Of a stretch of DNA of 64,000 nt, positions 1-64,000 are shown in pieces. The DNA comes from Picocystis sp. L7. Its lineage: Eukaryota > Chlorophyta > Picocystophyceae > Picocystales > Picocystaceae. Each line of letters begins with the position of its first letter. Position 1 is the first letter of the stretch. The translations under genes were made by a program, and so were the position numbers. The stretch lies in contig QXJR01000005.1 in the NCBI GenBank assembly GCA_020975725.1, positions 744,001 through 808,000 of the forward strand, in the 5' to 3' direction. The notes below the pieces were generated by a model that saw only the letters and a program-made list of their open reading frames with translations, made no database searches and was not told the DNA's origin.

Positions 1-1
1 T

Positions 2-1816
2 GTGGTAACAGCACTGGAAATCCCGCTCGCTCCTTCCAACCTTTCGTACGAACGTGTTGCCGAAGGAAGTAGCATCTCGGTGGGACAGATTGCAGCATTT
101 GAAGTTTTCTTTCTTCTAGGCAACGAAAAGTTACCACGATTGCCAGGGCTTGGTAAGGTCAACATCTACATGTGCCAATTTCCATTTGATATGCATAAAA
201 AGATTAACAGGCAAAAGCTTGATATGTTTACAACCTACGATTACGTATTGGTCAACAGCAAGTACACATATCTGCATTATAACAATTTTGCTCGGAGCGC
301 CTTCATTAGAGCAAATCGATTGAACATGGTGTCACCGCTTGTGTCACTCTTATACCCACCAGTAGGAAAAATGAGGGCAGGTGTAAGCAATGAGACTCCT
401 GCAGGGCGCCAGAATATAGTCATGATTGGCAGGATTTTCAGTGGAAGACAGAACAAGGGCTACGTCGCTGCAATAGGTATGTTCCAACAAGTCTTGAGAT
501 GTGCACCCAATGGCACGCAACTGCACATTGTTGGTACCCTAATGCCAGGGCATCATAAGTTTTACAACAAACTGCAGGAACTTGCTCGAGACTTTGCACA
601 GAAGATACATTTCAACATCAACGCGGATCAAAGAGGGATCAGGAACATTCTCTCCTCCTCACTCGTACAATGGCATCTGACAGGGATTGATTCCAAAACT
701 AGCGACCCCGCATCTGAGGAACACTTTGGTCTGTCAATTGTTGAAGGCATGCAGGCAGGTGTCATCCCAGTGGTTATCAACAAGGGAGGTCTTGGGGAGA
801 TTGTTGAAAATGGCACCTCTGGATACATTGGCGAAAGTGAGTCCGAAGTGGTTGCATTGACATGTTCCATGTTTCAAAAGTCCTCCGCTCAACTAGCAAG
901 GATGAGGAACTCTGCACAAGTGTCAGCGAAGTACTTTTCATACACTAGCTTTAGCAAAAATTTGAGGGTTGTTGTGCAGAGAGCATTTTTGTCCAAACCG
1001 TTTCGACACTTTGTGAAACAAACAAAGTATATTGTACACAACCGTACGTTTGAACTTCCACTACATTCCAGGAAGATTGCAATGATCATCGAGGACCGGC
1101 AGCAATTTGCTTTAGAATACGTTGTCAAGAATACTCTGTATCATCTAGGAGAAGGTTGGGGGCTTCTCGTCGTGCATACACAAACAAACAGCGTTTTTGT
1201 CCGTGCTGCTCTTTCTTCCATCAAGAATGTTACCTTTCATGGGCTGGATTTGGAGTTTTTCAATGTAGATGAGCTAAACAAGTACATGAAGCATCCCACA
1301 CATTGGGCTCAAGACGTAGAAAAAGTGCTGTTCTTTCAGACCGATTCCTTGCTACTGCACGGCAATATATCAAAATTCCTTCAGTATGATTACATTGGAG
1401 CCCCTTGGCATCTTCAAAACAAAGGATGGTCAACAGTCCGGAGTATAATTCCATCCGGTGTAGGGAATGGAGGTGTTTCTCTCCGGAGCACATCAGCAAT
1501 GAGGAAAGTAGCTGCACGCTGTGGACACTTAAGCCCTTCTGCTGAAAACGAAGATGTATTCTTTGTCAAGCAAATGCAAAATTCTACAGAGTACAGGCTG
1601 CCAAGCAGGGCTGTGGCATACGAGTTTGCGCTTGAGGTGCCTTGCAGTGATTTAGAAGTAGTAAAAAGGAATCACACTTCAAGTTCCATGCACGGGAAGA
1701 AATCAGTGCCAATGGCCCTGCATGCCACCTGGTATTACTTGAAAAATGCTATGCACATGCAAAAACTTCAGCGCTTTTTTGAGATATCACTGTGCCCTGG
1801 ACCTAGGGAAGAATAA
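2..1816 (+). CDS. GT4 glycosyltransferase fused to DUF5672 domain (5' partial)
   Basis: The frame is open at the window edge, so the true start lies upstream. The N-terminal half (about residues 1-330) is a retaining GT4 (glycosyl transferase group 1) fold. It shows a nucleotide-sugar domain opening 'MIGRIFSGRQNKG', a strand 'LHIVGTLMPG', and the hallmark E-x7-E motif EHFGLSIVE near residue 240, followed by 'GGLGEIVENGTSGYI'. The C-terminal half (about residues 350-600) matches DUF5672: 'KVLFFQTDSLLL', 'YIGAPW', 'GNGGVSLRS' and a final 'NEDVFF' acidic motif, which looks like a second glycosyltransferase-type domain. The family would transfer sugars in the ER/Golgi or cytosol; donor and acceptor cannot be read. 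No intron is needed over 1.8 kb. Next to GT90 and GT29 genes it suggests a region rich in glycan synthesis genes. The domain calls are from recognised motifs; the pairing as a bifunctional enzyme is inference. Confidence 0.8.
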   Translation: MVTALEIPLAPSNLSYERVAEGSSISVGQIAAFEVFFLLGNEKLPRLPGLGKVNIYMCQFPFDMHKKINRQKLDMFTTYDYVLVNSKYTYLHYNNFARSAFIRANRLNMVSPLVSLLYPPVGKMRAGVSNETPAGRQNIVMIGRIFSGRQNKGYVAAIGMFQQVLRCAPNGTQLHIVGTLMPGHHKFYNKLQELARDFAQKIHFNINADQRGIRNILSSSLVQWHLTGIDSKTSDPASEEHFGLSIVEGMQAGVIPVVINKGGLGEIVENGTSGYIGESESEVVALTCSMFQKSSAQLARMRNSAQVSAKYFSYTSFSKNLRVVVQRAFLSKPFRHFVKQTKYIVHNRTFELPLHSRKIAMIIEDRQQFALEYVVKNTLYHLGEGWGLLVVHTQTNSVFVRAALSSIKNVTFHGLDLEFFNVDELNKYMKHPTHWAQDVEKVLFFQTDSLLLHGNISKFLQYDYIGAPWHLQNKGWSTVRSIIPSGVGNGGVSLRSTSAMRKVAARCGHLSPSAENEDVFFVKQMQNSTEYRLPSRAVAYEFALEVPCSDLEVVKRNHTSSSMHGKKSVPMALHATWYYLKNAMHMQKLQRFFEISLCPGPREE

Positions 1817-3629
1817 CTGCTCTCAGGTAGCAGAGAATCAAATATCATCAATGTAAGAAATTTCACATGGAATGAGATTCAGTGTTCGTTGAAGCTTGCT
1901 GATTGGTTACCAAGGGATATGTCTACAGCATTGAGCCATACGACCAGATAAGGCTTTACGTTCTTCATTTAACCTCATGGCCAGTCTGAACTTGTCAAAG
2001 TTACTTTGTCAGAAGTTTCAAGCAGGGTGTCTTTGAGTGATAACTCCTAACAAGTATAGAAAGAATGGCTGAGAGGTCTGCTAAGATGCACAAATGTAGA
2101 GTGGTTCAAGTTACATGCAACTTTCGAACGTTTTAGGTCCGGGCAGCTGTTGGTTGAACCTCTTGTTCAAAGGTGCTTTCGCGCCGCGAATCATCTTCCT
2201 ATTGAAAGTTGAGATTTTTTGGCAAAGGTGGTACACCTCCAAAGCTGCTGAGCTTGCCTTCATTGTTTCATGCAGTTCCTCACTCGAAAACTCTTTTAGT
2301 CTTTGCTTGTGAGTCAAACGCTCTGCATCCATAGCATCATTCCATGGACATCAGGATTGCAGAAAATTATTCTCTTTAGGAATTGGAGAGATTTGTGTGT
2401 CAGCAACTGTCTCCCCTAAATGTTTATGCAAGGTGTTATATCACCATTTTCTTTTGCAAGACCATTTCATTCCTAAATTCCTGTTAGAAGGCACCTTGTA
2501 ACAGCATCGACAACAATACAGGCTTGCCTTTCTTAAGTATCAAATTGTTCATAACAGTCCTACAATCTACTCAAGCACACTATCTTGGTAACAAGTAGAT
2601 GAGTCATGCAGATTTTGTGTGTAACATCTGTAGGGTATTCGTCTTTCACTTATCTATATCGAGCTGCTATACAAGATCGACCTGTGCTACAACTTTGCGC
2701 ATATGAAGAGCCTGCTTAATGTCAGGTTGAGATGCTCCTGAACCACAGGTCTTGTCAATGCTCGTATTCCAAAGAGAATAAGCGTTGCAAGATCTGTCAA
2801 CTGAGACCGTAAAAGACGCTCTCAATGTGGATACCAAAACCATCATATGATTGTTGTAGCTTCCTCAAACCCTTGTCAAGCCCATGCGTTTGAACCACCT
2901 TTGCGCAGCTTTTGCCCAAAGTAAATCGGTGATGATAGACCTGGAAGCACGTACTGCATGACCGGTTCACATGGTACATAATTCTCAGGCATATTTTCTT
3001 CGAGCTGAAACTTCCTATGCTTTGCATTGACCAGTCAAGCGAACCATGTCTCCAAATGTTGTCCCTTGCACTTGCGGAAGATTTGAAGGATGCAGACTAC
3101 TCAAAGGGGTGTTGACTATGGAAGCCGATGCCTGCCTAAATAGCCTTGACAGCTACTAGGACACGTGAGCCTCAACATTCCATATCCTTGTGCATTCCTT
3201 GACTGAACTCTCTCACAATGAGCAGTTGGTACTGTCCCTCACACCAGCATATTTTGGACCGTTCCACGAGGTCCTTTGTTGGTCCTTGATGATTCAAAGT
3301 TGGTCGTCACTTGCAGTTTGAAGCATAGATGGAAATTATATGACCCACGACATTGGTCAAGGCTTCGCTGTGTTGCTTCCAGTCTGTGCATAGCTGGAAT
3401 TCCTGCCAAAGGTGTGGGAGCCATGTCTTACGTCCTAAAGGGGTGTTATTCGCTTTCACGACAAGGGAGGTGTGGACTTGCCAATGGCGCATCCGACTGT
3501 CTTCGAACATATAATCTGCGTTCTTATGAAAAGGCAGGGCGCTCCTTGGCATTGAGTTCACGGGCAGGACAGGTGGCAACTACATCTAAGGTTCTATCGC
3601 ACGTTCACTGATTCCACTTGTGTCACGTA
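1817..3629. other. Intergenic, nothing recognised
   Basis: About 1.8 kb of AT-richer DNA after the GT4-DUF5672 stop. Only short overlapping open frames on both strands (60-110 codons) occur, none with a recognisable motif. No terminal repeats, RNA gene or long tandem repeat was seen. Confidence 0.5.
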
Positions 3630-4290
3630 CCCTTCATCGTGCACTTTCAGCCACTAAGTTTCTTGGAACAGAACGATGCGATGGGAACCTGTCCAGCAGA
3701 CGAACGTTAGCACCATCGCACGATTCCCACTTGCATCTTTCGTACCAGTTGGCATTCCTTACGATGAACGACACGTGGATGTGGAACAATCCTCGTCGGT
3801 GTTGGCACTTGGACAACCACGAGAGAAGCACGCGGCCTCGACGTATACCCGCGAAGATGATTTCTACCGCTTCTTCTCCAACTGGATCGCCAACAAGGCG
3901 ATTTCTTCTTGCACTCCGTATAGCTTTTCTTGTACAAACTTTCTGTCGGTTGGATACCTCTTCCTGAGCTGAACGTGTATATGCTAAGACTAGGCGGCTT
4001 CGAAGCAACCTCAGAATCGGACGGAACGTGTACTACACTGGGAAGTACTGGAACGACATTCCCTTCGTACGGCTGGAAGTGTTCCATCGACGCGCTACAG
4101 GACGTCCGGACGTGCATTGGGATGCCTGTCCCCTGGAAAGGAGAGGGGAAGCGTTCCAGAAAGCTTTTATCTTGAACGCCGGAGACGGATGGGTCGAACG
4201 TTCGCTTGTGGACAAGAACATTCTGCTTTCTGGTGTTGGCATCGACTTCGTGCAGGATTTCGTGGATGATGCCAATGCGGAAGCGTAAGT
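3630..4290 (+). other. Possible unrecognised exon or gene remnant
   Basis: This stretch is visibly GC-richer than its surroundings. It holds two open frames on the plus strand, 3676-3972 and 4028-4288, that read like ordinary mixed-composition protein (for example 'YTREDDFYRFFSNWIANK' and 'VDKNILLSGVGIDFVQDF'). They lie in different frames and match no family I recognise. They could be exons of one gene, a decayed gene, or chance. An open frame of similar length exists on the minus strand, which lowers confidence. Confidence 0.2.
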
Positions 4291-4820
4291 GAAAGGATAC
4301 AAGTTAATTTACTATCAGTGCAATGTGAATTCGGATTCATTGCCCGGTGGTAATTGCAATTCGGTTTTGAATCATGCAGCCGCTCATCACATAGCTTGCT
4401 TGGACTTTGTTTTCCAGCATATACTGACGCTACTCTTGCCAACTGATTGGTTTGTAAGTATTGACTATGTTGGGCCACACCAAAACCAATAACTTGCACC
4501 ACTGGGGGGGAAGCTAAGAGAATTACATGCATAGATCCACGCGCACTTACAACAGAAGCTGGTCTATCCACACTTACCAAGTATGCTTGCAACGGATCAA
4601 AGTGAGGCACAACACTCCGAGATGATTCTTGAGGTAATGAGGCGGTACTTCTCCATCGAACTTTTTTGCCCATTTGGATGTGCAATAGCATATCCCTTGC
4701 TGACCCACAACAAAGCAATTCATTCAAAGCCATACCGGACAACCCATTAAATAGTAGAGATGTTACTAGAAGAAGACAAGAAATGGTTGCAAGGGGATTC
4801 GGGTAGGACTTTTTTAGCAT
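4167..4820 (-). CDS. Hypothetical protein, possible signal peptide
   Basis: A 217-codon ATG-started frame on the minus strand. Its N terminus has two lysines followed by a hydrophobic stretch (about residues 10-30, 'ATISCLLLVTSLLFNGLSG') that would serve as a signal peptide or anchor. The rest is Cys/Ser/His-containing, without recognised domains. It overlaps the plus-strand frames of 4028-4288. Length and the signal-like start are the only support; it may well be a chance frame. Confidence 0.18.
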   Translation of the reverse strand: MLKKSYPNPLATISCLLLVTSLLFNGLSGMALNELLCCGSARDMLLHIQMGKKVRWRSTASLPQESSRSVVPHFDPLQAYLVSVDRPASVVSARGSMHVILLASPPVVQVIGFGVAQHSQYLQTNQLARVASVYAGKQSPSKLCDERLHDSKPNCNYHRAMNPNSHCTDSKLTCILSLTLPHWHHPRNPARSRCQHQKAECSCPQANVRPIRLRRSR

Positions 4821-5536
4821 TTGTCATTGCAACGCCATTGAATGCCGGGCTCCCAAACAAGGCTTTTCAAGATTTACTCCTTGATTCAGGTTTCGAACGA
4901 GAAGCCGCGGGACCACAAGCCTACTACTGCATGACAACCTGCAGTTGCAGCCGAGGGGTGCCGAATATCGTAGTTGTGGAGGTAGATGTAGTTTATCTTG
5001 ACTGATGTTTGGAACAACCATTTCGCTGCCTCCCAATGTCTTGTGTGCTTCAATCCTGAAAGTCTGGCAGGTCTAGAAGGAATGTGCGCTTGAGAATAAT
5101 TGAATTGTCTCTTGCGCAGAAACAAACCTAGTAACAATGCCTCCACAATGTCGATGTGAATCTTTCAAATGCACAAAAAGCATCAACACAGCACGATCTG
5201 CTTCTTGGTTGCATGCGGGGCAAGCTGTGCATGAATCGATTTGGCTTAACTTGGGTCCAGTAATTTTGATCTCGAGCTCTCTTTCCAAGTCCCATTCTTT
5301 CCAGTCCAGCTTGGACTCAAGTTACTGGAACGATCGATCCGAATTGGGAGTCACAGCCAGCTTGACGGCGACGAAGTAAACAAGCAAGATGAAGCAGCAT
5401 CCGCGTTATACTGCGGGGAGATGGCACGCAGACAAGATCGTGATCGGTTCAAAGCAACGTGCTGATAGCTGCCGGAAATATTGGCGACTGCTTCTACGTA
5501 GATTTGCAGTTGAGGCCTTGACTGTCCTCTACAGGG
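4821..5536. other. Intergenic, upstream of GT90 gene
   Basis: Short unrelated open frames on both strands, no recognised motif. The last 150 bases before the GT90 ATG are the probable promoter/5' UTR of that gene; no clear TATA box was seen. Confidence 0.4.
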
Positions 5537-6714
5537 ATGAAGCCGCTAGGTATAAGAGTTGTGGTGACGGTGGTGCTAGTACTTGCTTCCACGTCTTTCA
5601 AGGAAGCAACACAGTCACCTTGCTCGTCTGTATACGAACTCTTAAAGAGCGTCCCGGCGCTCCCGAAGGAGACTGCCTGCGTGCAGTTTGTTCCTGGCGA
5701 GCATCCGAAAATACATCTCATGTTTGGTAGGCTGGATCCCGTCTACGGTCATTACTTGAACATGGCACAGCGGTTCCTGAACGATGTTGCTCGTGATCGA
5801 GGTCTGGTCGCACTGTCCCTCTACATGGTGAAGCTGTTATCGTCATCAACGATGACAGTACTCTTCCCCTGGAGGTATTGAAGGACATGCTGGCAAGAAA
5901 GGTACCACTTCTTGCTCACTCTATACTGGGCACTGACAAGGCAGAGCATGCAGTCCTCATTCCTGACTACCACTTCATTGAACATGATGGTTTTTCCAAA
6001 CTCCAGAAGTTCTTTGATATTCAGGTTACCAAACTGAAAGACAGGTCACCGGTAGTTTTTTGGAGGGGATCGACCACTGGCACTCCTTGCGTGTTTCATG
6101 ACTTGACACCATCAGTGGAAGTGAGCATCAACCATCCATGCCGATGCAGTGATCTACCGCGTGTTCAACTTGCTTTAAAGTCGAGAGAAATTCCATGGCT
6201 TGATGTAGGCATCGTCAAACCAGTTCAGTCTTGCATGGGCCCAGAGGATCAGGGCTTCCTACGTAAGAGCAATGTGCTTAAAGAATCAGTCAATGAGAAA
6301 ATGTGGTCAAAGAATCGTGGTATCATAGAAATTGATGGAAATGTGAATGCATGGGGAAATCGTTGGAGGATGGTTTCCGGCAGCCTTGTTTTTCGGATCG
6401 AAAGCAATTTCACAAACTCTTACCTAGTTTGCCAACGACCCTGGGTCCACTACATACCGCTTCAGAGCAACTTGTCTGATCTTGTAAAATCAACTGCTCT
6501 CATTCGCTCCAATAATTCGCGAGTGGTGTCAAAGCTCCAGACAATTGCAGACAATGCAAAGAAGTTAGGGAGTTTTTTCACATACGGTGAGGAAGTGAGA
6601 AGGGTTCACAACATGATTTCGAATATCTGGTACAAGAAGCTACCCAGGACAAGTTCTTCGCACTGTAGGCATTTGGCTGGGAGACAGGCACTGTCTGGAA
6701 TGAAGCTACAGTAA
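5537..6714 (+). CDS. GT90 (CAP10/POGLUT-type) glycosyltransferase, frame change near 5800
   Basis: The protein starts with a signal-anchor sequence ('GIRVVVTVVLVLAS') and carries the GT90 signature in its centre: 'VVFWRGSTTGTP' at about 6052-6090. This is followed by 'IIEIDGNVNAWGNRWRMVSG' (truncated here to the core) and 'SLVFRIESNF', the family's nucleotide-sugar binding half. GT90 enzymes (CAP10 xylosyltransferase, POGLUT O-glucosyltransferases) add xylose or glucose to proteins or polysaccharides in the ER/Golgi lumen. The N-terminal part (5537 to about 5800) and the rest lie in different frames. The downstream frame is open from 5797 and already reads family-like sequence ('VIVINDDSTLPLEVLKDML') before its nominal TTG at 5878, so the change falls near 5797-5832. 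Either a one-base error or mutation, or a 32-base GT-AG intron at 5801-5832, would account for it. Stop at 6712-6714. The family call is firm; integrity is uncertain. Confidence 0.72.
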
Positions 6715-7904
6715 ACAAGTAAAATTGCAATGTTGAAAGGCCAATCCCTAGCGTACTCTTATGTGTGCTTTGATGGAACTGAAGAAATGTGGGGCACAAA
6801 TTGTATGAGAGAGCAGGTATGGTGAAATTGATGCAATCCTGCCCATCTCCATCCAACCAAGTCATGCTTTCACTAAATCGTTATTTATGAACTAGGATGT
6901 TCGTTCTGAATTGATGACAGCTGGAGTATCCTATAGGAATCTACAACCGTTGGTCATGCTCTTTGTTGAACATGGCTGCTTTTTTGAATGAAAGCACAAC
7001 TCACAGAGACATGATTGGTGACAACTAAGGTTTTGTCAGTGAAGTTGCTTGGATTTTCTATCAAAAGCATGTACAAGACTTTTCTATAGACTTGGAGAGA
7101 GGTTCAGAAAAGCCACTTTCAACGATTGTGTAGCACCTTGCCGCTGATGTGCACACTAGAGTACTAGCCTGGACTAAGTCGCTAGTTCTCTTCTTGAGGG
7201 AAGTGGGTGCCGAGTGGCAGTCAAATTTGGGTGATCGTAGGTAGGCTTGTGTAGGACAACGGTTTTTGGTGGGCGACATTTGTCGGCCAAAATGGAACCC
7301 ATGACTATTCGATTTACATGAGCCAAATAGGGAAGGGACACCTTTCATATGCTAGCATGTTATGCTTCAAGCATTGTCTTGCCATCGCAGCTCAATATGT
7401 CTTACCTGACAGTACAACCTGCTCCAACCTGTCAATGAAGCAATCCTTCGGATTTATCGAGTCACCTTGCCAATCCGATGTTCAGAGGAATCATAAAGGC
7501 CACGAGCTTAGAAAACATTATATGTTTATTACATGGCCATATCTAAGCATGCTGTGTAGCATGAGAGAGCAAGGCAACTCGTTGCATCATTTGCCTTGCA
7601 TAGTATCTACACAGTGAAACTTCCCCCTTGCGGAAGATTCGCATTCGTAAACATGGTAGGCACACGGTGGCTTCTTGCAATGGTATCACTTCATGACTTG
7701 GATTGGAACACCATATAAGAGATGAAGCATCAAGAAATCCAATAGCCTGAACTGAAGAAAAAGTGGCAGGCAACAACTCATGAAGAAGAAACATGCTTCA
7801 ACTGGAAGAAACATCTCACACACTATGCAGGCAGACATGTGTGCTTGAGGATGGACATCCAAATGCCACATGGCAGAACCTGTGGTTGTCATCAATCTTG
7901 ATCC
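6715..7904. other. Intergenic, nothing recognised
   Basis: About 1.2 kb between two convergent GT90 genes. Frames are short and unmatched on both strands; no repeat ends were seen. It should contain both 3' UTRs. Confidence 0.4.
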
Positions 7905-8975
7905 TCATTGCACGTACACACCATTGGACAGCATGACTCTGTACCACGCCAGGGCCAGCGCTGGCCTAGACAAGTGTTGTTGGTACACGGTTTGTGCTTC
8001 CATCACGAGTTGGAGTTGCTGATCCACTGGCGATCGAAGGCACTCCTCTATCACTTGGACAATGTTTTCCTCGTTGACGACCACGTGCGTAACGTTCTCC
8101 CGCAACCCATGGTAATACCACTCTTCCGCTTTGGATTCCCACAAGAAGACAATGGCTCCCTTGTTCCAGAGAAAGTTGAGGTGTCTGGAGTAGGACGCAC
8201 CGGTGGATCCTGGAAGGCGCACCAAGAACTTGTACTTGGAAAAATAGTCTTCTGTGAAGGGCCGACCACTTCTGGACAAGTGGAACTGGATCACCTCTGT
8301 TGTGTTGGTGTATGCCCTCAAGCACCATGGGATGAGACCTTTCCTGATCCATCCAACGTCCAGCCTTGGATGGTCGATGTCCATGATCTTGAATCGACTC
8401 TCACTGCGCCTGGCACACCTCCCTCAATAGAAAGCCTGATCCAGCTTCTCCTCCCAAGGCGTGTTCTGTTTCATGAGCATGCTTTGCTTGGCCTCCCACT
8501 CGTACAAGTCTCCAAAATAAGGATTGGGAACCATGGTGCACTTCATCTTCTTCTGGCTCCGTGCGATGCAAAGCTCGTTCTCGCGAAAGCTCCCGCCGCT
8601 GGCCAGATTGATGATCAATGAGCAGTCTGGGATGGGCAGCGACATTTCTCGGAGTGTGGAGATGGAGGTGTTGAGCATGGCTTCCATGTTTCTTTTCTTG
8701 TTGACGAACCCAGGGGGCACTTCTCCCAGGCATTTTGCACTGTTGCTTTCGATTTGACAATGGATCACCGGACTCGTTCCTTGTGGACGTTGCAAGTGTC
8801 CTATCCTTCCGCTTACTCTCCCAGTTCCAACCATCCACAGGACGAGGACGCCTTTCCGTCCTACCTCCATGGCAGCCTTTCGGAAGCGACCGACGCCGCT
8901 TGTGCTTGCTTTTTGCTCGGTTCCGTCTCCCATTCGACGGATCCTTTCTCGCATCGCATCCGTCCGTTCGATCAT
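7905..8975 (-). pseudogene. GT90 (CAP10-type) glycosyltransferase with one in-frame TGA
   Basis: Two same-frame minus-strand segments, 8975-8427 and 8423-7905, are separated only by a TGA at 8424-8426. The N terminus has a possible membrane anchor ('GVLVLWMVGTG'). The segment before the stop ends in the family motif 'TPWEEKLDQAFY'. The segment after it continues 'GRCARRSESRFK' and later 'KFLVRLPGSTGASYSRHLN' and 'WYYHGLRENVTHVVV', the C-terminal GT90 half. The TGA sits where GT90 proteins have the Arg of the 'FxRG' motif, so a CGA-to-TGA transition, as produced by methyl-CpG deamination, is the simple explanation. Length without the stop is about 357 residues, within the family range. It is the convergent neighbour of another GT90 gene, but the two are not close copies. 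It could be a young pseudogene, a null allele, or a sequencing error. Confidence 0.68.
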
Positions 8976-10300
8976 CACACCACCGTGGTGTTCATCTCAT
9001 CAACATGGACAACAAACCGTAATGGACAAGTGTGGATGAAACCTCGATGTTGGATCGGATGTTCTGGACAAGATTCTTAGACGTGTGTGCAGGGGATCGA
9101 GTCCAACCTAGGTCATCGACCGCGTCCTCCCTCGATTCTTGTCGCCCCACAAGTGGTCTGCCGTTCTCCTTTCTGGAGTTTTCGACCGAGTTGCACTCCT
9201 GTTCAGAAGGAGTGGCCGAGTGGACGAATGTGAAGGAAAACCCGATGCAGTGGGTGGGAGAATGTGGACTGGAGATGCCATCCACCTGGCACGAAAAGCG
9301 TATCGAACGAGGTTGGAGATAACGCCCGATATTGCGTGCTGGGCCACTTCGACCACTGAGGAAAGTCGCAGACCAGTCGCATGTGAACGATGGGCCAACC
9401 GCTTGTTGATCGTTTCGGCGGTAGAAGGCCAGCAGTGAATCTCTGGTGGGGGAAAGATGACTCTTGAGGATGGTGTTGCATCCAGGCCCTTGGATATCGG
9501 TGCATCCCATCCTTGCCTTCTCGTTCGACAAGGATAACAACAAGCTCAATACACATCGGTGATGCTATTCGGCACACATACTTTGAACCGATACGGTAGC
9601 GCAAAGTCCACCATGTCAGGTCTGCCTAGGCTGTGGTAGACTTGGGGTGATGGACCATCCGTTGCTTCAACTGAGTAGATAAAAGCAGTCCTTAGACACA
9701 ACAAGAAGCTTTGAATTGTTGCTTGACTTTATCAATGAGCTCTAAAGAGGTGTGGTGATCCTCAATTGCGTCGACCCAAAATAGCAGGTTGGTGCACGGC
9801 TGGTCAGGTAGAATGGGACCCATCCTGTATAGCGCAGCCCAGGCCATTAGTTGCTGGATTCTTTGAAGGTCAGTCGTTCCCTAATGGCCATATGAAACCT
9901 TGACTAGAACCCTACTCACGGCCAACCTAGCCTTCGATCCGACATGGGCCTACATCTTGGGAAACACTGACAATTCGTAGGCAGTCAAATATGGATCATC
10001 TCAACTATTGTGAAGATTTGATTCTGCTATTCTGATAGCCAGTATTCTTGAAATTGGATGTTTGCTTGCAGTATAGAAGAATAAGCCTTTGTTCTGAACC
10101 TACATTATCAAGCGTGCTTTCAACTAGGATTGGTACCTTGATTAAAGATCATTTACTATTGCTTGAACAGGAGAGTGATCAGTGACTGCCGCATTAAATC
10201 AAGGAGGCGGCCCAACGTTGACTTGTGATTGCCCATCACGTACAAACACATTCTGCAACAAGCGCCAAACCACTCTTATGGAACAATCGATAAAAATCCT
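8976..10300. other. Intergenic, nothing recognised
   Basis: About 1.3 kb between two minus-strand glycosyltransferase genes. The first 600 bases (to about 9600) are GC-richer and have overlapping open frames on both strands (the longest, 8992-9549 minus, 185 codons) without any recognised motif. This may be the 5' UTR/promoter of the GT90 gene plus the 3' UTR of the GT29 gene. Confidence 0.35.
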
Positions 10301-11254
10301 TCAGCACTTGGGGAAGCGAACAAGTTCTGAGCAGTTGCAAAACAAGAAAAATGCACGATGCGTTAGAAGATCATGTCCACCAGTGTGAATTTTCGGGAAT
10401 TCTGGCTTTGCTTTTTGGCTGCTCCTCGTATAATAATGCCCATATGTTTTTTCTTCTTCTATTGTGAAACCGTATGCTGTGGTATGGTTGCAGAGATCAA
10501 TGGCCAGTCTCAGAGCTAACATCCCCGTGCTTCGGTAAACAAGGGGTAAAGTCATATTGCTGTACTTGAAAGTTTTATACATGTTAATGTAAGGAAGTGG
10601 CTTTCGCAAAACAAACCAAGAACTACCATGGTAACGCGCCATGAAATGTACATCCTTTTGAAGAATATTGAACATAATCATGGTAGAATTCTCCACCCTC
10701 CTCTTGGCCGCCCTATTCATCACCCGGTATGTAGTTTTCGATCCTACCCACTTGGCAAATTTTCTGATGCGTGCATCATTGATTCTGAGCACTGCATCAT
10801 GCCTGTCTATAGATTCCCCGAACCTACACTGCAGAAGCCGCCAAGAGTTGCCCACAACAGCGCAAGTATCGTGCAATTTTTCTGATGGTTGCAGAGTATT
10901 CGCTTTGATTACCCAAGGAAGGAGTGGCTTCAGTATTCTGAGATGTTGGTTAGTGGCCACAGGAATGTTTTTGCTGTCTTCTCCCAAGTGCATTTTAAGT
11001 AAAGATGCCTCTGGCTCCCCTCCATTCAGTGCATTTTCTAAGAATTGCCCATCTAGGTACAGGCCTCTTGTTTTCGCAAACGTTTGATTTACGTCTAGAA
11101 ACGGTAAAGTATAATTAAAAGAAGCTGTCGTGTACCCCTTCTTCAAATAAACCCCTTTTTTTGCTGCTTTCATCCGGGTCTTCAGCTCAAAAGGGATAGC
11201 CATGGCATCGCCATTTCCCTGGAAAACATAAGCTTTCGACCCTTGTTGTTGCAA
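10301..11254 (-). CDS. GT29 sialyltransferase-like glycosyltransferase
   Basis: The sialyl motifs are visible in order. The L motif begins 'CAVVGNSWRLLQCRFG' and runs through 'IDRHDAVLRIND' (about residues 130-165). The S motif is 'YRSTGMLALRLAIDLCNH' followed by 'AYGF' (about residues 240-265). A C-terminal 'HTGGHDLLTHRAFF' fits the motif III/VS region; the Glu expected in the usual H-x4-E is not obvious in my alignment. GT29 enzymes use CMP-sialic acid in animals; plant and algal members probably use CMP-Kdo or related donors, so 'sialyltransferase' describes the fold only. The frame opens at a TTG at 11254, with no in-frame ATG before the upstream stop. The first internal ATG is about 17 codons in. 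A signal-anchor exon is therefore probably missing upstream, joined by an intron. Golgi location is inferred from the family. Confidence 0.8.
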   Translation of the reverse strand: MQQQGSKAYVFQGNGDAMAIPFELKTRMKAAKKGVYLKKGYTTASFNYTLPFLDVNQTFAKTRGLYLDGQFLENALNGGEPEASLLKMHLGEDSKNIPVATNQHLRILKPLLPWVIKANTLQPSEKLHDTCAVVGNSWRLLQCRFGESIDRHDAVLRINDARIRKFAKWVGSKTTYRVMNRAAKRRVENSTMIMFNILQKDVHFMARYHGSSWFVLRKPLPYINMYKTFKYSNMTLPLVYRSTGMLALRLAIDLCNHTTAYGFTIEEEKTYGHYYTRSSQKAKPEFPKIHTGGHDLLTHRAFFLFCNCSELVRFPKC

Positions 11255-14200
11255 ACAATGCTCTATGTTTGAGAGTTTTCCGTCTACTCATTGCAGCAGA
11301 TTTTCAATAGCTAGCAGAACTGAAACGACTGAGAGCATGCGGTTTATGAGTTCTTCAACAAAAATTTCAGGATGTATGGTCCTAGTCGGGGAACCACGTG
11401 GTGAGTTTTTGATGTTGATTACCGCCATCGACATTCCATGAAGAGCGAGCACATTACTGGTTCAAGTGCATGTCACAAATCATTTTTCCTATTTTGGCCA
11501 GCCGTTTCTGTTGTGTCAAGCCTCGCGGAGCTGCAGTGTGTGTAGAGAGTCTGACGCGCTGGTGTTAAAAGTTCTCCGACGTTAGAAGTCTCGTGGCGCA
11601 TGAGAGGAAAAGGGCAACAAGCACGTATTGTACAAGTGTAAAGACACACTTGTCAAGGTTTGATGTGGTTATTCTTCGTCCGTGGGTACTAGAGGTTCAT
11701 TAGGGGCGCTGGCAGTCTCACCGAGTTTTTTCGATAAGGTGCTTTGGTGTATTAGGTCTAGAACCCACAGGGTAGAACGTGCTCTTGATGGTGAACTTGG
11801 ATGCCGGTCCTCTTCCATGATGCTAGAGGGGTATTTTGGCGATACAAATAAGATGCGAGGGTAAACGCTCAACACACGTCCCACAATCTACTCACTTGTT
11901 TGCTATCATATACCACATAACTTTCGACTATGAAACATTTCCAAAATTTTGGTTTTCCCAACGCAAACCTCTAAAGTACATGTCCAAGGGACAAGAACGG
12001 TCATGCAATTGCATGTCATCGTTTTGTTTGGCGTTGCGGTAGGAGTGCCAATATCTTGTGCACTTTATGTGGGACATGTTATCAAAGGCTTACTTCATCC
12101 GTGTAGCCTATGCAAGTATGCGTAGGTAATACATGATTTGATTTGATGTCATTCATGAGAGCAATCGGTTAGGAACAAACCAATCACGGGAAGCAACAAT
12201 TTAAAAGAATGACAAAATCGGTATTGTGATCATCCAAATAGAAATTGTATAGGAGAAAGAGGCATCCTTGCCTCACGATCCGCAAATGAGCAACCATGCA
12301 TGCGCTCCCAAAGCCCGCCATTTTGAAAAGCACGATCATGACTTTGATGTATTTCCTCTACTTAATGAAAGCGATCTTCTAGAGCTATTGATTGTTTAGA
12401 AAAACGCACAGTCAATTATTTTGAAAAGGAAAGTGAAAGGAGGCATGAAACAGTGTGACATTGTTCCATCATGTGCGAGCTTTTCCCCTAAAGTGGACAA
12501 GCAAAGAACCGTTCACACCATTGTAGGCCCCAGAGGCTCTATATTGTAGAAGCCTCCTTCACCCCCCTCTTCAAGTTGGATCAAGACCTGCCCCGATCAA
12601 GACCCCTTGAGTAAGGGACCGCCCATCCTTGTGCCACTTTCCTGGTGGGTGACATGGGTACACGTTGTTGCGTTCTATTGTGCAACTCAGGATTCACGAA
12701 GAGGAGCTTGTCTTCGAAGTGAGGGCTGAATGATGTCGAGAAGAGAGACGTCCGCGTTGAAGGCGCAAGTAGAAAAGTTATTTTACATGATGGGGTCTCA
12801 TGTAGGAGTACCTCCTTCGCCCTTCAGCCCTCGGGCTTGGAAGGGCAGCCGACAGCCTGTCACGCCCCGCCCGCGATAGGTAGACGCGCTCTATGGCACG
12901 CATGTGGGTCCCGTGTGCTGATCCGATGGTTGTATGAGCCACTTCGGTCGTCCAACCAGTCTCGATGGTCCCTTCTCGAGGCCTCGCGTAGGGTCATCAA
13001 TATGGTGAGGATCAGATGTCGAAAGTCCCGGGTCCTTGGTCCGGTAGCTTCTTAGTGAGGCATAAGGTTGTACCGCGGCGTTTGCAACTAAAGGGGGTCC
13101 GTATCCCCATTCCATTTAGGCAGGTCTGTTGGAGGTTTGCGACCGTACTAAGGCACGACCAGGGGCTCGAAGGGGCCCTGTTGAAGCACGGCTGTGCTAC
13201 GTCCCTCACGTCTATTCAAGGGGAGTTCCTCGCAAGGTCTCGTAGGGATCGTGCACTTGGCACGGGGGTGCCACAAAGTGTGTTTCCAGCCGCCTTGCCC
13301 GGGTACGGCAAATCCGGGCTTGTAGCATTCCAGCATAGTTCTTCTACCATACCTAGCACATCTTTTCGATCCATGTTACTTGCCCTGAAACGATCTTCCT
13401 TGCATGCCTCGGAGCCTTCCTATGAGGGTAAGCCTGAAGGCCCTTGTAGGTCCCACTTGCTGGCTGTCGGTGAGCTCGAACTCCAACTTATGTACCTTCG
13501 TGACCACCGATTGGATGCACTTGAAAGTGCTTTCGTTCGATTTTTCGAACTATGGCCTACCTTTGCTCCGAAACAACTTTTGTGAGATTAGGAGGCCTAA
13601 ATAGGCGTGCATCCCAAATAGGGTCCACCCGAGCCGCTCACAAGGTAAGTTTGGCAACATATCTCCTCAACCACGTAGGGGAACAAGAAGAAATAACTTC
13701 ACAAAGAAAGAGCAGAAGCTGTTGCAATGGCAAAGGGATAAATGCACACTCAATCATCGTGATGGAGGTCCTCCAACGCATTCCCTTTTGAAGCTCCGAA
13801 TAGGCAAAATGAAGCCTCGTTTTCAAAAGCCGCGAAAGTAGCCGCGCACGAATTCGATGCTTGGAACAACTATCCCGCACGAGCGACCCATACAAGCAGA
13901 TAGAGCATCGAAAATCACGCTGAACGAGACCAAACACATGCGGAATAGTCCACGAGGCGGCCCGTGACCCTCTCGGACTCATGCTGAAGAGTGCTGCACG
14001 GGTATCCCCATCGAGGACTTAAGCAGACTAGACGGGGATTTTGGGGTTGTGGTGGTTGGAGCCCGTTCCCTTGATCTCTTCTCGAAGGCAGTGCCCGGGC
14101 AAGCCAACGGTGGCGATGCGACGGACAGGTCAAGGTCGCTTGCAAACGACCCTTTGGGGCCATCCGATGCATCGCCTGTTCTCACGTGGGATGTTGGGGA

Positions 14201-15050
14201 GCCCCGCTAGGCTGTCCCCATCCGCCATGAAACCGTTGAGAGACAAGTAGACCTCTAGGACTCTCTCCTTGTAATTTTTAATTCACTTGCTCTCTTTCAG
14301 AAGAGCTACCGCCTTCCCAACGCCTCCTCTACTTTGCGACCTTCTAAAGCCGCTCTTTTTGGTGCCGAAGCGACCCTAAGCCTAGACTATATTCATTGGA
14401 CGCTACAATTCACTGACTTGTTTTACTTGGTGTGATTCAAGCACATTTATCTTGAGGGATTCTTCTAAAACTTGCCGTTGTCAAAGCTTTGTGAGGAAGA
14501 ATAAGAGGTTAGTTCTTGAAAGCCACCAGTATTCGTAAGAGGATGATATGTATCAGACACGTTGGAGAGAGACCTAATTTGCACGTTGTTTGCGAAAGAC
14601 AACGCCAAATTCGCTCCCATCTCTCGCTACTATGACTCGTCAGATATTGCCTTCAATCAGACTTGCATTGACTTCTTAAGATCCAACCCTTAAGTGAAAA
14701 GCTTTGTACACTTTGTGGCACATGGCGAGGACTTATCTTGGCACCCCACTCCTAATTGTTTGTTGCCAACTCCCCATTTCGCGCATCGCACTTTCTTCAT
14801 GGTAGCACATTGTGATACTTTTCATCCGGCGCTCGCCCATTGATAAAAACCGGAAATTTGAACACAATGGCATATTGCTCCATAACTCTTAACACGTAGA
14901 AGAAAATCCAAACAACAACGAAATTCCACGAGCAATTTATCAAAGCTTGCCCACCACGACACTATGCTACAAACTATTTTGCAAGTTGACATCACACATA
15001 CCGATTCCAATCTTGGCAAAAAATACCGTCTTGGCAAAAAGCCCATTAGC
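11255..15050. other. Non-coding region with GC-rich repeat-like debris at about 12.5-14.25 kb
   Basis: 11255-12500 is AT-rich with no recognised feature beyond the likely upstream region of the GT29 gene. From about 12530 to 14250 the DNA becomes GC-rich, with Ser/Thr/Pro-type open frames on both strands (longest 13016-13585 plus, 189 codons). That is the texture of decayed transposon or LTR DNA, but I found no paired ends and no diagnostic domain. 14250-15050 is AT-rich and featureless. Confidence 0.35.
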
Positions 15051-15051
15051 G

Positions 15052-15262
15052 AGGCCCTCGGCCTCTCCTTGTTCAAGCCACCCGGCTGGAGTCTAGTCCA
15101 CTTGAAAGGCCCTCGGCCTCTCCTTGTTCAAGCCACCCGGCTCGAGTCCAATCGAGTTGAAAGGCCCTCGACCTCTCGTTGTTCAAGCCACCCGGCTCGA
15201 GTTGAAAGGCCCTCGACCTCTCCTTGTTCAAGCCACACGGCTCGAGTCCGGTCGAGTTGGAA
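15052..15262. repeat. 55-bp minisatellite, about four copies
   Basis: Units begin with AGGCCCTCG at 15052, 15107, 15162 and 15207, so the period is 55, 55, then 45 (one unit lacks ten bases). Each unit contains a run 'CTTGTTCAAGCCAC' and ends in 'CTCGAGT' plus 'GTTGAA'-like sequence. A simple local tandem duplication with a few substitutions between copies. Confidence 0.85.
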
Positions 15263-16250
15263 GCCACACAACTAAAGTTGAACCAACGAGCCATTTCTTT
15301 GCATGTGTGGTTTCGAATGGGGTAAAATATTTCATGTAGAGGCATTCAAGAAGTAAATTATGCTTGTTTACTACGAACAAGGCAAATTTCCTTGACAATC
15401 GAGGTTCTGCACGTGTGTCACGTGTTGTGGATTTCGAGCCGATTTAGATCAAAGGCCCATCCAAGAAATTACGTGTTAGCCATGTCAACAACTTCTTTCC
15501 CTACCATACACTTCAATATTTCTACGCACCATTCGCACCTTCCACAATCATGTGTTGCTTCTCGTGCAAGGTTAGATGTGCTCTTTCGAAGGAGTTAACC
15601 ACCTGAAGTCCACACAAGTATATGTGCAAAGTTGTCATAAGCGTTACCTCTAGGCCTTCTTTTCCCATTCAACACATTATTTCTGCTTGACCCGTTGAGT
15701 TGCCCATCAATGGCTGCATCCCTTTTAGCTTTTCAAGGATCTACTAAAGTGCAATAAAAAATATGCCCATGCGTGCATGGATCTCTAGCAGGGTATGTTA
15801 CACCGGGTAGGCCTGCTTCTCCTATGAAGCCATGCCCCTAGAGTTCCAAGAGCAGTGAGAGGCAAGACCCCGACAATCGGCAGGTCAATCGACTGCACCC
15901 CGGACAAATTGTCTGAGGATTGTGACTGTATCCTACCACTTATTGGATGCTAGCCAACTCGATGAGCTTGAACCTAGGGCTTTTCTTGCTGTAGGGTTGG
16001 AACGCTTCTCCCAAATGACAGATTGATCGCGTCTCACGTTGTTCACGTGGTGATGGGTTGGGAGGAGATGCAGGTAGGTAGGCGTTGTTGTTGATGGTTA
16101 TGCAAAAACATATAACGGATACAGTTGCGAGCGTTTTATATAGTGCGCTCTAGCGAGTGAACGATATCAAGTTTCTTTGGAGTATCCGCCGAGTGTCGTT
16201 GTCTCCGTCTTGTTCAGAGATTCACCGCAAGGGCGTTGGTCTCGTCGTCA
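15263..16250. other. Non-coding, possibly LTR-like DNA upstream of Gyp-1
   Basis: No gene recognised. The last 250 bases before Gyp-1 hold promoter-like AT-rich runs ('TTTTATATAG' near 16134) as in retrotransposon LTRs, but no matching copy of this stretch occurs elsewhere in the window. Identity is undecided. Confidence 0.3.
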
Positions 16251-17012
16251 TGTTGCGCCCAGCCCTCTCGCGACACCTGTCTTGCCGAGGTTGTCCTTCG
16301 ACGATGAGGAATATGCACTCAATCGTGAGGCTTTTGAGAGGTTCTCAATTATATTCGGGCCATTCACTTGGGACTTGTTTGCCTCGCCAAACAATGCCCA
16401 GTGTCCGGCCTTCTTTACACGGGAGACCAATGCTCTCGCCCAAGAATGGGCTAGTCTTGGCAACCTATGGGCACACCCACCCTGTTGCCTCATTGACTCC
16501 GTGATAGGCAAGCTGGAGGCCGAACCTAGAGCCCTTGTGACCATGATCACTCCGCATTGGCCAAAGGCTCCCTGGTTCCCTCGCTTGCAGCATCTCGCTA
16601 CCTACCAGGAGGTACTAGGGAGGAATGAGGGAATATTCTCGGATGCCCAAGGAAGGCCCTTGCCTTCCCCTCACTGGGACGTCCTCCTTAGCCATGTCCC
16701 TGGGCGGATGCAGGGCCAGGACTAACCCGAAAAGGGACCGGTTTGTCCCCCTTTCTAATAAGGGCTCTGTGGCCGATGAACCGGATAAATACGTGGCTTA
16801 GCCGCGGGCGGATTCCCCAATGGAGTTAAGATGTAATATTAATTGCGGCGGAGGGGAACGAGAACAACAACAACGTTCCTCAACGTTCCGCCCAACGGTC
16901 TCGAGCACCGCGGCGATGCAAACGCACGAGCGAACGAGCGCGAACGCACGCCGACGCCACCACCCTCGTCGTCTTCGCGCCACAGGAAAAGGAGGTGGGC
17001 GTGCGAGCGCCA
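16251..17012 (+). repeat. Gyp-1 5' LTR
   Basis: 762 bp, TG...CA ends, same length as the 3' copy at 24369-25130. Contains a copy of the pol tail frame (to 16725) and a TATA-like 'GGATAAATAC' near 16783. The long gag frame is already open from an ATG at 16820, inside the LTR. Confidence 0.92.
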
Positions 17013-17050
17013 CACCGTTCAACAAGCTTCCGCCCGCGAGTGGCGAGACA

Positions 17051-19850
17051 ATGGCGAAGAAAAAAGGAAAAAGCGAGGGACGTGTCGGCATCGCCGACGG
17101 CCAACGTCCCCTCGCCGCTCCTGCGGGGGTGGCTGTCGGCAATGCCGACGCCGAGCGATCTCGCGCGCGCCCGGAGAGAGGCGCTGTGCCTCCACGAACC
17201 GCTCGCGAGGGTTTCGTGGAGGAGGCGAACGAAAAAGAGCGAGAAACGGCTTCGAAAGCCGCGCTCGCCGCTCCTACCTCCCAGCAGAAGAAGACTCGTG
17301 CTTCTGGAGGTGGTCGAGAGGCTATCCAACCCGTTCGCACCCCCACGGCCTTGGCCATGGCGTCTCCGGACGACGGTGCGCTCGAGGGTTTCGAAACCCT
17401 CGAGCACCGTGGGAAGAAGGCCAAAAGATCGGCTGCGAAAGCCGATCTGGCCTCCTCGGACGCACGGAAACTGCGCCGTGCCTCCGAGGCTACTGTTCGA
17501 CCCGTCGCACGCGCCGATCGGCCCGTCGGTCGCACCGATCGTGCCGATCATGCGCGCTCCATCGCGCGCGCGCGCGGCGACGTTGATCGAACGATCCGAT
17601 TGGCTGATGCCCCTCATCCTGGCTCGCCATTGGCCGAAGCAGGATCTGGGAGCTCGCTCCAGGCAGACGCCCCTGTTGGGGGCTCGCCGTTGGCTGGATC
17701 CCCTGTTGGGGCAGCCCCATTGGCTACCGATCCCGGCAAGCCCCGGGCCAGGGCAAACCGAGCGAGAGAGGCTCTGCCCCCGGCCGAGGGATCAGGGACC
17801 AAGTCCATGGATGAGAGTGAGGATGAGAGCCTAAGGCCCATCCACCTCGAGAATCTTCTCTCCGACGAAGGGGAGGCCCGAGCCAAGCAAGGTCCTCTGA
17901 AGGACTTGCAGGATCCACACGTGGAGGAGACACTCCGCTACGTGAATCGGCCTCTACCCGTTTGGATCATGGAGTGGGGAGCCGACCCACGTCGACTCAC
18001 CGACGACGAGCTTCAAGCCGTCAAGGAGTTGAAAAACTCCTACTCCCGCGAGTGCCGTTTGCTCGCCCGGAGAGCAGCTACTGCTACCTCCGAAGAGAAG
18101 AAACACTCCATCCAGAGGTCTCGCACCCACATGATGCAAGACCTCGCCCGACTCGAAAAGCTTTGTGAACACGAGCTCGCCTACCGTGAGGTGGCCATCG
18201 AGAAAGAGCGGGAACGCATTGAGCTTGAGCGGCAACGTGAGATTGCGGGCTTTGTAAGAGACCGAAGCGAGAGCTTGCGTAGCATGGCCGCGCTCTCTCC
18301 AGCCGAGGCTCATAAGCTATTCAACAGTGCGATGGACTTGTTCGACTTCCTACGAGAGTCGCAACCGAAAGGGTCCTTGACTCAGTTGGCTCGATCGGCA
18401 TTCCAAGAATCCGCGCTCGATCTTTTGGTAGATCCTCTCCATGAGGAGAGCCAAGGACCACGCGACAAGTTCATTGAACGTGCCTTGGTTCGTGCTGGAG
18501 TGGTGGAGGAGCCGCACGAGATGCGCCCCCTTACGGCGACCGCCCTTGATCCCGAAAGGATCACGCGCGCCACACTCCCCTTGCCTCCGACCTTTGACGG
18601 TACGAAACTCGACCGCCATTCCTTGAGGGATTGGCTTCAATCGGTCCGAGACTTCACCTCCGGTCATTCGGACAAGGAAGAAGCGCAAGTTGCGCTTGCC
18701 GCACGCTACCTCTTAGGGAGCGCACAAAGGTTCTATAAATTGGCCACTCAAGCCCATCCGCCAACCACTTGGAAACAATTTTCAAGTGTGTTGCGACGAC
18801 ACTACTACCCTGACGATGTCACATGGGAGTGTGTCCTTGAGCTCGCCCGCGGCTACCAACGCCAAGGCGAGAGTGCGGAGGACTTCTACTTGCGCATGCG
18901 CAAGGAAGTTGAAGGGGCCATGGAATCCACCGATCCATTCCTCCGTGCCTTGCGCAACCCGGATGGCCAAAGGAGGTTCTGGGAGCAATTCTTCTTGATT
19001 ATGTTTCGAGCCAAACTCCGACCACAGTTGGGAAGGCTCCTCCACAATCATATCCGTTACGCTCAAAGAGTGGGACTCGAGATTGTCAATGGGGAACAAC
19101 TCCTCCGAGAGGTGAAACATTTCGAAGGGCAACTCCCCTCCGAGCCCCAAGGGCATCAGGGAGGTGGTAAAGGCAAAGGAAAATCTCCTCTCATGCCACC
19201 CCTCACAAAGGGTCCCACCTATGCGCGAATGGCAGGCTCTGGAAGCGGCCAACCTCGTTACGCTCCGTCCCCGGCTCCCCAAGGGTTGCCACAGGAGGCC
19301 ATGGTGCAAATCCCAGCCTTGGCATTGACCTTCGGGCAGCTCCAAGCCGCCCAAGGTTGGACAAGGCCCCAAGGAGCGCCTCCTCAAGCTCCGCTGGCAC
19401 CGCATCAGCGAGCTTTCAAGCCCGGCGGCAAGAAGAAAACCCGCCGAGGCACCTCCGCACAAAAAGGTAGGTTGTGGAGCAGCGAAGTTTCCGAGGAGAC
19501 CCACGAGGCCCTCGACAACTCGAACCTGATGACTGACGGTGAGTTGCTCACTATGTCTGTGCCAAGGCAAAGGAAAAGGACGCATGTAAGTCCCCCTTGC
19601 GGTGCGACATATCGTGAAGCACCCAAGTGTGCACTATGTAATAGGACTTTGGATAATTGTGCTTGTGAAAACCGCTATCCTTGCCCTCCTCCACTGCACA
19701 CTTCGGTCCCGGTGGAAACTCCCAAGGTGGACGCACCCCCAGAGTTCCCACTAAGTCCGGGAGAGTTTCACTCTCCCCTTCACTCGACTCCGTCGAGCGC
19801 GAACCTCCCGCCTACCATCGGTACGCTATGTGAGTTTAGCTCGGGACTAT
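17051..19850 (+). CDS. gag: Gyp-1 gag region
   Basis: The long frame is open from 16820 inside the LTR. The first ATG beyond the LTR, at 17051 ('MAKKKGKSEGRVG'), is the likelier gag start. The first 300 residues are basic, Ala/Pro/Gly-rich and low-complexity. A coiled, Glu/Arg-rich segment follows near 18150-18260. The retrotransposon gag capsid domain lies at about 18590-19110 ('RDWLQSVRDFTSG', 'ARYLLGSAQRFYKLATQ', 'YQRQGESAEDFYLRMRKEV'). A Cys-rich patch 'CALCNRTLDNCACENRYPC' (about 19630-19685) stands where a nucleocapsid zinc knuckle is usual, though its spacing is not the classic CCHC. Gag and pol are in one frame, a known arrangement in some gypsy lineages. Confidence 0.85.
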
Positions 19851-22800
19851 GCACGAGCATGGTCGTGATGCTTTCCATAGCAGGGTTATCGGCAAAAGCC
19901 TTTGTTGATACGGGTGCTACCCACAACTTCATAAGCTGTCGCTTCCACGATCGTGTGTGCCAAGCCGACCCAAGTGGTCGTACATCCACCCCCAAGCGAG
20001 AAAATCTGACGTACCGCTTAGGCGTTGGTGAGACGTTGCACAAGGCACCGGTCGTGAGCTTGACCTTCACCATCGATAAGGAGAAGGTCGAGAGGCCTTT
20101 TGCGGTGTGTCCCCTCAATACTTATGACGTGGTGTTGGGGATGGACTTCCTGGTCTCGTCCCACGCGAGCTTAGAGTTCCCAAGGAACGTTCTGACGTTT
20201 CGCCATCAAGGGAGAAAGCATGAGCTTCGCGGCGATTCGAACTTGGCCTCGAAGCATGGGATGGATGCATTCTGCTCTATGCAAGAAGCCGCCCAAATCC
20301 TACGTTCCAGCCGCAAGGCTCGTGAAGGTAGCCTTTTCGTGCTCATCCAACGTCTACCCGACTTGGAACATGAGGAGGACGATCTCGGAAAAAGGATAGC
20401 TAGCCTTACTCTCTCCGAAGATCACTCTCTCACCTCCCAAGGCAAGAAACGGCTCGACAAGCTCCTCCATAAATATGCATCGGTCTTCCGAGGCAAAGAG
20501 GAAAGCTTTGCCTTGCCTCCCGAACGAGTGTCGGGAGAGGTGTGTCGCATACCCTTGGACGTCGCAAAAGACGGTCCCAAAAGTCGGCCACCTATCCGTC
20601 TCTCCCCGGAGAAGACCAAGGCATGTCGAGAGCTCATCGACCAGTTACTCAAAGACGGCAAGATGGCGCATTCGCCCGGATCGCCATTTGGAGCCCCGGT
20701 ACTCCTCATACCGAAGAAGGATGGGCGATACCGTATTGTCTTTGATTACCGCATGCTGAACAACCTCACGATCAAGGACAAATATCCTCTTCCTTTGATC
20801 GATGACTTGCTCCTAGACTTGAGCACCTCGAAGTTCTTCTCGTCCTTTGACGTGAAAGACGGGTTTTACAATGTGCTTGTGGCCCCCGAGGATCAATACA
20901 AAACAGCATGCGTGGCGCCGTTTGGTCAATTCGTTTGGCGTGTCATGCCGATGGGCCTGGCAAACGCCCCCTCTATCTTCCAGCGCATGATGAACCGCAT
21001 CGTGTCGCCCTTAACGAACACCAAGGCGTACATGGATGATATCCTCATCCACTCTGGGTCGGAGGCTGATCACTTGGATCACCACGAGGCTTTCTTCCAA
21101 CGCTGCAAGGCGGAGCATATCGTGCTCGCCAAGGAGAAGACGGCCCTCTTTAAGAAAGCCCTCGACTACGCCGGATTCCATATTGGCCATGGCCGAGTGA
21201 TGATGCAAAAGCGTCTCGTGGAGAAAATTGAGAACTTTCCCCGGCCAACTAGCATCAAGGAGAATCAAAGCTTCTTAGGCTTGTGCAATTACTACTCCTC
21301 CTTCATTAAGGACTTCCCCACTCTCGCTGCTCCTCTTTCGGACATCAATGGAAAGGCGTTTAAAGGAGACTTCGTTGGCTCCTGGACTGAGGTTCAAGAG
21401 GACGCGTTCCAGCGCCTCAAGGCTGCTCTAGCTCAAGAGCCCGTCCTCGTCCAATACGATCCGAACAGAGAGACGCGCGTAGAGACGGATGCTAGTAAGA
21501 TCGCTACCGGCGCGATCCTTTCTCAACTACATGAGGATGGCAAGTGGCATCCGGTTGCTTACTATGGGCGAAAGTTCAATGATGCCCAACGCAACAACTC
21601 CACAGCTGAGCAAGAGACTCTTGCTATTTTGCAAAGTCTCGTCAAGTGGAAGCATCTTCTGCAAGGACGCTCTTTCACTGTCTTAACCGACAACCCTGCG
21701 TCCAAATACTTGCAAACGAAGAATGCTGATCAACTCTCCTCTCGGGAGATCCGCTGGCTAGACGCCTTGGCTGAGTTTACCCCTTTCGAGGTCCAGTACC
21801 GTCAAGGCGTCGCCAACCCTGGAGCGGACGCTCTCAGTCGCACCGATTGGGACAGGGGCCAAGTCTTTCGTGTCCTCCATGTTGGGCCACCCGCGGAAGA
21901 CTTGATTCCCTCCTTGGAAGAGATCTTGTTGATCGAGCCTATGCTCTCCCTCGATCTAGCGGTCATTGGTACCTTTCGATCGAAAGCTGCTCGCGAACGT
22001 TGGATGCTGCAATATGATCGGGCATGCCTTAAGGCCCCCGTTCGATGGCGTACAAGCCGTCCCCTCCGCTTCGAGACAACATCCCTCGCGGAGGTAGCCA
22101 ACCGCAAGCGGCTCCCGCAGGCTCACGTAGTGCTCCTCGCCGATGACAAGCACCTTGACCTTCCCGCTTGCGACCGACTCCTTAGTAGGTTGCCTGCCTC
22201 TACCCATGTGATTCATTCGGCCGCGTATAATGGAACTTGCGCCCGTGCTACCAAGTCCTATAGGCTTGCGTCCGGTCTCACCGTGCGCACCACGTTGCAA
22301 GTCAACCCAGGTACTGATCTCCGGCCGATCACCGTAGCAGACCTCCTCCGGCGGTCGATGCCATTGCTCACCATCCAAGCACTCGTTGAACCGCCTCCCG
22401 GGCCAGCTCTTCGAGGTATGGGTGGTTCCCTTGAGATTCCATCGGTTGACCCCCAGGAGGAAGATTTGTATACATTGGTGCAACGAGCGGGTGAGAAAGA
22501 CAAAGCTTATCAAGCTCTTGTAGCTTCACCACCGAAGAAGCACGAAGTTTGTGACAGCCTCGTGTGGCGCATCGATCCCGAGACCGATCGTGTTTGCCTG
22601 GTGGTGCGGAATGATGTTGCCGTGCGACAACGACTTGTGGACCGTGTCCACGCGGATGCCCACTTTGGCGCTCAACGCACCTACGAGCAATGCCGACAAC
22701 ATTTTGTTTGGCAAGGTATGAAGTCGTACATTATCGACTTTGTCCGTACTTGTCCTCGTTGCTAGCTCCTCAAGCCGAGCAATCGACCCGCGAAGCATCT

Positions 22801-24843
22801 CGTCCACGTTCAAGAGATCTTCCCCTACCCTTTCCACACGATTGCGGTAGACGAAGTTGTCGGGCTTCCCGCCACTTCGAGAGGTCACAACGCGGTACTA
22901 ACCGTCACATGCCGGTTTTCCAAGTACGCTCTCTACTTCCCGATGCACACCGATTAGACAACGCACGACGTTGCCAAGGTGCTCATGGACCTAGTAATCC
23001 ATCAGTTCGGAAGTCCACGAGTTGTCCTCACCGACAACGGGCCCCGATTTCGCGAGCTCTTTGATCAGTTCCTGATCGAGCTCGGGGCCAAGCATAAAAG
23101 CGGCGCGCCTTACCATAGCCAGACACAAGGAGGAGTGGAGGTGCAGCACCGCACCCTTTTATCCACCCTTCGGGCATTGGCAACATCACGGCCAGATGTA
23201 GAGTGGGACGAGCTGCTTCAAACAGCGTCCTTCTCCTACAATACATCGGTGCATAGAGTCACTGGCTACTCTCCTCATTACGTTCTCTTCGGTACAAACG
23301 CCTGTTTGCCGTGGACATATTCCCTCCTAAGAGAGAATGCAGACCCTGCGTGCAAGCGAGTCAATTCGCTGTTTGACGCTCGCTGAGAGCTTTATGCTCA
23401 AGTGCGAAAACGACACGCCCTCTATCAAAAACAAGTTGAAGATAGATTGAACCGCCAAAGGTAGGTTCGACGCTTTCATGTCGGGGATAAAGTCAAACTG
23501 CAACGCAGTATGAAGTCCTTGAGGGACAAAGGAAAGCTCGAGAGCTACTTTTTAGGGCCGTACACCATTGGGGAGTTGTTACCAAAGGGAGCTTACCGCT
23601 TGGTTCTACCCGACGGCACTCGACATTCCGCCACAGTCAATATCGAACGACTGCATCCCTGGCATGAGAGCGACCATTCAAAGTTCCCCCATCGCGAACT
23701 TACTCCTGAACCTCAAACGGTTCCTATCCCAAATGGATCAGAGGAAACTCGTTTCCAGGTAGAGCGCTTCTACATACGTGATTGGACCACTTTTCCACCT
23801 AGGTACTATGTCCAATTTGCTTGTAGCGCCGATGCCCCTCTTCACGAACATCGCGGGTTCGTAGAGGAAACGTCGGATCTCATCGACCACGTTTGTGAGA
23901 TCGAGGAACTCCTCGGGCATTTCCCGAGCAAGGCATCACCGCACGTAACAAGAGTCGCGTGTCTCGCTACAAGTCCAAATTTTATCACCAGAAGAGGCCC
24001 ATCCTAAAGGATACGTGGCCGTACGCTTTGCCATACACTAGCCTAAGGAAACCGCGCTTTGCGAAACCGCCAAGTACGAACTTGGTTGGGCAAGTCGTGC
24101 AAGCAAGGTTCTTGCTCGAGCTCATGGACGGCTCAACTCGCCTAGAGTTTTGGACTGGCCTTGTGGAACGCTTTCGAAAAGCGGCGAAATCTTCTCCCGC
24201 TGCTTACGTCATCCGGTGGACGGACGGGACTACTTCCTCCTACCGTCCCGATGACGCACACACGATCCTATTTGATCCTGTGGCGGCCGTGTACGGCCAA
24301 GCTTCCCTCGTCTCGCCCGAGCCACTCGACGATCGGGCTGAGTTGCGCTTAATGGTGGTCCGGGAGGGTGTTGCGCCCAGCCCTCTCGCGACACCTGTCT
24401 TGCCGAGGTTGTCCTTCGACGATGAGGAATATGCACTCAATCGTGAGGCTTTTGAGAGGTTCTCAATTCTATTCGGGCCATTCACCTGGTACTTGTTTGC
24501 CTCGCCAAACAATGCTCAATATCCGGCCTTCTTTACACGCGAGACCCATGCTCTCGCCCAAGAATGGGCTAGTCTTGGCAACCTATGGGCACACCCACCC
24601 TGTTGCCTCATTGACTCCGTGATAGGCAAGCTGGAGGCCGAACCTAGAGCCCTTGTGACCATGATCACTCCGCATTGGCCAAAGGCTCCCTGGTTCCCTC
24701 ACTTGCAGCATCTCGCTACCTACCAGGAGGTACTAGGGAGGAATGAGGGAATATTCTCGGATGCCCAAGGAAGGCCCTTGCCTTCCCCTCACTGGGACGT
24801 CCTCCTTAGCCATGTCCCTGGGCGGATGCAGGGCCAGGACTAA
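19850..24843 (+). CDS. pol: Gyp-1 pol: PR, RT, RNase H, unknown domain, IN, tail
   Basis: Domains in order: retropepsin ('FVDTGATHNFIS', about 19900); RT with 'LIPKKDGRYRIVFDYRMLN' and 'YMDD' (20700-21060); RNase H ('ETDASKIATGAILSQ', 21480-21830). Next comes a stretch of about 200-250 residues (21900-22480) that I do not recognise, in the slot where Gyp-2/3/4 carry a DNMT. Then integrase zinc domain and core (about 22640-23290, 'VVLTDNGPRF', 'PYHSQTQGGVEVQHR'); an SH3-like segment (23480-23660); and a tail ending in a Tudor-like motif with 'YVIRWTDGTTSSY' (24200-24245). The frame then enters the 3' LTR and encodes a DIRS-RNase H-like module (24440-24720), stopping at 24843. The coding region carries a few breaks. 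Confidence 0.85.
24354..24368 (+). promoter_or_regulatory. Gyp-1 polypurine tract
   Basis: The bases GGTGGTCCGGGAGGG lie immediately before the 3' LTR, the expected place for the plus-strand primer. The core CCGGGAG recurs in the same position in Gyp-3 and Gyp-4. Confidence 0.6.
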
Positions 24844-25130
24844 CCCGAAAAGGGACCGGTTTGTCCCCCTTTCTAATAAGGGCTCTGTGGCCGATGAACC
24901 GGATAAATACGTGGCTTAGCCGCGGGCGGATTCCCCAATGGAGTTAAGATGTAATATTAATTGCGGCGGAGGGGAACGAGAACAACAACAACGTTCCTCA
25001 ACGTTCCGCCCAACGGTCTCGAGCACCGCGGCGATGCAAACGCACGAGCGAACGAGCGCGAACGCACGCCGACGCCACCACCCTCGTCGTCTTCGCGCCA
25101 CAGGAAACGGAGGTGGGCGTGCAAGCGCCA
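24369..25130 (+). repeat. Gyp-1 3' LTR (contains the end of pol)
   Basis: 762 bp, near-identical to 16251-17012. The first 475 bases are coding: the pol tail continues through the LTR start and stops at 24841-24843. Confidence 0.92.
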
Positions 25131-28100
25131 TAGGTTGTGATGTTATGAAACAACTTCAGGCTTCGCTAGACATCGAGCGAAAGACCATTCAGTTGAGACA
25201 TCGCGGACGGATCGTAACCCTGGTCATGGACAAACACAAGACAATAGAGACGACCTCCGTCAACGGTCTGTCATCAGTAAGCGTAAGGACTGCACAGCTG
25301 ACTGCTCAGCACCCAACTTCTTTCAGCACTTTGGAAGAGGAGTTTGGGCCATTCAGTACCACCCTGTTTGTCTCAACAACAGCGGGGTTGGCAACACTCA
25401 ATTATGAGGAGCCTGTTGAGGCTTTGGGACAAAACTGGACAGAACTGCCTGGACCGATACTCTGCGTTCCGCCGTTAAGACTACTGCCCCAGGTTACGCA
25501 GAAATTACGAGCTTCAACACCTATGGACCTGGTCCTGTTGACACCGTATCTACCCCGCAGTCCATGGTTCAGGGAACTATAGCCCCTGGTGCAAAAGGGT
25601 AGGGTGGTTCCATCAGCAGACAGGGCTTAACTGCAACAAATAGAAACTTATGGACACAGTACCCTTGCGTGTGAAATGGTAGCTTTGCATATCAATCGCA
25701 ACACCACTGCAGAGGTAACGACGCTAGGAGCGATCCAGGTGAACCGTCCAACAGTCACTCGGGAGGCCGTCGAGGGACTACAACTGCCCGAGTCGCTAGA
25801 CGCAATACAACAGCAGCAATTAAGACGCCTGCTGCTCAAATATTTGCACCTCATGCAACCACAAGGTGACGATGAACCACCGCCACCGCCATCGGAATTC
25901 GACCATCGTATCGTCCTCACGGAGGGAGGGTCAGAGCGAGCACAAACTTGACCGATACGCTTGGCCGCTGACCAAACTAGTGAGTTACAGAAGCGATTTG
26001 AACATCGATGCAAGCGTGGGATTATGCAACGGGCAGCCATCGACAGCGAGACCTGCAGATCTGCTGTTTTCATGGTTACGCGTAAGGATGGACCTGATCG
26101 TGACGTCGTGGACTTTCGAGCGTTAAACGATGTTACAGTTAAGGATCATTTCCCTCTACCTCTCATTGAGGAATTGCTGGATCGATTAAGTCAGGCTCGC
26201 TTCTTCATAAGCCTAGACCTGAAAGAAGCCTATTACAACATACACATGCATCCGGACAGTGTGAGGTACACTGGCACCATCACTCACTTTGGTCTATTTG
26301 AATGGTTGGTGTTGGTCATGGGCATGTGCAACGTTGTCGCTACATTCCAACGTATGATGGATGCCAGATTCCATCACCTCATATATGACAAGCGCATAGT
26401 CGCTTGCTACCTCGATGACATGCTGATCTACGCGGACAGTTTCCAGGTCATGTTCGACACACTTGAGGAGGTGCTTCAGATTTGCGATCGGTACCGGTTC
26501 CGACTGAATATGCAAAAAAGCACCTGGTTTCAGACTCACCTCACATACCTGGGGCATGTAATTGGGGAGGGACAGTTACGCCCGGACCCCAGACTGATAG
26601 GGGCGGTGAGAGAATTTCCCCAACCCAGGACGCCAACGCAATTGCGATCTTTCTTGGGGCTGGCAGGTTATTACAGAAAATTCATTTCTCGCTTCCAGGA
26701 AAAGGCAGCTCCGCTTTACGAACTAACTAGGACGACAGAACCTTTGGCCGCTCGTCGGGATGAGCGAGCAGAATTGTCGTTTGTTGAGTTGGAGTTAGCA
26801 TTAACTTCGGAACCTGTTCTTAGGCTCTGGACTCCAGGGTACCCAACTGAGCTTCACACCGATGCGTCTAATGTTGGCCTGGGAGCTGTGTTGCTCCAAC
26901 AACACAGCAGTGGTTGGCACCCCGTGGCTTATTGGAGTAAATCGCTTCAGGGTGCGCAGAAAAACTATACTACCACTGAACTGGAAATGCTAGCTATTGT
27001 CCTAGCATTGCAGACATGGCGGCATTACTTGCTGGGAATCCCCTTCGTTGTTCGCACGGACCATCAGGCACTGGTGCATTATCTGAGCAAGCAGCCAACA
27101 AAATTGCAGCAGCGCGAGTTATCGTGGTTACCCCGGCTTGCCGACTTCCAGCTTACCATAGTGTACAAGCCTGGAAAATTCAATTTACCACCGGACGCGC
27201 TGAGTCGCAGACGTTCTGCGCTGCACCTCACAATGCTGGATTTGTGTGCAGGGACAGGGACCGTAATCCGCAGCCTGGCGCATGTTGTGCCAAACCATGT
27301 TCGCATCAATTACATTGCAGTTGACATCAAAGCCGAGTGCCGAACAGTTATTCAGAGAGTCTTCAATTTAGTCCAGCGCGACCGTCCAGGTCTCTTTCTA
27401 CGCAAGGACATATTCCGCCTGGGTCATGACGTTAAGGACCTGGCAAACAGGAAACTGCTTGCAGTCGACCTCATCATAGCAGGGGTGCCATGCCAACCTT
27501 TCAGTAGAGCAAATCCTTCTCGAAAAGGATTACAGGATGATCGCTCGCTGTTTCAGACGGTGCACAAACTACTTGTGCGTAGCCAAGCTACCTTCTATGC
27601 AATTGAGTGCACTCCATTTGCCCAGCACCTACAGAAAGATCTGGATGTAGTGCAGCAGCGGCTGGGGCAAGCTTCCCAGCATGACTTGAGTCACTGGTCA
27701 GCTCAACAGCGCACAAGGCTGCTATGGAGTAATCTTGACACTCAAAATTTGAAGCCCAGCTCAAAGGAAATTGTCCAACCGCTTACTTGGCAGGCCTGTC
27801 TCCGATCAGGTTGGACACCGCCGTCCGAAAAAGCGCCCACGCTGATGGCCAGCTGGGACAACACACATAATGTCAGAAATGGCCAGTCATTGGTTCAGCA
27901 AAAAGGTGGCACTACCACCAGGCAAATGGCTCCTGAAGAGCGGGAATTGTTGGTCGGGCTGCAGCCGGGAGACACAGCAACACCGGGACTGGACAAATCC
28001 ACCAGGAACGGTATGCTTGGCAATGCGTTCCCCGTCTCCTGGATCAATTCCATCATACGTATCTAGATCGATACCATCGATAACGACGCTCAGCAAACAG

Positions 28101-30040
28101 CGGCATGCTATTCGCTTCCCTCACCCGGGGCGCTGAATAGTCCTTTTTACCAAGCTGAGAATACTACTTTGCACCCTCTGCAATCAGTACTCACAGCAAT
28201 CGACATTGGTAAGATTAGCCGACTGGATGCGCTACATGCAAAAGCAGCATCGATGGATGCGGACTATCAGAAACTTCAGGAGACAGCTACCCTGCAGAAA
28301 CAAGAAGGAATGATGTATGGGATCATCCAGGGGCAAAAACGGTTGTATGTTCCTAACGACCGCACAGTTAAGAACCTCATCCTGATGACCACTCATGATT
28401 TGCCGTACGCAAGTCACCCAGGACTTCATAAAACAACTGAACTGCTGACGCGACAATATTACTGGCTTGGAATGCACGAGGACGTCAAATCATACTGCAA
28501 ACAATGTTATGCTTGCCAACTGGGCAAAATCAGCCGGCAGCGCAGCACGACCATTCTCCATCCTACAGACCATGGGTCGTACCCAAACCGCCGGGTAACA
28601 CTGGACATAGCAATGGGATTGCCGCCCAGTCACAGTTACGATGCAGTTCTGGTTGTCGCAGATCGGTTTACCAAATACACCGTCTACATTTCTATCACCA
28701 CCAGCATCACTGCGTCCGAATTAGCCTTTCAGTTTGAGTGTCACTGGGTCGCAAAACGCGGATGCCCCAGCAATTTGATCATGGACCAAGACACAAAATT
28801 CACTAGCGCGTACTTGCGCAATTTAATGGAGACCTTGGGTGTCACGGCCATGCTTACAACTGCTTACCATCAGCAGTCCGATGATCAGACAGAACGTCAA
28901 ATCTCAACGCTAGCCGACTAACTGCGGGTCGCGCTTATAGACACTTTCAGCAATGATGACGGTTGGTATCGATGCCTGCACATCACAGAATTCGCGACCA
29001 ACAACACCGTACGGGTAACTACAAGGGTTACTCCGTTTCAGGCAGAGTTGGGTCGCCACCCAACCATGCCCTTCTATTTGCTGCCCGGACCCAGCAACCG
29101 TACAATCGATAAGCATGTTGCTGAATGGTGCAAATACCAGAGGACGATATATCGTCTTATGGCAATCAATCTCGCCAAGGCTTAGGAACGCATGCAGTCT
29201 TTCAGTAACCGTACGCGAACCAGTAAAACATTTGCAAAGGGAGAAATTGCTAAGCAGCAGGGAGGACGTATGACACGCAGTGATCAGCATAAATTACAGC
29301 CACGCTTCCGGGTTAGCGAAATTGTCCGCTCCCTGGGCAAGAATAATTATGAGATCCGCTTACTTGAGGGCAGTAGCATACACCTCGTCGTGCATGCTGA
29401 CAAACAGGAAAAGTTTTGGACAGTAGATCCTACAAAGTTTCCGTTGGCTCAGCAACCTGGACCGGTTGTGCTACCGCCAGATACGTCACCGCAACCAACC
29501 GACCTAGCGCAGAAATACCCTGTTTGAAAATACCTCCTGCGCAACTGGAATTCAGTGCCACTCAGATACTATGTTCAATGGGATACCCCTACCGAAGAAT
29601 TGGGGTGGGCATATGAAGACGATGCGCTGATCAGCGACGTCGCCGTCTATGAAAAAGTGAATTGAATCCTGCCAGAAATGGGCATCACTGCTGCCAACAA
29701 GGCTGCAGTTCTCAGGCACAAACGCGTCAAATTTCAGCAAAAATCACCCATCGTTTACAACACGTGGACTGGCAAAGCTCCATGGGCAGCAACTATTGGA
29801 CGTGCGTCCACCGTGAAACTTCCAGGTTTGCAAACATTGCTTGCAGCTTATCTGCACAGAAAAGTGCAGAAACGCTTTGAGGAACAGGGACTACTGATGT
29901 ATTACGCTGGACAAGTCGTCGCCACCCCCAAAACTGGTACTGGACGATACACCATCCGTTACACGGACGGATACGAAGAAGCTGTCACACATCAAGAATT
30001 GGACAGGCTCCTTTATCGAGCCTCCGCTAGGATAGATTAA
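25131..30040 (+). mobile_element. Gyp-2: 5'-truncated Ty3/gypsy element carrying a DNMT
   Basis: Coding sequence begins abruptly at the end of the Gyp-1 3' LTR, inside a retropepsin-like domain ('GCDVMKQLQASLDIERKTI'). A DIRS-RNase H-like module follows (about 25300-25580), then RT (about 25960-26500, 'YLDDMLIYA'), RNase H (26830-27200, 'HTDASNVGLGAVLLQ'), DNMT (27230-28066), integrase zinc domain (about 28380-28540), integrase core (28560-28950) and a tail with a Tudor-like motif (29880-30000). No LTR of its own was found on either side. The element is broken, with several interruptions, and is clearly older than Gyp-1, Gyp-3 and Gyp-4. The 5' part is absent here; the sequence upstream of Gyp-1 does not look like it. 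Confidence 0.88.
27230..28066 (+). CDS. Gyp-2 cytosine-C5 DNA methyltransferase domain within pol
   Basis: The domain sits between RNase H and integrase and is continuous in frame with RT/RNase H. C5-methyltransferase motifs in order: motif I 'MLDLCAGTGTVIRSL' (SAM binding); motif II region 'INYIAVDIKAEC'; motif IV 'AGVPCQPFSRAN' with the catalytic Cys of PCQ; motif VI region 'FYAIECTPFAQH'; motif VIII 'QQRTRLLWSNL'; motifs IX-X 'RELLVGLQPGDTA' and 'GNAFPVSW'. Its size (about 275 residues) is compact, with a short target-recognition region between VIII and IX. It would methylate cytosine in DNA, possibly the element's own cDNA or genomic copies. Family assignment is firm; activity and site preference are unknown. 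Confidence 0.88.
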   Translation, partial: TMLDLCAGTGTVIRSLAHVVPNHVRINYIAVDIKAECRTVIQRVFNLVQRDRPGLFLRKDIFRLGHDVKDLANRKLLAVDLIIAGVPCQPFSRANPSRKGLQDDRSLFQTVHKLLVRSQATFYAIECTPFAQHLQKDLDVVQQRLGQASQHDLSHWSAQQRTRLLWSNLDTQNLKPSSKEIVQPLTWQACLRSGWTPPSEKAPTLMASWDNTHNVRNGQSLVQQKGGTTTRQMAPEERELLVGLQPGDTATPGLDKSTRNGMLGNAFPVSWINSIIRI

Positions 30041-30337
30041 ATTTTTAGAAGGAGTTTTTGACCTGAGAGCAAGTTTTTTCCTACCACCTATTTGTTTAGT
30101 GTACAAGAACCGTCGAGGACGCCGGTGTTGGGGCTGAGGAGTGTTAGGAACCTGGGCATCCCCCCTTGATTCCTCACCCATTGACCCCCTTCAATGGATA
30201 GTTACTCCTCTATGGAGAGGAGTACTTAACCTCTCACTCTCACACCTTGTAATTAAGTTGATCTTGACCTCGAAGGTAGAGCCGCCTCCCAAGCGCCTCC
30301 TCGACCTCCGAGGCAACTTCCTCCGTACCGACGGAGT
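30041..30337. other. Non-coding gap between Gyp-2 and Harbinger transposase
   Basis: No gene. Contains a perfect 9-bp hairpin, TACTCCTCT / AGAGGAGTA with a 4-base loop (30203-30224). It may include the remains of a Gyp-2 3' LTR or the 3' end of the Harbinger element, but I see no matching partner for either. Confidence 0.35.
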
Positions 30338-31420
30338 TCAAGAGCAAGGAGATTCGCTCCTAACGAATGGCCACAAATTGCCCAACTTTCCGAAAACCCA
30401 CTCTACGCTTTCTCGATACTTGGACATGGCCGTCGCAAGTTCTGTTTCGTCCGATGGGATCCTACTTCCTTTTGGCGCCCGCTTGAGAACACCACAAGCG
30501 GGATAGGCTGAATCCCCATAAAGGTGCAATGGTCTCCCCACATTGTCTTTCATCACTTCCAATCGCGGAATCAATTGCGAGTTAGCCAACATAGCATAAT
30601 CGTTCGTGCGTCCAGTTTCCGGTCCGTGCCAATCACCAATCAAGAAGTTTGGCAGTACCAAGCATTGGTACTTCGTCTTATGCCCGCGCGTCCATCCATT
30701 GTACATGCTTTCCTGGGCCACAATGGGACGAAATATGTCGAACATCGTCCCATCGATGATCCCACAGCAATGTGGCAATGGGCAGCCATGCTCGCGCAAT
30801 ATTCTCGCAAAGTTTGGGAGTTCCTCCTCCCAAAGCTCCAACCGCATGCCCGTTGCGCTTAAAGCGTACACATGAGTCAACGCCACATTGTACATCCCTG
30901 AGATCCTTGATTGGGACCGATCGAAAATGGTGGCCAGGTGGACGCCCGTTTCCCTCCCCGCAAGCCGCCGCAAGAGGACGAGGAATGCTTCCTCGCCATT
31001 GAAGATCCGTCCACTTCCTGGAGCTTTGAAGGTCGGTTGGACCTCGAGCAGCTCCATGAGTTCTCGAAGTTCCTCCCTCCCAAACCGGAAGCACCCAGGT
31101 AACTCGTCGTCGTCGAAGTCGTCCAGCGTCCGTGGACGATTCGACACCCCCACGTATGGGTTCCATTTCCGCTTCATCTCCTCTAGTAGCAGATCACACT
31201 GCAACGAGAGGAGGCTAAAGCCGGAGGAGAACACGATCCCTAGTTCCGGGTTCGCCGGAAACGCCCCTCCCATGCTCCTTCCCAACCGCACCAGTTTCTC
31301 CTTCGCGTCCTCCATCTGCATGATCTGTAGGATGCGACCGTGCCGTTGTGGCATGTCGCACCCTCCCCTGCTCCTTCCGCGCCGGTGGGCGAGGGTTTCT
31401 ACCGCGGAGGAACCCTCCAT
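30338..31420 (-). CDS. PIF/Harbinger (HARBI1-like) DDE transposase
   Basis: A 360-residue frame from ATG at 31420, the usual length for HARBI1-type transposases, without interruption. The N-terminal helix-turn-helix-like part ('FNGEEAFLVLLRRLAGRET', 'TIFDRSQSRISGMYNVAL') precedes the DDE nuclease. First Asp in 'CGIIDGTMFDIFRP', the long 'YNGWTRGHKTKYQCLVLPN' segment, second Asp in 'HLYGDSAYP', and the Glu in 'RESVEWVFGKLG'. Such enzymes cut and paste the element into TA-rich trinucleotide targets and usually work with a separate Myb/SANT-like protein. No such partner is adjacent; a Myb/SANT-like frame lies at 62270-63238. Terminal inverted repeats were not located. Confidence 0.9.
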   Translation of the reverse strand: MEGSSAVETLAHRRGRSRGGCDMPQRHGRILQIMQMEDAKEKLVRLGRSMGGAFPANPELGIVFSSGFSLLSLQCDLLLEEMKRKWNPYVGVSNRPRTLDDFDDDELPGCFRFGREELRELMELLEVQPTFKAPGSGRIFNGEEAFLVLLRRLAGRETGVHLATIFDRSQSRISGMYNVALTHVYALSATGMRLELWEEELPNFARILREHGCPLPHCCGIIDGTMFDIFRPIVAQESMYNGWTRGHKTKYQCLVLPNFLIGDWHGPETGRTNDYAMLANSQLIPRLEVMKDNVGRPLHLYGDSAYPACGVLKRAPKGSRIPSDETELATAMSKYRESVEWVFGKLGNLWPFVRSESPCS

Positions 31421-31906
31421 GTGGGATCGGACCCGTAACTACGCTTGATTCCTCTACGCATGTGTCACCCGAAACCCTGAACTACCGACAATTTTCCCGT
31501 AACTCTCCCCACTACCTACATCACCCGTGGAGGGTTTCGAGCACCATCGTCCTTATTAACTACGCTCGAGCCCAAAGAGCGTAGATCGTAGGATCGAAAA
31601 ACACGTGTTTTTAACATTTTTAACCGGGGAGAATCTATGATCTACGCTCCTGAGCAAAATCTGAAGTCCTCTATTTTGAGGGGATCAGGTGTTGGTCCAT
31701 ATTCTCGAGAGACCTCACAGACAACATCACCTACAGAGAAGTGGCACGCATTCGAAGATGCATCGTTCCGGTTGCCAAGCGAGTTTCCTTTAGGGCGTTA
31801 CTTTTGTACATACCAAAGAGGTTGTGGTGTCATGATTGGCTTCTTCTCTCAGGTGTTTCCTTCGACAATTATCTGTGTACTCCACCGAGCACAACTCCAG
31901 AGAGTG
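31421..31906. other. Region between Harbinger transposase and FAM69-like gene
   Basis: Contains an exact 11-bp inverted repeat, GAGCGTAGATC (31577-31587) and GATCTACGCTC (31639-31649), with a further GAGCGTA partner TACGCTC at 31561. These may be ends of the Harbinger element, a small MITE, or a hairpin. An open frame runs from 31637 into the kinase gene, but its first 90 codons look non-coding and are followed by a signal peptide. Confidence 0.4.
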
Positions 31907-32833
31907 ATGATTGTTTGTGTGATCTTCCTTTGCGCAGGCCTTTGTACTTCAGAGATCTTTGAATACAACTGCTCTGACAACGAGCGAGTGGAGATGGCAC
32001 TGCATAATCCTTACTTCGTTGCGAAAGGAGTGAAAAAGTACGTTTTTGGTATCCGACTGGACTCTAAGCCATACGTACTTAAGAGTGGTGACTTTGGTGC
32101 CTTTTACAAGAAGGCTAAGAGCAAGTCTTGTCACGCTGATGAAAAGCCCGTGACTGAGACCTCGTCAAACAAAAGAGTGAGCAGAAGGGGAAGAGATGTC
32201 ATGAAGGAATTTCACAAGTTGATAGATTACAAAAGTCCTGGTCTCGCTCGGGTGCACGGGTACTGCAACTCGCCTCAATTACATTGGCTTCTGCTTGAAC
32301 CATCCTACCCTCTCAAGTTGCCACTTCCCTTTTTTCCTTCGTGCTCGCAGCTGTTTCACTTGGTACAGGCTCCCTCTATGCTCTTTGCGGAGCACAATAA
32401 ACTTTCCTTCTCCAGTGATGTAAACATCAATCAGTTTGCAGTTACGCCGGACTGGCGGATACTTCTGGCAGACTTAGACATACTTGTTTCCACAAGTCGT
32501 GTAGGAAAATATCGCAACAACGCAACGATTTGCACGAAGTGGCAGGATTGTATCCGGGATAATGCGCCAGTTCACAAGCCACGTCAAAGACTCTACATGA
32601 GTTGTGAAACAAGTTGTGTACAAGGTTCTTGCAGTAGTGCCTCGACACAGCAGCTCATCACCTGCATCATTGGAAAGTCCGTCATTGGACCGCTTTCGGC
32701 TCATTACATTGATTTGTCAACTGCTTATTCAGTAGCTGTGGAAAACCCCCAGGCAAGGCTCGAAAACCAAGCTTTTTTACAATTTCTGGAGGAGCAGAGG
32801 CGTATGAAATGCATGAAAGATGTGGAAGCATAG
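31907..32833 (+). CDS. FAM69/DIPK-like secretory-pathway protein kinase homologue
   Basis: I place the start at the ATG at 31907 because it opens a clear signal peptide ('MIVCVIFLCAGLCTSEIF'), although the frame is open from 31637. The mature part, about 290 residues, has features of the FAM69 (DIPK/PIP49) kinase-like fold: a Lys-containing strand 'KPYVLKSGDFGAFYKK', a helix 'MKEFHKLIDY', 'RVHGYCNSPQLHWLLLEPSY', a catalytic-loop-like 'FSSDVNINQFAVTPDW' and a metal-loop-like 'ILLADLDI'. Several cysteines in the C-terminal third fit a lumenal, disulfide-bonded protein. FAM69 relatives act in the ER/Golgi lumen; some are active kinases. No intron is required. The kinase-like assignment is by motif pattern and moderately sure; another lumenal kinase family is the alternative. 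Confidence 0.5.
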   Translation: MIVCVIFLCAGLCTSEIFEYNCSDNERVEMALHNPYFVAKGVKKYVFGIRLDSKPYVLKSGDFGAFYKKAKSKSCHADEKPVTETSSNKRVSRRGRDVMKEFHKLIDYKSPGLARVHGYCNSPQLHWLLLEPSYPLKLPLPFFPSCSQLFHLVQAPSMLFAEHNKLSFSSDVNINQFAVTPDWRILLADLDILVSTSRVGKYRNNATICTKWQDCIRDNAPVHKPRQRLYMSCETSCVQGSCSSASTQQLITCIIGKSVIGPLSAHYIDLSTAYSVAVENPQARLENQAFLQFLEEQRRMKCMKDVEA

Positions 32834-33396
32834 TAAAGTACGCATGTGCCTTCAAAGCAATCTTGGCTACTACAAACTGAAAGAAAGCACGCCTTTGGGC
32901 GTCCTAGTCTTGAGCCGAACGAGGCCACATAGCAAGTCAGAAGTGAGGGGCATAGTAAATATGTAGCGCATCAGGCAATTTTGACACTTGCTCTCGGTAT
33001 CATTTGTCTTACCAGATCCAGTGCACAATCACAGCAAAGGTTTATGTGGCACTGAGATACCCATGGAAGGTGGCATGATGAAGAGCCAACCCTAAGCCTT
33101 CTGGTAACATTTCGTTGTCCCTGTTTAATGACTTCCACACAAGAGGACTTGACAAGCTTCAGAATGCTCACCCTTTAGATGCAAAGAATTTCATATCATT
33201 CTGGAACGAAGTAGAACTTTAGCAGCGACACGGTTTATCTCTTTGTAGCAAGGCTACGAATTTGCGAGGTTCTTCCTTGGCGCGAACGATCACTGCTCGC
33301 TCCGCACTTCGTAAACGCTTGAAAGGACAGAAACGTTTCAGGGCGAAGCACGCAGAGGAACGAGGATTCCTGTGACGCCTCTCACTTCGCCACATA
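32834..33396. other. Intergenic, nothing recognised
   Basis: About 560 bases between the kinase-like gene and the copia LTR. Short unmatched frames only; it should contain the 3' UTR of the kinase-like gene. Confidence 0.4.
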
Positions 33397-33763
33397 TGTT
33401 AACTTAGATATTAATAGGCTCTGCTCGATACAGACGGGAGAGACCGACAGGGTCAATCCAAGTCGGTCTTAGACAGGGTCGCTTATGACAGTCGGTCAAC
33501 GATTCGACTTCCGACGGCCCCCTATATATGGCAAACGATGTGTTGTAATAGAACAGATCCACTTTGACTTGACTAGCCGCGCCTCACTCCGTCGCCTTCG
33601 CTAATTCCAAGTCCGGATCGCCACAGCACTCGAGCATTAACCCTCTTCCAAGCAAGCTTCAACAAGTCCATTCATCTCCAAGAGCCAAGAACTTACAAGA
33701 TCCAAGTAGGCCTACCGCCCAAACTCGTGTGAAGCCCATTTTACCCTTATTCCTGAGTTAAAA
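33397..33763 (+). repeat. Copia 5' LTR (approximate)
   Basis: Starts TGTTAACTTAG and ends near CTGAGTTAAAA, an imperfect inverted match to the start. It has a TATA-like CTATATATGG (33521-33530) followed about 30 bp later by a probable transcription start region. A stretch of about 70 bp (33550-33620) is matched in inverted orientation at 38530-38600. Confidence 0.55.
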
Positions 33764-36700
33764 TAGTGGGCAGCACCACAATTAGACCCTGAATTTGAGC
33801 TTGGATCAAGTTACCAACATGGCTCCTAAGACCAAACCAACAACCACCGGCAAAGAAAGGGAGACTGGCGAGGCCCAAGTCTTGGCCTCCTTGGATGACA
33901 TCCAGAATTTGCGAGAAACGGTGAACCAAATCACTGCAAGTACTCAACATCGTCTAGACATTGTTGCATGCCTTTACTATCTCGGGGCACCCATCGAGTC
34001 CCGATTTGAACCAGACCAACTAGGAGTATCCAAGTAGGGTTACTAGAGACCACCCCCCTTTTTATGGACCTAAAGTGACCCCAAACAGGCACGGGACTGC
34101 CCCTTATCATGATAGGGCAAGGAAGGGTCGAAGATCATTCCGGGACGAAGTGGAGATTCTGCCCCGGAATCAGGGTCCTCGGCACGCGCCTGTGGGGCGT
34201 AACCCCAGGGAAACAGGCTCCCCATCGGTGCGGTCCCTGCCTGGGGAGCAGTTTTCACCTGGCGACCTCTCACGTGACCAGGGTGCATGCGAGTGGGGCG
34301 CCAGGCTGTCGTGCCCATTCAAGGGGCAATACTTATGCCATCATTGCTTCGTAATACATCAGAATCACTTTGCTTTGAGAGAAAAAAGACGTCCACTTGT
34401 CGTTCCCTCAAGAGAAAAGGAGCGTAGCAACACCGTGTGGGATTGCGCTTCGGACGTGAGCCTTTGCCTTGCTCACTCCACGGACGCTTGCGCAATAGAA
34501 CTCCCGAGGACCTTCGCGAACCAAGGTCCTCCCACGCTGCCTGTTAACCTTGCGGTGAAACGGCAGATCCTTTCAATAGGTTAAGAGCCTTGAAGCCTCA
34601 CCAAGAGAGATCAGAAGCCATATCAAACTCAATGGTGGACAACTTCGGAGTCCCAAAATTGGACTCTCACAATTGGACCACAGGGTCCGTCCGCATGCAA
34701 TCAAGCTTGGTCATTTCTGACCTTTGGGATGTTACTCAAAGTGAACCAGTGTACTCCAGTGATGACACCACTCAATTCAACGACGAAGACAAATTGAAAT
34801 TCAGGTCGGTTTCCAAAGCAAAAGCAAAAATTTTGCTTTGAGTGTCAAACAAGCTCCTCCCACATGAGATCGATTGCGAAACATCACATCAAATGTGGGC
34901 GAAGCTTCAGCATCTCTATAAACAAAAGTCTATTCAGCAAACCATCTATCTTCACAAGCAATTTCACAACCTTCGGAAACTTGATGTGGAGGACATCGAG
35001 TCCTACGTGAACCGGGCCATGCAGATGGCCAACATGTTGCGGGAGACCGGCAATCCCGTTACGGACTCCGCTGTGGCCATTGCCATTCTTTCTGAGCTTC
35101 CACCAAGTTACAATATTGTGTGCACTGTCCTAGAGAACGACGGCATCGAACCTACCGTGGACCTCATGCGCAATGCATTCATTTAGCACGAGTTGCATAG
35201 TTCCAGGTCAAAGAGCCTTTATTGTGGCTCACACACCTCTTCCGCACTTGACACGGTGATTTTCTGCAAGTACTGCAAGAGGCAAGGTCACACTGTTGAC
35301 AACTGCCACAAACTTCAAAAGAAACGGGCAAGGGAGAAGGCCGCAAGTTCATTGACCACAACAGCCAATGACCATCTCAACGACACGCAGCCCCCAGACA
35401 CCAACAGCCCCTGTGCTCGAATTGCCTTTTCTATGGTCATTCAGGCCAGCAATATGCTCAAGACCACCACCAACATTGAGGGAGATCCATGTCAGCCCTG
35501 GATCATTGATTCAGGAGCCTCTCATCACATGACAGGAGATCCGGGTCTCCTAGAACAAGGTACCACAGACCTTCATGTCTCGGACATCGTGACCGCGGAC
35601 GGGACTGTGCTGTCGAGTCGATTGAAAGGAACCGTTCATATTACAGCTCCAGGTGGAACAAACATTCGATTGCTGAATGTCTTATTCATCCCTGGTTTGG
35701 CGCACAACCTCATCTCTGTCAAGGCAGCCATGGAAGCCGGTGCCGATTTCTAGTTCTCGAAGGATCACTGTCGAATCTCCTGTGCAGGCAGGGTCGTGGA
35801 CGCCTCCCTTTGCCCCGGGAACATTTTCACCCTTTTTGCCCCAACGCAACTCTGGCACGAACGATTGGGGCATGTCAGCGAGGAAGAGCTACGGCTCTTG
35901 GGTCTACCCCACAAACTGAATTGCCTCTGCACCCCTTGTATACAGGCCAAACAATGCAGAAAACCATAAAAACCCAGTGGATACAAGCATGCCCCACTTA
36001 ATCTTTTGTATGCTGACCAGGTAGGTCCCATGGAGGTAGAAAGTATATCTGGTCACAGATATTACCTCTCCATCTATGACCAAGGCGGCAAAGCAAGTCG
36101 GGTGTACTTGTTGCCGAACAAATCGAGTGCAGTTGGCGCACTCATGAAAGGGATACACACCTTTGAAAAGGTTTCCCCGGGTCAGACGGTAAAAGCCGTG
36201 CGAACGGATCAAGGTTCAGTGTTCGTGAACGTTGAACTAAAAAAATTCTTACAATGAAAGGGCAGAGCCCATGAAACAACTGCTGGGTATACACCACAGC
36301 AAAATGCAGCAGAACGATTGCACCGCACACTCAACGAAAGTGGGCGTGCATTGCTACTGTCATCCAGACTGCCTCGTACCTTCTCGGGAGAGGCCATCCG
36401 ATGTGCCAACTACATTCGAAACCAACTACCCGTGAAGGCATCGGTAGAAGGCAAATGCCCGATTGAATTGCTGACCAAAAACCAACCAAGCCTAGACAAC
36501 CTGCGAAAATTCGGTTGTCGGGCTTGGGTGCTCATACCTGCAGAAAAACGCATTGGAAAGTTCGGACCAAAGTCAGCCGAGGGAACATTTTTGGGCTATG
36601 AAAACAGCTCGACTTACCGTGTTCTTGTAAAGGACCAAATTGTGCTCACCAAAACTGTGGAGTTTGTGGAGAGCACTCCTAGACTTGTAGCAAATCAAAG

Positions 36701-38375
36701 TCAGCAAGATTTGGAAGGTCAGGTCCTCCCTGAACTCTTCCCTGAGCCTCCGGAGCTTCAGCTCTCCGAACTCCGCTCCAGTTACGGTCCAAATGGTTTA
36801 GTGATTCCAAAGGATCCAAGCGCTTTGGACCTTATGGGATCACCAAGCGGGGAGAGGAGTCCCTTGTATTGTGCACGTGCAGAATTTCCACAAACTTTCG
36901 GCAGCGAGTAGTCCATTCGCCAGCAACCACCAGTAACCCTCCAGCATGTTCCACCTGTTCAACCTGGTTATGTAGGTGATGAAGGAGGAGCTCAGCGAAG
37001 CCAAGTACCTTCTTCACCACCCAACCAAGCCATTGCCCAAACTACGGGCAATCCAGAATCTACACCGGCAATCCAGCAGCACCTTCAGCAATCCAGCAGC
37101 AGCAAAAATGACGATCCAGCAGGCATCCTAGATGATGGAGAAGGTGCTCAGCATGCTCAAGCACCTTCTTCACCATCTCTTCATGGCATCCAGCAAGCAA
37201 TGCAGCTGCAGGCTCCAGCCTTACCTCCAATATCCAATCCAGCACCTCCAGCAAACCCAACGCATGGGTATAACCTGCGTCCTTGCTCCAGCAAAGCTTT
37301 GAAGACCACCTGCAAGGACGATTGGATGGTCAGCGATGAGTTCTCAGGCTTCACAAACGCAATGCGAAGATCCGATGCCGACCTCTGGAAAGAAGCCATC
37401 CACGAAGAACTCACCTCGCTGGTGGCCAACGAGACCTGGACGCTCACCGAGCTTCCTCCAGCACGCAAGGCCCTCACCACCACGTGGGTCTTCAAGGTGA
37501 AACGCGACGTTGGTGGCGACGTGGAGCGCTACAAAGCCCGCCTGTGCGTGCGTGGCTTCGAGCAACGTGAGGGTTTGGACTACCAGGAGGTGTTTGCCCC
37601 CACCTCTGGTAAGGTAACCGAGCGAGTTTACTTAACTCATGCAGCCTTGAAGGACTATGAAATCAGGCAGGTGGACATCAAAAATGCCTTCTTAAATGCA
37701 GATTTGGATGAACCTATCTACATCCAAATATCTGATGGACTCAAAGGAAAAGAATTACATGGAAACCGCCATCTGGCTCTCAAACTCAACATGAGTTTGT
37801 ATGGCCTGAACAGGCTCCAAGACTCTGGTTCCTTCACCTCATCAAAATGTTAACTACAAAGTTGGGATTCGTAGTTAACCCAGTGGAGGACACTATTTTA
37901 CAAAAAGTTAACGAAGAAACAGGCAAGGAGTGCATCCTCTGCATCAATGTGGATGACATACTCCTTGTAGCAGAAGATACCCATATGATTGAAGAAGTCA
38001 TTGAGAGCATGTGCAAGAGATTCTAGGCCAGAGACCTAGGACCTGTGAGTTTCTTCTGTGGCATGGTGGTTCATAGGGACAAAAAAAACAGGACCCTCAC
38101 ACTCAGTGAGCCTGAGAAGATAAGGCAGTTAATTAAGCAGTTCAACATGGAAAACTGCAGGGTTAAGTAGGTACCTTTGGAATACCACTTTACTGCACTA
38201 GAGAATGAACCTGCAGCCCTTCAACAATCCTACCAAGTACTCATGGGCTCACTCCTCTACTTGGCCACCACCACTAGGCCGAATTTGAGTCATGCAGTGT
38301 CACATTTGTCAAGATTCATGGACTAATCAAGTATGGAGCACATGAATGCAGCAAAGTCAGTACTCAAGTATGTGG

Positions 38376-39005
38376 TGTTGCCCACGATTTCTGCCACAAG
38401 GGTTGCGTTTCGGTGGGGCCACAAGGGGGTTCCGTGGTGGGCCTTTTTGGAAGTAAGGAGGATGTCTCCTCAGGCGAAAGAGTTCTCTCGCGAGCCTTGC
38501 CAAGGAAAGGCAAGCTTGCACGTGGGATCCGGACTTGAGTCTAGCGAAGTGTCGAAGTGGAGCACGGCTAGTCAAGTCAAGATGGATCTGATTTCTATTT
38601 CAAGGTTTGGTGTGAGGTCCTAAGTGATCTCACACAGGGGGATGGTCTTATCATACCTTATCCGCTTCGAGCGGATCGTGATCAAGATCCCCTGGCGATT
38701 CTTGTGCTCCCTCGGACGGTGGAGCCCCGGCGACCTGACCGAGGAGGTTGACTGGGGTACTCCTGGCCGTTCGATCCTCTTCAGTGATCGAACCCCTAGA
38801 TTCGTTTTGTACGGGTAGGATTCCTGGCTAATAGGGAACGCCCCGCCCCAACCATCCACACAAGTTGGTAACCCCGATCCCCCTTCCTTGGGATACATCG
38901 TTGGGGACAGTAAGGGGGGAAGGAGGCTCCTTATTGGGGGTCCAAGGCTACTGATCCCTTACAGTCCCATCTGTATGGGTCATCGTGTTTCGATCGAAGT
39001 TAACA
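38376..39005 (-). repeat. Solo LTR of a copia relative, inverted
   Basis: Read on the minus strand it begins TGTTAACTTCGATCG, as the copia 5' LTR does, and ends GGGCAACA. A segment around 38530-38600 is clearly similar to 33550-33620 in reverse orientation. Flanks TGTGG (38371-38375) and TGTGA (39006-39010) differ by one base and look like a target-site duplication. No coding sequence accompanies it, as expected for a recombined solo LTR inserted into the copia RNase H region. Confidence 0.55.
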
Positions 39006-39062
39006 TGTGACGAGGCAAGGGGCGTCACACGAGGGGGGGCCAAAATTCGGTCGCAACCCCCC

Positions 39063-39777
39063 CGGTTGTGGCTGAATGTTGACCCCCCTCGGCTGAATGT
39101 CGACCCCCCCCCTTTTGGATAAACTTCTCTCATGTTTACAGCAGGGACGGGTTCGACCGACTGGAAATGGACCCCCCTCCTGGCCCGCGGGTCCGAGGGA
39201 GGGAGGGAAAGGATCGACACTCCGAGGGGGACACAGGGGCTGGGCAGGGATCCAGGAAACTTTGGCCGACATCCGACGCCAGAAAGATGCAAGATCGGAC
39301 GAACGCGTGCGGTGTGTCGTGCGCCATGGACGGACGTCCACGAGGGAAGACCAGGGCACACGACACATCGTGCGAGACGCCTGGAAAGGCCGAGAGGAAC
39401 GAAGGAGGAGGAAGAAGGCGAAAGGAAAGGAGCGAAAAACCTGGCAAGGTCAAAAGGTGGATCTTGCCAGGGCACGAAACAGGGAAGAATCCAGCCACCA
39501 CGGGGGACAACTGGGGCTGAAAGGATGTCTTCCGTGGTGGATGGACGAGGACCGGGGACGGCGCGTGGAACCATGATGGGAGAGGGTAGACGAGCGTAGG
39601 GGACGAAACGGAAGACGAGGGGACGACCGCCACCAAGACGCGTCGGTGTCGAACCAATAGGTCGACACATGCCATCGACGAAGGCATACACGAACCGGAA
39701 CAGGACGTGACGACGGGAGAGGGGGATCTCTGGAACGGCAAGGCGACCAAGGGCACGGGAAGAAACACAGTGGATGG
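39063..39777. repeat. MULE-1 left terminal inverted repeat
   Basis: 715 bp, GC-rich, inverted match to 42194-42375 plus 57508-58000 plus 61876-61917. The outer 50 bp carry two direct copies of GGCTGAATGTyGACCCCCC. Long open frames on both strands here reflect composition, not genes. Confidence 0.9.
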
Positions 39778-39908
39778 ATGGACTACAAGTCTGCTGCTTT
39801 GATGAGCGAATCGTTGTTGCTTGGTTGTGTAGCTTGGTGAAGTTCAAGCATACCAAGTTTGAATCTTTTCTTCCTTTGCTCGCTTGCAGAATGTACTTCT
39901 TTTTGCTT

Positions 39909-42074
39909 TCATGTAAGATCTTTCAGGTAACGCATCCTCAAGTAGTCGTGGCGGGACTTTTGCATGACCTTGAGGTGCTGTGGAAACGCCAGCGTCCCTT
40001 TGTGCACTTGTAGTGCGAGGTAGTGCTTGCATGTGCCCTTGTCAATAAATGCACAGCATGTGCAACCTTCGGCGATGATCGTCCACTTTGCCCATCGATT
40101 GCAATAAGCTGGAAGTGTCTCTTCTTGGGCTGGTTGCAAGCCAACTTCTACAATTTGTTTGGCCTCTAAGGCAAGTAAACGGTGCATGTGCAACTCACAT
40201 TCAGGGAGGAACTTTTCTTCGATACCATTTGAATGAACAACCCAACTTGAAATTTCTGCTCTCGCCAAAGTTTGAGCCTTACCATGAACGTTCTTCAACA
40301 AGCCTTGTGACGGTAACAATGTAAAGCAATCAACTTCTTGGCGAAAGGACCAATCAGCGCTCATGAGAAGCATATCAACATCTTCCCATAATTTTTGAGG
40401 GACATCCTCGCAAGGATTGGCGGCGAACGTGTATTCTCTCCTCTTCTCTCGCACAAGGGATGATATTGCGTTCTTCAAGGGTCCAAGAGCTCGATGGATG
40501 TGAAGCCGCCTTTGTGTTGAACGGCTAGGCATGTGCACCTTCTTGAATGTTTTGTTGTTGCTTTCGTGGCCTTGGTTGCTAACGGGATATCCGTGAGGGG
40601 CATCACAACGTGCCCAATACCTGAACGGCCCACCGTAGGTTCGCTTCCACCACTGCACAAATTCTTCAAATGCACTGCATTCCACCTCCAACTTCTCGAG
40701 CAAAGCATTCTTGATTTCCTTGGTTGGGCTAAATGATATTCGCTTGACGTATATGGCAATCGTGCTTGCGATGTTTGCCGGCACATGGTATTTTTTGCAA
40801 GCTTGTTGTAGATTTCCATCCACTCTACTCAAATGGGCATAACAATCTTGTTGGTGCCACTTCAAAGCTTTCAAGTCGCCAAAGGCTCGGACCCCTGCAT
40901 CTATTCCTGCGCCTGCATCTTTCAGTATGTAGATACCTTCGAAGAATTGTCTTGCATCATCCTTTAGTAATTTCCAAATGGAGCTGAGATGAAACATTGT
41001 GTTGTCTTGGCTCTCCGTAGGGACCAAACTGTAAAGAATGGGGAACCAATGACAATTTGCGTCTGTAATACCGCTTGCCATGAGGATGAATTTATCGTCT
41101 GTAATGATCTTGAAGGTTGCATCAATGGTAAGTTGCCGTGGGCACGTACCGTTCGTACATTGTCTCATCCACTCGACCATTTTAGGGCATGAGAGACTCA
41201 ATCTGAATTCTCTAAAGAAGGATTCCTCATCAACCTCCTTCGGGAGGTTCCAGTCAACCACAAAGACATCATCCGCGCCAAATTGCCTCGATTCATCAAA
41301 TAAATTGTTTTGCACGAAAGCCTCCACATCAACTCTAGTACCTCGGCATCCAACCTTCTTCCGTTGGTGTGTCAAGAAGTTCCGCACCTTTTTCTTGGTG
41401 ACCCCTTCAAAATCAAAGCCACATGATTCAAGTTGTTGCATTATTTTGGGGATGAGCATGTCACTGTCCAAATACTTCGTCAATTCTACTTGCAACTTCC
41501 GTGGAAGTGGTTGCTTCTTCCATTCTGGGCGAGGAATGTGTTGTTCATGGTCATGTTCTACCTTTTGAAGCAAGCAAAGATATCCCAATTCCCTTCTAAT
41601 AAGCATGACCTCCGCTTTGCATCCGCAATTTTTGGAGGCATTGCATGACCACCGCCGGAGCAGAAGACAATTGTCTTGGGTTGATCGAGGAAGTTTGCTC
41701 TTCTTCTTCCCTTTCGAGGTCTTCTTCACCCACACTCCAAGCTTATCAGGTTGTGTTTCAGAAAGTGCATTACCGAGCCATTCTTCTTCATGAGTGGAAA
41801 GGCTAGTGCATCCTTTTGCTTGTTCTATCAAACATTCACTTTGCAAGAGCCAATCTTTGAACTCTAAACAACCATGGTTAGGTAATTCTGGGTTGCGGAG
41901 TCCACTACGAATCGCTTGTGGACTTGTTGACATGCTTCCGCTCTTGTGCCCTTCGAAGTTCGTCGCTCTCACCCTCGCAGCGTGTTCAGTGACCCAAGCA
42001 GCACGACAGATTTCTTCTGAGGCACCCTCTCCAAGCCCCCCACTACTGCCAGGTGGGGTGGGTTTGAACGACAT
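39909..42074 (-). CDS. MULE-1 transposase (FLYWCH/WRKY-GCM1-like zinc finger, MULE DDE, SWIM)
   Basis: A 721-residue frame without interruption. The N-terminal third has a zinc-finger of FLYWCH/WRKY-GCM1 type ('RWSCNASKNCGCKAEV' with a later 'HDHEQH'). The DDE core follows: 'RQLTIDATFKIITDDKF' (first Asp), 'YILKDAGAGIDAGVRAF' (second Asp), 'WHQQDCYAHLSRVDG' (the C..H motif of MULE transposases) and 'VSNQGHESNNKTFKK', probably holding the Glu. A C-terminal SWIM zinc finger is clear: 'CTCCAFIDKGTCKH'. It would bind the long inverted repeats and excise the element. It is colinear and clearly similar to the MULE-2 transposase. The intact frame and recognisable ends make the unit potentially autonomous before it was interrupted. 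Confidence 0.9.
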   Translation of the reverse strand: MSFKPTPPGSSGGLGEGASEEICRAAWVTEHAARVRATNFEGHKSGSMSTSPQAIRSGLRNPELPNHGCLEFKDWLLQSECLIEQAKGCTSLSTHEEEWLGNALSETQPDKLGVWVKKTSKGKKKSKLPRSTQDNCLLLRRWSCNASKNCGCKAEVMLIRRELGYLCLLQKVEHDHEQHIPRPEWKKQPLPRKLQVELTKYLDSDMLIPKIMQQLESCGFDFEGVTKKKVRNFLTHQRKKVGCRGTRVDVEAFVQNNLFDESRQFGADDVFVVDWNLPKEVDEESFFREFRLSLSCPKMVEWMRQCTNGTCPRQLTIDATFKIITDDKFILMASGITDANCHWFPILYSLVPTESQDNTMFHLSSIWKLLKDDARQFFEGIYILKDAGAGIDAGVRAFGDLKALKWHQQDCYAHLSRVDGNLQQACKKYHVPANIASTIAIYVKRISFSPTKEIKNALLEKLEVECSAFEEFVQWWKRTYGGPFRYWARCDAPHGYPVSNQGHESNNKTFKKVHMPSRSTQRRLHIHRALGPLKNAISSLVREKRREYTFAANPCEDVPQKLWEDVDMLLMSADWSFRQEVDCFTLLPSQGLLKNVHGKAQTLARAEISSWVVHSNGIEEKFLPECELHMHRLLALEAKQIVEVGLQPAQEETLPAYCNRWAKWTIIAEGCTCCAFIDKGTCKHYLALQVHKGTLAFPQHLKVMQKSRHDYLRMRYLKDLT

Positions 42075-42193
42075 TTTGGCGCCAAGAGACCCACACCCCT
42101 GACACTAGAGGAATGCCCTTGCAAGCCTTTCGAGACATTGCCCATGCATTTCGACGGCAACCTGCACAAGTCGTCGTCGAGATGCATAGCATT

Positions 42194-42375
42194 CCATCCA
42201 CTGTGTTTCTTCCCGTGCCCATGGTCGCCTTGCCGTTCCAGAGATCCCCCTCTCCCGTCGTCACGTCCTGTTCCGGTTCGTGTATGCCTTCGTCGATGGC
42301 ATGTGTCGACCTATTGGTTCGACACCGACGCGTCTTGGTGGCGGTCGTCCCCTCGTCTTCCGTTTCGTCCCCTAC
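42194..42375. repeat. MULE-1 right TIR, inner piece
   Basis: Inverted match to the inner end of the left repeat (about 39600-39777). Ends at the Gyp-3 insertion; its last five bases CCTAC are duplicated at 57503-57507. Confidence 0.88.
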
Positions 42376-43104
42376 TGTTGCAAAAGCGTCCGTGAGTTTT
42401 GGACACTCACACACGTGCCTTGGAGGAGAGCGTGTGTCGGGAAGGAGCCGGTGCACCGGTCTTGGGCGAGGGTCCTCGCACTCGCGGACAAAGTCCCCTT
42501 CTAGCCGGCTCGAGGCGTGGTGCCTAGCGAGGTCGACCTCCTGGTGGTTGGGCAAGCGCGTAGGCCTCAGCAAGTCGTCGAGAGAGGACGGAAGGAGGCG
42601 CGCTGGTGGTTGGCAAAGTCAAGTTCTATCTCAAAGCAAAGAGGGACGATAGGTCTACCTCTCTCACCGCCTCTCACTGGCGGTTGGAATTGGAGCAAAG
42701 GGGGTGTCTTATCCGCCTTCGTCCTCCTCTAAGTCACACCTGACCGTCCATTTTGCTCGCCCCGGAGCGACTGTGAGCTGTCACTTGCTCGACACCGTTC
42801 ACCCCCCTCAGGCCCACCCCTCACAATTGTGGATTGGGACGGGGTCGGCGGGTTCCCTTCGGTCTGTCTCGATCAAGGTCCCCGGTTCCCCTTACAAGAA
42901 GCCCGTTCTGATCGGGGGCGACCGTGCTTCAATGCAACCGGGGGAAACTGGTTCTGGTTCCGGAACGGTACTGTCGTTGTATTCCAAAGGGATATCAGAT
43001 CCCTTACTCGATGGGTAGCCTCGATGGTTCGGACCCGTAAGCCAGGGTCCCGACGGACCCTGGTGGGCCTCGTTCACAGGAGGAGGCCACTGCCTTATGC
43101 AACA
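42376..43104 (-). repeat. Gyp-3 3' LTR
   Basis: 729 bp, same length and almost identical to 56774-57502. As coding is on the minus strand, this left copy is the 3' LTR. Confidence 0.93.
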
Positions 43105-43119
43105 CTCTCCCGGCTCCCT
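43105..43119 (-). promoter_or_regulatory. Gyp-3 polypurine tract
   Basis: On the minus strand AGGGAGCCGGGAGAG directly precedes the 3' LTR. The same CCGGGAG core occurs in Gyp-1 and Gyp-4. Confidence 0.6.
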
Positions 43120-43132
43120 GGGACGAACCCGG

Positions 43133-45941
43133 CTATACCTGAAAGTCATAGATGTATGCTATGGGGTCATGCAACATTGATCTGATCTGGTCTGCAAGAT
43201 AGTAGTCTTTCTTGCCATCTGTCCATAGCACCTCAAAGAGCCCATTGTCTTCATCTGTCACCAGCCCCTGATAATAAGCTGACTTGTCCTGCCCCTCATG
43301 GAAAAGCTCCTGCACAACTGCGCCGGTTAGGTCGGTCCGTTGCGGCTTGCGTGGCCGCTGTCTGGTCTGAAAAGGTAGCTTGGTGAATGGCCAGGTGTTG
43401 ATCATAATTGGGCTGGGTGACTGCAAGTAGGTAGTTTTCTTATGCGTCTGAACTGCTTCATAGTTAGCATCTGTGATACCCTGTTCTGGAATACACCCAT
43501 TGTGTTCTTCCAGTGGTAAAAAGTCATCCAACAAAGCTGCTGTTTCATCCACCCAGAAGTAGCGTTGCGAAGGATCTGACAGATTGCTTTCCACCCAATA
43601 GCGCACTGGCCTCGCTGGGAACGCGGAGAAATCGCGCAGCAGGTAGCGTCGTATGCGGTACTGCCTTGACTCGGTACGCATAGCATCTGTATCCGGCAGC
43701 GGGGACGCTTGCAGTTGTCGGTCTTTGTCCATCGGAAATAGCGTGAGGTCTGAATCTGTCCAGTGTTCAAGGTGATCAGCATGGATTCGTTCTGAAAATG
43801 CAGAGCCAGGTGGTAAGTCCAGTTCGTAACAGCCGTTCCTCAGCGCCCGTTTAATGACATAAGGGCCAACAAAGTATGGGTCCAGCTTATGTTTGTCAGC
43901 AGGCCCCTTGAGACCATACTGCACCTTCACCTTGTCCCCAGCTTCAAATGTTTTCTTCGGTCGATGCGCGGCAGCGGCGGCCATGCGCTCCGCAGCTTTA
44001 CGCAAATTGGCCTGGACAGTATCGTAGACCGATCGGTGCTGTTTTAATAAACTGGTTACCCGGCAGTCGAATGTCGTTACGATGTCTGATTGATTAGTGC
44101 CCTCTATGGTTGGAATCTGCAAATGCCAGGGCAGTCTGGATGGACATCCAAATAATAGCTGAAAGGGTGAGAAGTTAGTAGCTGTATGCACCGAATCGTT
44201 GTATGCGTGAGCTGCTGCTTGTAAGAACAGATCCCATTGGTGCTTATCAGAGCATGTTGTTCTCAGCGTTTGCAGGAGCGTGCGATGCTGTCGCTCTGCT
44301 CCTCCCTCCGATTGAGAATGATATGGAGTGCCAGTAACATGGCGGACTCCCAAAGCTGCACAGAAACCTTGAAACAACGATCGGTAGGCGGGCCCGTTGT
44401 CGGTATGTATATGAACTGGGGTGTGGTACTTGTACACCAGGTTATCCATTAAGCACTGAGCCTGACGATGCGCACTCCATGTGGAGTGGATCGGTATATA
44501 GATAGCGAACTTCGTGAAGCGGTCCACCACTGTCAAGACAGCATTATGGCCAAGAGCAGTGAGCGGTAGATTTTCAACCACATCTATCACAACAGTATGG
44601 AAAGGATATGGAAAGAACCTGAACTCTGGGCAAAGCTGACTGTGTCGGGACCGGTTACTGGGCTTCTGCAGTTGGCACACAGGGCAGCGTGCGACGAAGA
44701 GTTCGACGTGTCTCTTCAGGTCCTTCCACGTGAAGTGTCTTGAGGCATCTGCATAAGTTCTCGCTGAACCAAAGTGTCGCTGATCATGAACCATGTGTAG
44801 CAGCTCCTGTCTGAGGCTATTGTCTGCAGGCACCACCAGTACTGGCTGTGCATTGTCACTGGTTGTAAAAAGAAGGTTGTCCTTGACAATATGGTCTTCA
44901 GTTGGAGAATGAAGAAGTTCCTGGTAACTGGCATCATTGTCGGCAGCGATGCGTATACGCTCCAGTAGAGTAGGTGGCTCCCCTAGCGTAGCGCAGAGCA
45001 TTGAGCGCACCGATCGTGGCGTAGTAATTGACGCGATCGATCCACACACAGTCCCTGCTGGACTGCGGCATGCTAGCGGTCTAAGCGTCCGTGTGCGAAT
45101 TTGCCAACGCAGCAGCATGTGGGCAATCCATCCAACTGGAAATGCATTACCACACACGCGCTGCCGGCTCGCATCGCTTACGTTCGCTGCAGCAGTATCA
45201 CCAGGCTGCATCCCAACCAATCGCTCTCGTTCGTTAATGCTCAGCGGGCGAAGTTCGCCTCCTTCATCATGGACCCAGGTGGTTTTCGCACGATCGCTGT
45301 GCGACCGTGAGCTGGCCATCAAAGTTGGACATTTCAAGCGAGGGCGATTCAGAGCATCGCGTTGGACGGTTGCACCAGCTTCCAAGCACTCCTGCCAGGT
45401 AAGAGGTACTGGTCCTGTCGAGAGCTGAGGTTCCTGCAGAGGGGGTAGTGAGGTCCAGCATAACCTTGTACGAGCCCGCGCCCCATACTGTGACAGGTCC
45501 TCAACTACTGGTGATCCAAACCATTCAGCAATCGTGTCCAGGTGAGATTCCAGGTGAGTAGCAAATGGGGTGCACTCTAATATAAAGTCCGGACTGTTCA
45601 AGCGCTTGTGTATATTAGCAACTGCAGTGAACAGCTCTCGTTGGTCAAACAGTCCTAGGGGAGGTTTGCCTTGGTCTGTGTTCGCTCGCGAAAAGGGCTG
45701 GCAGGGTACTCCTGCTATAAGCAAGTGTACCTTGGGAAGTTTTCGCCGCTGCCCTAATATGGTCACATCATTGCCGTAACGGAATATGTCTTTGCGCGTA
45801 AACAGCCCTGGACGGGCGAGTCGTACTTGATTGAACACCCTCTGTATGACGCTGCGGCAATCTGGGTCCCTTTCGACGGCAATGTAATCGATCGTTATAT
45901 CTGTGGATGGAGGCAGAGCAATTTCCAAAGCGCGTAGCGTT
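43133..45941 (-). CDS. pol: Gyp-3 pol, 3' part: DNMT, integrase, Tudor-like tail
   Basis: The DNMT shows 'INYIAVE'-type motif II ('TIDYIAVERDPDC'), motif IV 'AGVPCQPFSRAN', motif VI region 'FILECTPFATH' and motif X 'GNAFPVGW'. Integrase follows with its His/Cys zinc domain ('HFGSARTYADASRHF', 'CPVCQLQKPSNRS'), the catalytic core ('VHIHTDNGPAYRSLF', 'PYHSQSEGGAERQHR') and an SH3-like segment ('KVKVQYGLKGPADKHKLDPY'). The tail has 'RYLLRDFSAFPARPVRYWV' and ends in a Tudor-like segment 'FEVLWTDGKKDYYLADQI'. The layout matches Gyp-4 closely, so the two are members of one family or sister families. Confidence 0.88.
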
Positions 45942-46546
45942 TGTTGTGGTTGGATGGCTTGGGGCAGGTTGTGAAGCGACAGCAGGTCGTACAACAGCCC
46001 AAGTTTCTGGCACTTTGCGTGTGGAGAAGGTTCCACGTTGAGTTGGGAGGTGCGGAGAACCAAAGCGCACCTGGAGCTGAGATGAGGAAGGTTCTAATTC
46101 AATTACAAGATCCTGTGGGAAGCCCTAGGTGGCTTCTCACAGGGGGGTGGTGTTTCCAGGCCTTATCCACCATGAGATCTGCTCCGCAAAGATCTCTTGG
46201 TGGGTCTGGTGCCCAACCCAACGGTGAAGATCCGTTCTGTTGGGGAGCAAGGGCTGCTGGAGCCCTTCTGGCCGTCCGATCCGCCAGGGCAGAGCCTCGG
46301 GATTGGGGAACCCTCGATCGAGTACCCTTCTGTGTTGGGGCCTCGAGGTAGGGACCGATCTCTGTATAGGGACCGGGGGTTCACCCAAAATGACCGGGGG
46401 GGACTGTCTGTCTCCAATCAAGCCAGAAGGGACCACCCACGCATAAGCTAGTATAACCGAATCCTGGGGCCCTTGGTTGGGTGACCCAGGATGGAGGGGA
46501 GACCGAGGCTCCTCGTAGGGGGGCCTGAGACCCAGAGTCCCTTTCA
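45942..46546 (-). repeat. Gyp-4 3' LTR
   Basis: 605 bp, TG...CA ends, near-identical to 52707-53311. It is the left copy, hence 3' for a minus-strand element. Confidence 0.93.
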
Positions 46547-46561
46547 GTCTCCCGGTTCCCT
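46547..46561 (-). promoter_or_regulatory. Gyp-4 polypurine tract
   Basis: Minus strand AGGGAACCGGGAGAC immediately before the 3' LTR; differs at only two bases from the Gyp-3 tract. Confidence 0.6.
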
Positions 46562-46578
46562 GCGCAGCAGGAAAAAGT

Positions 46579-49500
46579 TCAACTGTAAACTACTGCTACA
46601 GGGTTGTACAAAAGAGCCTGGAGCTCTGATGTCCTGTGTTTTGTCTTGAACCCATCAGTCCATACCACCGTGCGTCCATCGGTCTGTATGAGACCCTGAT
46701 AGAACTGCACGCCCTGGTCAATCTCAAAGGCCTCCATCACTACTTGTCCAGCCAGCCTAGAAGGAGGCTTCCACTGCTGCCGCTGTCGAGTGCTGTACGG
46801 CAGAGATGACCAGGTCCATGTATTCTGCAGAATAGGATTGGGGTTCCGCATGTAGATGTCTTCTTTGTGTTGCCGGACGGCGTCCAGGTTGCGCTTGCCG
46901 ATGCTGCGCTCGGGCAGGCATCCATTCGTTTCCTCCAGGTCCAATATTTCATCCAGATTCTGTGCGCTCTCGCTGACCCAGGAAGTCTGGCCATCGTGCG
47001 AGCGAGCCCGGTACTTTACTGCACCTGCTGGAAAATCCACAAAGTCGCGCACTAGATATTGCGCAATCTGTAATTGCGTCCCGCCGAGTTCCTGCACTGA
47101 GGTGGGAAGCTGGTCCAATGGCTGCGCAGCGCGATCCATTGGGAACAGTGTCAGATCTGATTCAATCCACGGTCTGAGACGATCCACGTGGAATCGATTC
47201 TGGAAGCGAGTACCGGGGGGCAGCTTCAGGCTATAGGCATCCTGACCCAATGCTCTGTCAATGCAGTAGGGCCCTTCCCAGTATGGATCCAGCTTTGGGC
47301 GATCCCGTGTGCTTTTTAGTCCATACTGGAGCTTGACCATATCCCCTGACTTGAATGTCCTGTTGGGGAGGTCCTGTGTCATGGTTGCCTGTTCGCGTGC
47401 GCGTTTCACCAGCAGGTCCCGTACATCATTGTACACTCTGCGCTGCTCGTCTAGCAAACCAGTGACCATCTTGTTGGGTGTAGTCAGCAGTTGCCTTGTT
47501 GGCAGGTCTGCTGTTGTGATCTGCAGATGCCACGGCAAGCGAGATGCACAGCCATATAACATCTCAAAGGGACTGCGTTGCAGCAACGGGTGCACGCTAT
47601 CGTTGTATGCGTGCGCTGCAGCTTGAAGGTACTGATCCCAATTGTCGGGGCGTTCGGACGATGTGCGCAGCGTCTGTAGAAGCGTGCGATGCTGGCGTTC
47701 CACTGGTCCCTGCGACTGCGAATGGTACGGGGTACCGGTCTTGTGGCTGGCACCCAAGGCTGTACAGTACGCGCCGAACAGTTTGCGATACGCAGGCCCA
47801 TTATCTGTATGAATGATGGATGGGGTATGATACCTGTACACCACACAATCCAGCAGCGCACGGGCTTGTTTCGTTGCGGACCAGGTTGTGTGCATGGGAA
47901 TGTACACAGCAAACTTCGTAAGGCGGTCGACTACGGTGATCACTGCACTGTGGTGATCAGGAGTGGCTGGCAAGCCTTCAACCACATCCACCACTACAGT
48001 ATGAAATGGATGAGGATAGAACCTCATCTCTGGAAGATGAGGCCGAGCGGCGCTCTTGTTTGCTGGCTTCATTCTCTGGCAGGTAGGGCACCGTGCCACA
48101 AATTGCTTGATGTGTGTCTTCATGCCAGGCCAGATAAAGTGTCGACGAGCTGACTCGAACGTACGATGGGCTCCAAAGTGGATGCGATCGTGCACCAGGT
48201 GAAGCAGATCCTGGCGTAGCGCATTGTCTTGAGGGACGCGCAGAACCGCTGGACCTGCGTAGCGTCCAAATTCTGCAGATGCATTGTCTTGAAACAGCAG
48301 GCCATTCCTGCATGTATATCCACCAGGTGGGTGGTCCAGGTAGGTCAAGTATTGCTGGTCATTCTGAATCGCTGTACGAATGCGTGACAGTAAAGGTACA
48401 CCTGATAGGTGTACTGCCGATCCATTGTCGCTAGGAGGGGAGTGTCGTGGAGCAGCCGTTACCAAACCACTCATAGTGATGTCACTACGGGTACCGAGCA
48501 GTTTACGAATCCATGAGTGGTACCAATCTGCTACTAGCACGGACAGCCATCCTACCGGAAAGGCGTTTCCACACATTCTTCTGCGAGCAGCAGGGGTAAT
48601 CTTGTACCCTGCTGTGTCATTGGGCTGCATGCCCACCAAGCGTTCGCGTTCCTGTATCGTCAATTCGCGCAGGGTCTGGTTTTGTCCCATGACCCAAGTG
48701 GAACGCGAGCGGTCACTGTGACTGCCTGGCGATGCCATCAGAGTGGGGCATTTCAGGCGGGGCAGGCCCTGGTTATCCAACGGGGGAGTCGCCCCAGGTT
48801 CCAAGCAGTCTTGCCAGGTTAGGGGCAACCCTGACGATAGATGTTCCTGTGGTTTGGGTGGAGGCAGATCTGTCCAGCATAAGCGAGTGCGCTGCTGGGC
48901 AGAAAAGTGAGCCATGTTGTGTTCTTGTGGCTCTCCAAACCATTCATTGATGCGCTCCAGGTCATCCTGCAGATGTGGAGCGAACGGGGTACACTCTATG
49001 ATGTAGGAGTGTCCTCCTACCAGGCGGTTGCGAATGTCTCGCACCGCTGTGAACAGTTCACGCACATCGCGCAGCCCCAGAGGGGGGTCTCTTTCTTATG
49101 TGTTGGCGCGCGAAAAGGGCTGGCACGGCACGCCAGCGATCAATAGGTCCACCGGTGGCAGCAAGCGACGATGCGCTAGGGTGCGCACATCGCTGCCATA
49201 GCGAAAGATGTCTTCGCGTATGAACAGGCCAGGTCTTGAGAGGTGAACAGAATTGAACACTCGCTGTACGATTGCTGCGCAATCGGGGTCCTGCTCCACT
49301 GCAATGTAGTTGATGGACAACTCTGCAGTTTCTGGGATGGCTTGTTCGAGGGCACGAAGGGTCGTACCCATTCCTGCACAGAGGTCCAGTACAGTTATCG
49401 TCTTGAGCGGTTTGGCTGAATCATCCACCGGGTGGCGTGAGAAGTAATCTGCGGCCACATTCTGACTTCCAGGGCGGAATTCCACGTTGAATGGGGCATA

Positions 49501-51600
49501 ATATGCCAGTTTTTCGATCCAGCGAGAGTCGCGGGGCGACAACTGCTGTACGCTCTTTGTCGTAAGGTACTTGGATGCTGTGTTATCGGTGATGACTGTA
49601 AACGGTCGGCCGAACACCAAGTGCTTCCAGTGAGCCAATGCGTAAACGATGGCACACGTTTCGCGTTCAGCAGCGTGGTAGTTTCGCTGAGCTGAATTGA
49701 ACTTGCGGCTCCAGTACTCGACCGGACGCCATTCGCCCGGGGAGATTTCCTGGTGCAGTACTGCCCCCATGCCAATATTTGACGCGTCTGTCTCGATGCG
49801 GATCGCGTGATCCTCATTGTATAGCGCCAGCGCAGGAGCAGTGGTGAGCTGGGTCACCAGCAGATCAAAAGCATGGTCATGTCGATCCAACCAGTAGCGC
49901 TGAAAGTCGTGGGCGTACTTTTTCTTGTTGAGCTCAGTGAGTGGAGCTGCAGCATCTGAGTAGTGAGGTACAAACCTCAAGTAGAATTGGCATAGGCCCA
50001 GAAAGGCCATGTTTTCTTTCTGCGATCTGGGTTTGGGGAAGTGCTGGATCTTGCTGAGCTTTTGCGGTGCGCACCGCAGCTCCTGGTTCTCGATCCTGAA
50101 CCCAACCCAGTCCAATTTGGTGCAGAAGAAATGGCACTTTGTACGTTTCAAACGTACATCTGCAGCCCTGCACACTTGGAAAAGGTCTTCAAGGTGCTGG
50201 AAGTGAGCTTCCTTGCTGGTTGAGTGAACCAGGATGTCATCCACATAGACCTTAGAAAAGGTCAAGTGTCCGAAAATCCTGTTCATCATTCTCTGGAAGG
50301 CTGCTGGGGCATTTGCTATGCCCATGGGCATTACCCTCCAGGTGTAACTCCCAAAGGGAGTCTGAACTGCTGTTTTTTGGATGTCTTCTGGGTTCATTGG
50401 CAACTGATGGAACCAGTCCAATGCGTCCAGCGCAGAAAAGTAACGGGCGCCGCCCAGCCCCTGCAGAAAGTCATCGATGCGTGGCAGAGGGTATCGATCT
50501 TTTATCGCAACATTGTTCAGCTTGCGATAATCGAACACCACTCTCCAGCCTCCATCCTTTTTGGGGACCAGGATCACTGGTGCACCCCAGGCTGAGCCTG
50601 CACAAACATCCATTTTCCCTGCATCCACATATTCACTCAGCAGCTTTCGCAACTCTTCGCGTTCTGTTGGCGACAAGCGATAGTACTGGGTGAACTGTGG
50701 TTTTGCTTCAGATTCCAGGGGGATACTGAAGTTTTCGCCGGGGACCCGTTCCGCGGGTGGACCCTTCCTTGCCTTAAAGCAGTCTGAATATTGGTCCAGG
50801 AGGTTGTCCAACCTCTGCTGTTCCGCTTCTGAGAGCGCGGCCTGCGCACTCAACTGGCTTCTGTCCTGCTGGAGCTCCTGCTCCTCTGTTTCCAATTCCC
50901 ATCGCGTGTCCTGCGGTTGTACGATGAGATACAGGCAACCCGGTGTGCGCACCGCTTGCCTAACTTCAGCGGCAGGGACGATCAAGTCGAGTCGTCGTGC
51001 CTGGATGAAGTCCCCATCGCCATGTACTGTATGGCGACGTCCGGTTGCGTCTTGGAGGATCATGGTCCCTTGCTGCCAGTTCAGCACCTGCAGGTAAGAG
51101 TTTGAAAAGTCACTGCCCAGGATACACTGAAAATCCTGGACAGGAGCAATACCAAAGTCATGCCAAACTCTGAAGCTGTCCATACTAAGTTCGAGGCGCA
51201 CAATGGGGGCGTTGTGGGTTTCCTTCCCCACAGCCACACCAAATTCCACATACTCATCTGTGGTTTTCCAGGTGATGCCTTGTGCATCAGCCCGTTGTAT
51301 CCTTTGTAACAACTGAGGTGTTACAAAGGAGAAGCTGGACAGTGTGTCCAGGTATGCTTGACTGCTCACCTTCGCTGGTCTGCGACCGAACAAGCATTGA
51401 GAGGTGAGAAACTCCTTCCTTGGAGCTGAATTATCTATTGCATGCAATGGCAGCACCTGTCCAGGTCTGCGATTCTGGACGGCCTGCAGCTGCAACGTCT
51501 GCAAATCATTCTGCTTGAGTCCTGGTTCCTTCAAGGGGGGCAGGTCCAGGTTAGGGGGAGCGTTCGCTGACGCTCCCGGCTCCATGCGGTCAACCCCCAT
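46579..51600 (-). CDS. pol: Gyp-4 pol: PR, RT, RNase H, DNMT, IN, Tudor-like tail
   Basis: In coding order: retropepsin-like domain (about 51230-51370, 'AYLDTLSSFSFVTPQLL'); RT with 'ILVPKKDGGWRVVFDYRKLN' (50510-50580) and 'YVDDILVHS' (about 50220-50245); RNase H (49430-49830, 'IETDASNIGMGAVLHQ'); DNMT (about 48510-49400); integrase zinc domain (48060-48190, 'CPTCQRMKPANKS') and core (47650-48000, 'IIHTDNGPAYRKLFG', 'YHSQSQGPVERQHR'); SH3-like segment (47200-47340); tail with 'QYLVRDFVDFPAGAVKYRA' and a Tudor-like end 'TVVWTDGFKTKHRTSELQ' (46600-46680). The order is that of gypsy pol with the DNMT inserted between RNase H and integrase. About one break overall. Confidence 0.9.
48510..49400 (-). 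CDS. Gyp-4 cytosine-C5 DNA methyltransferase domain within pol
   Basis: Motif I 'TVLDLCAGMGTTLRALEQA' lies near 49330-49390. Motif II region is 'INYIAVEQDPDCAAIVQR'. Motif IV 'IAGVPCQPFSRAN' with the catalytic PCQ is near 49105-49140. Motif VI region is 'SYIIECTPFAPH'. Motif VIII is 'QQRTRLCWTDLPP'. Motifs IX-X are 'RERLVGMQPNDTA' and 'MCGNAFPVGWLS' (near 48548-48580). All core motifs of a C5 methyltransferase are present in a compact domain of about 290 residues. It is close to the Gyp-3 copy and more distant from Gyp-2. The youngest DNMT copy of the window; activity is not known. Confidence 0.88.
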
Positions 51601-51617
51601 CGACCGCTGGAGCGCGT

Positions 51618-52683
51618 TCAGTTTTTTGAACTGAACACGGCACGGGCTTTACAGCCGCTGCCGCTGTGGCCATAGCGATGGCAGATATCGCACACCGAGA
51701 GTTGGCGGCATCGCTGAAGCAGGTCACCAGGGAGCTTTGCCTTCAGCTCATAGCCCTTGAGGTCCCCCTGGAGGGCCATGACCAATTCTTGGTCCCTCTC
51801 TTCCAGGTCCTTGAAGCGCTTGGACGCGCGCTGGGTCTTCACTGCCTCCTCCTTGGAGGACTTGCTGTCCTTCACAGCGCTGACGCGTCCCGCACGCTGT
51901 GGGCGTTTGGCAGCCTGTCCAGTCTGTTCACTGGAGCAGTTCTGCTCAATGTCCATGGCAGTTCCTGCTAATCCCCAGGGGCTGATGTCCGGGGTCTGGT
52001 GAAGTGTCACCAGCAGCTGATGCTTTTCGCGCATCCGCTGAATCATCCATATCGGGAGCCCTGCGCGGAAGCGTGCGGCCAGTTCCGCATCGGAAATGCG
52101 GGAGACTGTGGGATCCTTGCTGCTGCCTATCACTACTGACAGTGACAGCAACCTGTTCAGGAAATCCACCGCTGTTTCGTCCGTTCGCATATGAGTTCTG
52201 AGGAACTCATCGTATGCTTTTGGACCTGGGTCACATCTTTGGAAGATATTCAGCAGTGCGCTGAATATCGCATCCAAAGACTGTAGCTTTCCAGGGGCTG
52301 CTGTCTCCATGTTTTCCATTGCAAGGCGGGCTGTGCCTCCAAGTGTTTGGAGGGCCATAGCGGCCTGCGGAACGTCCTTCGCCACTCTTGCTTTGACCCA
52401 GCAAGAGGTCTCCTTATACCACCTGTGAAGGGCATAAGGATCCTTATTCAGCTCCTCCCCAGTGAAGACTGTGGGGGACGGCATTACAATGCCTTTGACT
52501 GCTCCGGACTTTCGGAGGGCTTCAAACATGTCGCTGAATTCAGCAGGTTCATGTTTGAAGTCCTCCTCTTCCTCGATGTCTTCGGGAGTGGCCAGCGACC
52601 TGGCCAAGTCCCTTTCCAGCTCCATTATCCTTTCTTCAAGGCGTGCTACTGTGGTAGCAGCCAGAACCGAATCTTCTTCCATC
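51618..52683 (-). CDS. gag: Gyp-4 gag
   Basis: I start it at the ATG at 52683 ('MEEDSVLAATTVARLEER'), just inside the 5' LTR boundary; the longer open frame to 52835 would translate LTR sequence. An N-terminal coiled coil ('ARLEERIMELERDLARSL') is followed by a capsid-type gag domain ('YDEFLRTHMRTDETAVDFLN'-type core, about 52060-52260). A C-terminal zinc knuckle CDICHRYGHSGSGC has the C-x2-C-x4-H-x4-C spacing. The frame is whole. Role: particle assembly and RNA binding. Confidence 0.88.
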
Positions 52684-52706
52684 ACGCCTGATGGACTCGT
52701 AAACTC

Positions 52707-53311
52707 TGTTGTGGTTGGATGGCTTGGGGCAGGCTGTGAAGCGACAGCAGGTCGTACAACAGCCCAAGTTTCTGGCACTTTGCGTGTGGAGAAGGTTCCA
52801 CGTTGAGTTGGGAGGTGCGGAGAACCAAAGCGCACCTGGAGCTGAGATGAGGAAGGTTCTAATTCAATTACAAGATCCTGTGGGAAGCCCTAGGTGGCTT
52901 CTCACAGGGGGGTGGTGTTTCCAGGCCTTATCCACCATGAGATCTGCTCCGCAAAGATCTCTTGGTGGGTCTGGTGCCCAACCCAACGGTGAAGATCCGT
53001 TCTGTTGGGGAGCAAGGGCTGCTGGAGCCCTTCTGGCCGTCCGATCCGCCAGGGCAGAGCCTCGGGATTGGGGAACCCTCGATCGAGTACCCTTCTGTGT
53101 TGGGGCCTCGAGGTAGGGACCGATCTCTGTATAGGGACCGGGGGTTCACCCAAAATGACCGGGGGGGACTGTCTGTCTCCAATCAAGCCAGAAGGGACCA
53201 CCCACGCATAAGCTAGTATAACCGAATCCTGGGGCCCTTGGTTGGGTGACCCAGGATGGAGGGGAGACCGAGGCTCCTCGTAGGGGGGCCTGGGACCCAG
53301 AGTCCCTTTCA
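52707..53311 (-). repeat. Gyp-4 5' LTR
   Basis: 605 bp direct copy of 45942-46546. No canonical tRNA primer-binding site was recognised next to it. Confidence 0.93.
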
Positions 53312-55528
53312 CGTTGTACCCATACCAGCACACAGATCCAGTATGCAGTAGACTGATCCACTGTCCACCTTAGCCGAATGGCGCGATAAGTAGTCTGCCC
53401 CAGTATTTTCTGATCCTGGTCTATACTCAACAGTGAAGGGGGCAAAGTAGGCTAATTTCTCAATCCATCACATCTCGCGCGGAGACAGCTGCTCTGTAGA
53501 CTTGGTGTTGAGGAAATGGCTGGCTTTGTTATCCGTAAGTACGCTGAAGTGCTGACCAAACAACAAGTGTCTCCAGTGCTGCAGAGCATATAGGATGGCA
53601 CAGGTTTCCTTCTCTGCTGGATGATAATTCTGTTGGGCTTGATTCAGCTTCTTTGACCAATATTCAACTGGGTGCCACTCCCTTTGCTCATCCTACTGCA
53701 TCAGAACTGCTCCCATGCCGATGTCCGAAGCATCCGTCTCGACTCGGATCGGTCGGTCCTCATCGAAGAGTGCCAGGACAGGTGGGTTCGTGAGTGCTGC
53801 AACCAGCTTGTTATAAGCTTCTTCTTGTGGGCCTTTCCAGTAGGATGTGAACCCATGTTTCATCGATGCCTGGTTCAACTCAGTCAATGAGGCTGTAAGT
53901 TCAGCATAATGTGGAACGAATCGCATATAGAATTGGCACAGCCCAAGGAAGGCCATATTATCGCGTTGCGACTGCGGTCGTGGGAACTGCTGGATTTTGG
54001 TAAGTAGGTGGTTGGTACACGCCAACTGTCCATTACGTATCCGAAAGCCTACCCACTCCAGAGTACTTCTGAAAAAGTGACACTTCGATCGTTTCAGCCG
54101 GATGTCGGCCTGTTCGCAGGTAGCGAAGAATTCCTCAAGGTGTTGGAAATGCTGTTCTTTTGTTTCAGAATGCACCAATATGTCATCCATGTACACCTTT
54201 AAGTAGAGCAGGTGACCAAATATTCTGTTCATCATGCGCTGAAACATCGCAGGCGCGTTGGCAGCACCCATGGGTATGACCTTCCACACATAGGATCCAA
54301 AGGGTGTGACCACTGCAGTTTTATGGATGTCGGCAGGATCCATCCTAACCTGGTGGAACCCATCCAAAGCATCCAGCGAGGAAAAGTATTTCGCACCTCT
54401 CAAGTTCTGCAGGTAGTCATCTATACGGGGCAGCGGATATCTGTCCTCGACAGTAACATTGTTAAGCAGGCGGTAGTCAAACACGACCCGCCAGCCCCCG
54501 TCTTTCTTCGGTACTAGGATTACTGGGGCTCCCCAGCTGGAGCCAGCACAAAGGTCCATTTTACCGGCATCGACGTATTCGCTGATTAACTCCTTTAGGG
54601 CAGCCTGCTGGTGAGGGGATAGCCGATAATAATTCCTGTACTGCGGGGTCGCATTTTCAGTGAGCTGTATTTTGAAGGCCTCTCCGCTAACACGCTCTGG
54701 CGGTAGCTGCGTACGAGGCTCAAATAAGCCCTTATATCGGTGATTGATCAGTCGGTCCAGCCGGTACTGATCGCTGTGGTCCAGCTCCCATTCATCGCTG
54801 ACTTTTGTCCGCATGTGGTCAAGGTCTGCTTCTTCATCGATAATTTCTGGTCTGGGATCCAGAGGCTGTATCATAAGCAATAGACAGCCTGGGTCCTGTA
54901 CCGCCTTCCGAGCTTCGCATCTGGGGACGATTAAGTCCAGCTTTCTGGATGCGATAAACTGGTGATCTCCATACACAGTGTGCTTTCTGCCATTACTGTT
55001 CTTTAAGACCATTCGGTGGTTCTGCCAGTCTAGGGCCATCAGGTGTTTGTCACAGAAGGTCCCCCCTAATATGCAATCAAATGTCTCCAGTGGTGCAACT
55101 GCGAAGGGTACTTGACCACGGAAGCCATCGATCGTAACGGTGGCCTGAATTACTGGGGCTGTATGAACCTGCTCGCCTACGGCTACGGTGAACTGCACGG
55201 CATCGCCAGTGTTCTTCCAGGTCACCCCTGCTGGGTCAGTGGACTGCAGTTCATGAAATAGTTTCTCGCTGATGAATGAGTAGCTTGCTAATGTATCAAG
55301 GTAGGCTTGTGTCCTGATTTTGTTCGTTTTCTTTCCAAAGTAAGTTTCTGCAGCTAGGAATTCCTGTCTAGGCCTTATATTACTCAATGAGTTCAGGCAG
55401 ACAGGAGTCCTTTCATTGGTAACCGGGGCTGCTGCTGGTTTCGCTCCCGGCTCCGCTCCGGTAACCTGGGTCACCGGGCGGAGTGTACTCAGTTTTTTGG
55501 GGCACCCATAACAGATGCCATTTTGCAT
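53312..55528 (-). CDS. pol: Gyp-3 pol, 5' part: PR, RT, RNase H and start of DNMT
   Basis: A retropepsin-like domain ('AYLDTLASYSFISEKLF', about 55250-55310) is followed by RT with 'ILVPKKDGGWRVVFDYRLLN' (54460-54530), 'FGSYVWKVIPMGAANAPAMF' and 'YMDDILVHS' (54170-54195). RNase H follows ('VETDASDIGMGAVLMQ', from about 53745 towards 53400). The DNMT starts at the junction with Gyp-4. Carries a small number of breaks. Confidence 0.85.
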
Positions 55529-56727
55529 GAGGACTGATCATGGCCGTAACGACGGCAGCGTTGGCACAGCCCGTGCGCAAGGCACATGTTCTTCTCTTCC
55601 TGGGACAGCTTGGCTCCGAGCGGCTTGTTCGATAGCTGAGTCTGCACCTTTATGATAGCACTCTTCTGCCCTTCATCGAGATCGTCGAATCGCTTTCGCT
55701 CTCTCCTTGCGGAGCCGCTGTCCTGATTATCCTTCGATGGCGCCGGCATCGCAGCAACTACTGGCCTTCGCATCGGTTCCAAACGGGGACGGTGATCGCT
55801 GTTGCGACGGGCAGTTGCGTAGCGATTCGTCGATTGATCATCAGCTGTCTTGGTCTCTTTGCGGGGCTGTTCAGCAGCTTCCTTTTCTAGCTTGAATATG
55901 ACTGATGCTAAGTTTCCTGGTTCCATGTCAGGAACTTTATCCACATCAATCAGGTGGTCCAGGTGCTTATACAACGCTCGCTGGAGGTAGGCTGGCAGCC
56001 CGTGCTGCAGCCTTGCTGATATATCGTTCTCCGTCAGCGTACGGCATACAGGAGATGTACTTGCGTTGACGACGAATGTCAATTGCACCAGCCGGTTCAG
56101 AAACTGTAAAGCATTTTCGCCCCGGCGCATACGGGTAGTATGAAATTCGCGCCATGCTTCGGGGCCTGGGTCTTGATTCTGGAACGTACGGCGGAGGTAA
56201 GCGTACAATTCTTCCACTGATTTGAGGGCACCTGGATCGCGCATAATGAGATTCTGCACCATTGATTTTGCTGTGCCTCCCAAAGCTTGACTGATCGCAA
56301 GTACCAACTGCTCTTTCGGACGGTCGAGAGCGTATGCTTGGCACCAACACACAACATCACGATACCAGTAAGTTAAAGCATATGGATTTTCATCAAGCTC
56401 CAGTCCAGTAAATTTTTCAGGCTTCTCCGGGGAGACCTTTTGTATGTTCTTTGAGTCCTGGAGGGCTGTTCCTTACAATGTGGTGAGATGAGGAAGTCCC
56501 TCTTCCTCGGAGGGCGCATGCGTCCCTCCTACGGTTGTCACTTGCTGATTTCCTTGGTTCTCATCGGTGATATTTTGTTCTTCGCCATCAGTTGGGTTTG
56601 TTTGCAAGGCTTCAAGCTGACCTTCGAGCTCAGCAATGCGCTCTTGGAGCGTGCTTCGCATGGCTCGTTCTTCTTCCAAGTCCCTACGGAGCGAACCCAT
56701 TCGAGTTGTGTGCTCCGGATCTTCCAT
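55489..56727 (-). CDS. gag: Gyp-3 gag region
   Basis: An N-terminal coiled-coil segment ('LRRDLEEERAMRSTLQER', 56600-56690) is followed by a gag capsid-type domain ('LQFLNRLVQLTFVVNAS', 'ISARLQHGLPAYLQRAL', about 55950-56300). The zinc knuckle CQRCRRYGHDQSSC near 55520-55565 has the same spacing as in Gyp-4. The region carries a few breaks. Confidence 0.8.
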
Positions 56728-56773
56728 TTACTTGAACGTACGGCAGTCTTCTCTCAAGTACAAGCTTAGACAG

Positions 56774-57502
56774 TGTTGCAAAAGCGTCCGTGAGTTTTGG
56801 ACACTCACACACGTGCCTTGGAGGAGAGCGTGTGTCGGGAAGGAGCCGGTGCACCGGTCTTGGGCGAGGGTCCTCGCACTCGCGGACAAAGTCCCCTTCT
56901 AGCCGGCTCGAGGCGTGGTGCCTAGCGAGGTCGACCTCCTGGTGGTTGGGCAAGCGCGTAGGCCTCAGCAAGTCGTCGAGAGAGGACGGAAGGAGGCGCG
57001 CTGGTGGTTGGCAAAGTCAAGTTCTATCTCAAAGCAAAGAGGGACGATAGGTCTACCTCTCTCACCGCCTCTCACTGGCGGTTGGAATTGGAGCAAAGGG
57101 GGTGTCTTATCCGCCTTCGTCCTCCTCTAAGTCACACCTGACCGTCCATTTTGCTCGCCCCGGAGCGACTGTGAGCTGTCACTTGCTCGACACCGTTCAC
57201 CCCCCTCAGGCCCACCCCTCACAATTGTGGATTGGGACGGGGTCGGCGGGTTCCCTTCGGTCTGTCTCGATCAAGGTCCCCGGTTCCCCTTACAAGAAGC
57301 CCGTTCTGATCGGGGGCGACCGTGCTTCAATGCGACCGGGGGAAACTGGTTCTGGTTCCGGAACGGTACTGTCGTTGTATTCCAAAGGGATATCAGATCC
57401 CTTACTCGATGGGTAGCCTCGATGGTTCGGACCCGTAAGCCAGGGTCCCGACGGACCCTGGTGGGCCTCGTTCACAGGAGGAGGCCACTGCCTTATGCAA
57501 CA
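56774..57502 (-). repeat. Gyp-3 5' LTR
   Basis: 729 bp, TGTTGCA...TGCAACA, direct copy of 42376-43104 with one difference noticed. Followed directly by the duplicated target CCTAC (57503-57507). Confidence 0.93.
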
Positions 57503-58000
57503 CCTACGCTCGTCTACCCTCTCCCATCATGGTTCCACGCGCCGTCCCCGGTCCTCGTCCATCCACCACGGAAGACATCCTTTCAGCCCCAGTTGTCCCC
57601 CGTGGTGGCTGGATTCTTCCCTGTTTCGTGCCCTGGCAAGATCCGCCTTTTGACATTGCCAGATTTTTCGCTCCTTTCCTTTCGCCTTCTTCCTCCTCCT
57701 TCGTTCCTCTCGGCCTTTCCAGGCGTCTCGCACGATGTGTCGTGTGCCCTGGTCTTCCCTCGTGGACGTCCGTCCATGGCGCACGACACACCGCACGCGT
57801 TCGTCCGATCTTGCATCTTTCTGGCGTCGGATGTCGGCCGAAGTTTCCTGGATCCCTGCCCAGCCCCTGTGTCCCCCTCGGAGTGTCGATCCTTTCCCTC
57901 CCTCCCTCGGACCCGCGGGCCTGGAGGGGGGTCCATTTCCAGTCGGTCGAACCCGTCCCTGCTGTAAACATGAGAGAAGTTTATCCAAAAGGGGGGGGGG
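57503..58000. repeat. MULE-1 right TIR, middle piece
   Basis: Resumes the right inverted repeat after the Gyp-3 insertion (inverted match to about 39110-39600). Starts with the duplicated CCTAC and ends in a run of ten G at 57991-58000, where MULE-2 is inserted. The 246-codon open frame over this stretch is a composition effect. Confidence 0.9.
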
Positions 58001-58697
58001 TCGGTTGTGGCTTAATTTTGACCCCCCCGGTGCTGAATTTCGACCCCCCCCCCTTTTCGTAAACTTTGTCGATGTTTACCGAGGGACGCCCCCACGAACG
58101 GTGGCAAAGGGACCCCCCTCTGGATCCACCGCAGATCGGCGCTTAAAATCGAACTTAACCACACAGAGCCAGGGAGGCAGAGGTGGAACCCCTGGCCACC
58201 GACCAGGGCCGATCCAGAAAGAAAAAAGATCGGCCGACGCCGACATCGGAACACGTGTGGTGCGTCGGAACGGGCGCGCGAGATGCACCGTTTCGAACCA
58301 CCACACGTGGACGCGTGCAGAGGGAGGAGAAGAAGGAGAAGAAGGAAGGAGCGAGGAGGAAGCGCTGCGAAGAGGGACAGGAGGGCTGGGTGACGACCTG
58401 CTCTTGGGACGACATCGTCCTGCCCAAGAACAGGTCGTCTCCCCTACCAGGCTCGAAAGGGGGGTGGAAAGGGGCTGGCAGGGACCGTGGGAACGTGCGG
58501 GACGAGGACGCTGGAGCGTGGCCGGTCGGGATGGGGGACGCGACCACGTGGCTCGAGGGGGTGCAGGACGGCCGTCGGTGGACCACAGGGACCGCTGTGG
58601 GACGGCGGGGGCTTGCGAATGCTTGCAGACCGTGCTGGAAAAGCATCGACCAGCACAATCCGCAAGCAAGCGTTGGGTGCGGCGTCCTAGTCAACCG
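58001..58697. repeat. MULE-2 left terminal inverted repeat
   Basis: 697 bp, near-perfect inverted copy of 61140-61840. It contains an internal hairpin at 58392-58439 (17-bp arms, one mismatch). Confidence 0.9.
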
Positions 58698-58707
58698 AAT
58701 CGTAGGA

Positions 58708-61005
58708 TTACATTGCAGCAGGTGATGGGTCAACACATGTAGGAGAGACAGTGAGCTTCTCTAGCTCTTCAACACCAGCCTTGTACCTTTTCTTCCTCTG
58801 CTCATTGGCAGCCAAATTTGCGCTTTGTTTTCTTGTGAGGCTCTTGACATACTGCATTTTCATTAACTCTGTCCTCGAACGATGCAAGATCTTCACATCC
58901 ACTGGAAAGCTGACTTCCCCATTAGTAACCTTGCGGCTGAGAATGTGCTTGCAAGTACCATTGTCAATAAAGTGGAAGCAAGTGCATTCTGATGAGAATG
59001 CAACCCACTCTGATCTTCTTTTGCAATACTGCTTGAGTGATTCTGATGTTGTAGGCCCTAAGCCATATGTGAGAAATTGCCTTGCCTTCTCCTTGAGCAA
59101 TATTTGCACTTGTGTTTCACATTCTCGTAGAAATTCATCCTTTACTATATTGGAATGTACCAAGCGTTCTTCAATCTGTCTTTGAGCTGACTTTTGTGCA
59201 CTTGTGTACACACATTCAAGCAAGGTAGGGGTAGGTAGCAATGTAAACGACTCAACTTGTTGTCGTAAAGCCCAATCTGCACTCATAAGCAACATGTCCA
59301 CATCTTCCCATAACTTGCTACCGATGGCCGTTTCACGACTGCTAGTGAATGTATACTCTCTTTCCTTCTCTCTTACCAAAGATGAAATCCCCAAGAAGAG
59401 AGGCTTGAGAGCTTTGTGAGTATCCATGCGCCTTTGTGTGGCTCTACTTGGCATGTGGACCTTCTTGAAAGTCCGGTTGTTGCTCTCATGCCCTTGGTTA
59501 CTTACCGGAAAACCTTGTGGGGCATCGCACCGTGCCCAATTTTGAAATGGTCCCCCATAAGTGCTCTTCCACCATTTCAAAAACTCCTTGAATGTTGCAA
59601 ATTCATCCTCAAATTTTTCCAGCATTTGCTGCTTGATCACCTTGTTCGGGGCAAATGAAATTTGCTTGATGTACTTAGCAATGACAACAGCCAAATTGGA
59701 TGCAATTCCATACTTTTTGCAAGCTTGCTGCAAGTTACCATCCACCCTACTCAAGTGGGCATAGCAATCCTGTTGACTCCATTTGCATGCCTTATCCTCA
59801 AAAAAAGCTCGCACTCCACAATGGAGACCTGCGCCTGCATCTTTGAGTACAAACAAGTTGTCAAAGAATGTTGGGGCAAGTGTACCAAGCATCTTCCAAA
59901 TGGACTCCAAATGAAAGACGGTAGTATCTTGACTCTCTACCGGGACCACGCTGTAGAGAATAGGGTACCAATGATTGCCACCACTAGTGACACCGCTTGC
60001 CAATAGAATGAATTTATCACCTGTGAAAATCTTGAACGTCGCATCCAAGGTCATCTGCTTTTGATCATGAGTTGCAATTGCTTTTGCCCATTCAACCATT
60101 TGGGGACACGACAAACTCATCTTGAATTGTTGAAAGAAAGACACCTCATCAACATGGTCAAGAGCAACCGCATCCACAATGAAGACTTCATCCATTTGGT
60201 ATTCTTTGGTCGGGTCATGCATGTTTGTTGCAATAAATGCTTTGACCTCACCAAGAGTACCATGGCCCGAACGTTTACGCCGCTGGTAGATCAAGTGATT
60301 CCTAACCATTTTCTTTGTAATGCCATCCAAGTTCACCCCTCCGGTTTCAAGTTGACGCATGATTTTTGGCACAACTAGATCACTTTCAACATATTTTGCT
60401 AACTCTACACGGATGTAGAGTGGAAGTCCTCTTTTCCCTTTGTCTTCACCAACTGCACGTTGGTCATGAGTATGCTTTTCCTTGGTAAGCAAAGAGAGAT
60501 GTCCATTTCTGTTTCTAAGAAGCAATACTTGTGCTTTACAACCATTCTTCTTGGATCCATTGCACACCCATCTATCCAACAAGATACATCCATCATCTGT
60601 CTTCCTTGGGAGTTTGCTTTTTTTCTTTCCTTTGGAAGTCTTCTTCCTCCATTTCCCCACTTTGTCTGGTTGGAGTCCATCCAACGACTCCTTCAACCAA
60701 TGTTCCTCACGAGTGCTCACCATTGAACACCCATTTGCTAGTTCGTTGTAGCACCCGAGCACATGTTCCCAATCAACCAATTCAGCACATCCATGTGATG
60801 GGACCACAACACAGTTCTCAATCCCTTCGTTGTCACATTGACTCATCTTTGCTTCCCCTCCGATAGCTTGCTTTGGAATGTCCCGCTCTTGCCTTCTTCC
60901 AAAGTATTGCTTGATAGTTGCCAGTGCTCGCTCGACCGATCCAAGTCGGGACTCTCGATCAGCTTTTGAACGCTTGGTTCCCGCCAAACTGGGGCATGCA
61001 AGCAC
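58708..61005 (-). CDS. MULE-2 transposase (FLYWCH/WRKY-GCM1-like zinc finger, MULE DDE, SWIM)
   Basis: A 765-residue uninterrupted frame, colinear with the MULE-1 transposase. Zinc-finger 'RWVCNGSKKNGCKAQV' with later 'KHTHDQ'. DDE core: 'KQMTLDATFKIFTGDKF', 'FVLKDAGAGLHCGVRAFF', 'WSQQDCYAHLSRVDG', 'VSNQGHESNNRTFKKVHMPS'. SWIM finger: 'CTCFHFIDNGTCKH'. The C terminus is Lys/Glu-rich ('NLAANEQRKKRYKAGVEEL'). The frame ends close to the left inverted repeat. It should act on the MULE-2 ends and, given the similarity of the ends, possibly also on MULE-1. GC content is lower than in the inverted repeats that flank it. Confidence 0.92.
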   Translation of the reverse strand: MLACPSLAGTKRSKADRESRLGSVERALATIKQYFGRRQERDIPKQAIGGEAKMSQCDNEGIENCVVVPSHGCAELVDWEHVLGCYNELANGCSMVSTREEHWLKESLDGLQPDKVGKWRKKTSKGKKKSKLPRKTDDGCILLDRWVCNGSKKNGCKAQVLLLRNRNGHLSLLTKEKHTHDQRAVGEDKGKRGLPLYIRVELAKYVESDLVVPKIMRQLETGGVNLDGITKKMVRNHLIYQRRKRSGHGTLGEVKAFIATNMHDPTKEYQMDEVFIVDAVALDHVDEVSFFQQFKMSLSCPQMVEWAKAIATHDQKQMTLDATFKIFTGDKFILLASGVTSGGNHWYPILYSVVPVESQDTTVFHLESIWKMLGTLAPTFFDNLFVLKDAGAGLHCGVRAFFEDKACKWSQQDCYAHLSRVDGNLQQACKKYGIASNLAVVIAKYIKQISFAPNKVIKQQMLEKFEDEFATFKEFLKWWKSTYGGPFQNWARCDAPQGFPVSNQGHESNNRTFKKVHMPSRATQRRMDTHKALKPLFLGISSLVREKEREYTFTSSRETAIGSKLWEDVDMLLMSADWALRQQVESFTLLPTPTLLECVYTSAQKSAQRQIEERLVHSNIVKDEFLRECETQVQILLKEKARQFLTYGLGPTTSESLKQYCKRRSEWVAFSSECTCFHFIDNGTCKHILSRKVTNGEVSFPVDVKILHRSRTELMKMQYVKSLTRKQSANLAANEQRKKRYKAGVEELEKLTVSPTCVDPSPAAM

Positions 61006-61139
61006 CTTCCCACCTGAAGCCTACCGCCCCCCCCCATCCACCACTCTCCAAACTTCCATTTCGGCAGTTTACCTGATATTACGTCTACGCGTACCTTTTC
61101 CCAACATCAACCCCTCTTTGTCCTCCTATGTGTACACAA

Positions 61140-61868
61140 CGGTTGACTAGGACGCCGCACCCAACGCTTGCTTGCGGATTGTGCTGGTCGATGCTTTTCC
61201 AGCACGGTCTGCAAGCATTCGCAAGCCCCCGCCGTCCCACAGCGGTCCCTGTGGTCCACCGACGGCCGTCCTGCACCCCCTCGAGCCACGTGGTCGCGTC
61301 CCCCATCCCGACCGGCCACGCTCCAGCGTCCTCGTCCCGCACGTTTCCACGGTCCCTGCCAGCCCCTTTCCACCCCCCTTTCGAGCCTGGTAGGGGAGAC
61401 GACCTGTTCTTGGGCAGGACGATGTCGTCCCAAGAGCAGGTCGTCACCCAGCCCTCCTGTCCCTCTTCGCAGCGCTTCCTCCTCGCTCCTTCCTTCTTCT
61501 CCTTCTTCTCCTCCGTCTGCACGCGTCCACGTGTGGTGGTTCGAAACGGTGCATCTCGCGCGCCCGTTCCGACGCACCACACGTGTTCCGATGTCGGCGT
61601 CGGCCGATCTTTTTTCTTTCTGGATCGGCCCTGGTCGGTGGCCAGGGGTTCCACCTCTGCCTCCCTGGCTCTGTGTGGTTAAGTTCGATTTTAAGCGCCG
61701 ATCTGCGGTGGATCCAGAGGGGGGTCCCTTTGCCACCGTTCGTGGGGGCGTCCCTCGGTAAACATCGACAAAGTTTACGAAAAGGGGGGGGGGGGGGTCG
61801 AAATTCAGCACCGGGGGGGGTCAAAATTAAGCCACAACCGGGGGGGGGTCAAAATTAAGCCACAACCG
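61140..61868. repeat. MULE-2 right terminal inverted repeat, with tandem 28-bp end
   Basis: Inverted copy of 58001-58697 up to 61840, including the mirrored hairpin at 61398-61445. An extra copy of the terminal 28 bp follows (61841-61868). Confidence 0.88.
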
Positions 61869-61917
61869 GGGGGGGTCGACATTCAGCCGAGGGGGGGTCA
61901 ACATTCAGCCACAACCG
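61869..61917. repeat. MULE-1 right TIR, outer end
   Basis: G-run, then inverted copy of the MULE-1 left terminus (39063-39110), ending GCCACAACCG. The next nine bases CAACCCCCC (61918-61926) duplicate 39054-39062. Confidence 0.9.
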
Positions 61918-62269
61918 CAACCCCCCCTCCCCCGAGAGGAGTTCTGCAAAAGGGGGGGGGGGGAGGGAAAAGGGGGAAGTGTCCCTTTCGCCAAAATCTC
62001 AACCCCGTTTTTGGTTCATGGTAGTTCTGCAAACGGACCGGGAAAATGGGGAAGGGTTGGGTGTCCTCTGCGGCATATGCTGATTGCTGCAACATTGCGG
62101 GATTTGCGGGAAGGGAGCTTTCGACTGGTGCAGGCCGTCGACGTCCCTTGGAGCATCCGATAGCAGGTGCGCGACAAAGAGAAAAGGGTCTCGAATCGAT
62201 CCATCGAGTAGCCACTACCGAATGAAAGCGAACTGACGCGCGTCCCATCCGCCAGCATTAGGTTTAGGG
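61918..62269. other. G-rich and short non-coding stretch before Myb/SANT-like ORF
   Basis: Begins with the MULE-1 target duplication, then a purine-rich G-tract (61949-61976). 'GTTCTGCAAA' occurs twice (61940 and 62024), a short direct repeat around it. No gene recognised; 62150-62269 is the likely 5' UTR of the following frame. Confidence 0.4.
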
Positions 62270-63238
62270 ATGGAAGGCGGTGTTGGAAGCACCGGAGGAA
62301 GTCCTATTGTTGATGCGCCTGCGACAGGAGACATGTGCGACCTCATAGCACCGCCGTGCGAACTTGCTGTGAGCAAGCAACACCATGTGGATCCTCCGAG
62401 TGAGATGTTTGGGACGCCTCCCCTTACTCAGTCGATGGATCGTGGTAGGACATGGACGATTGCCCATCACAAGGCGGTTTTATCCGTCGTCTTGGACAAT
62501 GATTGTTGCTTCATCGAGAAGCAGACAAATAAGGACAAGGAGGCGGCTTGGAGGATGTTCCACGAACGACTTCGAAGCCTCTATCCTTCTCTCTTTGGAA
62601 GTTGGAAGTTGGAGCGAAAACAGGTCCGGCGTCGAATCCTTGATCTCTTGCGGGCTCATCGTGAAAACGAGAAGGCAGCGTTGCGTGCAACAGGCAGGAG
62701 CGGAGGAGTACTTGACGAGGAATACGCCCACCTGTGCGAAGAAGTATGCGCCCGCTTTGAGGCCGCGGAAGCAATGAAAGAGAAGGCCCGCTCGAAGAAG
62801 GATCAGGCTCGAGAGGAGAAACAACGCCTTGGCGAGGTGCTTTGTTTGCAGCAAGTGCAACGACAGCAGAAGCGAGCACGATCGGGAAATCCATCCCGCA
62901 CTTCCCCTACTGGATCTACTGACCAACCTAGCCGCCGTCCAAGACGTGCATCTGGCGACCCGGAGCGTGAAGCCCTCCTACCGATCATTCAGAACACGAT
63001 GAGTGGCTTGCTGCGCAACGACACACGTCAAACAGCAGCACAAGAGTGGAAAATGCTCGTCGATTACCACTTGCTAGATCCGTCGAAATGGCCGGACCCG
63101 GGAAACTTTGCTGATTACATAGCAAAGCAATTTGAGACGGTCTCGTGCGGTGGCACAACGCAATTTCCAACGTCAAGTTCCCAATTGGAAGACGCAGAGG
63201 TCGAGTCCCCCATGAAGACAGTACCACGTGCACCTTAA
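62270..63238 (+). CDS. Myb/SANT-like DNA-binding protein, possibly transposon-derived
   Basis: A 322-residue ATG-started frame. A Myb/SANT-like (trihelix-type) domain lies at about residues 60-130: 'TWTIAHHKAVLSVVLDN', 'KEAAWRMFHERLRSLYPS', 'QVRRRILDLLRAHREN'. A highly charged coiled coil follows ('AMKEKARSKKDQAREEKQRL', about residues 165-205), then an Arg/Ser/Pro-rich linker and a short C-terminal helical part ('AAQEWKMLVDYHLL'). Such proteins are host transcription factors or the second protein of Harbinger-type transposons, where they bind the element ends. No transposase is adjacent; a Harbinger transposase lies 31 kb away, beyond the MULE nest. Domain call is by pattern; role is open. 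Confidence 0.55.
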   Translation: MEGGVGSTGGSPIVDAPATGDMCDLIAPPCELAVSKQHHVDPPSEMFGTPPLTQSMDRGRTWTIAHHKAVLSVVLDNDCCFIEKQTNKDKEAAWRMFHERLRSLYPSLFGSWKLERKQVRRRILDLLRAHRENEKAALRATGRSGGVLDEEYAHLCEEVCARFEAAEAMKEKARSKKDQAREEKQRLGEVLCLQQVQRQQKRARSGNPSRTSPTGSTDQPSRRPRRASGDPEREALLPIIQNTMSGLLRNDTRQTAAQEWKMLVDYHLLDPSKWPDPGNFADYIAKQFETVSCGGTTQFPTSSSQLEDAEVESPMKTVPRAP

Positions 63239-63464
63239 TGCAATACATGTCTATTGGTATCTACATTACACCATCGTGAATTTAGAAACACCGCGACACC
63301 GTGTGCGGGCTCAAGCACTTTCTCTACTGTCCACCTTGTCTTCAGGCTACGTCCTAGGTAAGCGCAAGCCTTGGAGTTTTAATTTCTACATATCCTCTCT
63401 ACACCTTCTTTTCTGTGCGATTGCTCCCAACTTTCCTCTCGAAATCTGGCTCCCGTTTCATTTA
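63239..63464. other. Short non-coding spacer
   Basis: Between the Myb/SANT-like frame and the tandem array; probable 3' UTR. Nothing else seen. Confidence 0.4.
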
Positions 63465-64000
63465 TGCTGCTTTTGCATTTCCAGGTGGTTTCCAAATGCC
63501 GGTGTCCAGTTTCCAGGTGGGTTCCAAATGTTGCTTTTGCATTTCCAGGTGGTTTCCAAATGCCGGTGTCCAGTTTCCAGGTGGGTTCCAAATGCTGCTT
63601 TTGCATTTCCAGGTGGTTTCCAAATGCCGGTGTCCAGTTTCCAGGTGGGTTCCAAATGCTGCTTTTGCATTTCCAGGTGGTTTCCAAATGCCGGTGTCCA
63701 GTTTCCAGGTGGGTTCCAAATGCTGCTTTTGCATTTCCAGGTGGTTTCCAAATGCCGGTGTCCAGTTTCCAGGTGGGTTCCAAATGCTGCTTTTGCATTT
63801 CCAGGTGGTTTCCAAATGCCGGTGTCCAGTTTCCAGGTGGGTTCCAAATGCTGCTTTTGCATTTCCAGGTGGTTTCCAAATGCCGGTGTCCAGTTTCCAG
63901 GTGGGTTCCAAATGCTGCTTTTGCATTTCCAGGTGGGTTCCAAATGCTGCTTTTGCATTTCCAGGTGGTTTCCAAATGCCGGTGTCCAGTTTCCAGGTGG
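63465..64000. repeat. 64-bp minisatellite array, continues past the window end
   Basis: About eight units with a 64-bp period (GCTTTTGCAT anchors at 63470, 63533, 63597 and onward; the first unit is one base shorter). Each unit is two diverged 32-bp halves, both containing TTCCAGGTGG and TTCCAAATG. One 32-bp half unit is duplicated near 63910-63950. Units are almost identical, showing recent amplification. On the minus strand all three frames are open and give the same periodic peptide, because 64 is not a multiple of 3. Confidence 0.95.

What the first reader, a model, noticed from the sequence alone, without database searches (positions are those of the whole stretch)
48510..49400. Very young gypsy element encodes a full set of DNMT motifs inside pol
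Gyp-4 carries C5-methyltransferase motifs I, IV (PCQ), VI, VIII and IX-X between RNase H and integrase. Its LTRs differ at only about two positions by eye, so the domain has been kept through recent transposition. DNMT-bearing retrotransposons are established in dinoflagellates and charophytes; whether this lineage is the same acquisition is open. A retroelement that writes cytosine methylation could mark itself, hide from or exploit host silencing, or protect its cDNA.
Basis: partly seen in the sequence, partly recalled or inferred. Interest (0 to 1): 0.85.

Follow-up and report, generated by a model that had tools for sequence, protein, structure and literature searches.

The report
Jumping genes carrying a DNA methyltransferase
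Several virus-like jumping genes in this stretch of an unidentified eukaryote's genome carry an enzyme domain related to the DNA-methylating enzymes of the DNMT3 family, kept by natural selection although the copy first noticed is broken, which suggests that such elements chemically mark DNA, perhaps their own, while they copy themselves.

Summary
At 48,500-49,400 (minus strand) a Ty3/gypsy element (LTRs 605 nt, 2 differences) encodes a C5-cytosine methyltransferase domain between RNase H and integrase. In this copy one in-frame TAA (49096-49098) falls between motifs IV and VI, so it is no intact enzyme. Yet the domain recurs at the same place in two other gypsy elements of the window and, in an uninterrupted pol frame, in a relative on a stray contig, probably from soda-lake sediment. 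Profile and fold comparison class it with DNMT3. Between lineages whose synonymous sites are near saturation it stays under purifying selection. Two things go beyond what I found in print. The methyltransferases of two deeply separated gypsy lineages resemble each other more (48-51%) than their RT (35-39%) or integrase (29-31%), so the module was probably exchanged. And pol ends in a Tudor-like domain (firm in one of four elements), so one polyprotein may join a 5mC writer with a chromatin reader. DNMT-bearing retrotransposons are known (Symbiodinium LINE/DIRS, Klebsormidium gypsy): this is a new variant. Host, kinship with those elements, and activity remain untested.

The parts
45942..46546 (-). 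3' LTR of Gyp-4 (605 nt, TG...CA)
   Evidence: 2 differences to the 5' LTR
52707..53311 (-). 5' LTR of Gyp-4
   Evidence: flanking 4-bp CGTT at 45938-45941 and 53312-53315 read as target-site duplication
51621..52889 (-). gag frame of Gyp-4, ends AAAAAAC TGA (slippery heptamer from 51627)
49099..51648 (-). Gyp-4 pol, first open piece: protease region, RT, RNase H, DNMT motifs I-IV
   Evidence: protease by homology to Gyp-3, where Pfam finds it weakly
49096..49098 (-). in-frame TAA inside the DNMT domain of Gyp-4
46582..49095 (-). Gyp-4 pol, second open piece: DNMT motifs VI-X, integrase (H2C2, rve, SH3_Tf2-1), C-terminal module
48547..49395 (-). DNMT domain of Gyp-4 (motif I to motif X), in two open pieces
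46582..46878 (-). C-terminal Tudor-like module of Gyp-4 (label only by homology to the Gyp-2 module)
   Evidence: Pfam finds no Tudor in this copy on its own
42376..43104 (-). 3' LTR of the outer element Gyp-3 (729 nt, 1 difference to the other LTR)
   Evidence: 5-bp duplication CCTAC at 42371-42375 and 57503-57507
56774..57502 (-). 5' LTR of Gyp-3
53696..55537 (-). Gyp-3 pol, first open piece (protease region, RT, start of RNase H); in-frame TAG and TGA follow
53312..53467 (-). Gyp-3 end of RNase H and DNMT motif I (ILDLCAGMGTT 53312-53344), cut by the Gyp-4 insertion
43136..45931 (-). Gyp-3 pol, last open piece: DNMT from just after motif I to motif X, integrase, C-terminal module
25952..28063 (+). 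Gyp-2: one open frame RT - RNase H - DNMT with motifs I to X (27230-28042)
28067..28918 (+). Gyp-2 integrase piece (H2C2, rve), after a TAG
   Evidence: rve 29.8 bits, below its cut-off 32.6
29666..30037 (+). Gyp-2 C-terminal Tudor domain
   Evidence: PF21743 28.7 bits, cut-off 27.2
16802..22762 (+). Gyp-1 gag-pol, a relative without recognisable DNMT; 21833-22456 is an unexplained insert where the others have the DNMT

Best explanation
This is a lineage of Ty3/gypsy LTR retrotransposons in an unidentified eukaryote whose Pol polyprotein reads protease - RT - RNase H - DNMT3-type C5-cytosine methyltransferase - integrase - Tudor-like domain, probably expressed from gag by a -1 frameshift. The copy reported (Gyp-4) is young but has a stop codon in the methyltransferase. 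Its lineage kept the domain under purifying selection. Most likely mechanism (inferred): the methyltransferase, carried in the particle next to RT and integrase, methylates the element's own double-stranded cDNA before integration. The new copy then enters a host genome that itself looks CpG-methylated already resembling native DNA, while the Tudor-like tail guides integration to marked chromatin. Shown by sequence: architecture, kinship with DNMT3, constraint, presence in several families, the broken copy.
For: Domain order and E-values. DNMT profile against solved structures (positions 74-300 of 327): the first 26 of 48 matched sequences are DNMT3A/3B/3C at E 5.5e-11 to 9.1e-9; the next are a 'cytosine-specific methyltransferase' (3lx6) at 2.1e-3, HhaI 7.5e-3 and DRM2 1.3e-2. 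The 50 Foldseek rows listed (of 1586 matches at E up to 10) are all DNMT3 entries, though the model is of low confidence. The Cys of PCQ, the Glu of ECT and RTR of motif VIII stand in Gyp-2, Gyp-3, Gyp-4 and L007 alike. Uninterrupted 1324-aa pol frame with the DNMT in L007. Purifying selection: Gyp-4 versus Gyp-3 pN/pS of the DNMT pieces 0.30 and 0.44, RT 0.23, RNase H part 0.40, integrase H2C2 plus core 0.41, pS 0.67-0.88; Gyp-3 versus L007 DNMT 75% amino-acid identity over 288 codons, dN/dS about 0.09 (bootstrap 0.055-0.152) at pS 0.70. Slippery AAAAAAC before the gag stop in Gyp-3 and Gyp-4. CpG depletion with TpG excess in three host-like gene frames, as expected where CpG is methylated. 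Precedent: SymbioDIRS DNMT3 domains methylate CG de novo in yeast (PMC5890265, Results read).
Against: No activity data. Motif IV is PCQ rather than DNMT3's PCN and motif VI ECT rather than ENV in the four copies; Gyp-3 also lacks the Q of motif VIII. In the published assay the Klebsormidium gypsy DNMT gave no methylation, called inconclusive by its authors. No CpG signature specific to DNMT-bearing elements. The copy in question has a stop in the domain, and Gyp-1 transposed (two LTRs) without a recognisable DNMT. The Tudor-like label rests on Gyp-2: 1 of 4 modules passes a Pfam Tudor cut-off, and a profile of the other three finds no Tudor in the PDB. Saturation makes the dN/dS values rough.
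Confidence: 0.6

Rival explanations
1. The DNMT acts on host chromatin at or around insertion sites (the Tudor-like tail reads a mark, the DNMT writes 5mC), silencing the new copy so that it does little harm, rather than methylating cDNA.
For: Writer and probable reader lie in one polyprotein on either side of the integrase.
Confidence: 0.25
2. The domain is a catalytically dead relic kept for a structural or nucleic-acid-binding role.
For: Motif VI reads ECT instead of ENV in the four copies and motif VIII of Gyp-3 has lost its Q; Gyp-1 may carry a reduced relic without PCQ (5 of 300 shuffles and 0 of 138 real windows reach its score; but searches do not support it); this copy is broken.
Against: The catalytic Cys, Glu and motif VIII arginines are kept across near-saturated synonymous divergence.
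Confidence: 0.15
3. Host DNMT3 gene fragment or assembly artefact juxtaposed with a gypsy element by chance.
For: None found.
Against: Same position in three elements of the window and on an unrelated contig, in frame with RT.
Confidence: 0.01
4. On the history only: the closer DNMT likeness of Gyp-2 to Gyp-3/4 is rate variation and not exchange; the DNMT was acquired once in the common ancestor of the four elements and lost in Gyp-1.
For: The four share the C-terminal module, and three share the insertion site; BIC prefers proportional branch lengths across RT-RNase H, integrase and DNMT (13782.8 versus 13811.4).
Against: The distance ratio outside/within is 1.45 (1.22-1.77) for the DNMT and 3.12 (2.61-3.77) for RT-RNase H plus integrase, 0 of 2000 bootstraps overlapping (for part of RNase H alone 10 of 2000); AIC prefers unlinked branch lengths (13723.4 versus 13733.9).
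Confidence: 0.35

Closest known systems
KnitGypsy-Dnmt3 of Klebsormidium nitens (PMC5890265, Results and Discussion read)
   Same: DNMT3-type domain inside the Pol polyprotein of a gypsy element, under purifying selection
   Different: Its repeats are described as DIRS-like; Gyp-3 and Gyp-4 have ordinary direct LTRs. Where the DNMT sits in its pol and how similar the sequences are could not be compared here
SymbioDIRS-Dnmt3 and SymbioLINE-Dnmt of Symbiodinium (PMC5890265)
   Same: Retrotransposon-borne DNMT; the DIRS type is DNMT3-like
   Different: DIRS elements use a tyrosine recombinase and the LINEs an endonuclease; here the integrase is of the rve type, with LTRs
Gypsy-10_Ec32 of Ectocarpus (PMC12477816, passages read)
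   Same: Gypsy pol ending in a Tudor domain, called there to the authors' knowledge the first reported TE with one
   Different: No DNMT is mentioned for it in the passages seen, and the paper says Ectocarpus lacks cytosine methylation; kinship not testable here
DNMT3A/3B
   Same: Best sequence and fold match
   Different: PCQ for PCN, ECT for ENV; 18-22% identity in the fold alignments listed; no ADD or PWWP part in the pol (those names recalled)

Membership tests
Ty3/gypsy LTR retrotransposon | RT-RNaseH followed by an rve integrase in pol, direct LTRs TG...CA with short target-site duplication | tested here: met
   best solved relative of the RT is Ty3. The Gyp-4 duplication is read as 4 bp (CGTT); that of Gyp-3 is a clean 5 bp
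DNMT3 family | Closest to DNMT3 among C5 methyltransferases of solved structure | tested here: met
   PDB entries only, no tree with protist DNMTs
DNMT3 family | Motif IV PCN and motif VI ENV, as seen in the DNMT3A chain | tested here: not met
   PCQ and ECT in the four copies
KnitGypsy-Dnmt3 | DNMT3-type domain inside gypsy Pol | tested here: met
KnitGypsy-Dnmt3 | Repeat structure like that of DIRS elements | tested here: not met
   direct LTRs at both ends of Gyp-3 and Gyp-4
KnitGypsy-Dnmt3 | Sequence kinship | not testable with these tools
   no charophyte sequences held
SymbioDIRS-Dnmt3 / SymbioLINE-Dnmt | Tyrosine recombinase (DIRS) or LINE endonuclease | tested here: not met
   rve integrase and H2C2 found, neither of the others among the Pfam hits
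Chromovirus (chromodomain gypsy) | Chromodomain at the integrase C-terminus | tested here: not met
   no chromodomain among Pfam hits at E up to 5 for six C-terminal stretches of the four elements
Tudor-bearing gypsy (Gypsy-10_Ec32 kind) | C-terminal Tudor domain | tested here: inconclusive
   Gyp-2 passes PF21743; Gyp-1, 3 and 4 only by homology to it; a profile without Gyp-2 finds no Tudor
Active C5 methyltransferase | Methylates cytosine | not testable with these tools
   no bench or methylome data

The most novel reading that the evidence does not exclude
A clade of gypsy retrotransposons carries an epigenetic kit in one polyprotein, a DNMT3-type 5mC writer and a Tudor-type histone reader on either side of the integrase, and the writer is a module traded between gypsy lineages whose reverse transcriptases are about as far apart as either is from yeast Ty3, so that it behaves as a selfish, recombining cassette and not as a one-off capture of a host gene.
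Probability: 0.4. Interest if true: 0.75.

Novelty: new variant of a known kind. Interest (0 to 1): 0.56.

Why it matters
Why a parasite of the genome would carry the enzyme used to silence it is an open question (posed in PMC5890265). Elements with an uninterrupted DNMT-bearing pol frame, ordinary LTRs, a conventional integrase and a probable chromatin reader would let the cDNA, target-chromatin and self-silencing models be tested in a standard LTR-retrotransposon setting. If the DNMT really moves between gypsy lineages, it gives a repeatable advantage.

Tried and rejected
Chance or single insertion: rejected (three elements and L007). Neutral decay of the DNMT in the lineage: rejected. A DNMT-specific CpG signature: rejected; at codon junctions CpG observed/expected is 0.58-0.69 in three Gyp-4 frames, 0.63, 0.63 and 0.96 (gag) in Gyp-3, 0.61 and 0.85 in Gyp-2, 0.35-0.65 in three host-like glycosyltransferase frames, 0.66 and 0.28 in two MULE-like frames, and 0.94 in Gyp-1, 0.93 in a DDE_Tnp_4 frame and 0.88 in the frame at 62270 (all 16 frames told). 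Gyp-1 insert as a decayed DNMT: not established; pairwise scores were reached by 420, 377, 826 and 50 of 1000 shuffles in four comparisons, hhalign probability 0.4%, a low-confidence model (pLDDT 44.5) without a fold match at E up to 0.001, while its score against a DNMT profile is reached by 5 of 300 shuffles and 0 of 138 real windows. Host identity: failed. No dinoflagellate spliced leader within 3 mismatches, no tRNA, no Rfam match at gathering scores, no genome held. Viral contigs: six scans; only one search gave loci, 6 with 32-34% identity to the DNMT, which I did not examine further. Genome contigs: one scan, 47 stretches, 1 relative, L007. An insertion age was not computed for want of a rate.

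Full report
WHAT IS THERE. The region lies in a nest of mobile elements on the minus strand. Gyp-4 has LTRs 45942-46546 and 52707-53311 (605 nt, 2 differences) and sits inside Gyp-3, whose LTRs 42376-43104 and 56774-57502 differ at 1 of 729 positions. Gyp-3 is flanked by a 5-bp duplication, CCTAC; Gyp-4 by a 4-bp repeat, CGTT. Gyp-3 itself seems to interrupt one arm of a long inverted repeat of a MULE-like transposon (arms 39104-39778 against 42193-42375 plus 57503-57999; the reading is mine). Gyp-4 landed just after DNMT motif I of Gyp-3. Gyp-4 (0.33% between LTRs) is nested in Gyp-3 (0.14%); with so few differences the order of the two values means nothing.

THE METHYLTRANSFERASE. Gyp-4 pol is open from 51648 to 49099 and from 49095 to 46582, with one TAA between. 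The first piece ends in motif IV, GVPCQPFSRANT; the second opens with the stretch before motif VI. Pfam DNA_methylase scores 1.3e-5 in the first piece, 1.8e-8 in Gyp-3 and 5.8e-10 in Gyp-2. A six-frame scan of the window with a profile from Gyp-2 and Gyp-3 matches 4 of 1554 segments: Gyp-2, Gyp-3 and the two Gyp-4 pieces. The fourth gypsy, Gyp-1, has another sequence in that place. Against solved structures the first 26 of 48 matches are DNMT3A, 3B and 3C (5.5e-11 to 9.1e-9, profile positions 74-300), ahead of a 'cytosine-specific methyltransferase' (2.1e-3), three shorter DNMT3B isoforms (3e-3 to 6e-3), HhaI (7.5e-3) and plant DRM2 (1.3e-2). An AlphaFold2 model of the Gyp-2 domain is of low confidence (pLDDT 56.8, pTM 0.58, four sequences), but the 50 listed Foldseek matches are all DNMT3 entries (E 4e-12 to 2e-10, TM about 0.6). 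Motifs IV (PCQ) and VI (ECT) depart from DNMT3 in the four copies, and Gyp-3 has RARTR where the others have Q.RTR in motif VIII.

AN INDEPENDENT COPY. A scan of prokaryote genomes with an integrase alignment matched 47 stretches, of which 1 encodes a relative: L007, a 4661-base contig filed in a Rhodobacteraceae MAG, B1Sed10_197m. Gypsy frames cover it end to end, so I take it to be a mis-binned eukaryotic contig. It holds the end of gag and one uninterrupted 1324-aa pol frame, running off the contig, with RT, RNase H, DNMT and integrase. Of the window elements it is closest to Gyp-3 (RT-RNase H 86%, DNMT 74%, integrase 83%). PMC6146748 (passages) names B1Sed10 as a high-salinity soda-lake sediment dataset and Bitter-1 as a salt-saturated lake; equating B1 with Bitter-1 is my inference.

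SELECTION. Between Gyp-4 and Gyp-3 pS is 0.67-0.88 and pN/pS is 0.23 for RT, 0.40 for part of RNase H, 0.30 and 0.44 for the two DNMT pieces, 0.41 for integrase H2C2 plus core, 0.45 for the protease region and 0.54 for the C-terminus. Between Gyp-3 and L007 the DNMT keeps 75% identity over 288 codons at pS 0.70, dN/dS about 0.09 (bootstrap 0.055-0.152); RT and the integrase core keep 88%, RNase H pieces 80 and 85%, the protease region 69% and the linker with H2C2 63% (dS could not be computed for RT, RNase H and the integrase core). The DNMT is constrained, less than RT.

EXCHANGE OF THE MODULE. Gyp-2 RT-RNase H is 35-39% identical to Gyp-3, Gyp-4 and L007, about as yeast Ty3 is (36-37%); its integrase 29-31%; but its DNMT 48-51%. 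Outside/within distance ratios are 3.12 (2.61-3.77) for RT-RNase H plus integrase and 1.45 (1.22-1.77) for the DNMT, 0 of 2000 bootstraps overlapping. The earlier version without L007 gave 3.24 and 1.46, also 0 of 2000, with 10 of 2000 for part of RNase H taken alone. By likelihood AIC favours separate branch lengths and BIC proportional ones. In the RT tree Gyp-1, without a recognisable DNMT, lies nearer Gyp-3/4 than Gyp-2 does; Gyp-2 groups with Ty3 at 84% support, which could be long-branch attraction. Against a deep split, Gyp-2 shares the C-terminal module with the others. I read this as probable, not proven, exchange.

THE TAIL. The four gypsies of the window share a module after the integrase. 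In Gyp-2 it passes the Pfam cut-off for a Tudor domain (PF21743, 28.7 against 27.2 bits) and matches Tudor_5 at 1.2e-5, below that family's cut-off. A four-row profile has 15 PDB matches at E up to 5; 12 are proteins with Tudor domains (SETDB1, eggless, lamin-B receptor, spindlin-4, 53BP1; that the matched part is the Tudor is recalled) and 3 are microcephalin; the best E is 0.0096. Without Gyp-2 the profile finds no Tudor. PMC12477816 (passages) reports a Tudor-bearing gypsy in Ectocarpus as, to its authors' knowledge, the first of its kind.

EXPRESSION. In Gyp-3 and Gyp-4 gag ends AAAAAAC TGA and overlaps pol; by the coordinates pol lies in the -1 frame, the layout of -1 ribosomal frameshifting.

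HOW IT PROBABLY WORKS. A DNMT placed between RNase H and integrase would be packaged with the reverse-transcription machinery. Methylating the fresh cDNA would let it enter a genome that looks CpG-methylated (CpG depletion and TpG excess in three host-like frames) as if native. This is inference; PMC5890265 offers the same idea for SymbioDIRS and shows de novo CG activity for those, not for its gypsy.

NOVELTY. DNMT-bearing retrotransposons, gypsy elements included, are known. PMC6338049 (passages) speaks of DAM- and DCM-encoding Ty3/Gypsy and DIRS elements in many lineages; PMC12344493 (passages) mentions DNMT3 in LTR Copia and DIRS elements. Paper searches (listings, some cut: 20 of 34, 40 of 44, 8 of 20) showed me no report of a gypsy with both a DNMT and a Tudor-like tail, nor of DNMT exchange between gypsy lineages; subscription papers are mostly not in that library. 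The host is not identified, so the question of the same or a new acquisition stays open.

Noticed in passing
21833-22456 (+): Gyp-1 has an unexplained ~200-aa insert between RNase H and integrase, where its relatives have the DNMT; weak likeness to the DNMT N-half, no PCQ.
   Followed up: partly
39104-42375 with 57503-57999; 58002-61840: Two MULE-like transposons (label by eye, no Pfam transposase hit) with inverted repeats of about 675-700 nt and 721- and 765-aa frames; Gyp-3 sits in one arm of the first.
   Followed up: partly
2-1816, 5878-6714, 10301-11254: Open frames for a GT4-like plus DUF5672 protein, a GT90 and a GT29 (sialyltransferase-type) glycosyltransferase, probably host genes.
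   Followed up: partly
63336-63975: Tandem array with 32-nt period; copies 64 nt apart are nearly identical.
   Followed up: no
30338-31420 (-): DDE_Tnp_4 transposase frame, not clearly CpG-depleted.
   Followed up: partly
52660-52706; 56730-56773: By eye no TGG-type primer binding site directly after the 5' LTRs of Gyp-4 and Gyp-3; the primer is unclear.
   Followed up: no
L007 (PUNI01000121.1): Apparently eukaryotic retrotransposon contig filed in a bacterial MAG.
   Followed up: yes
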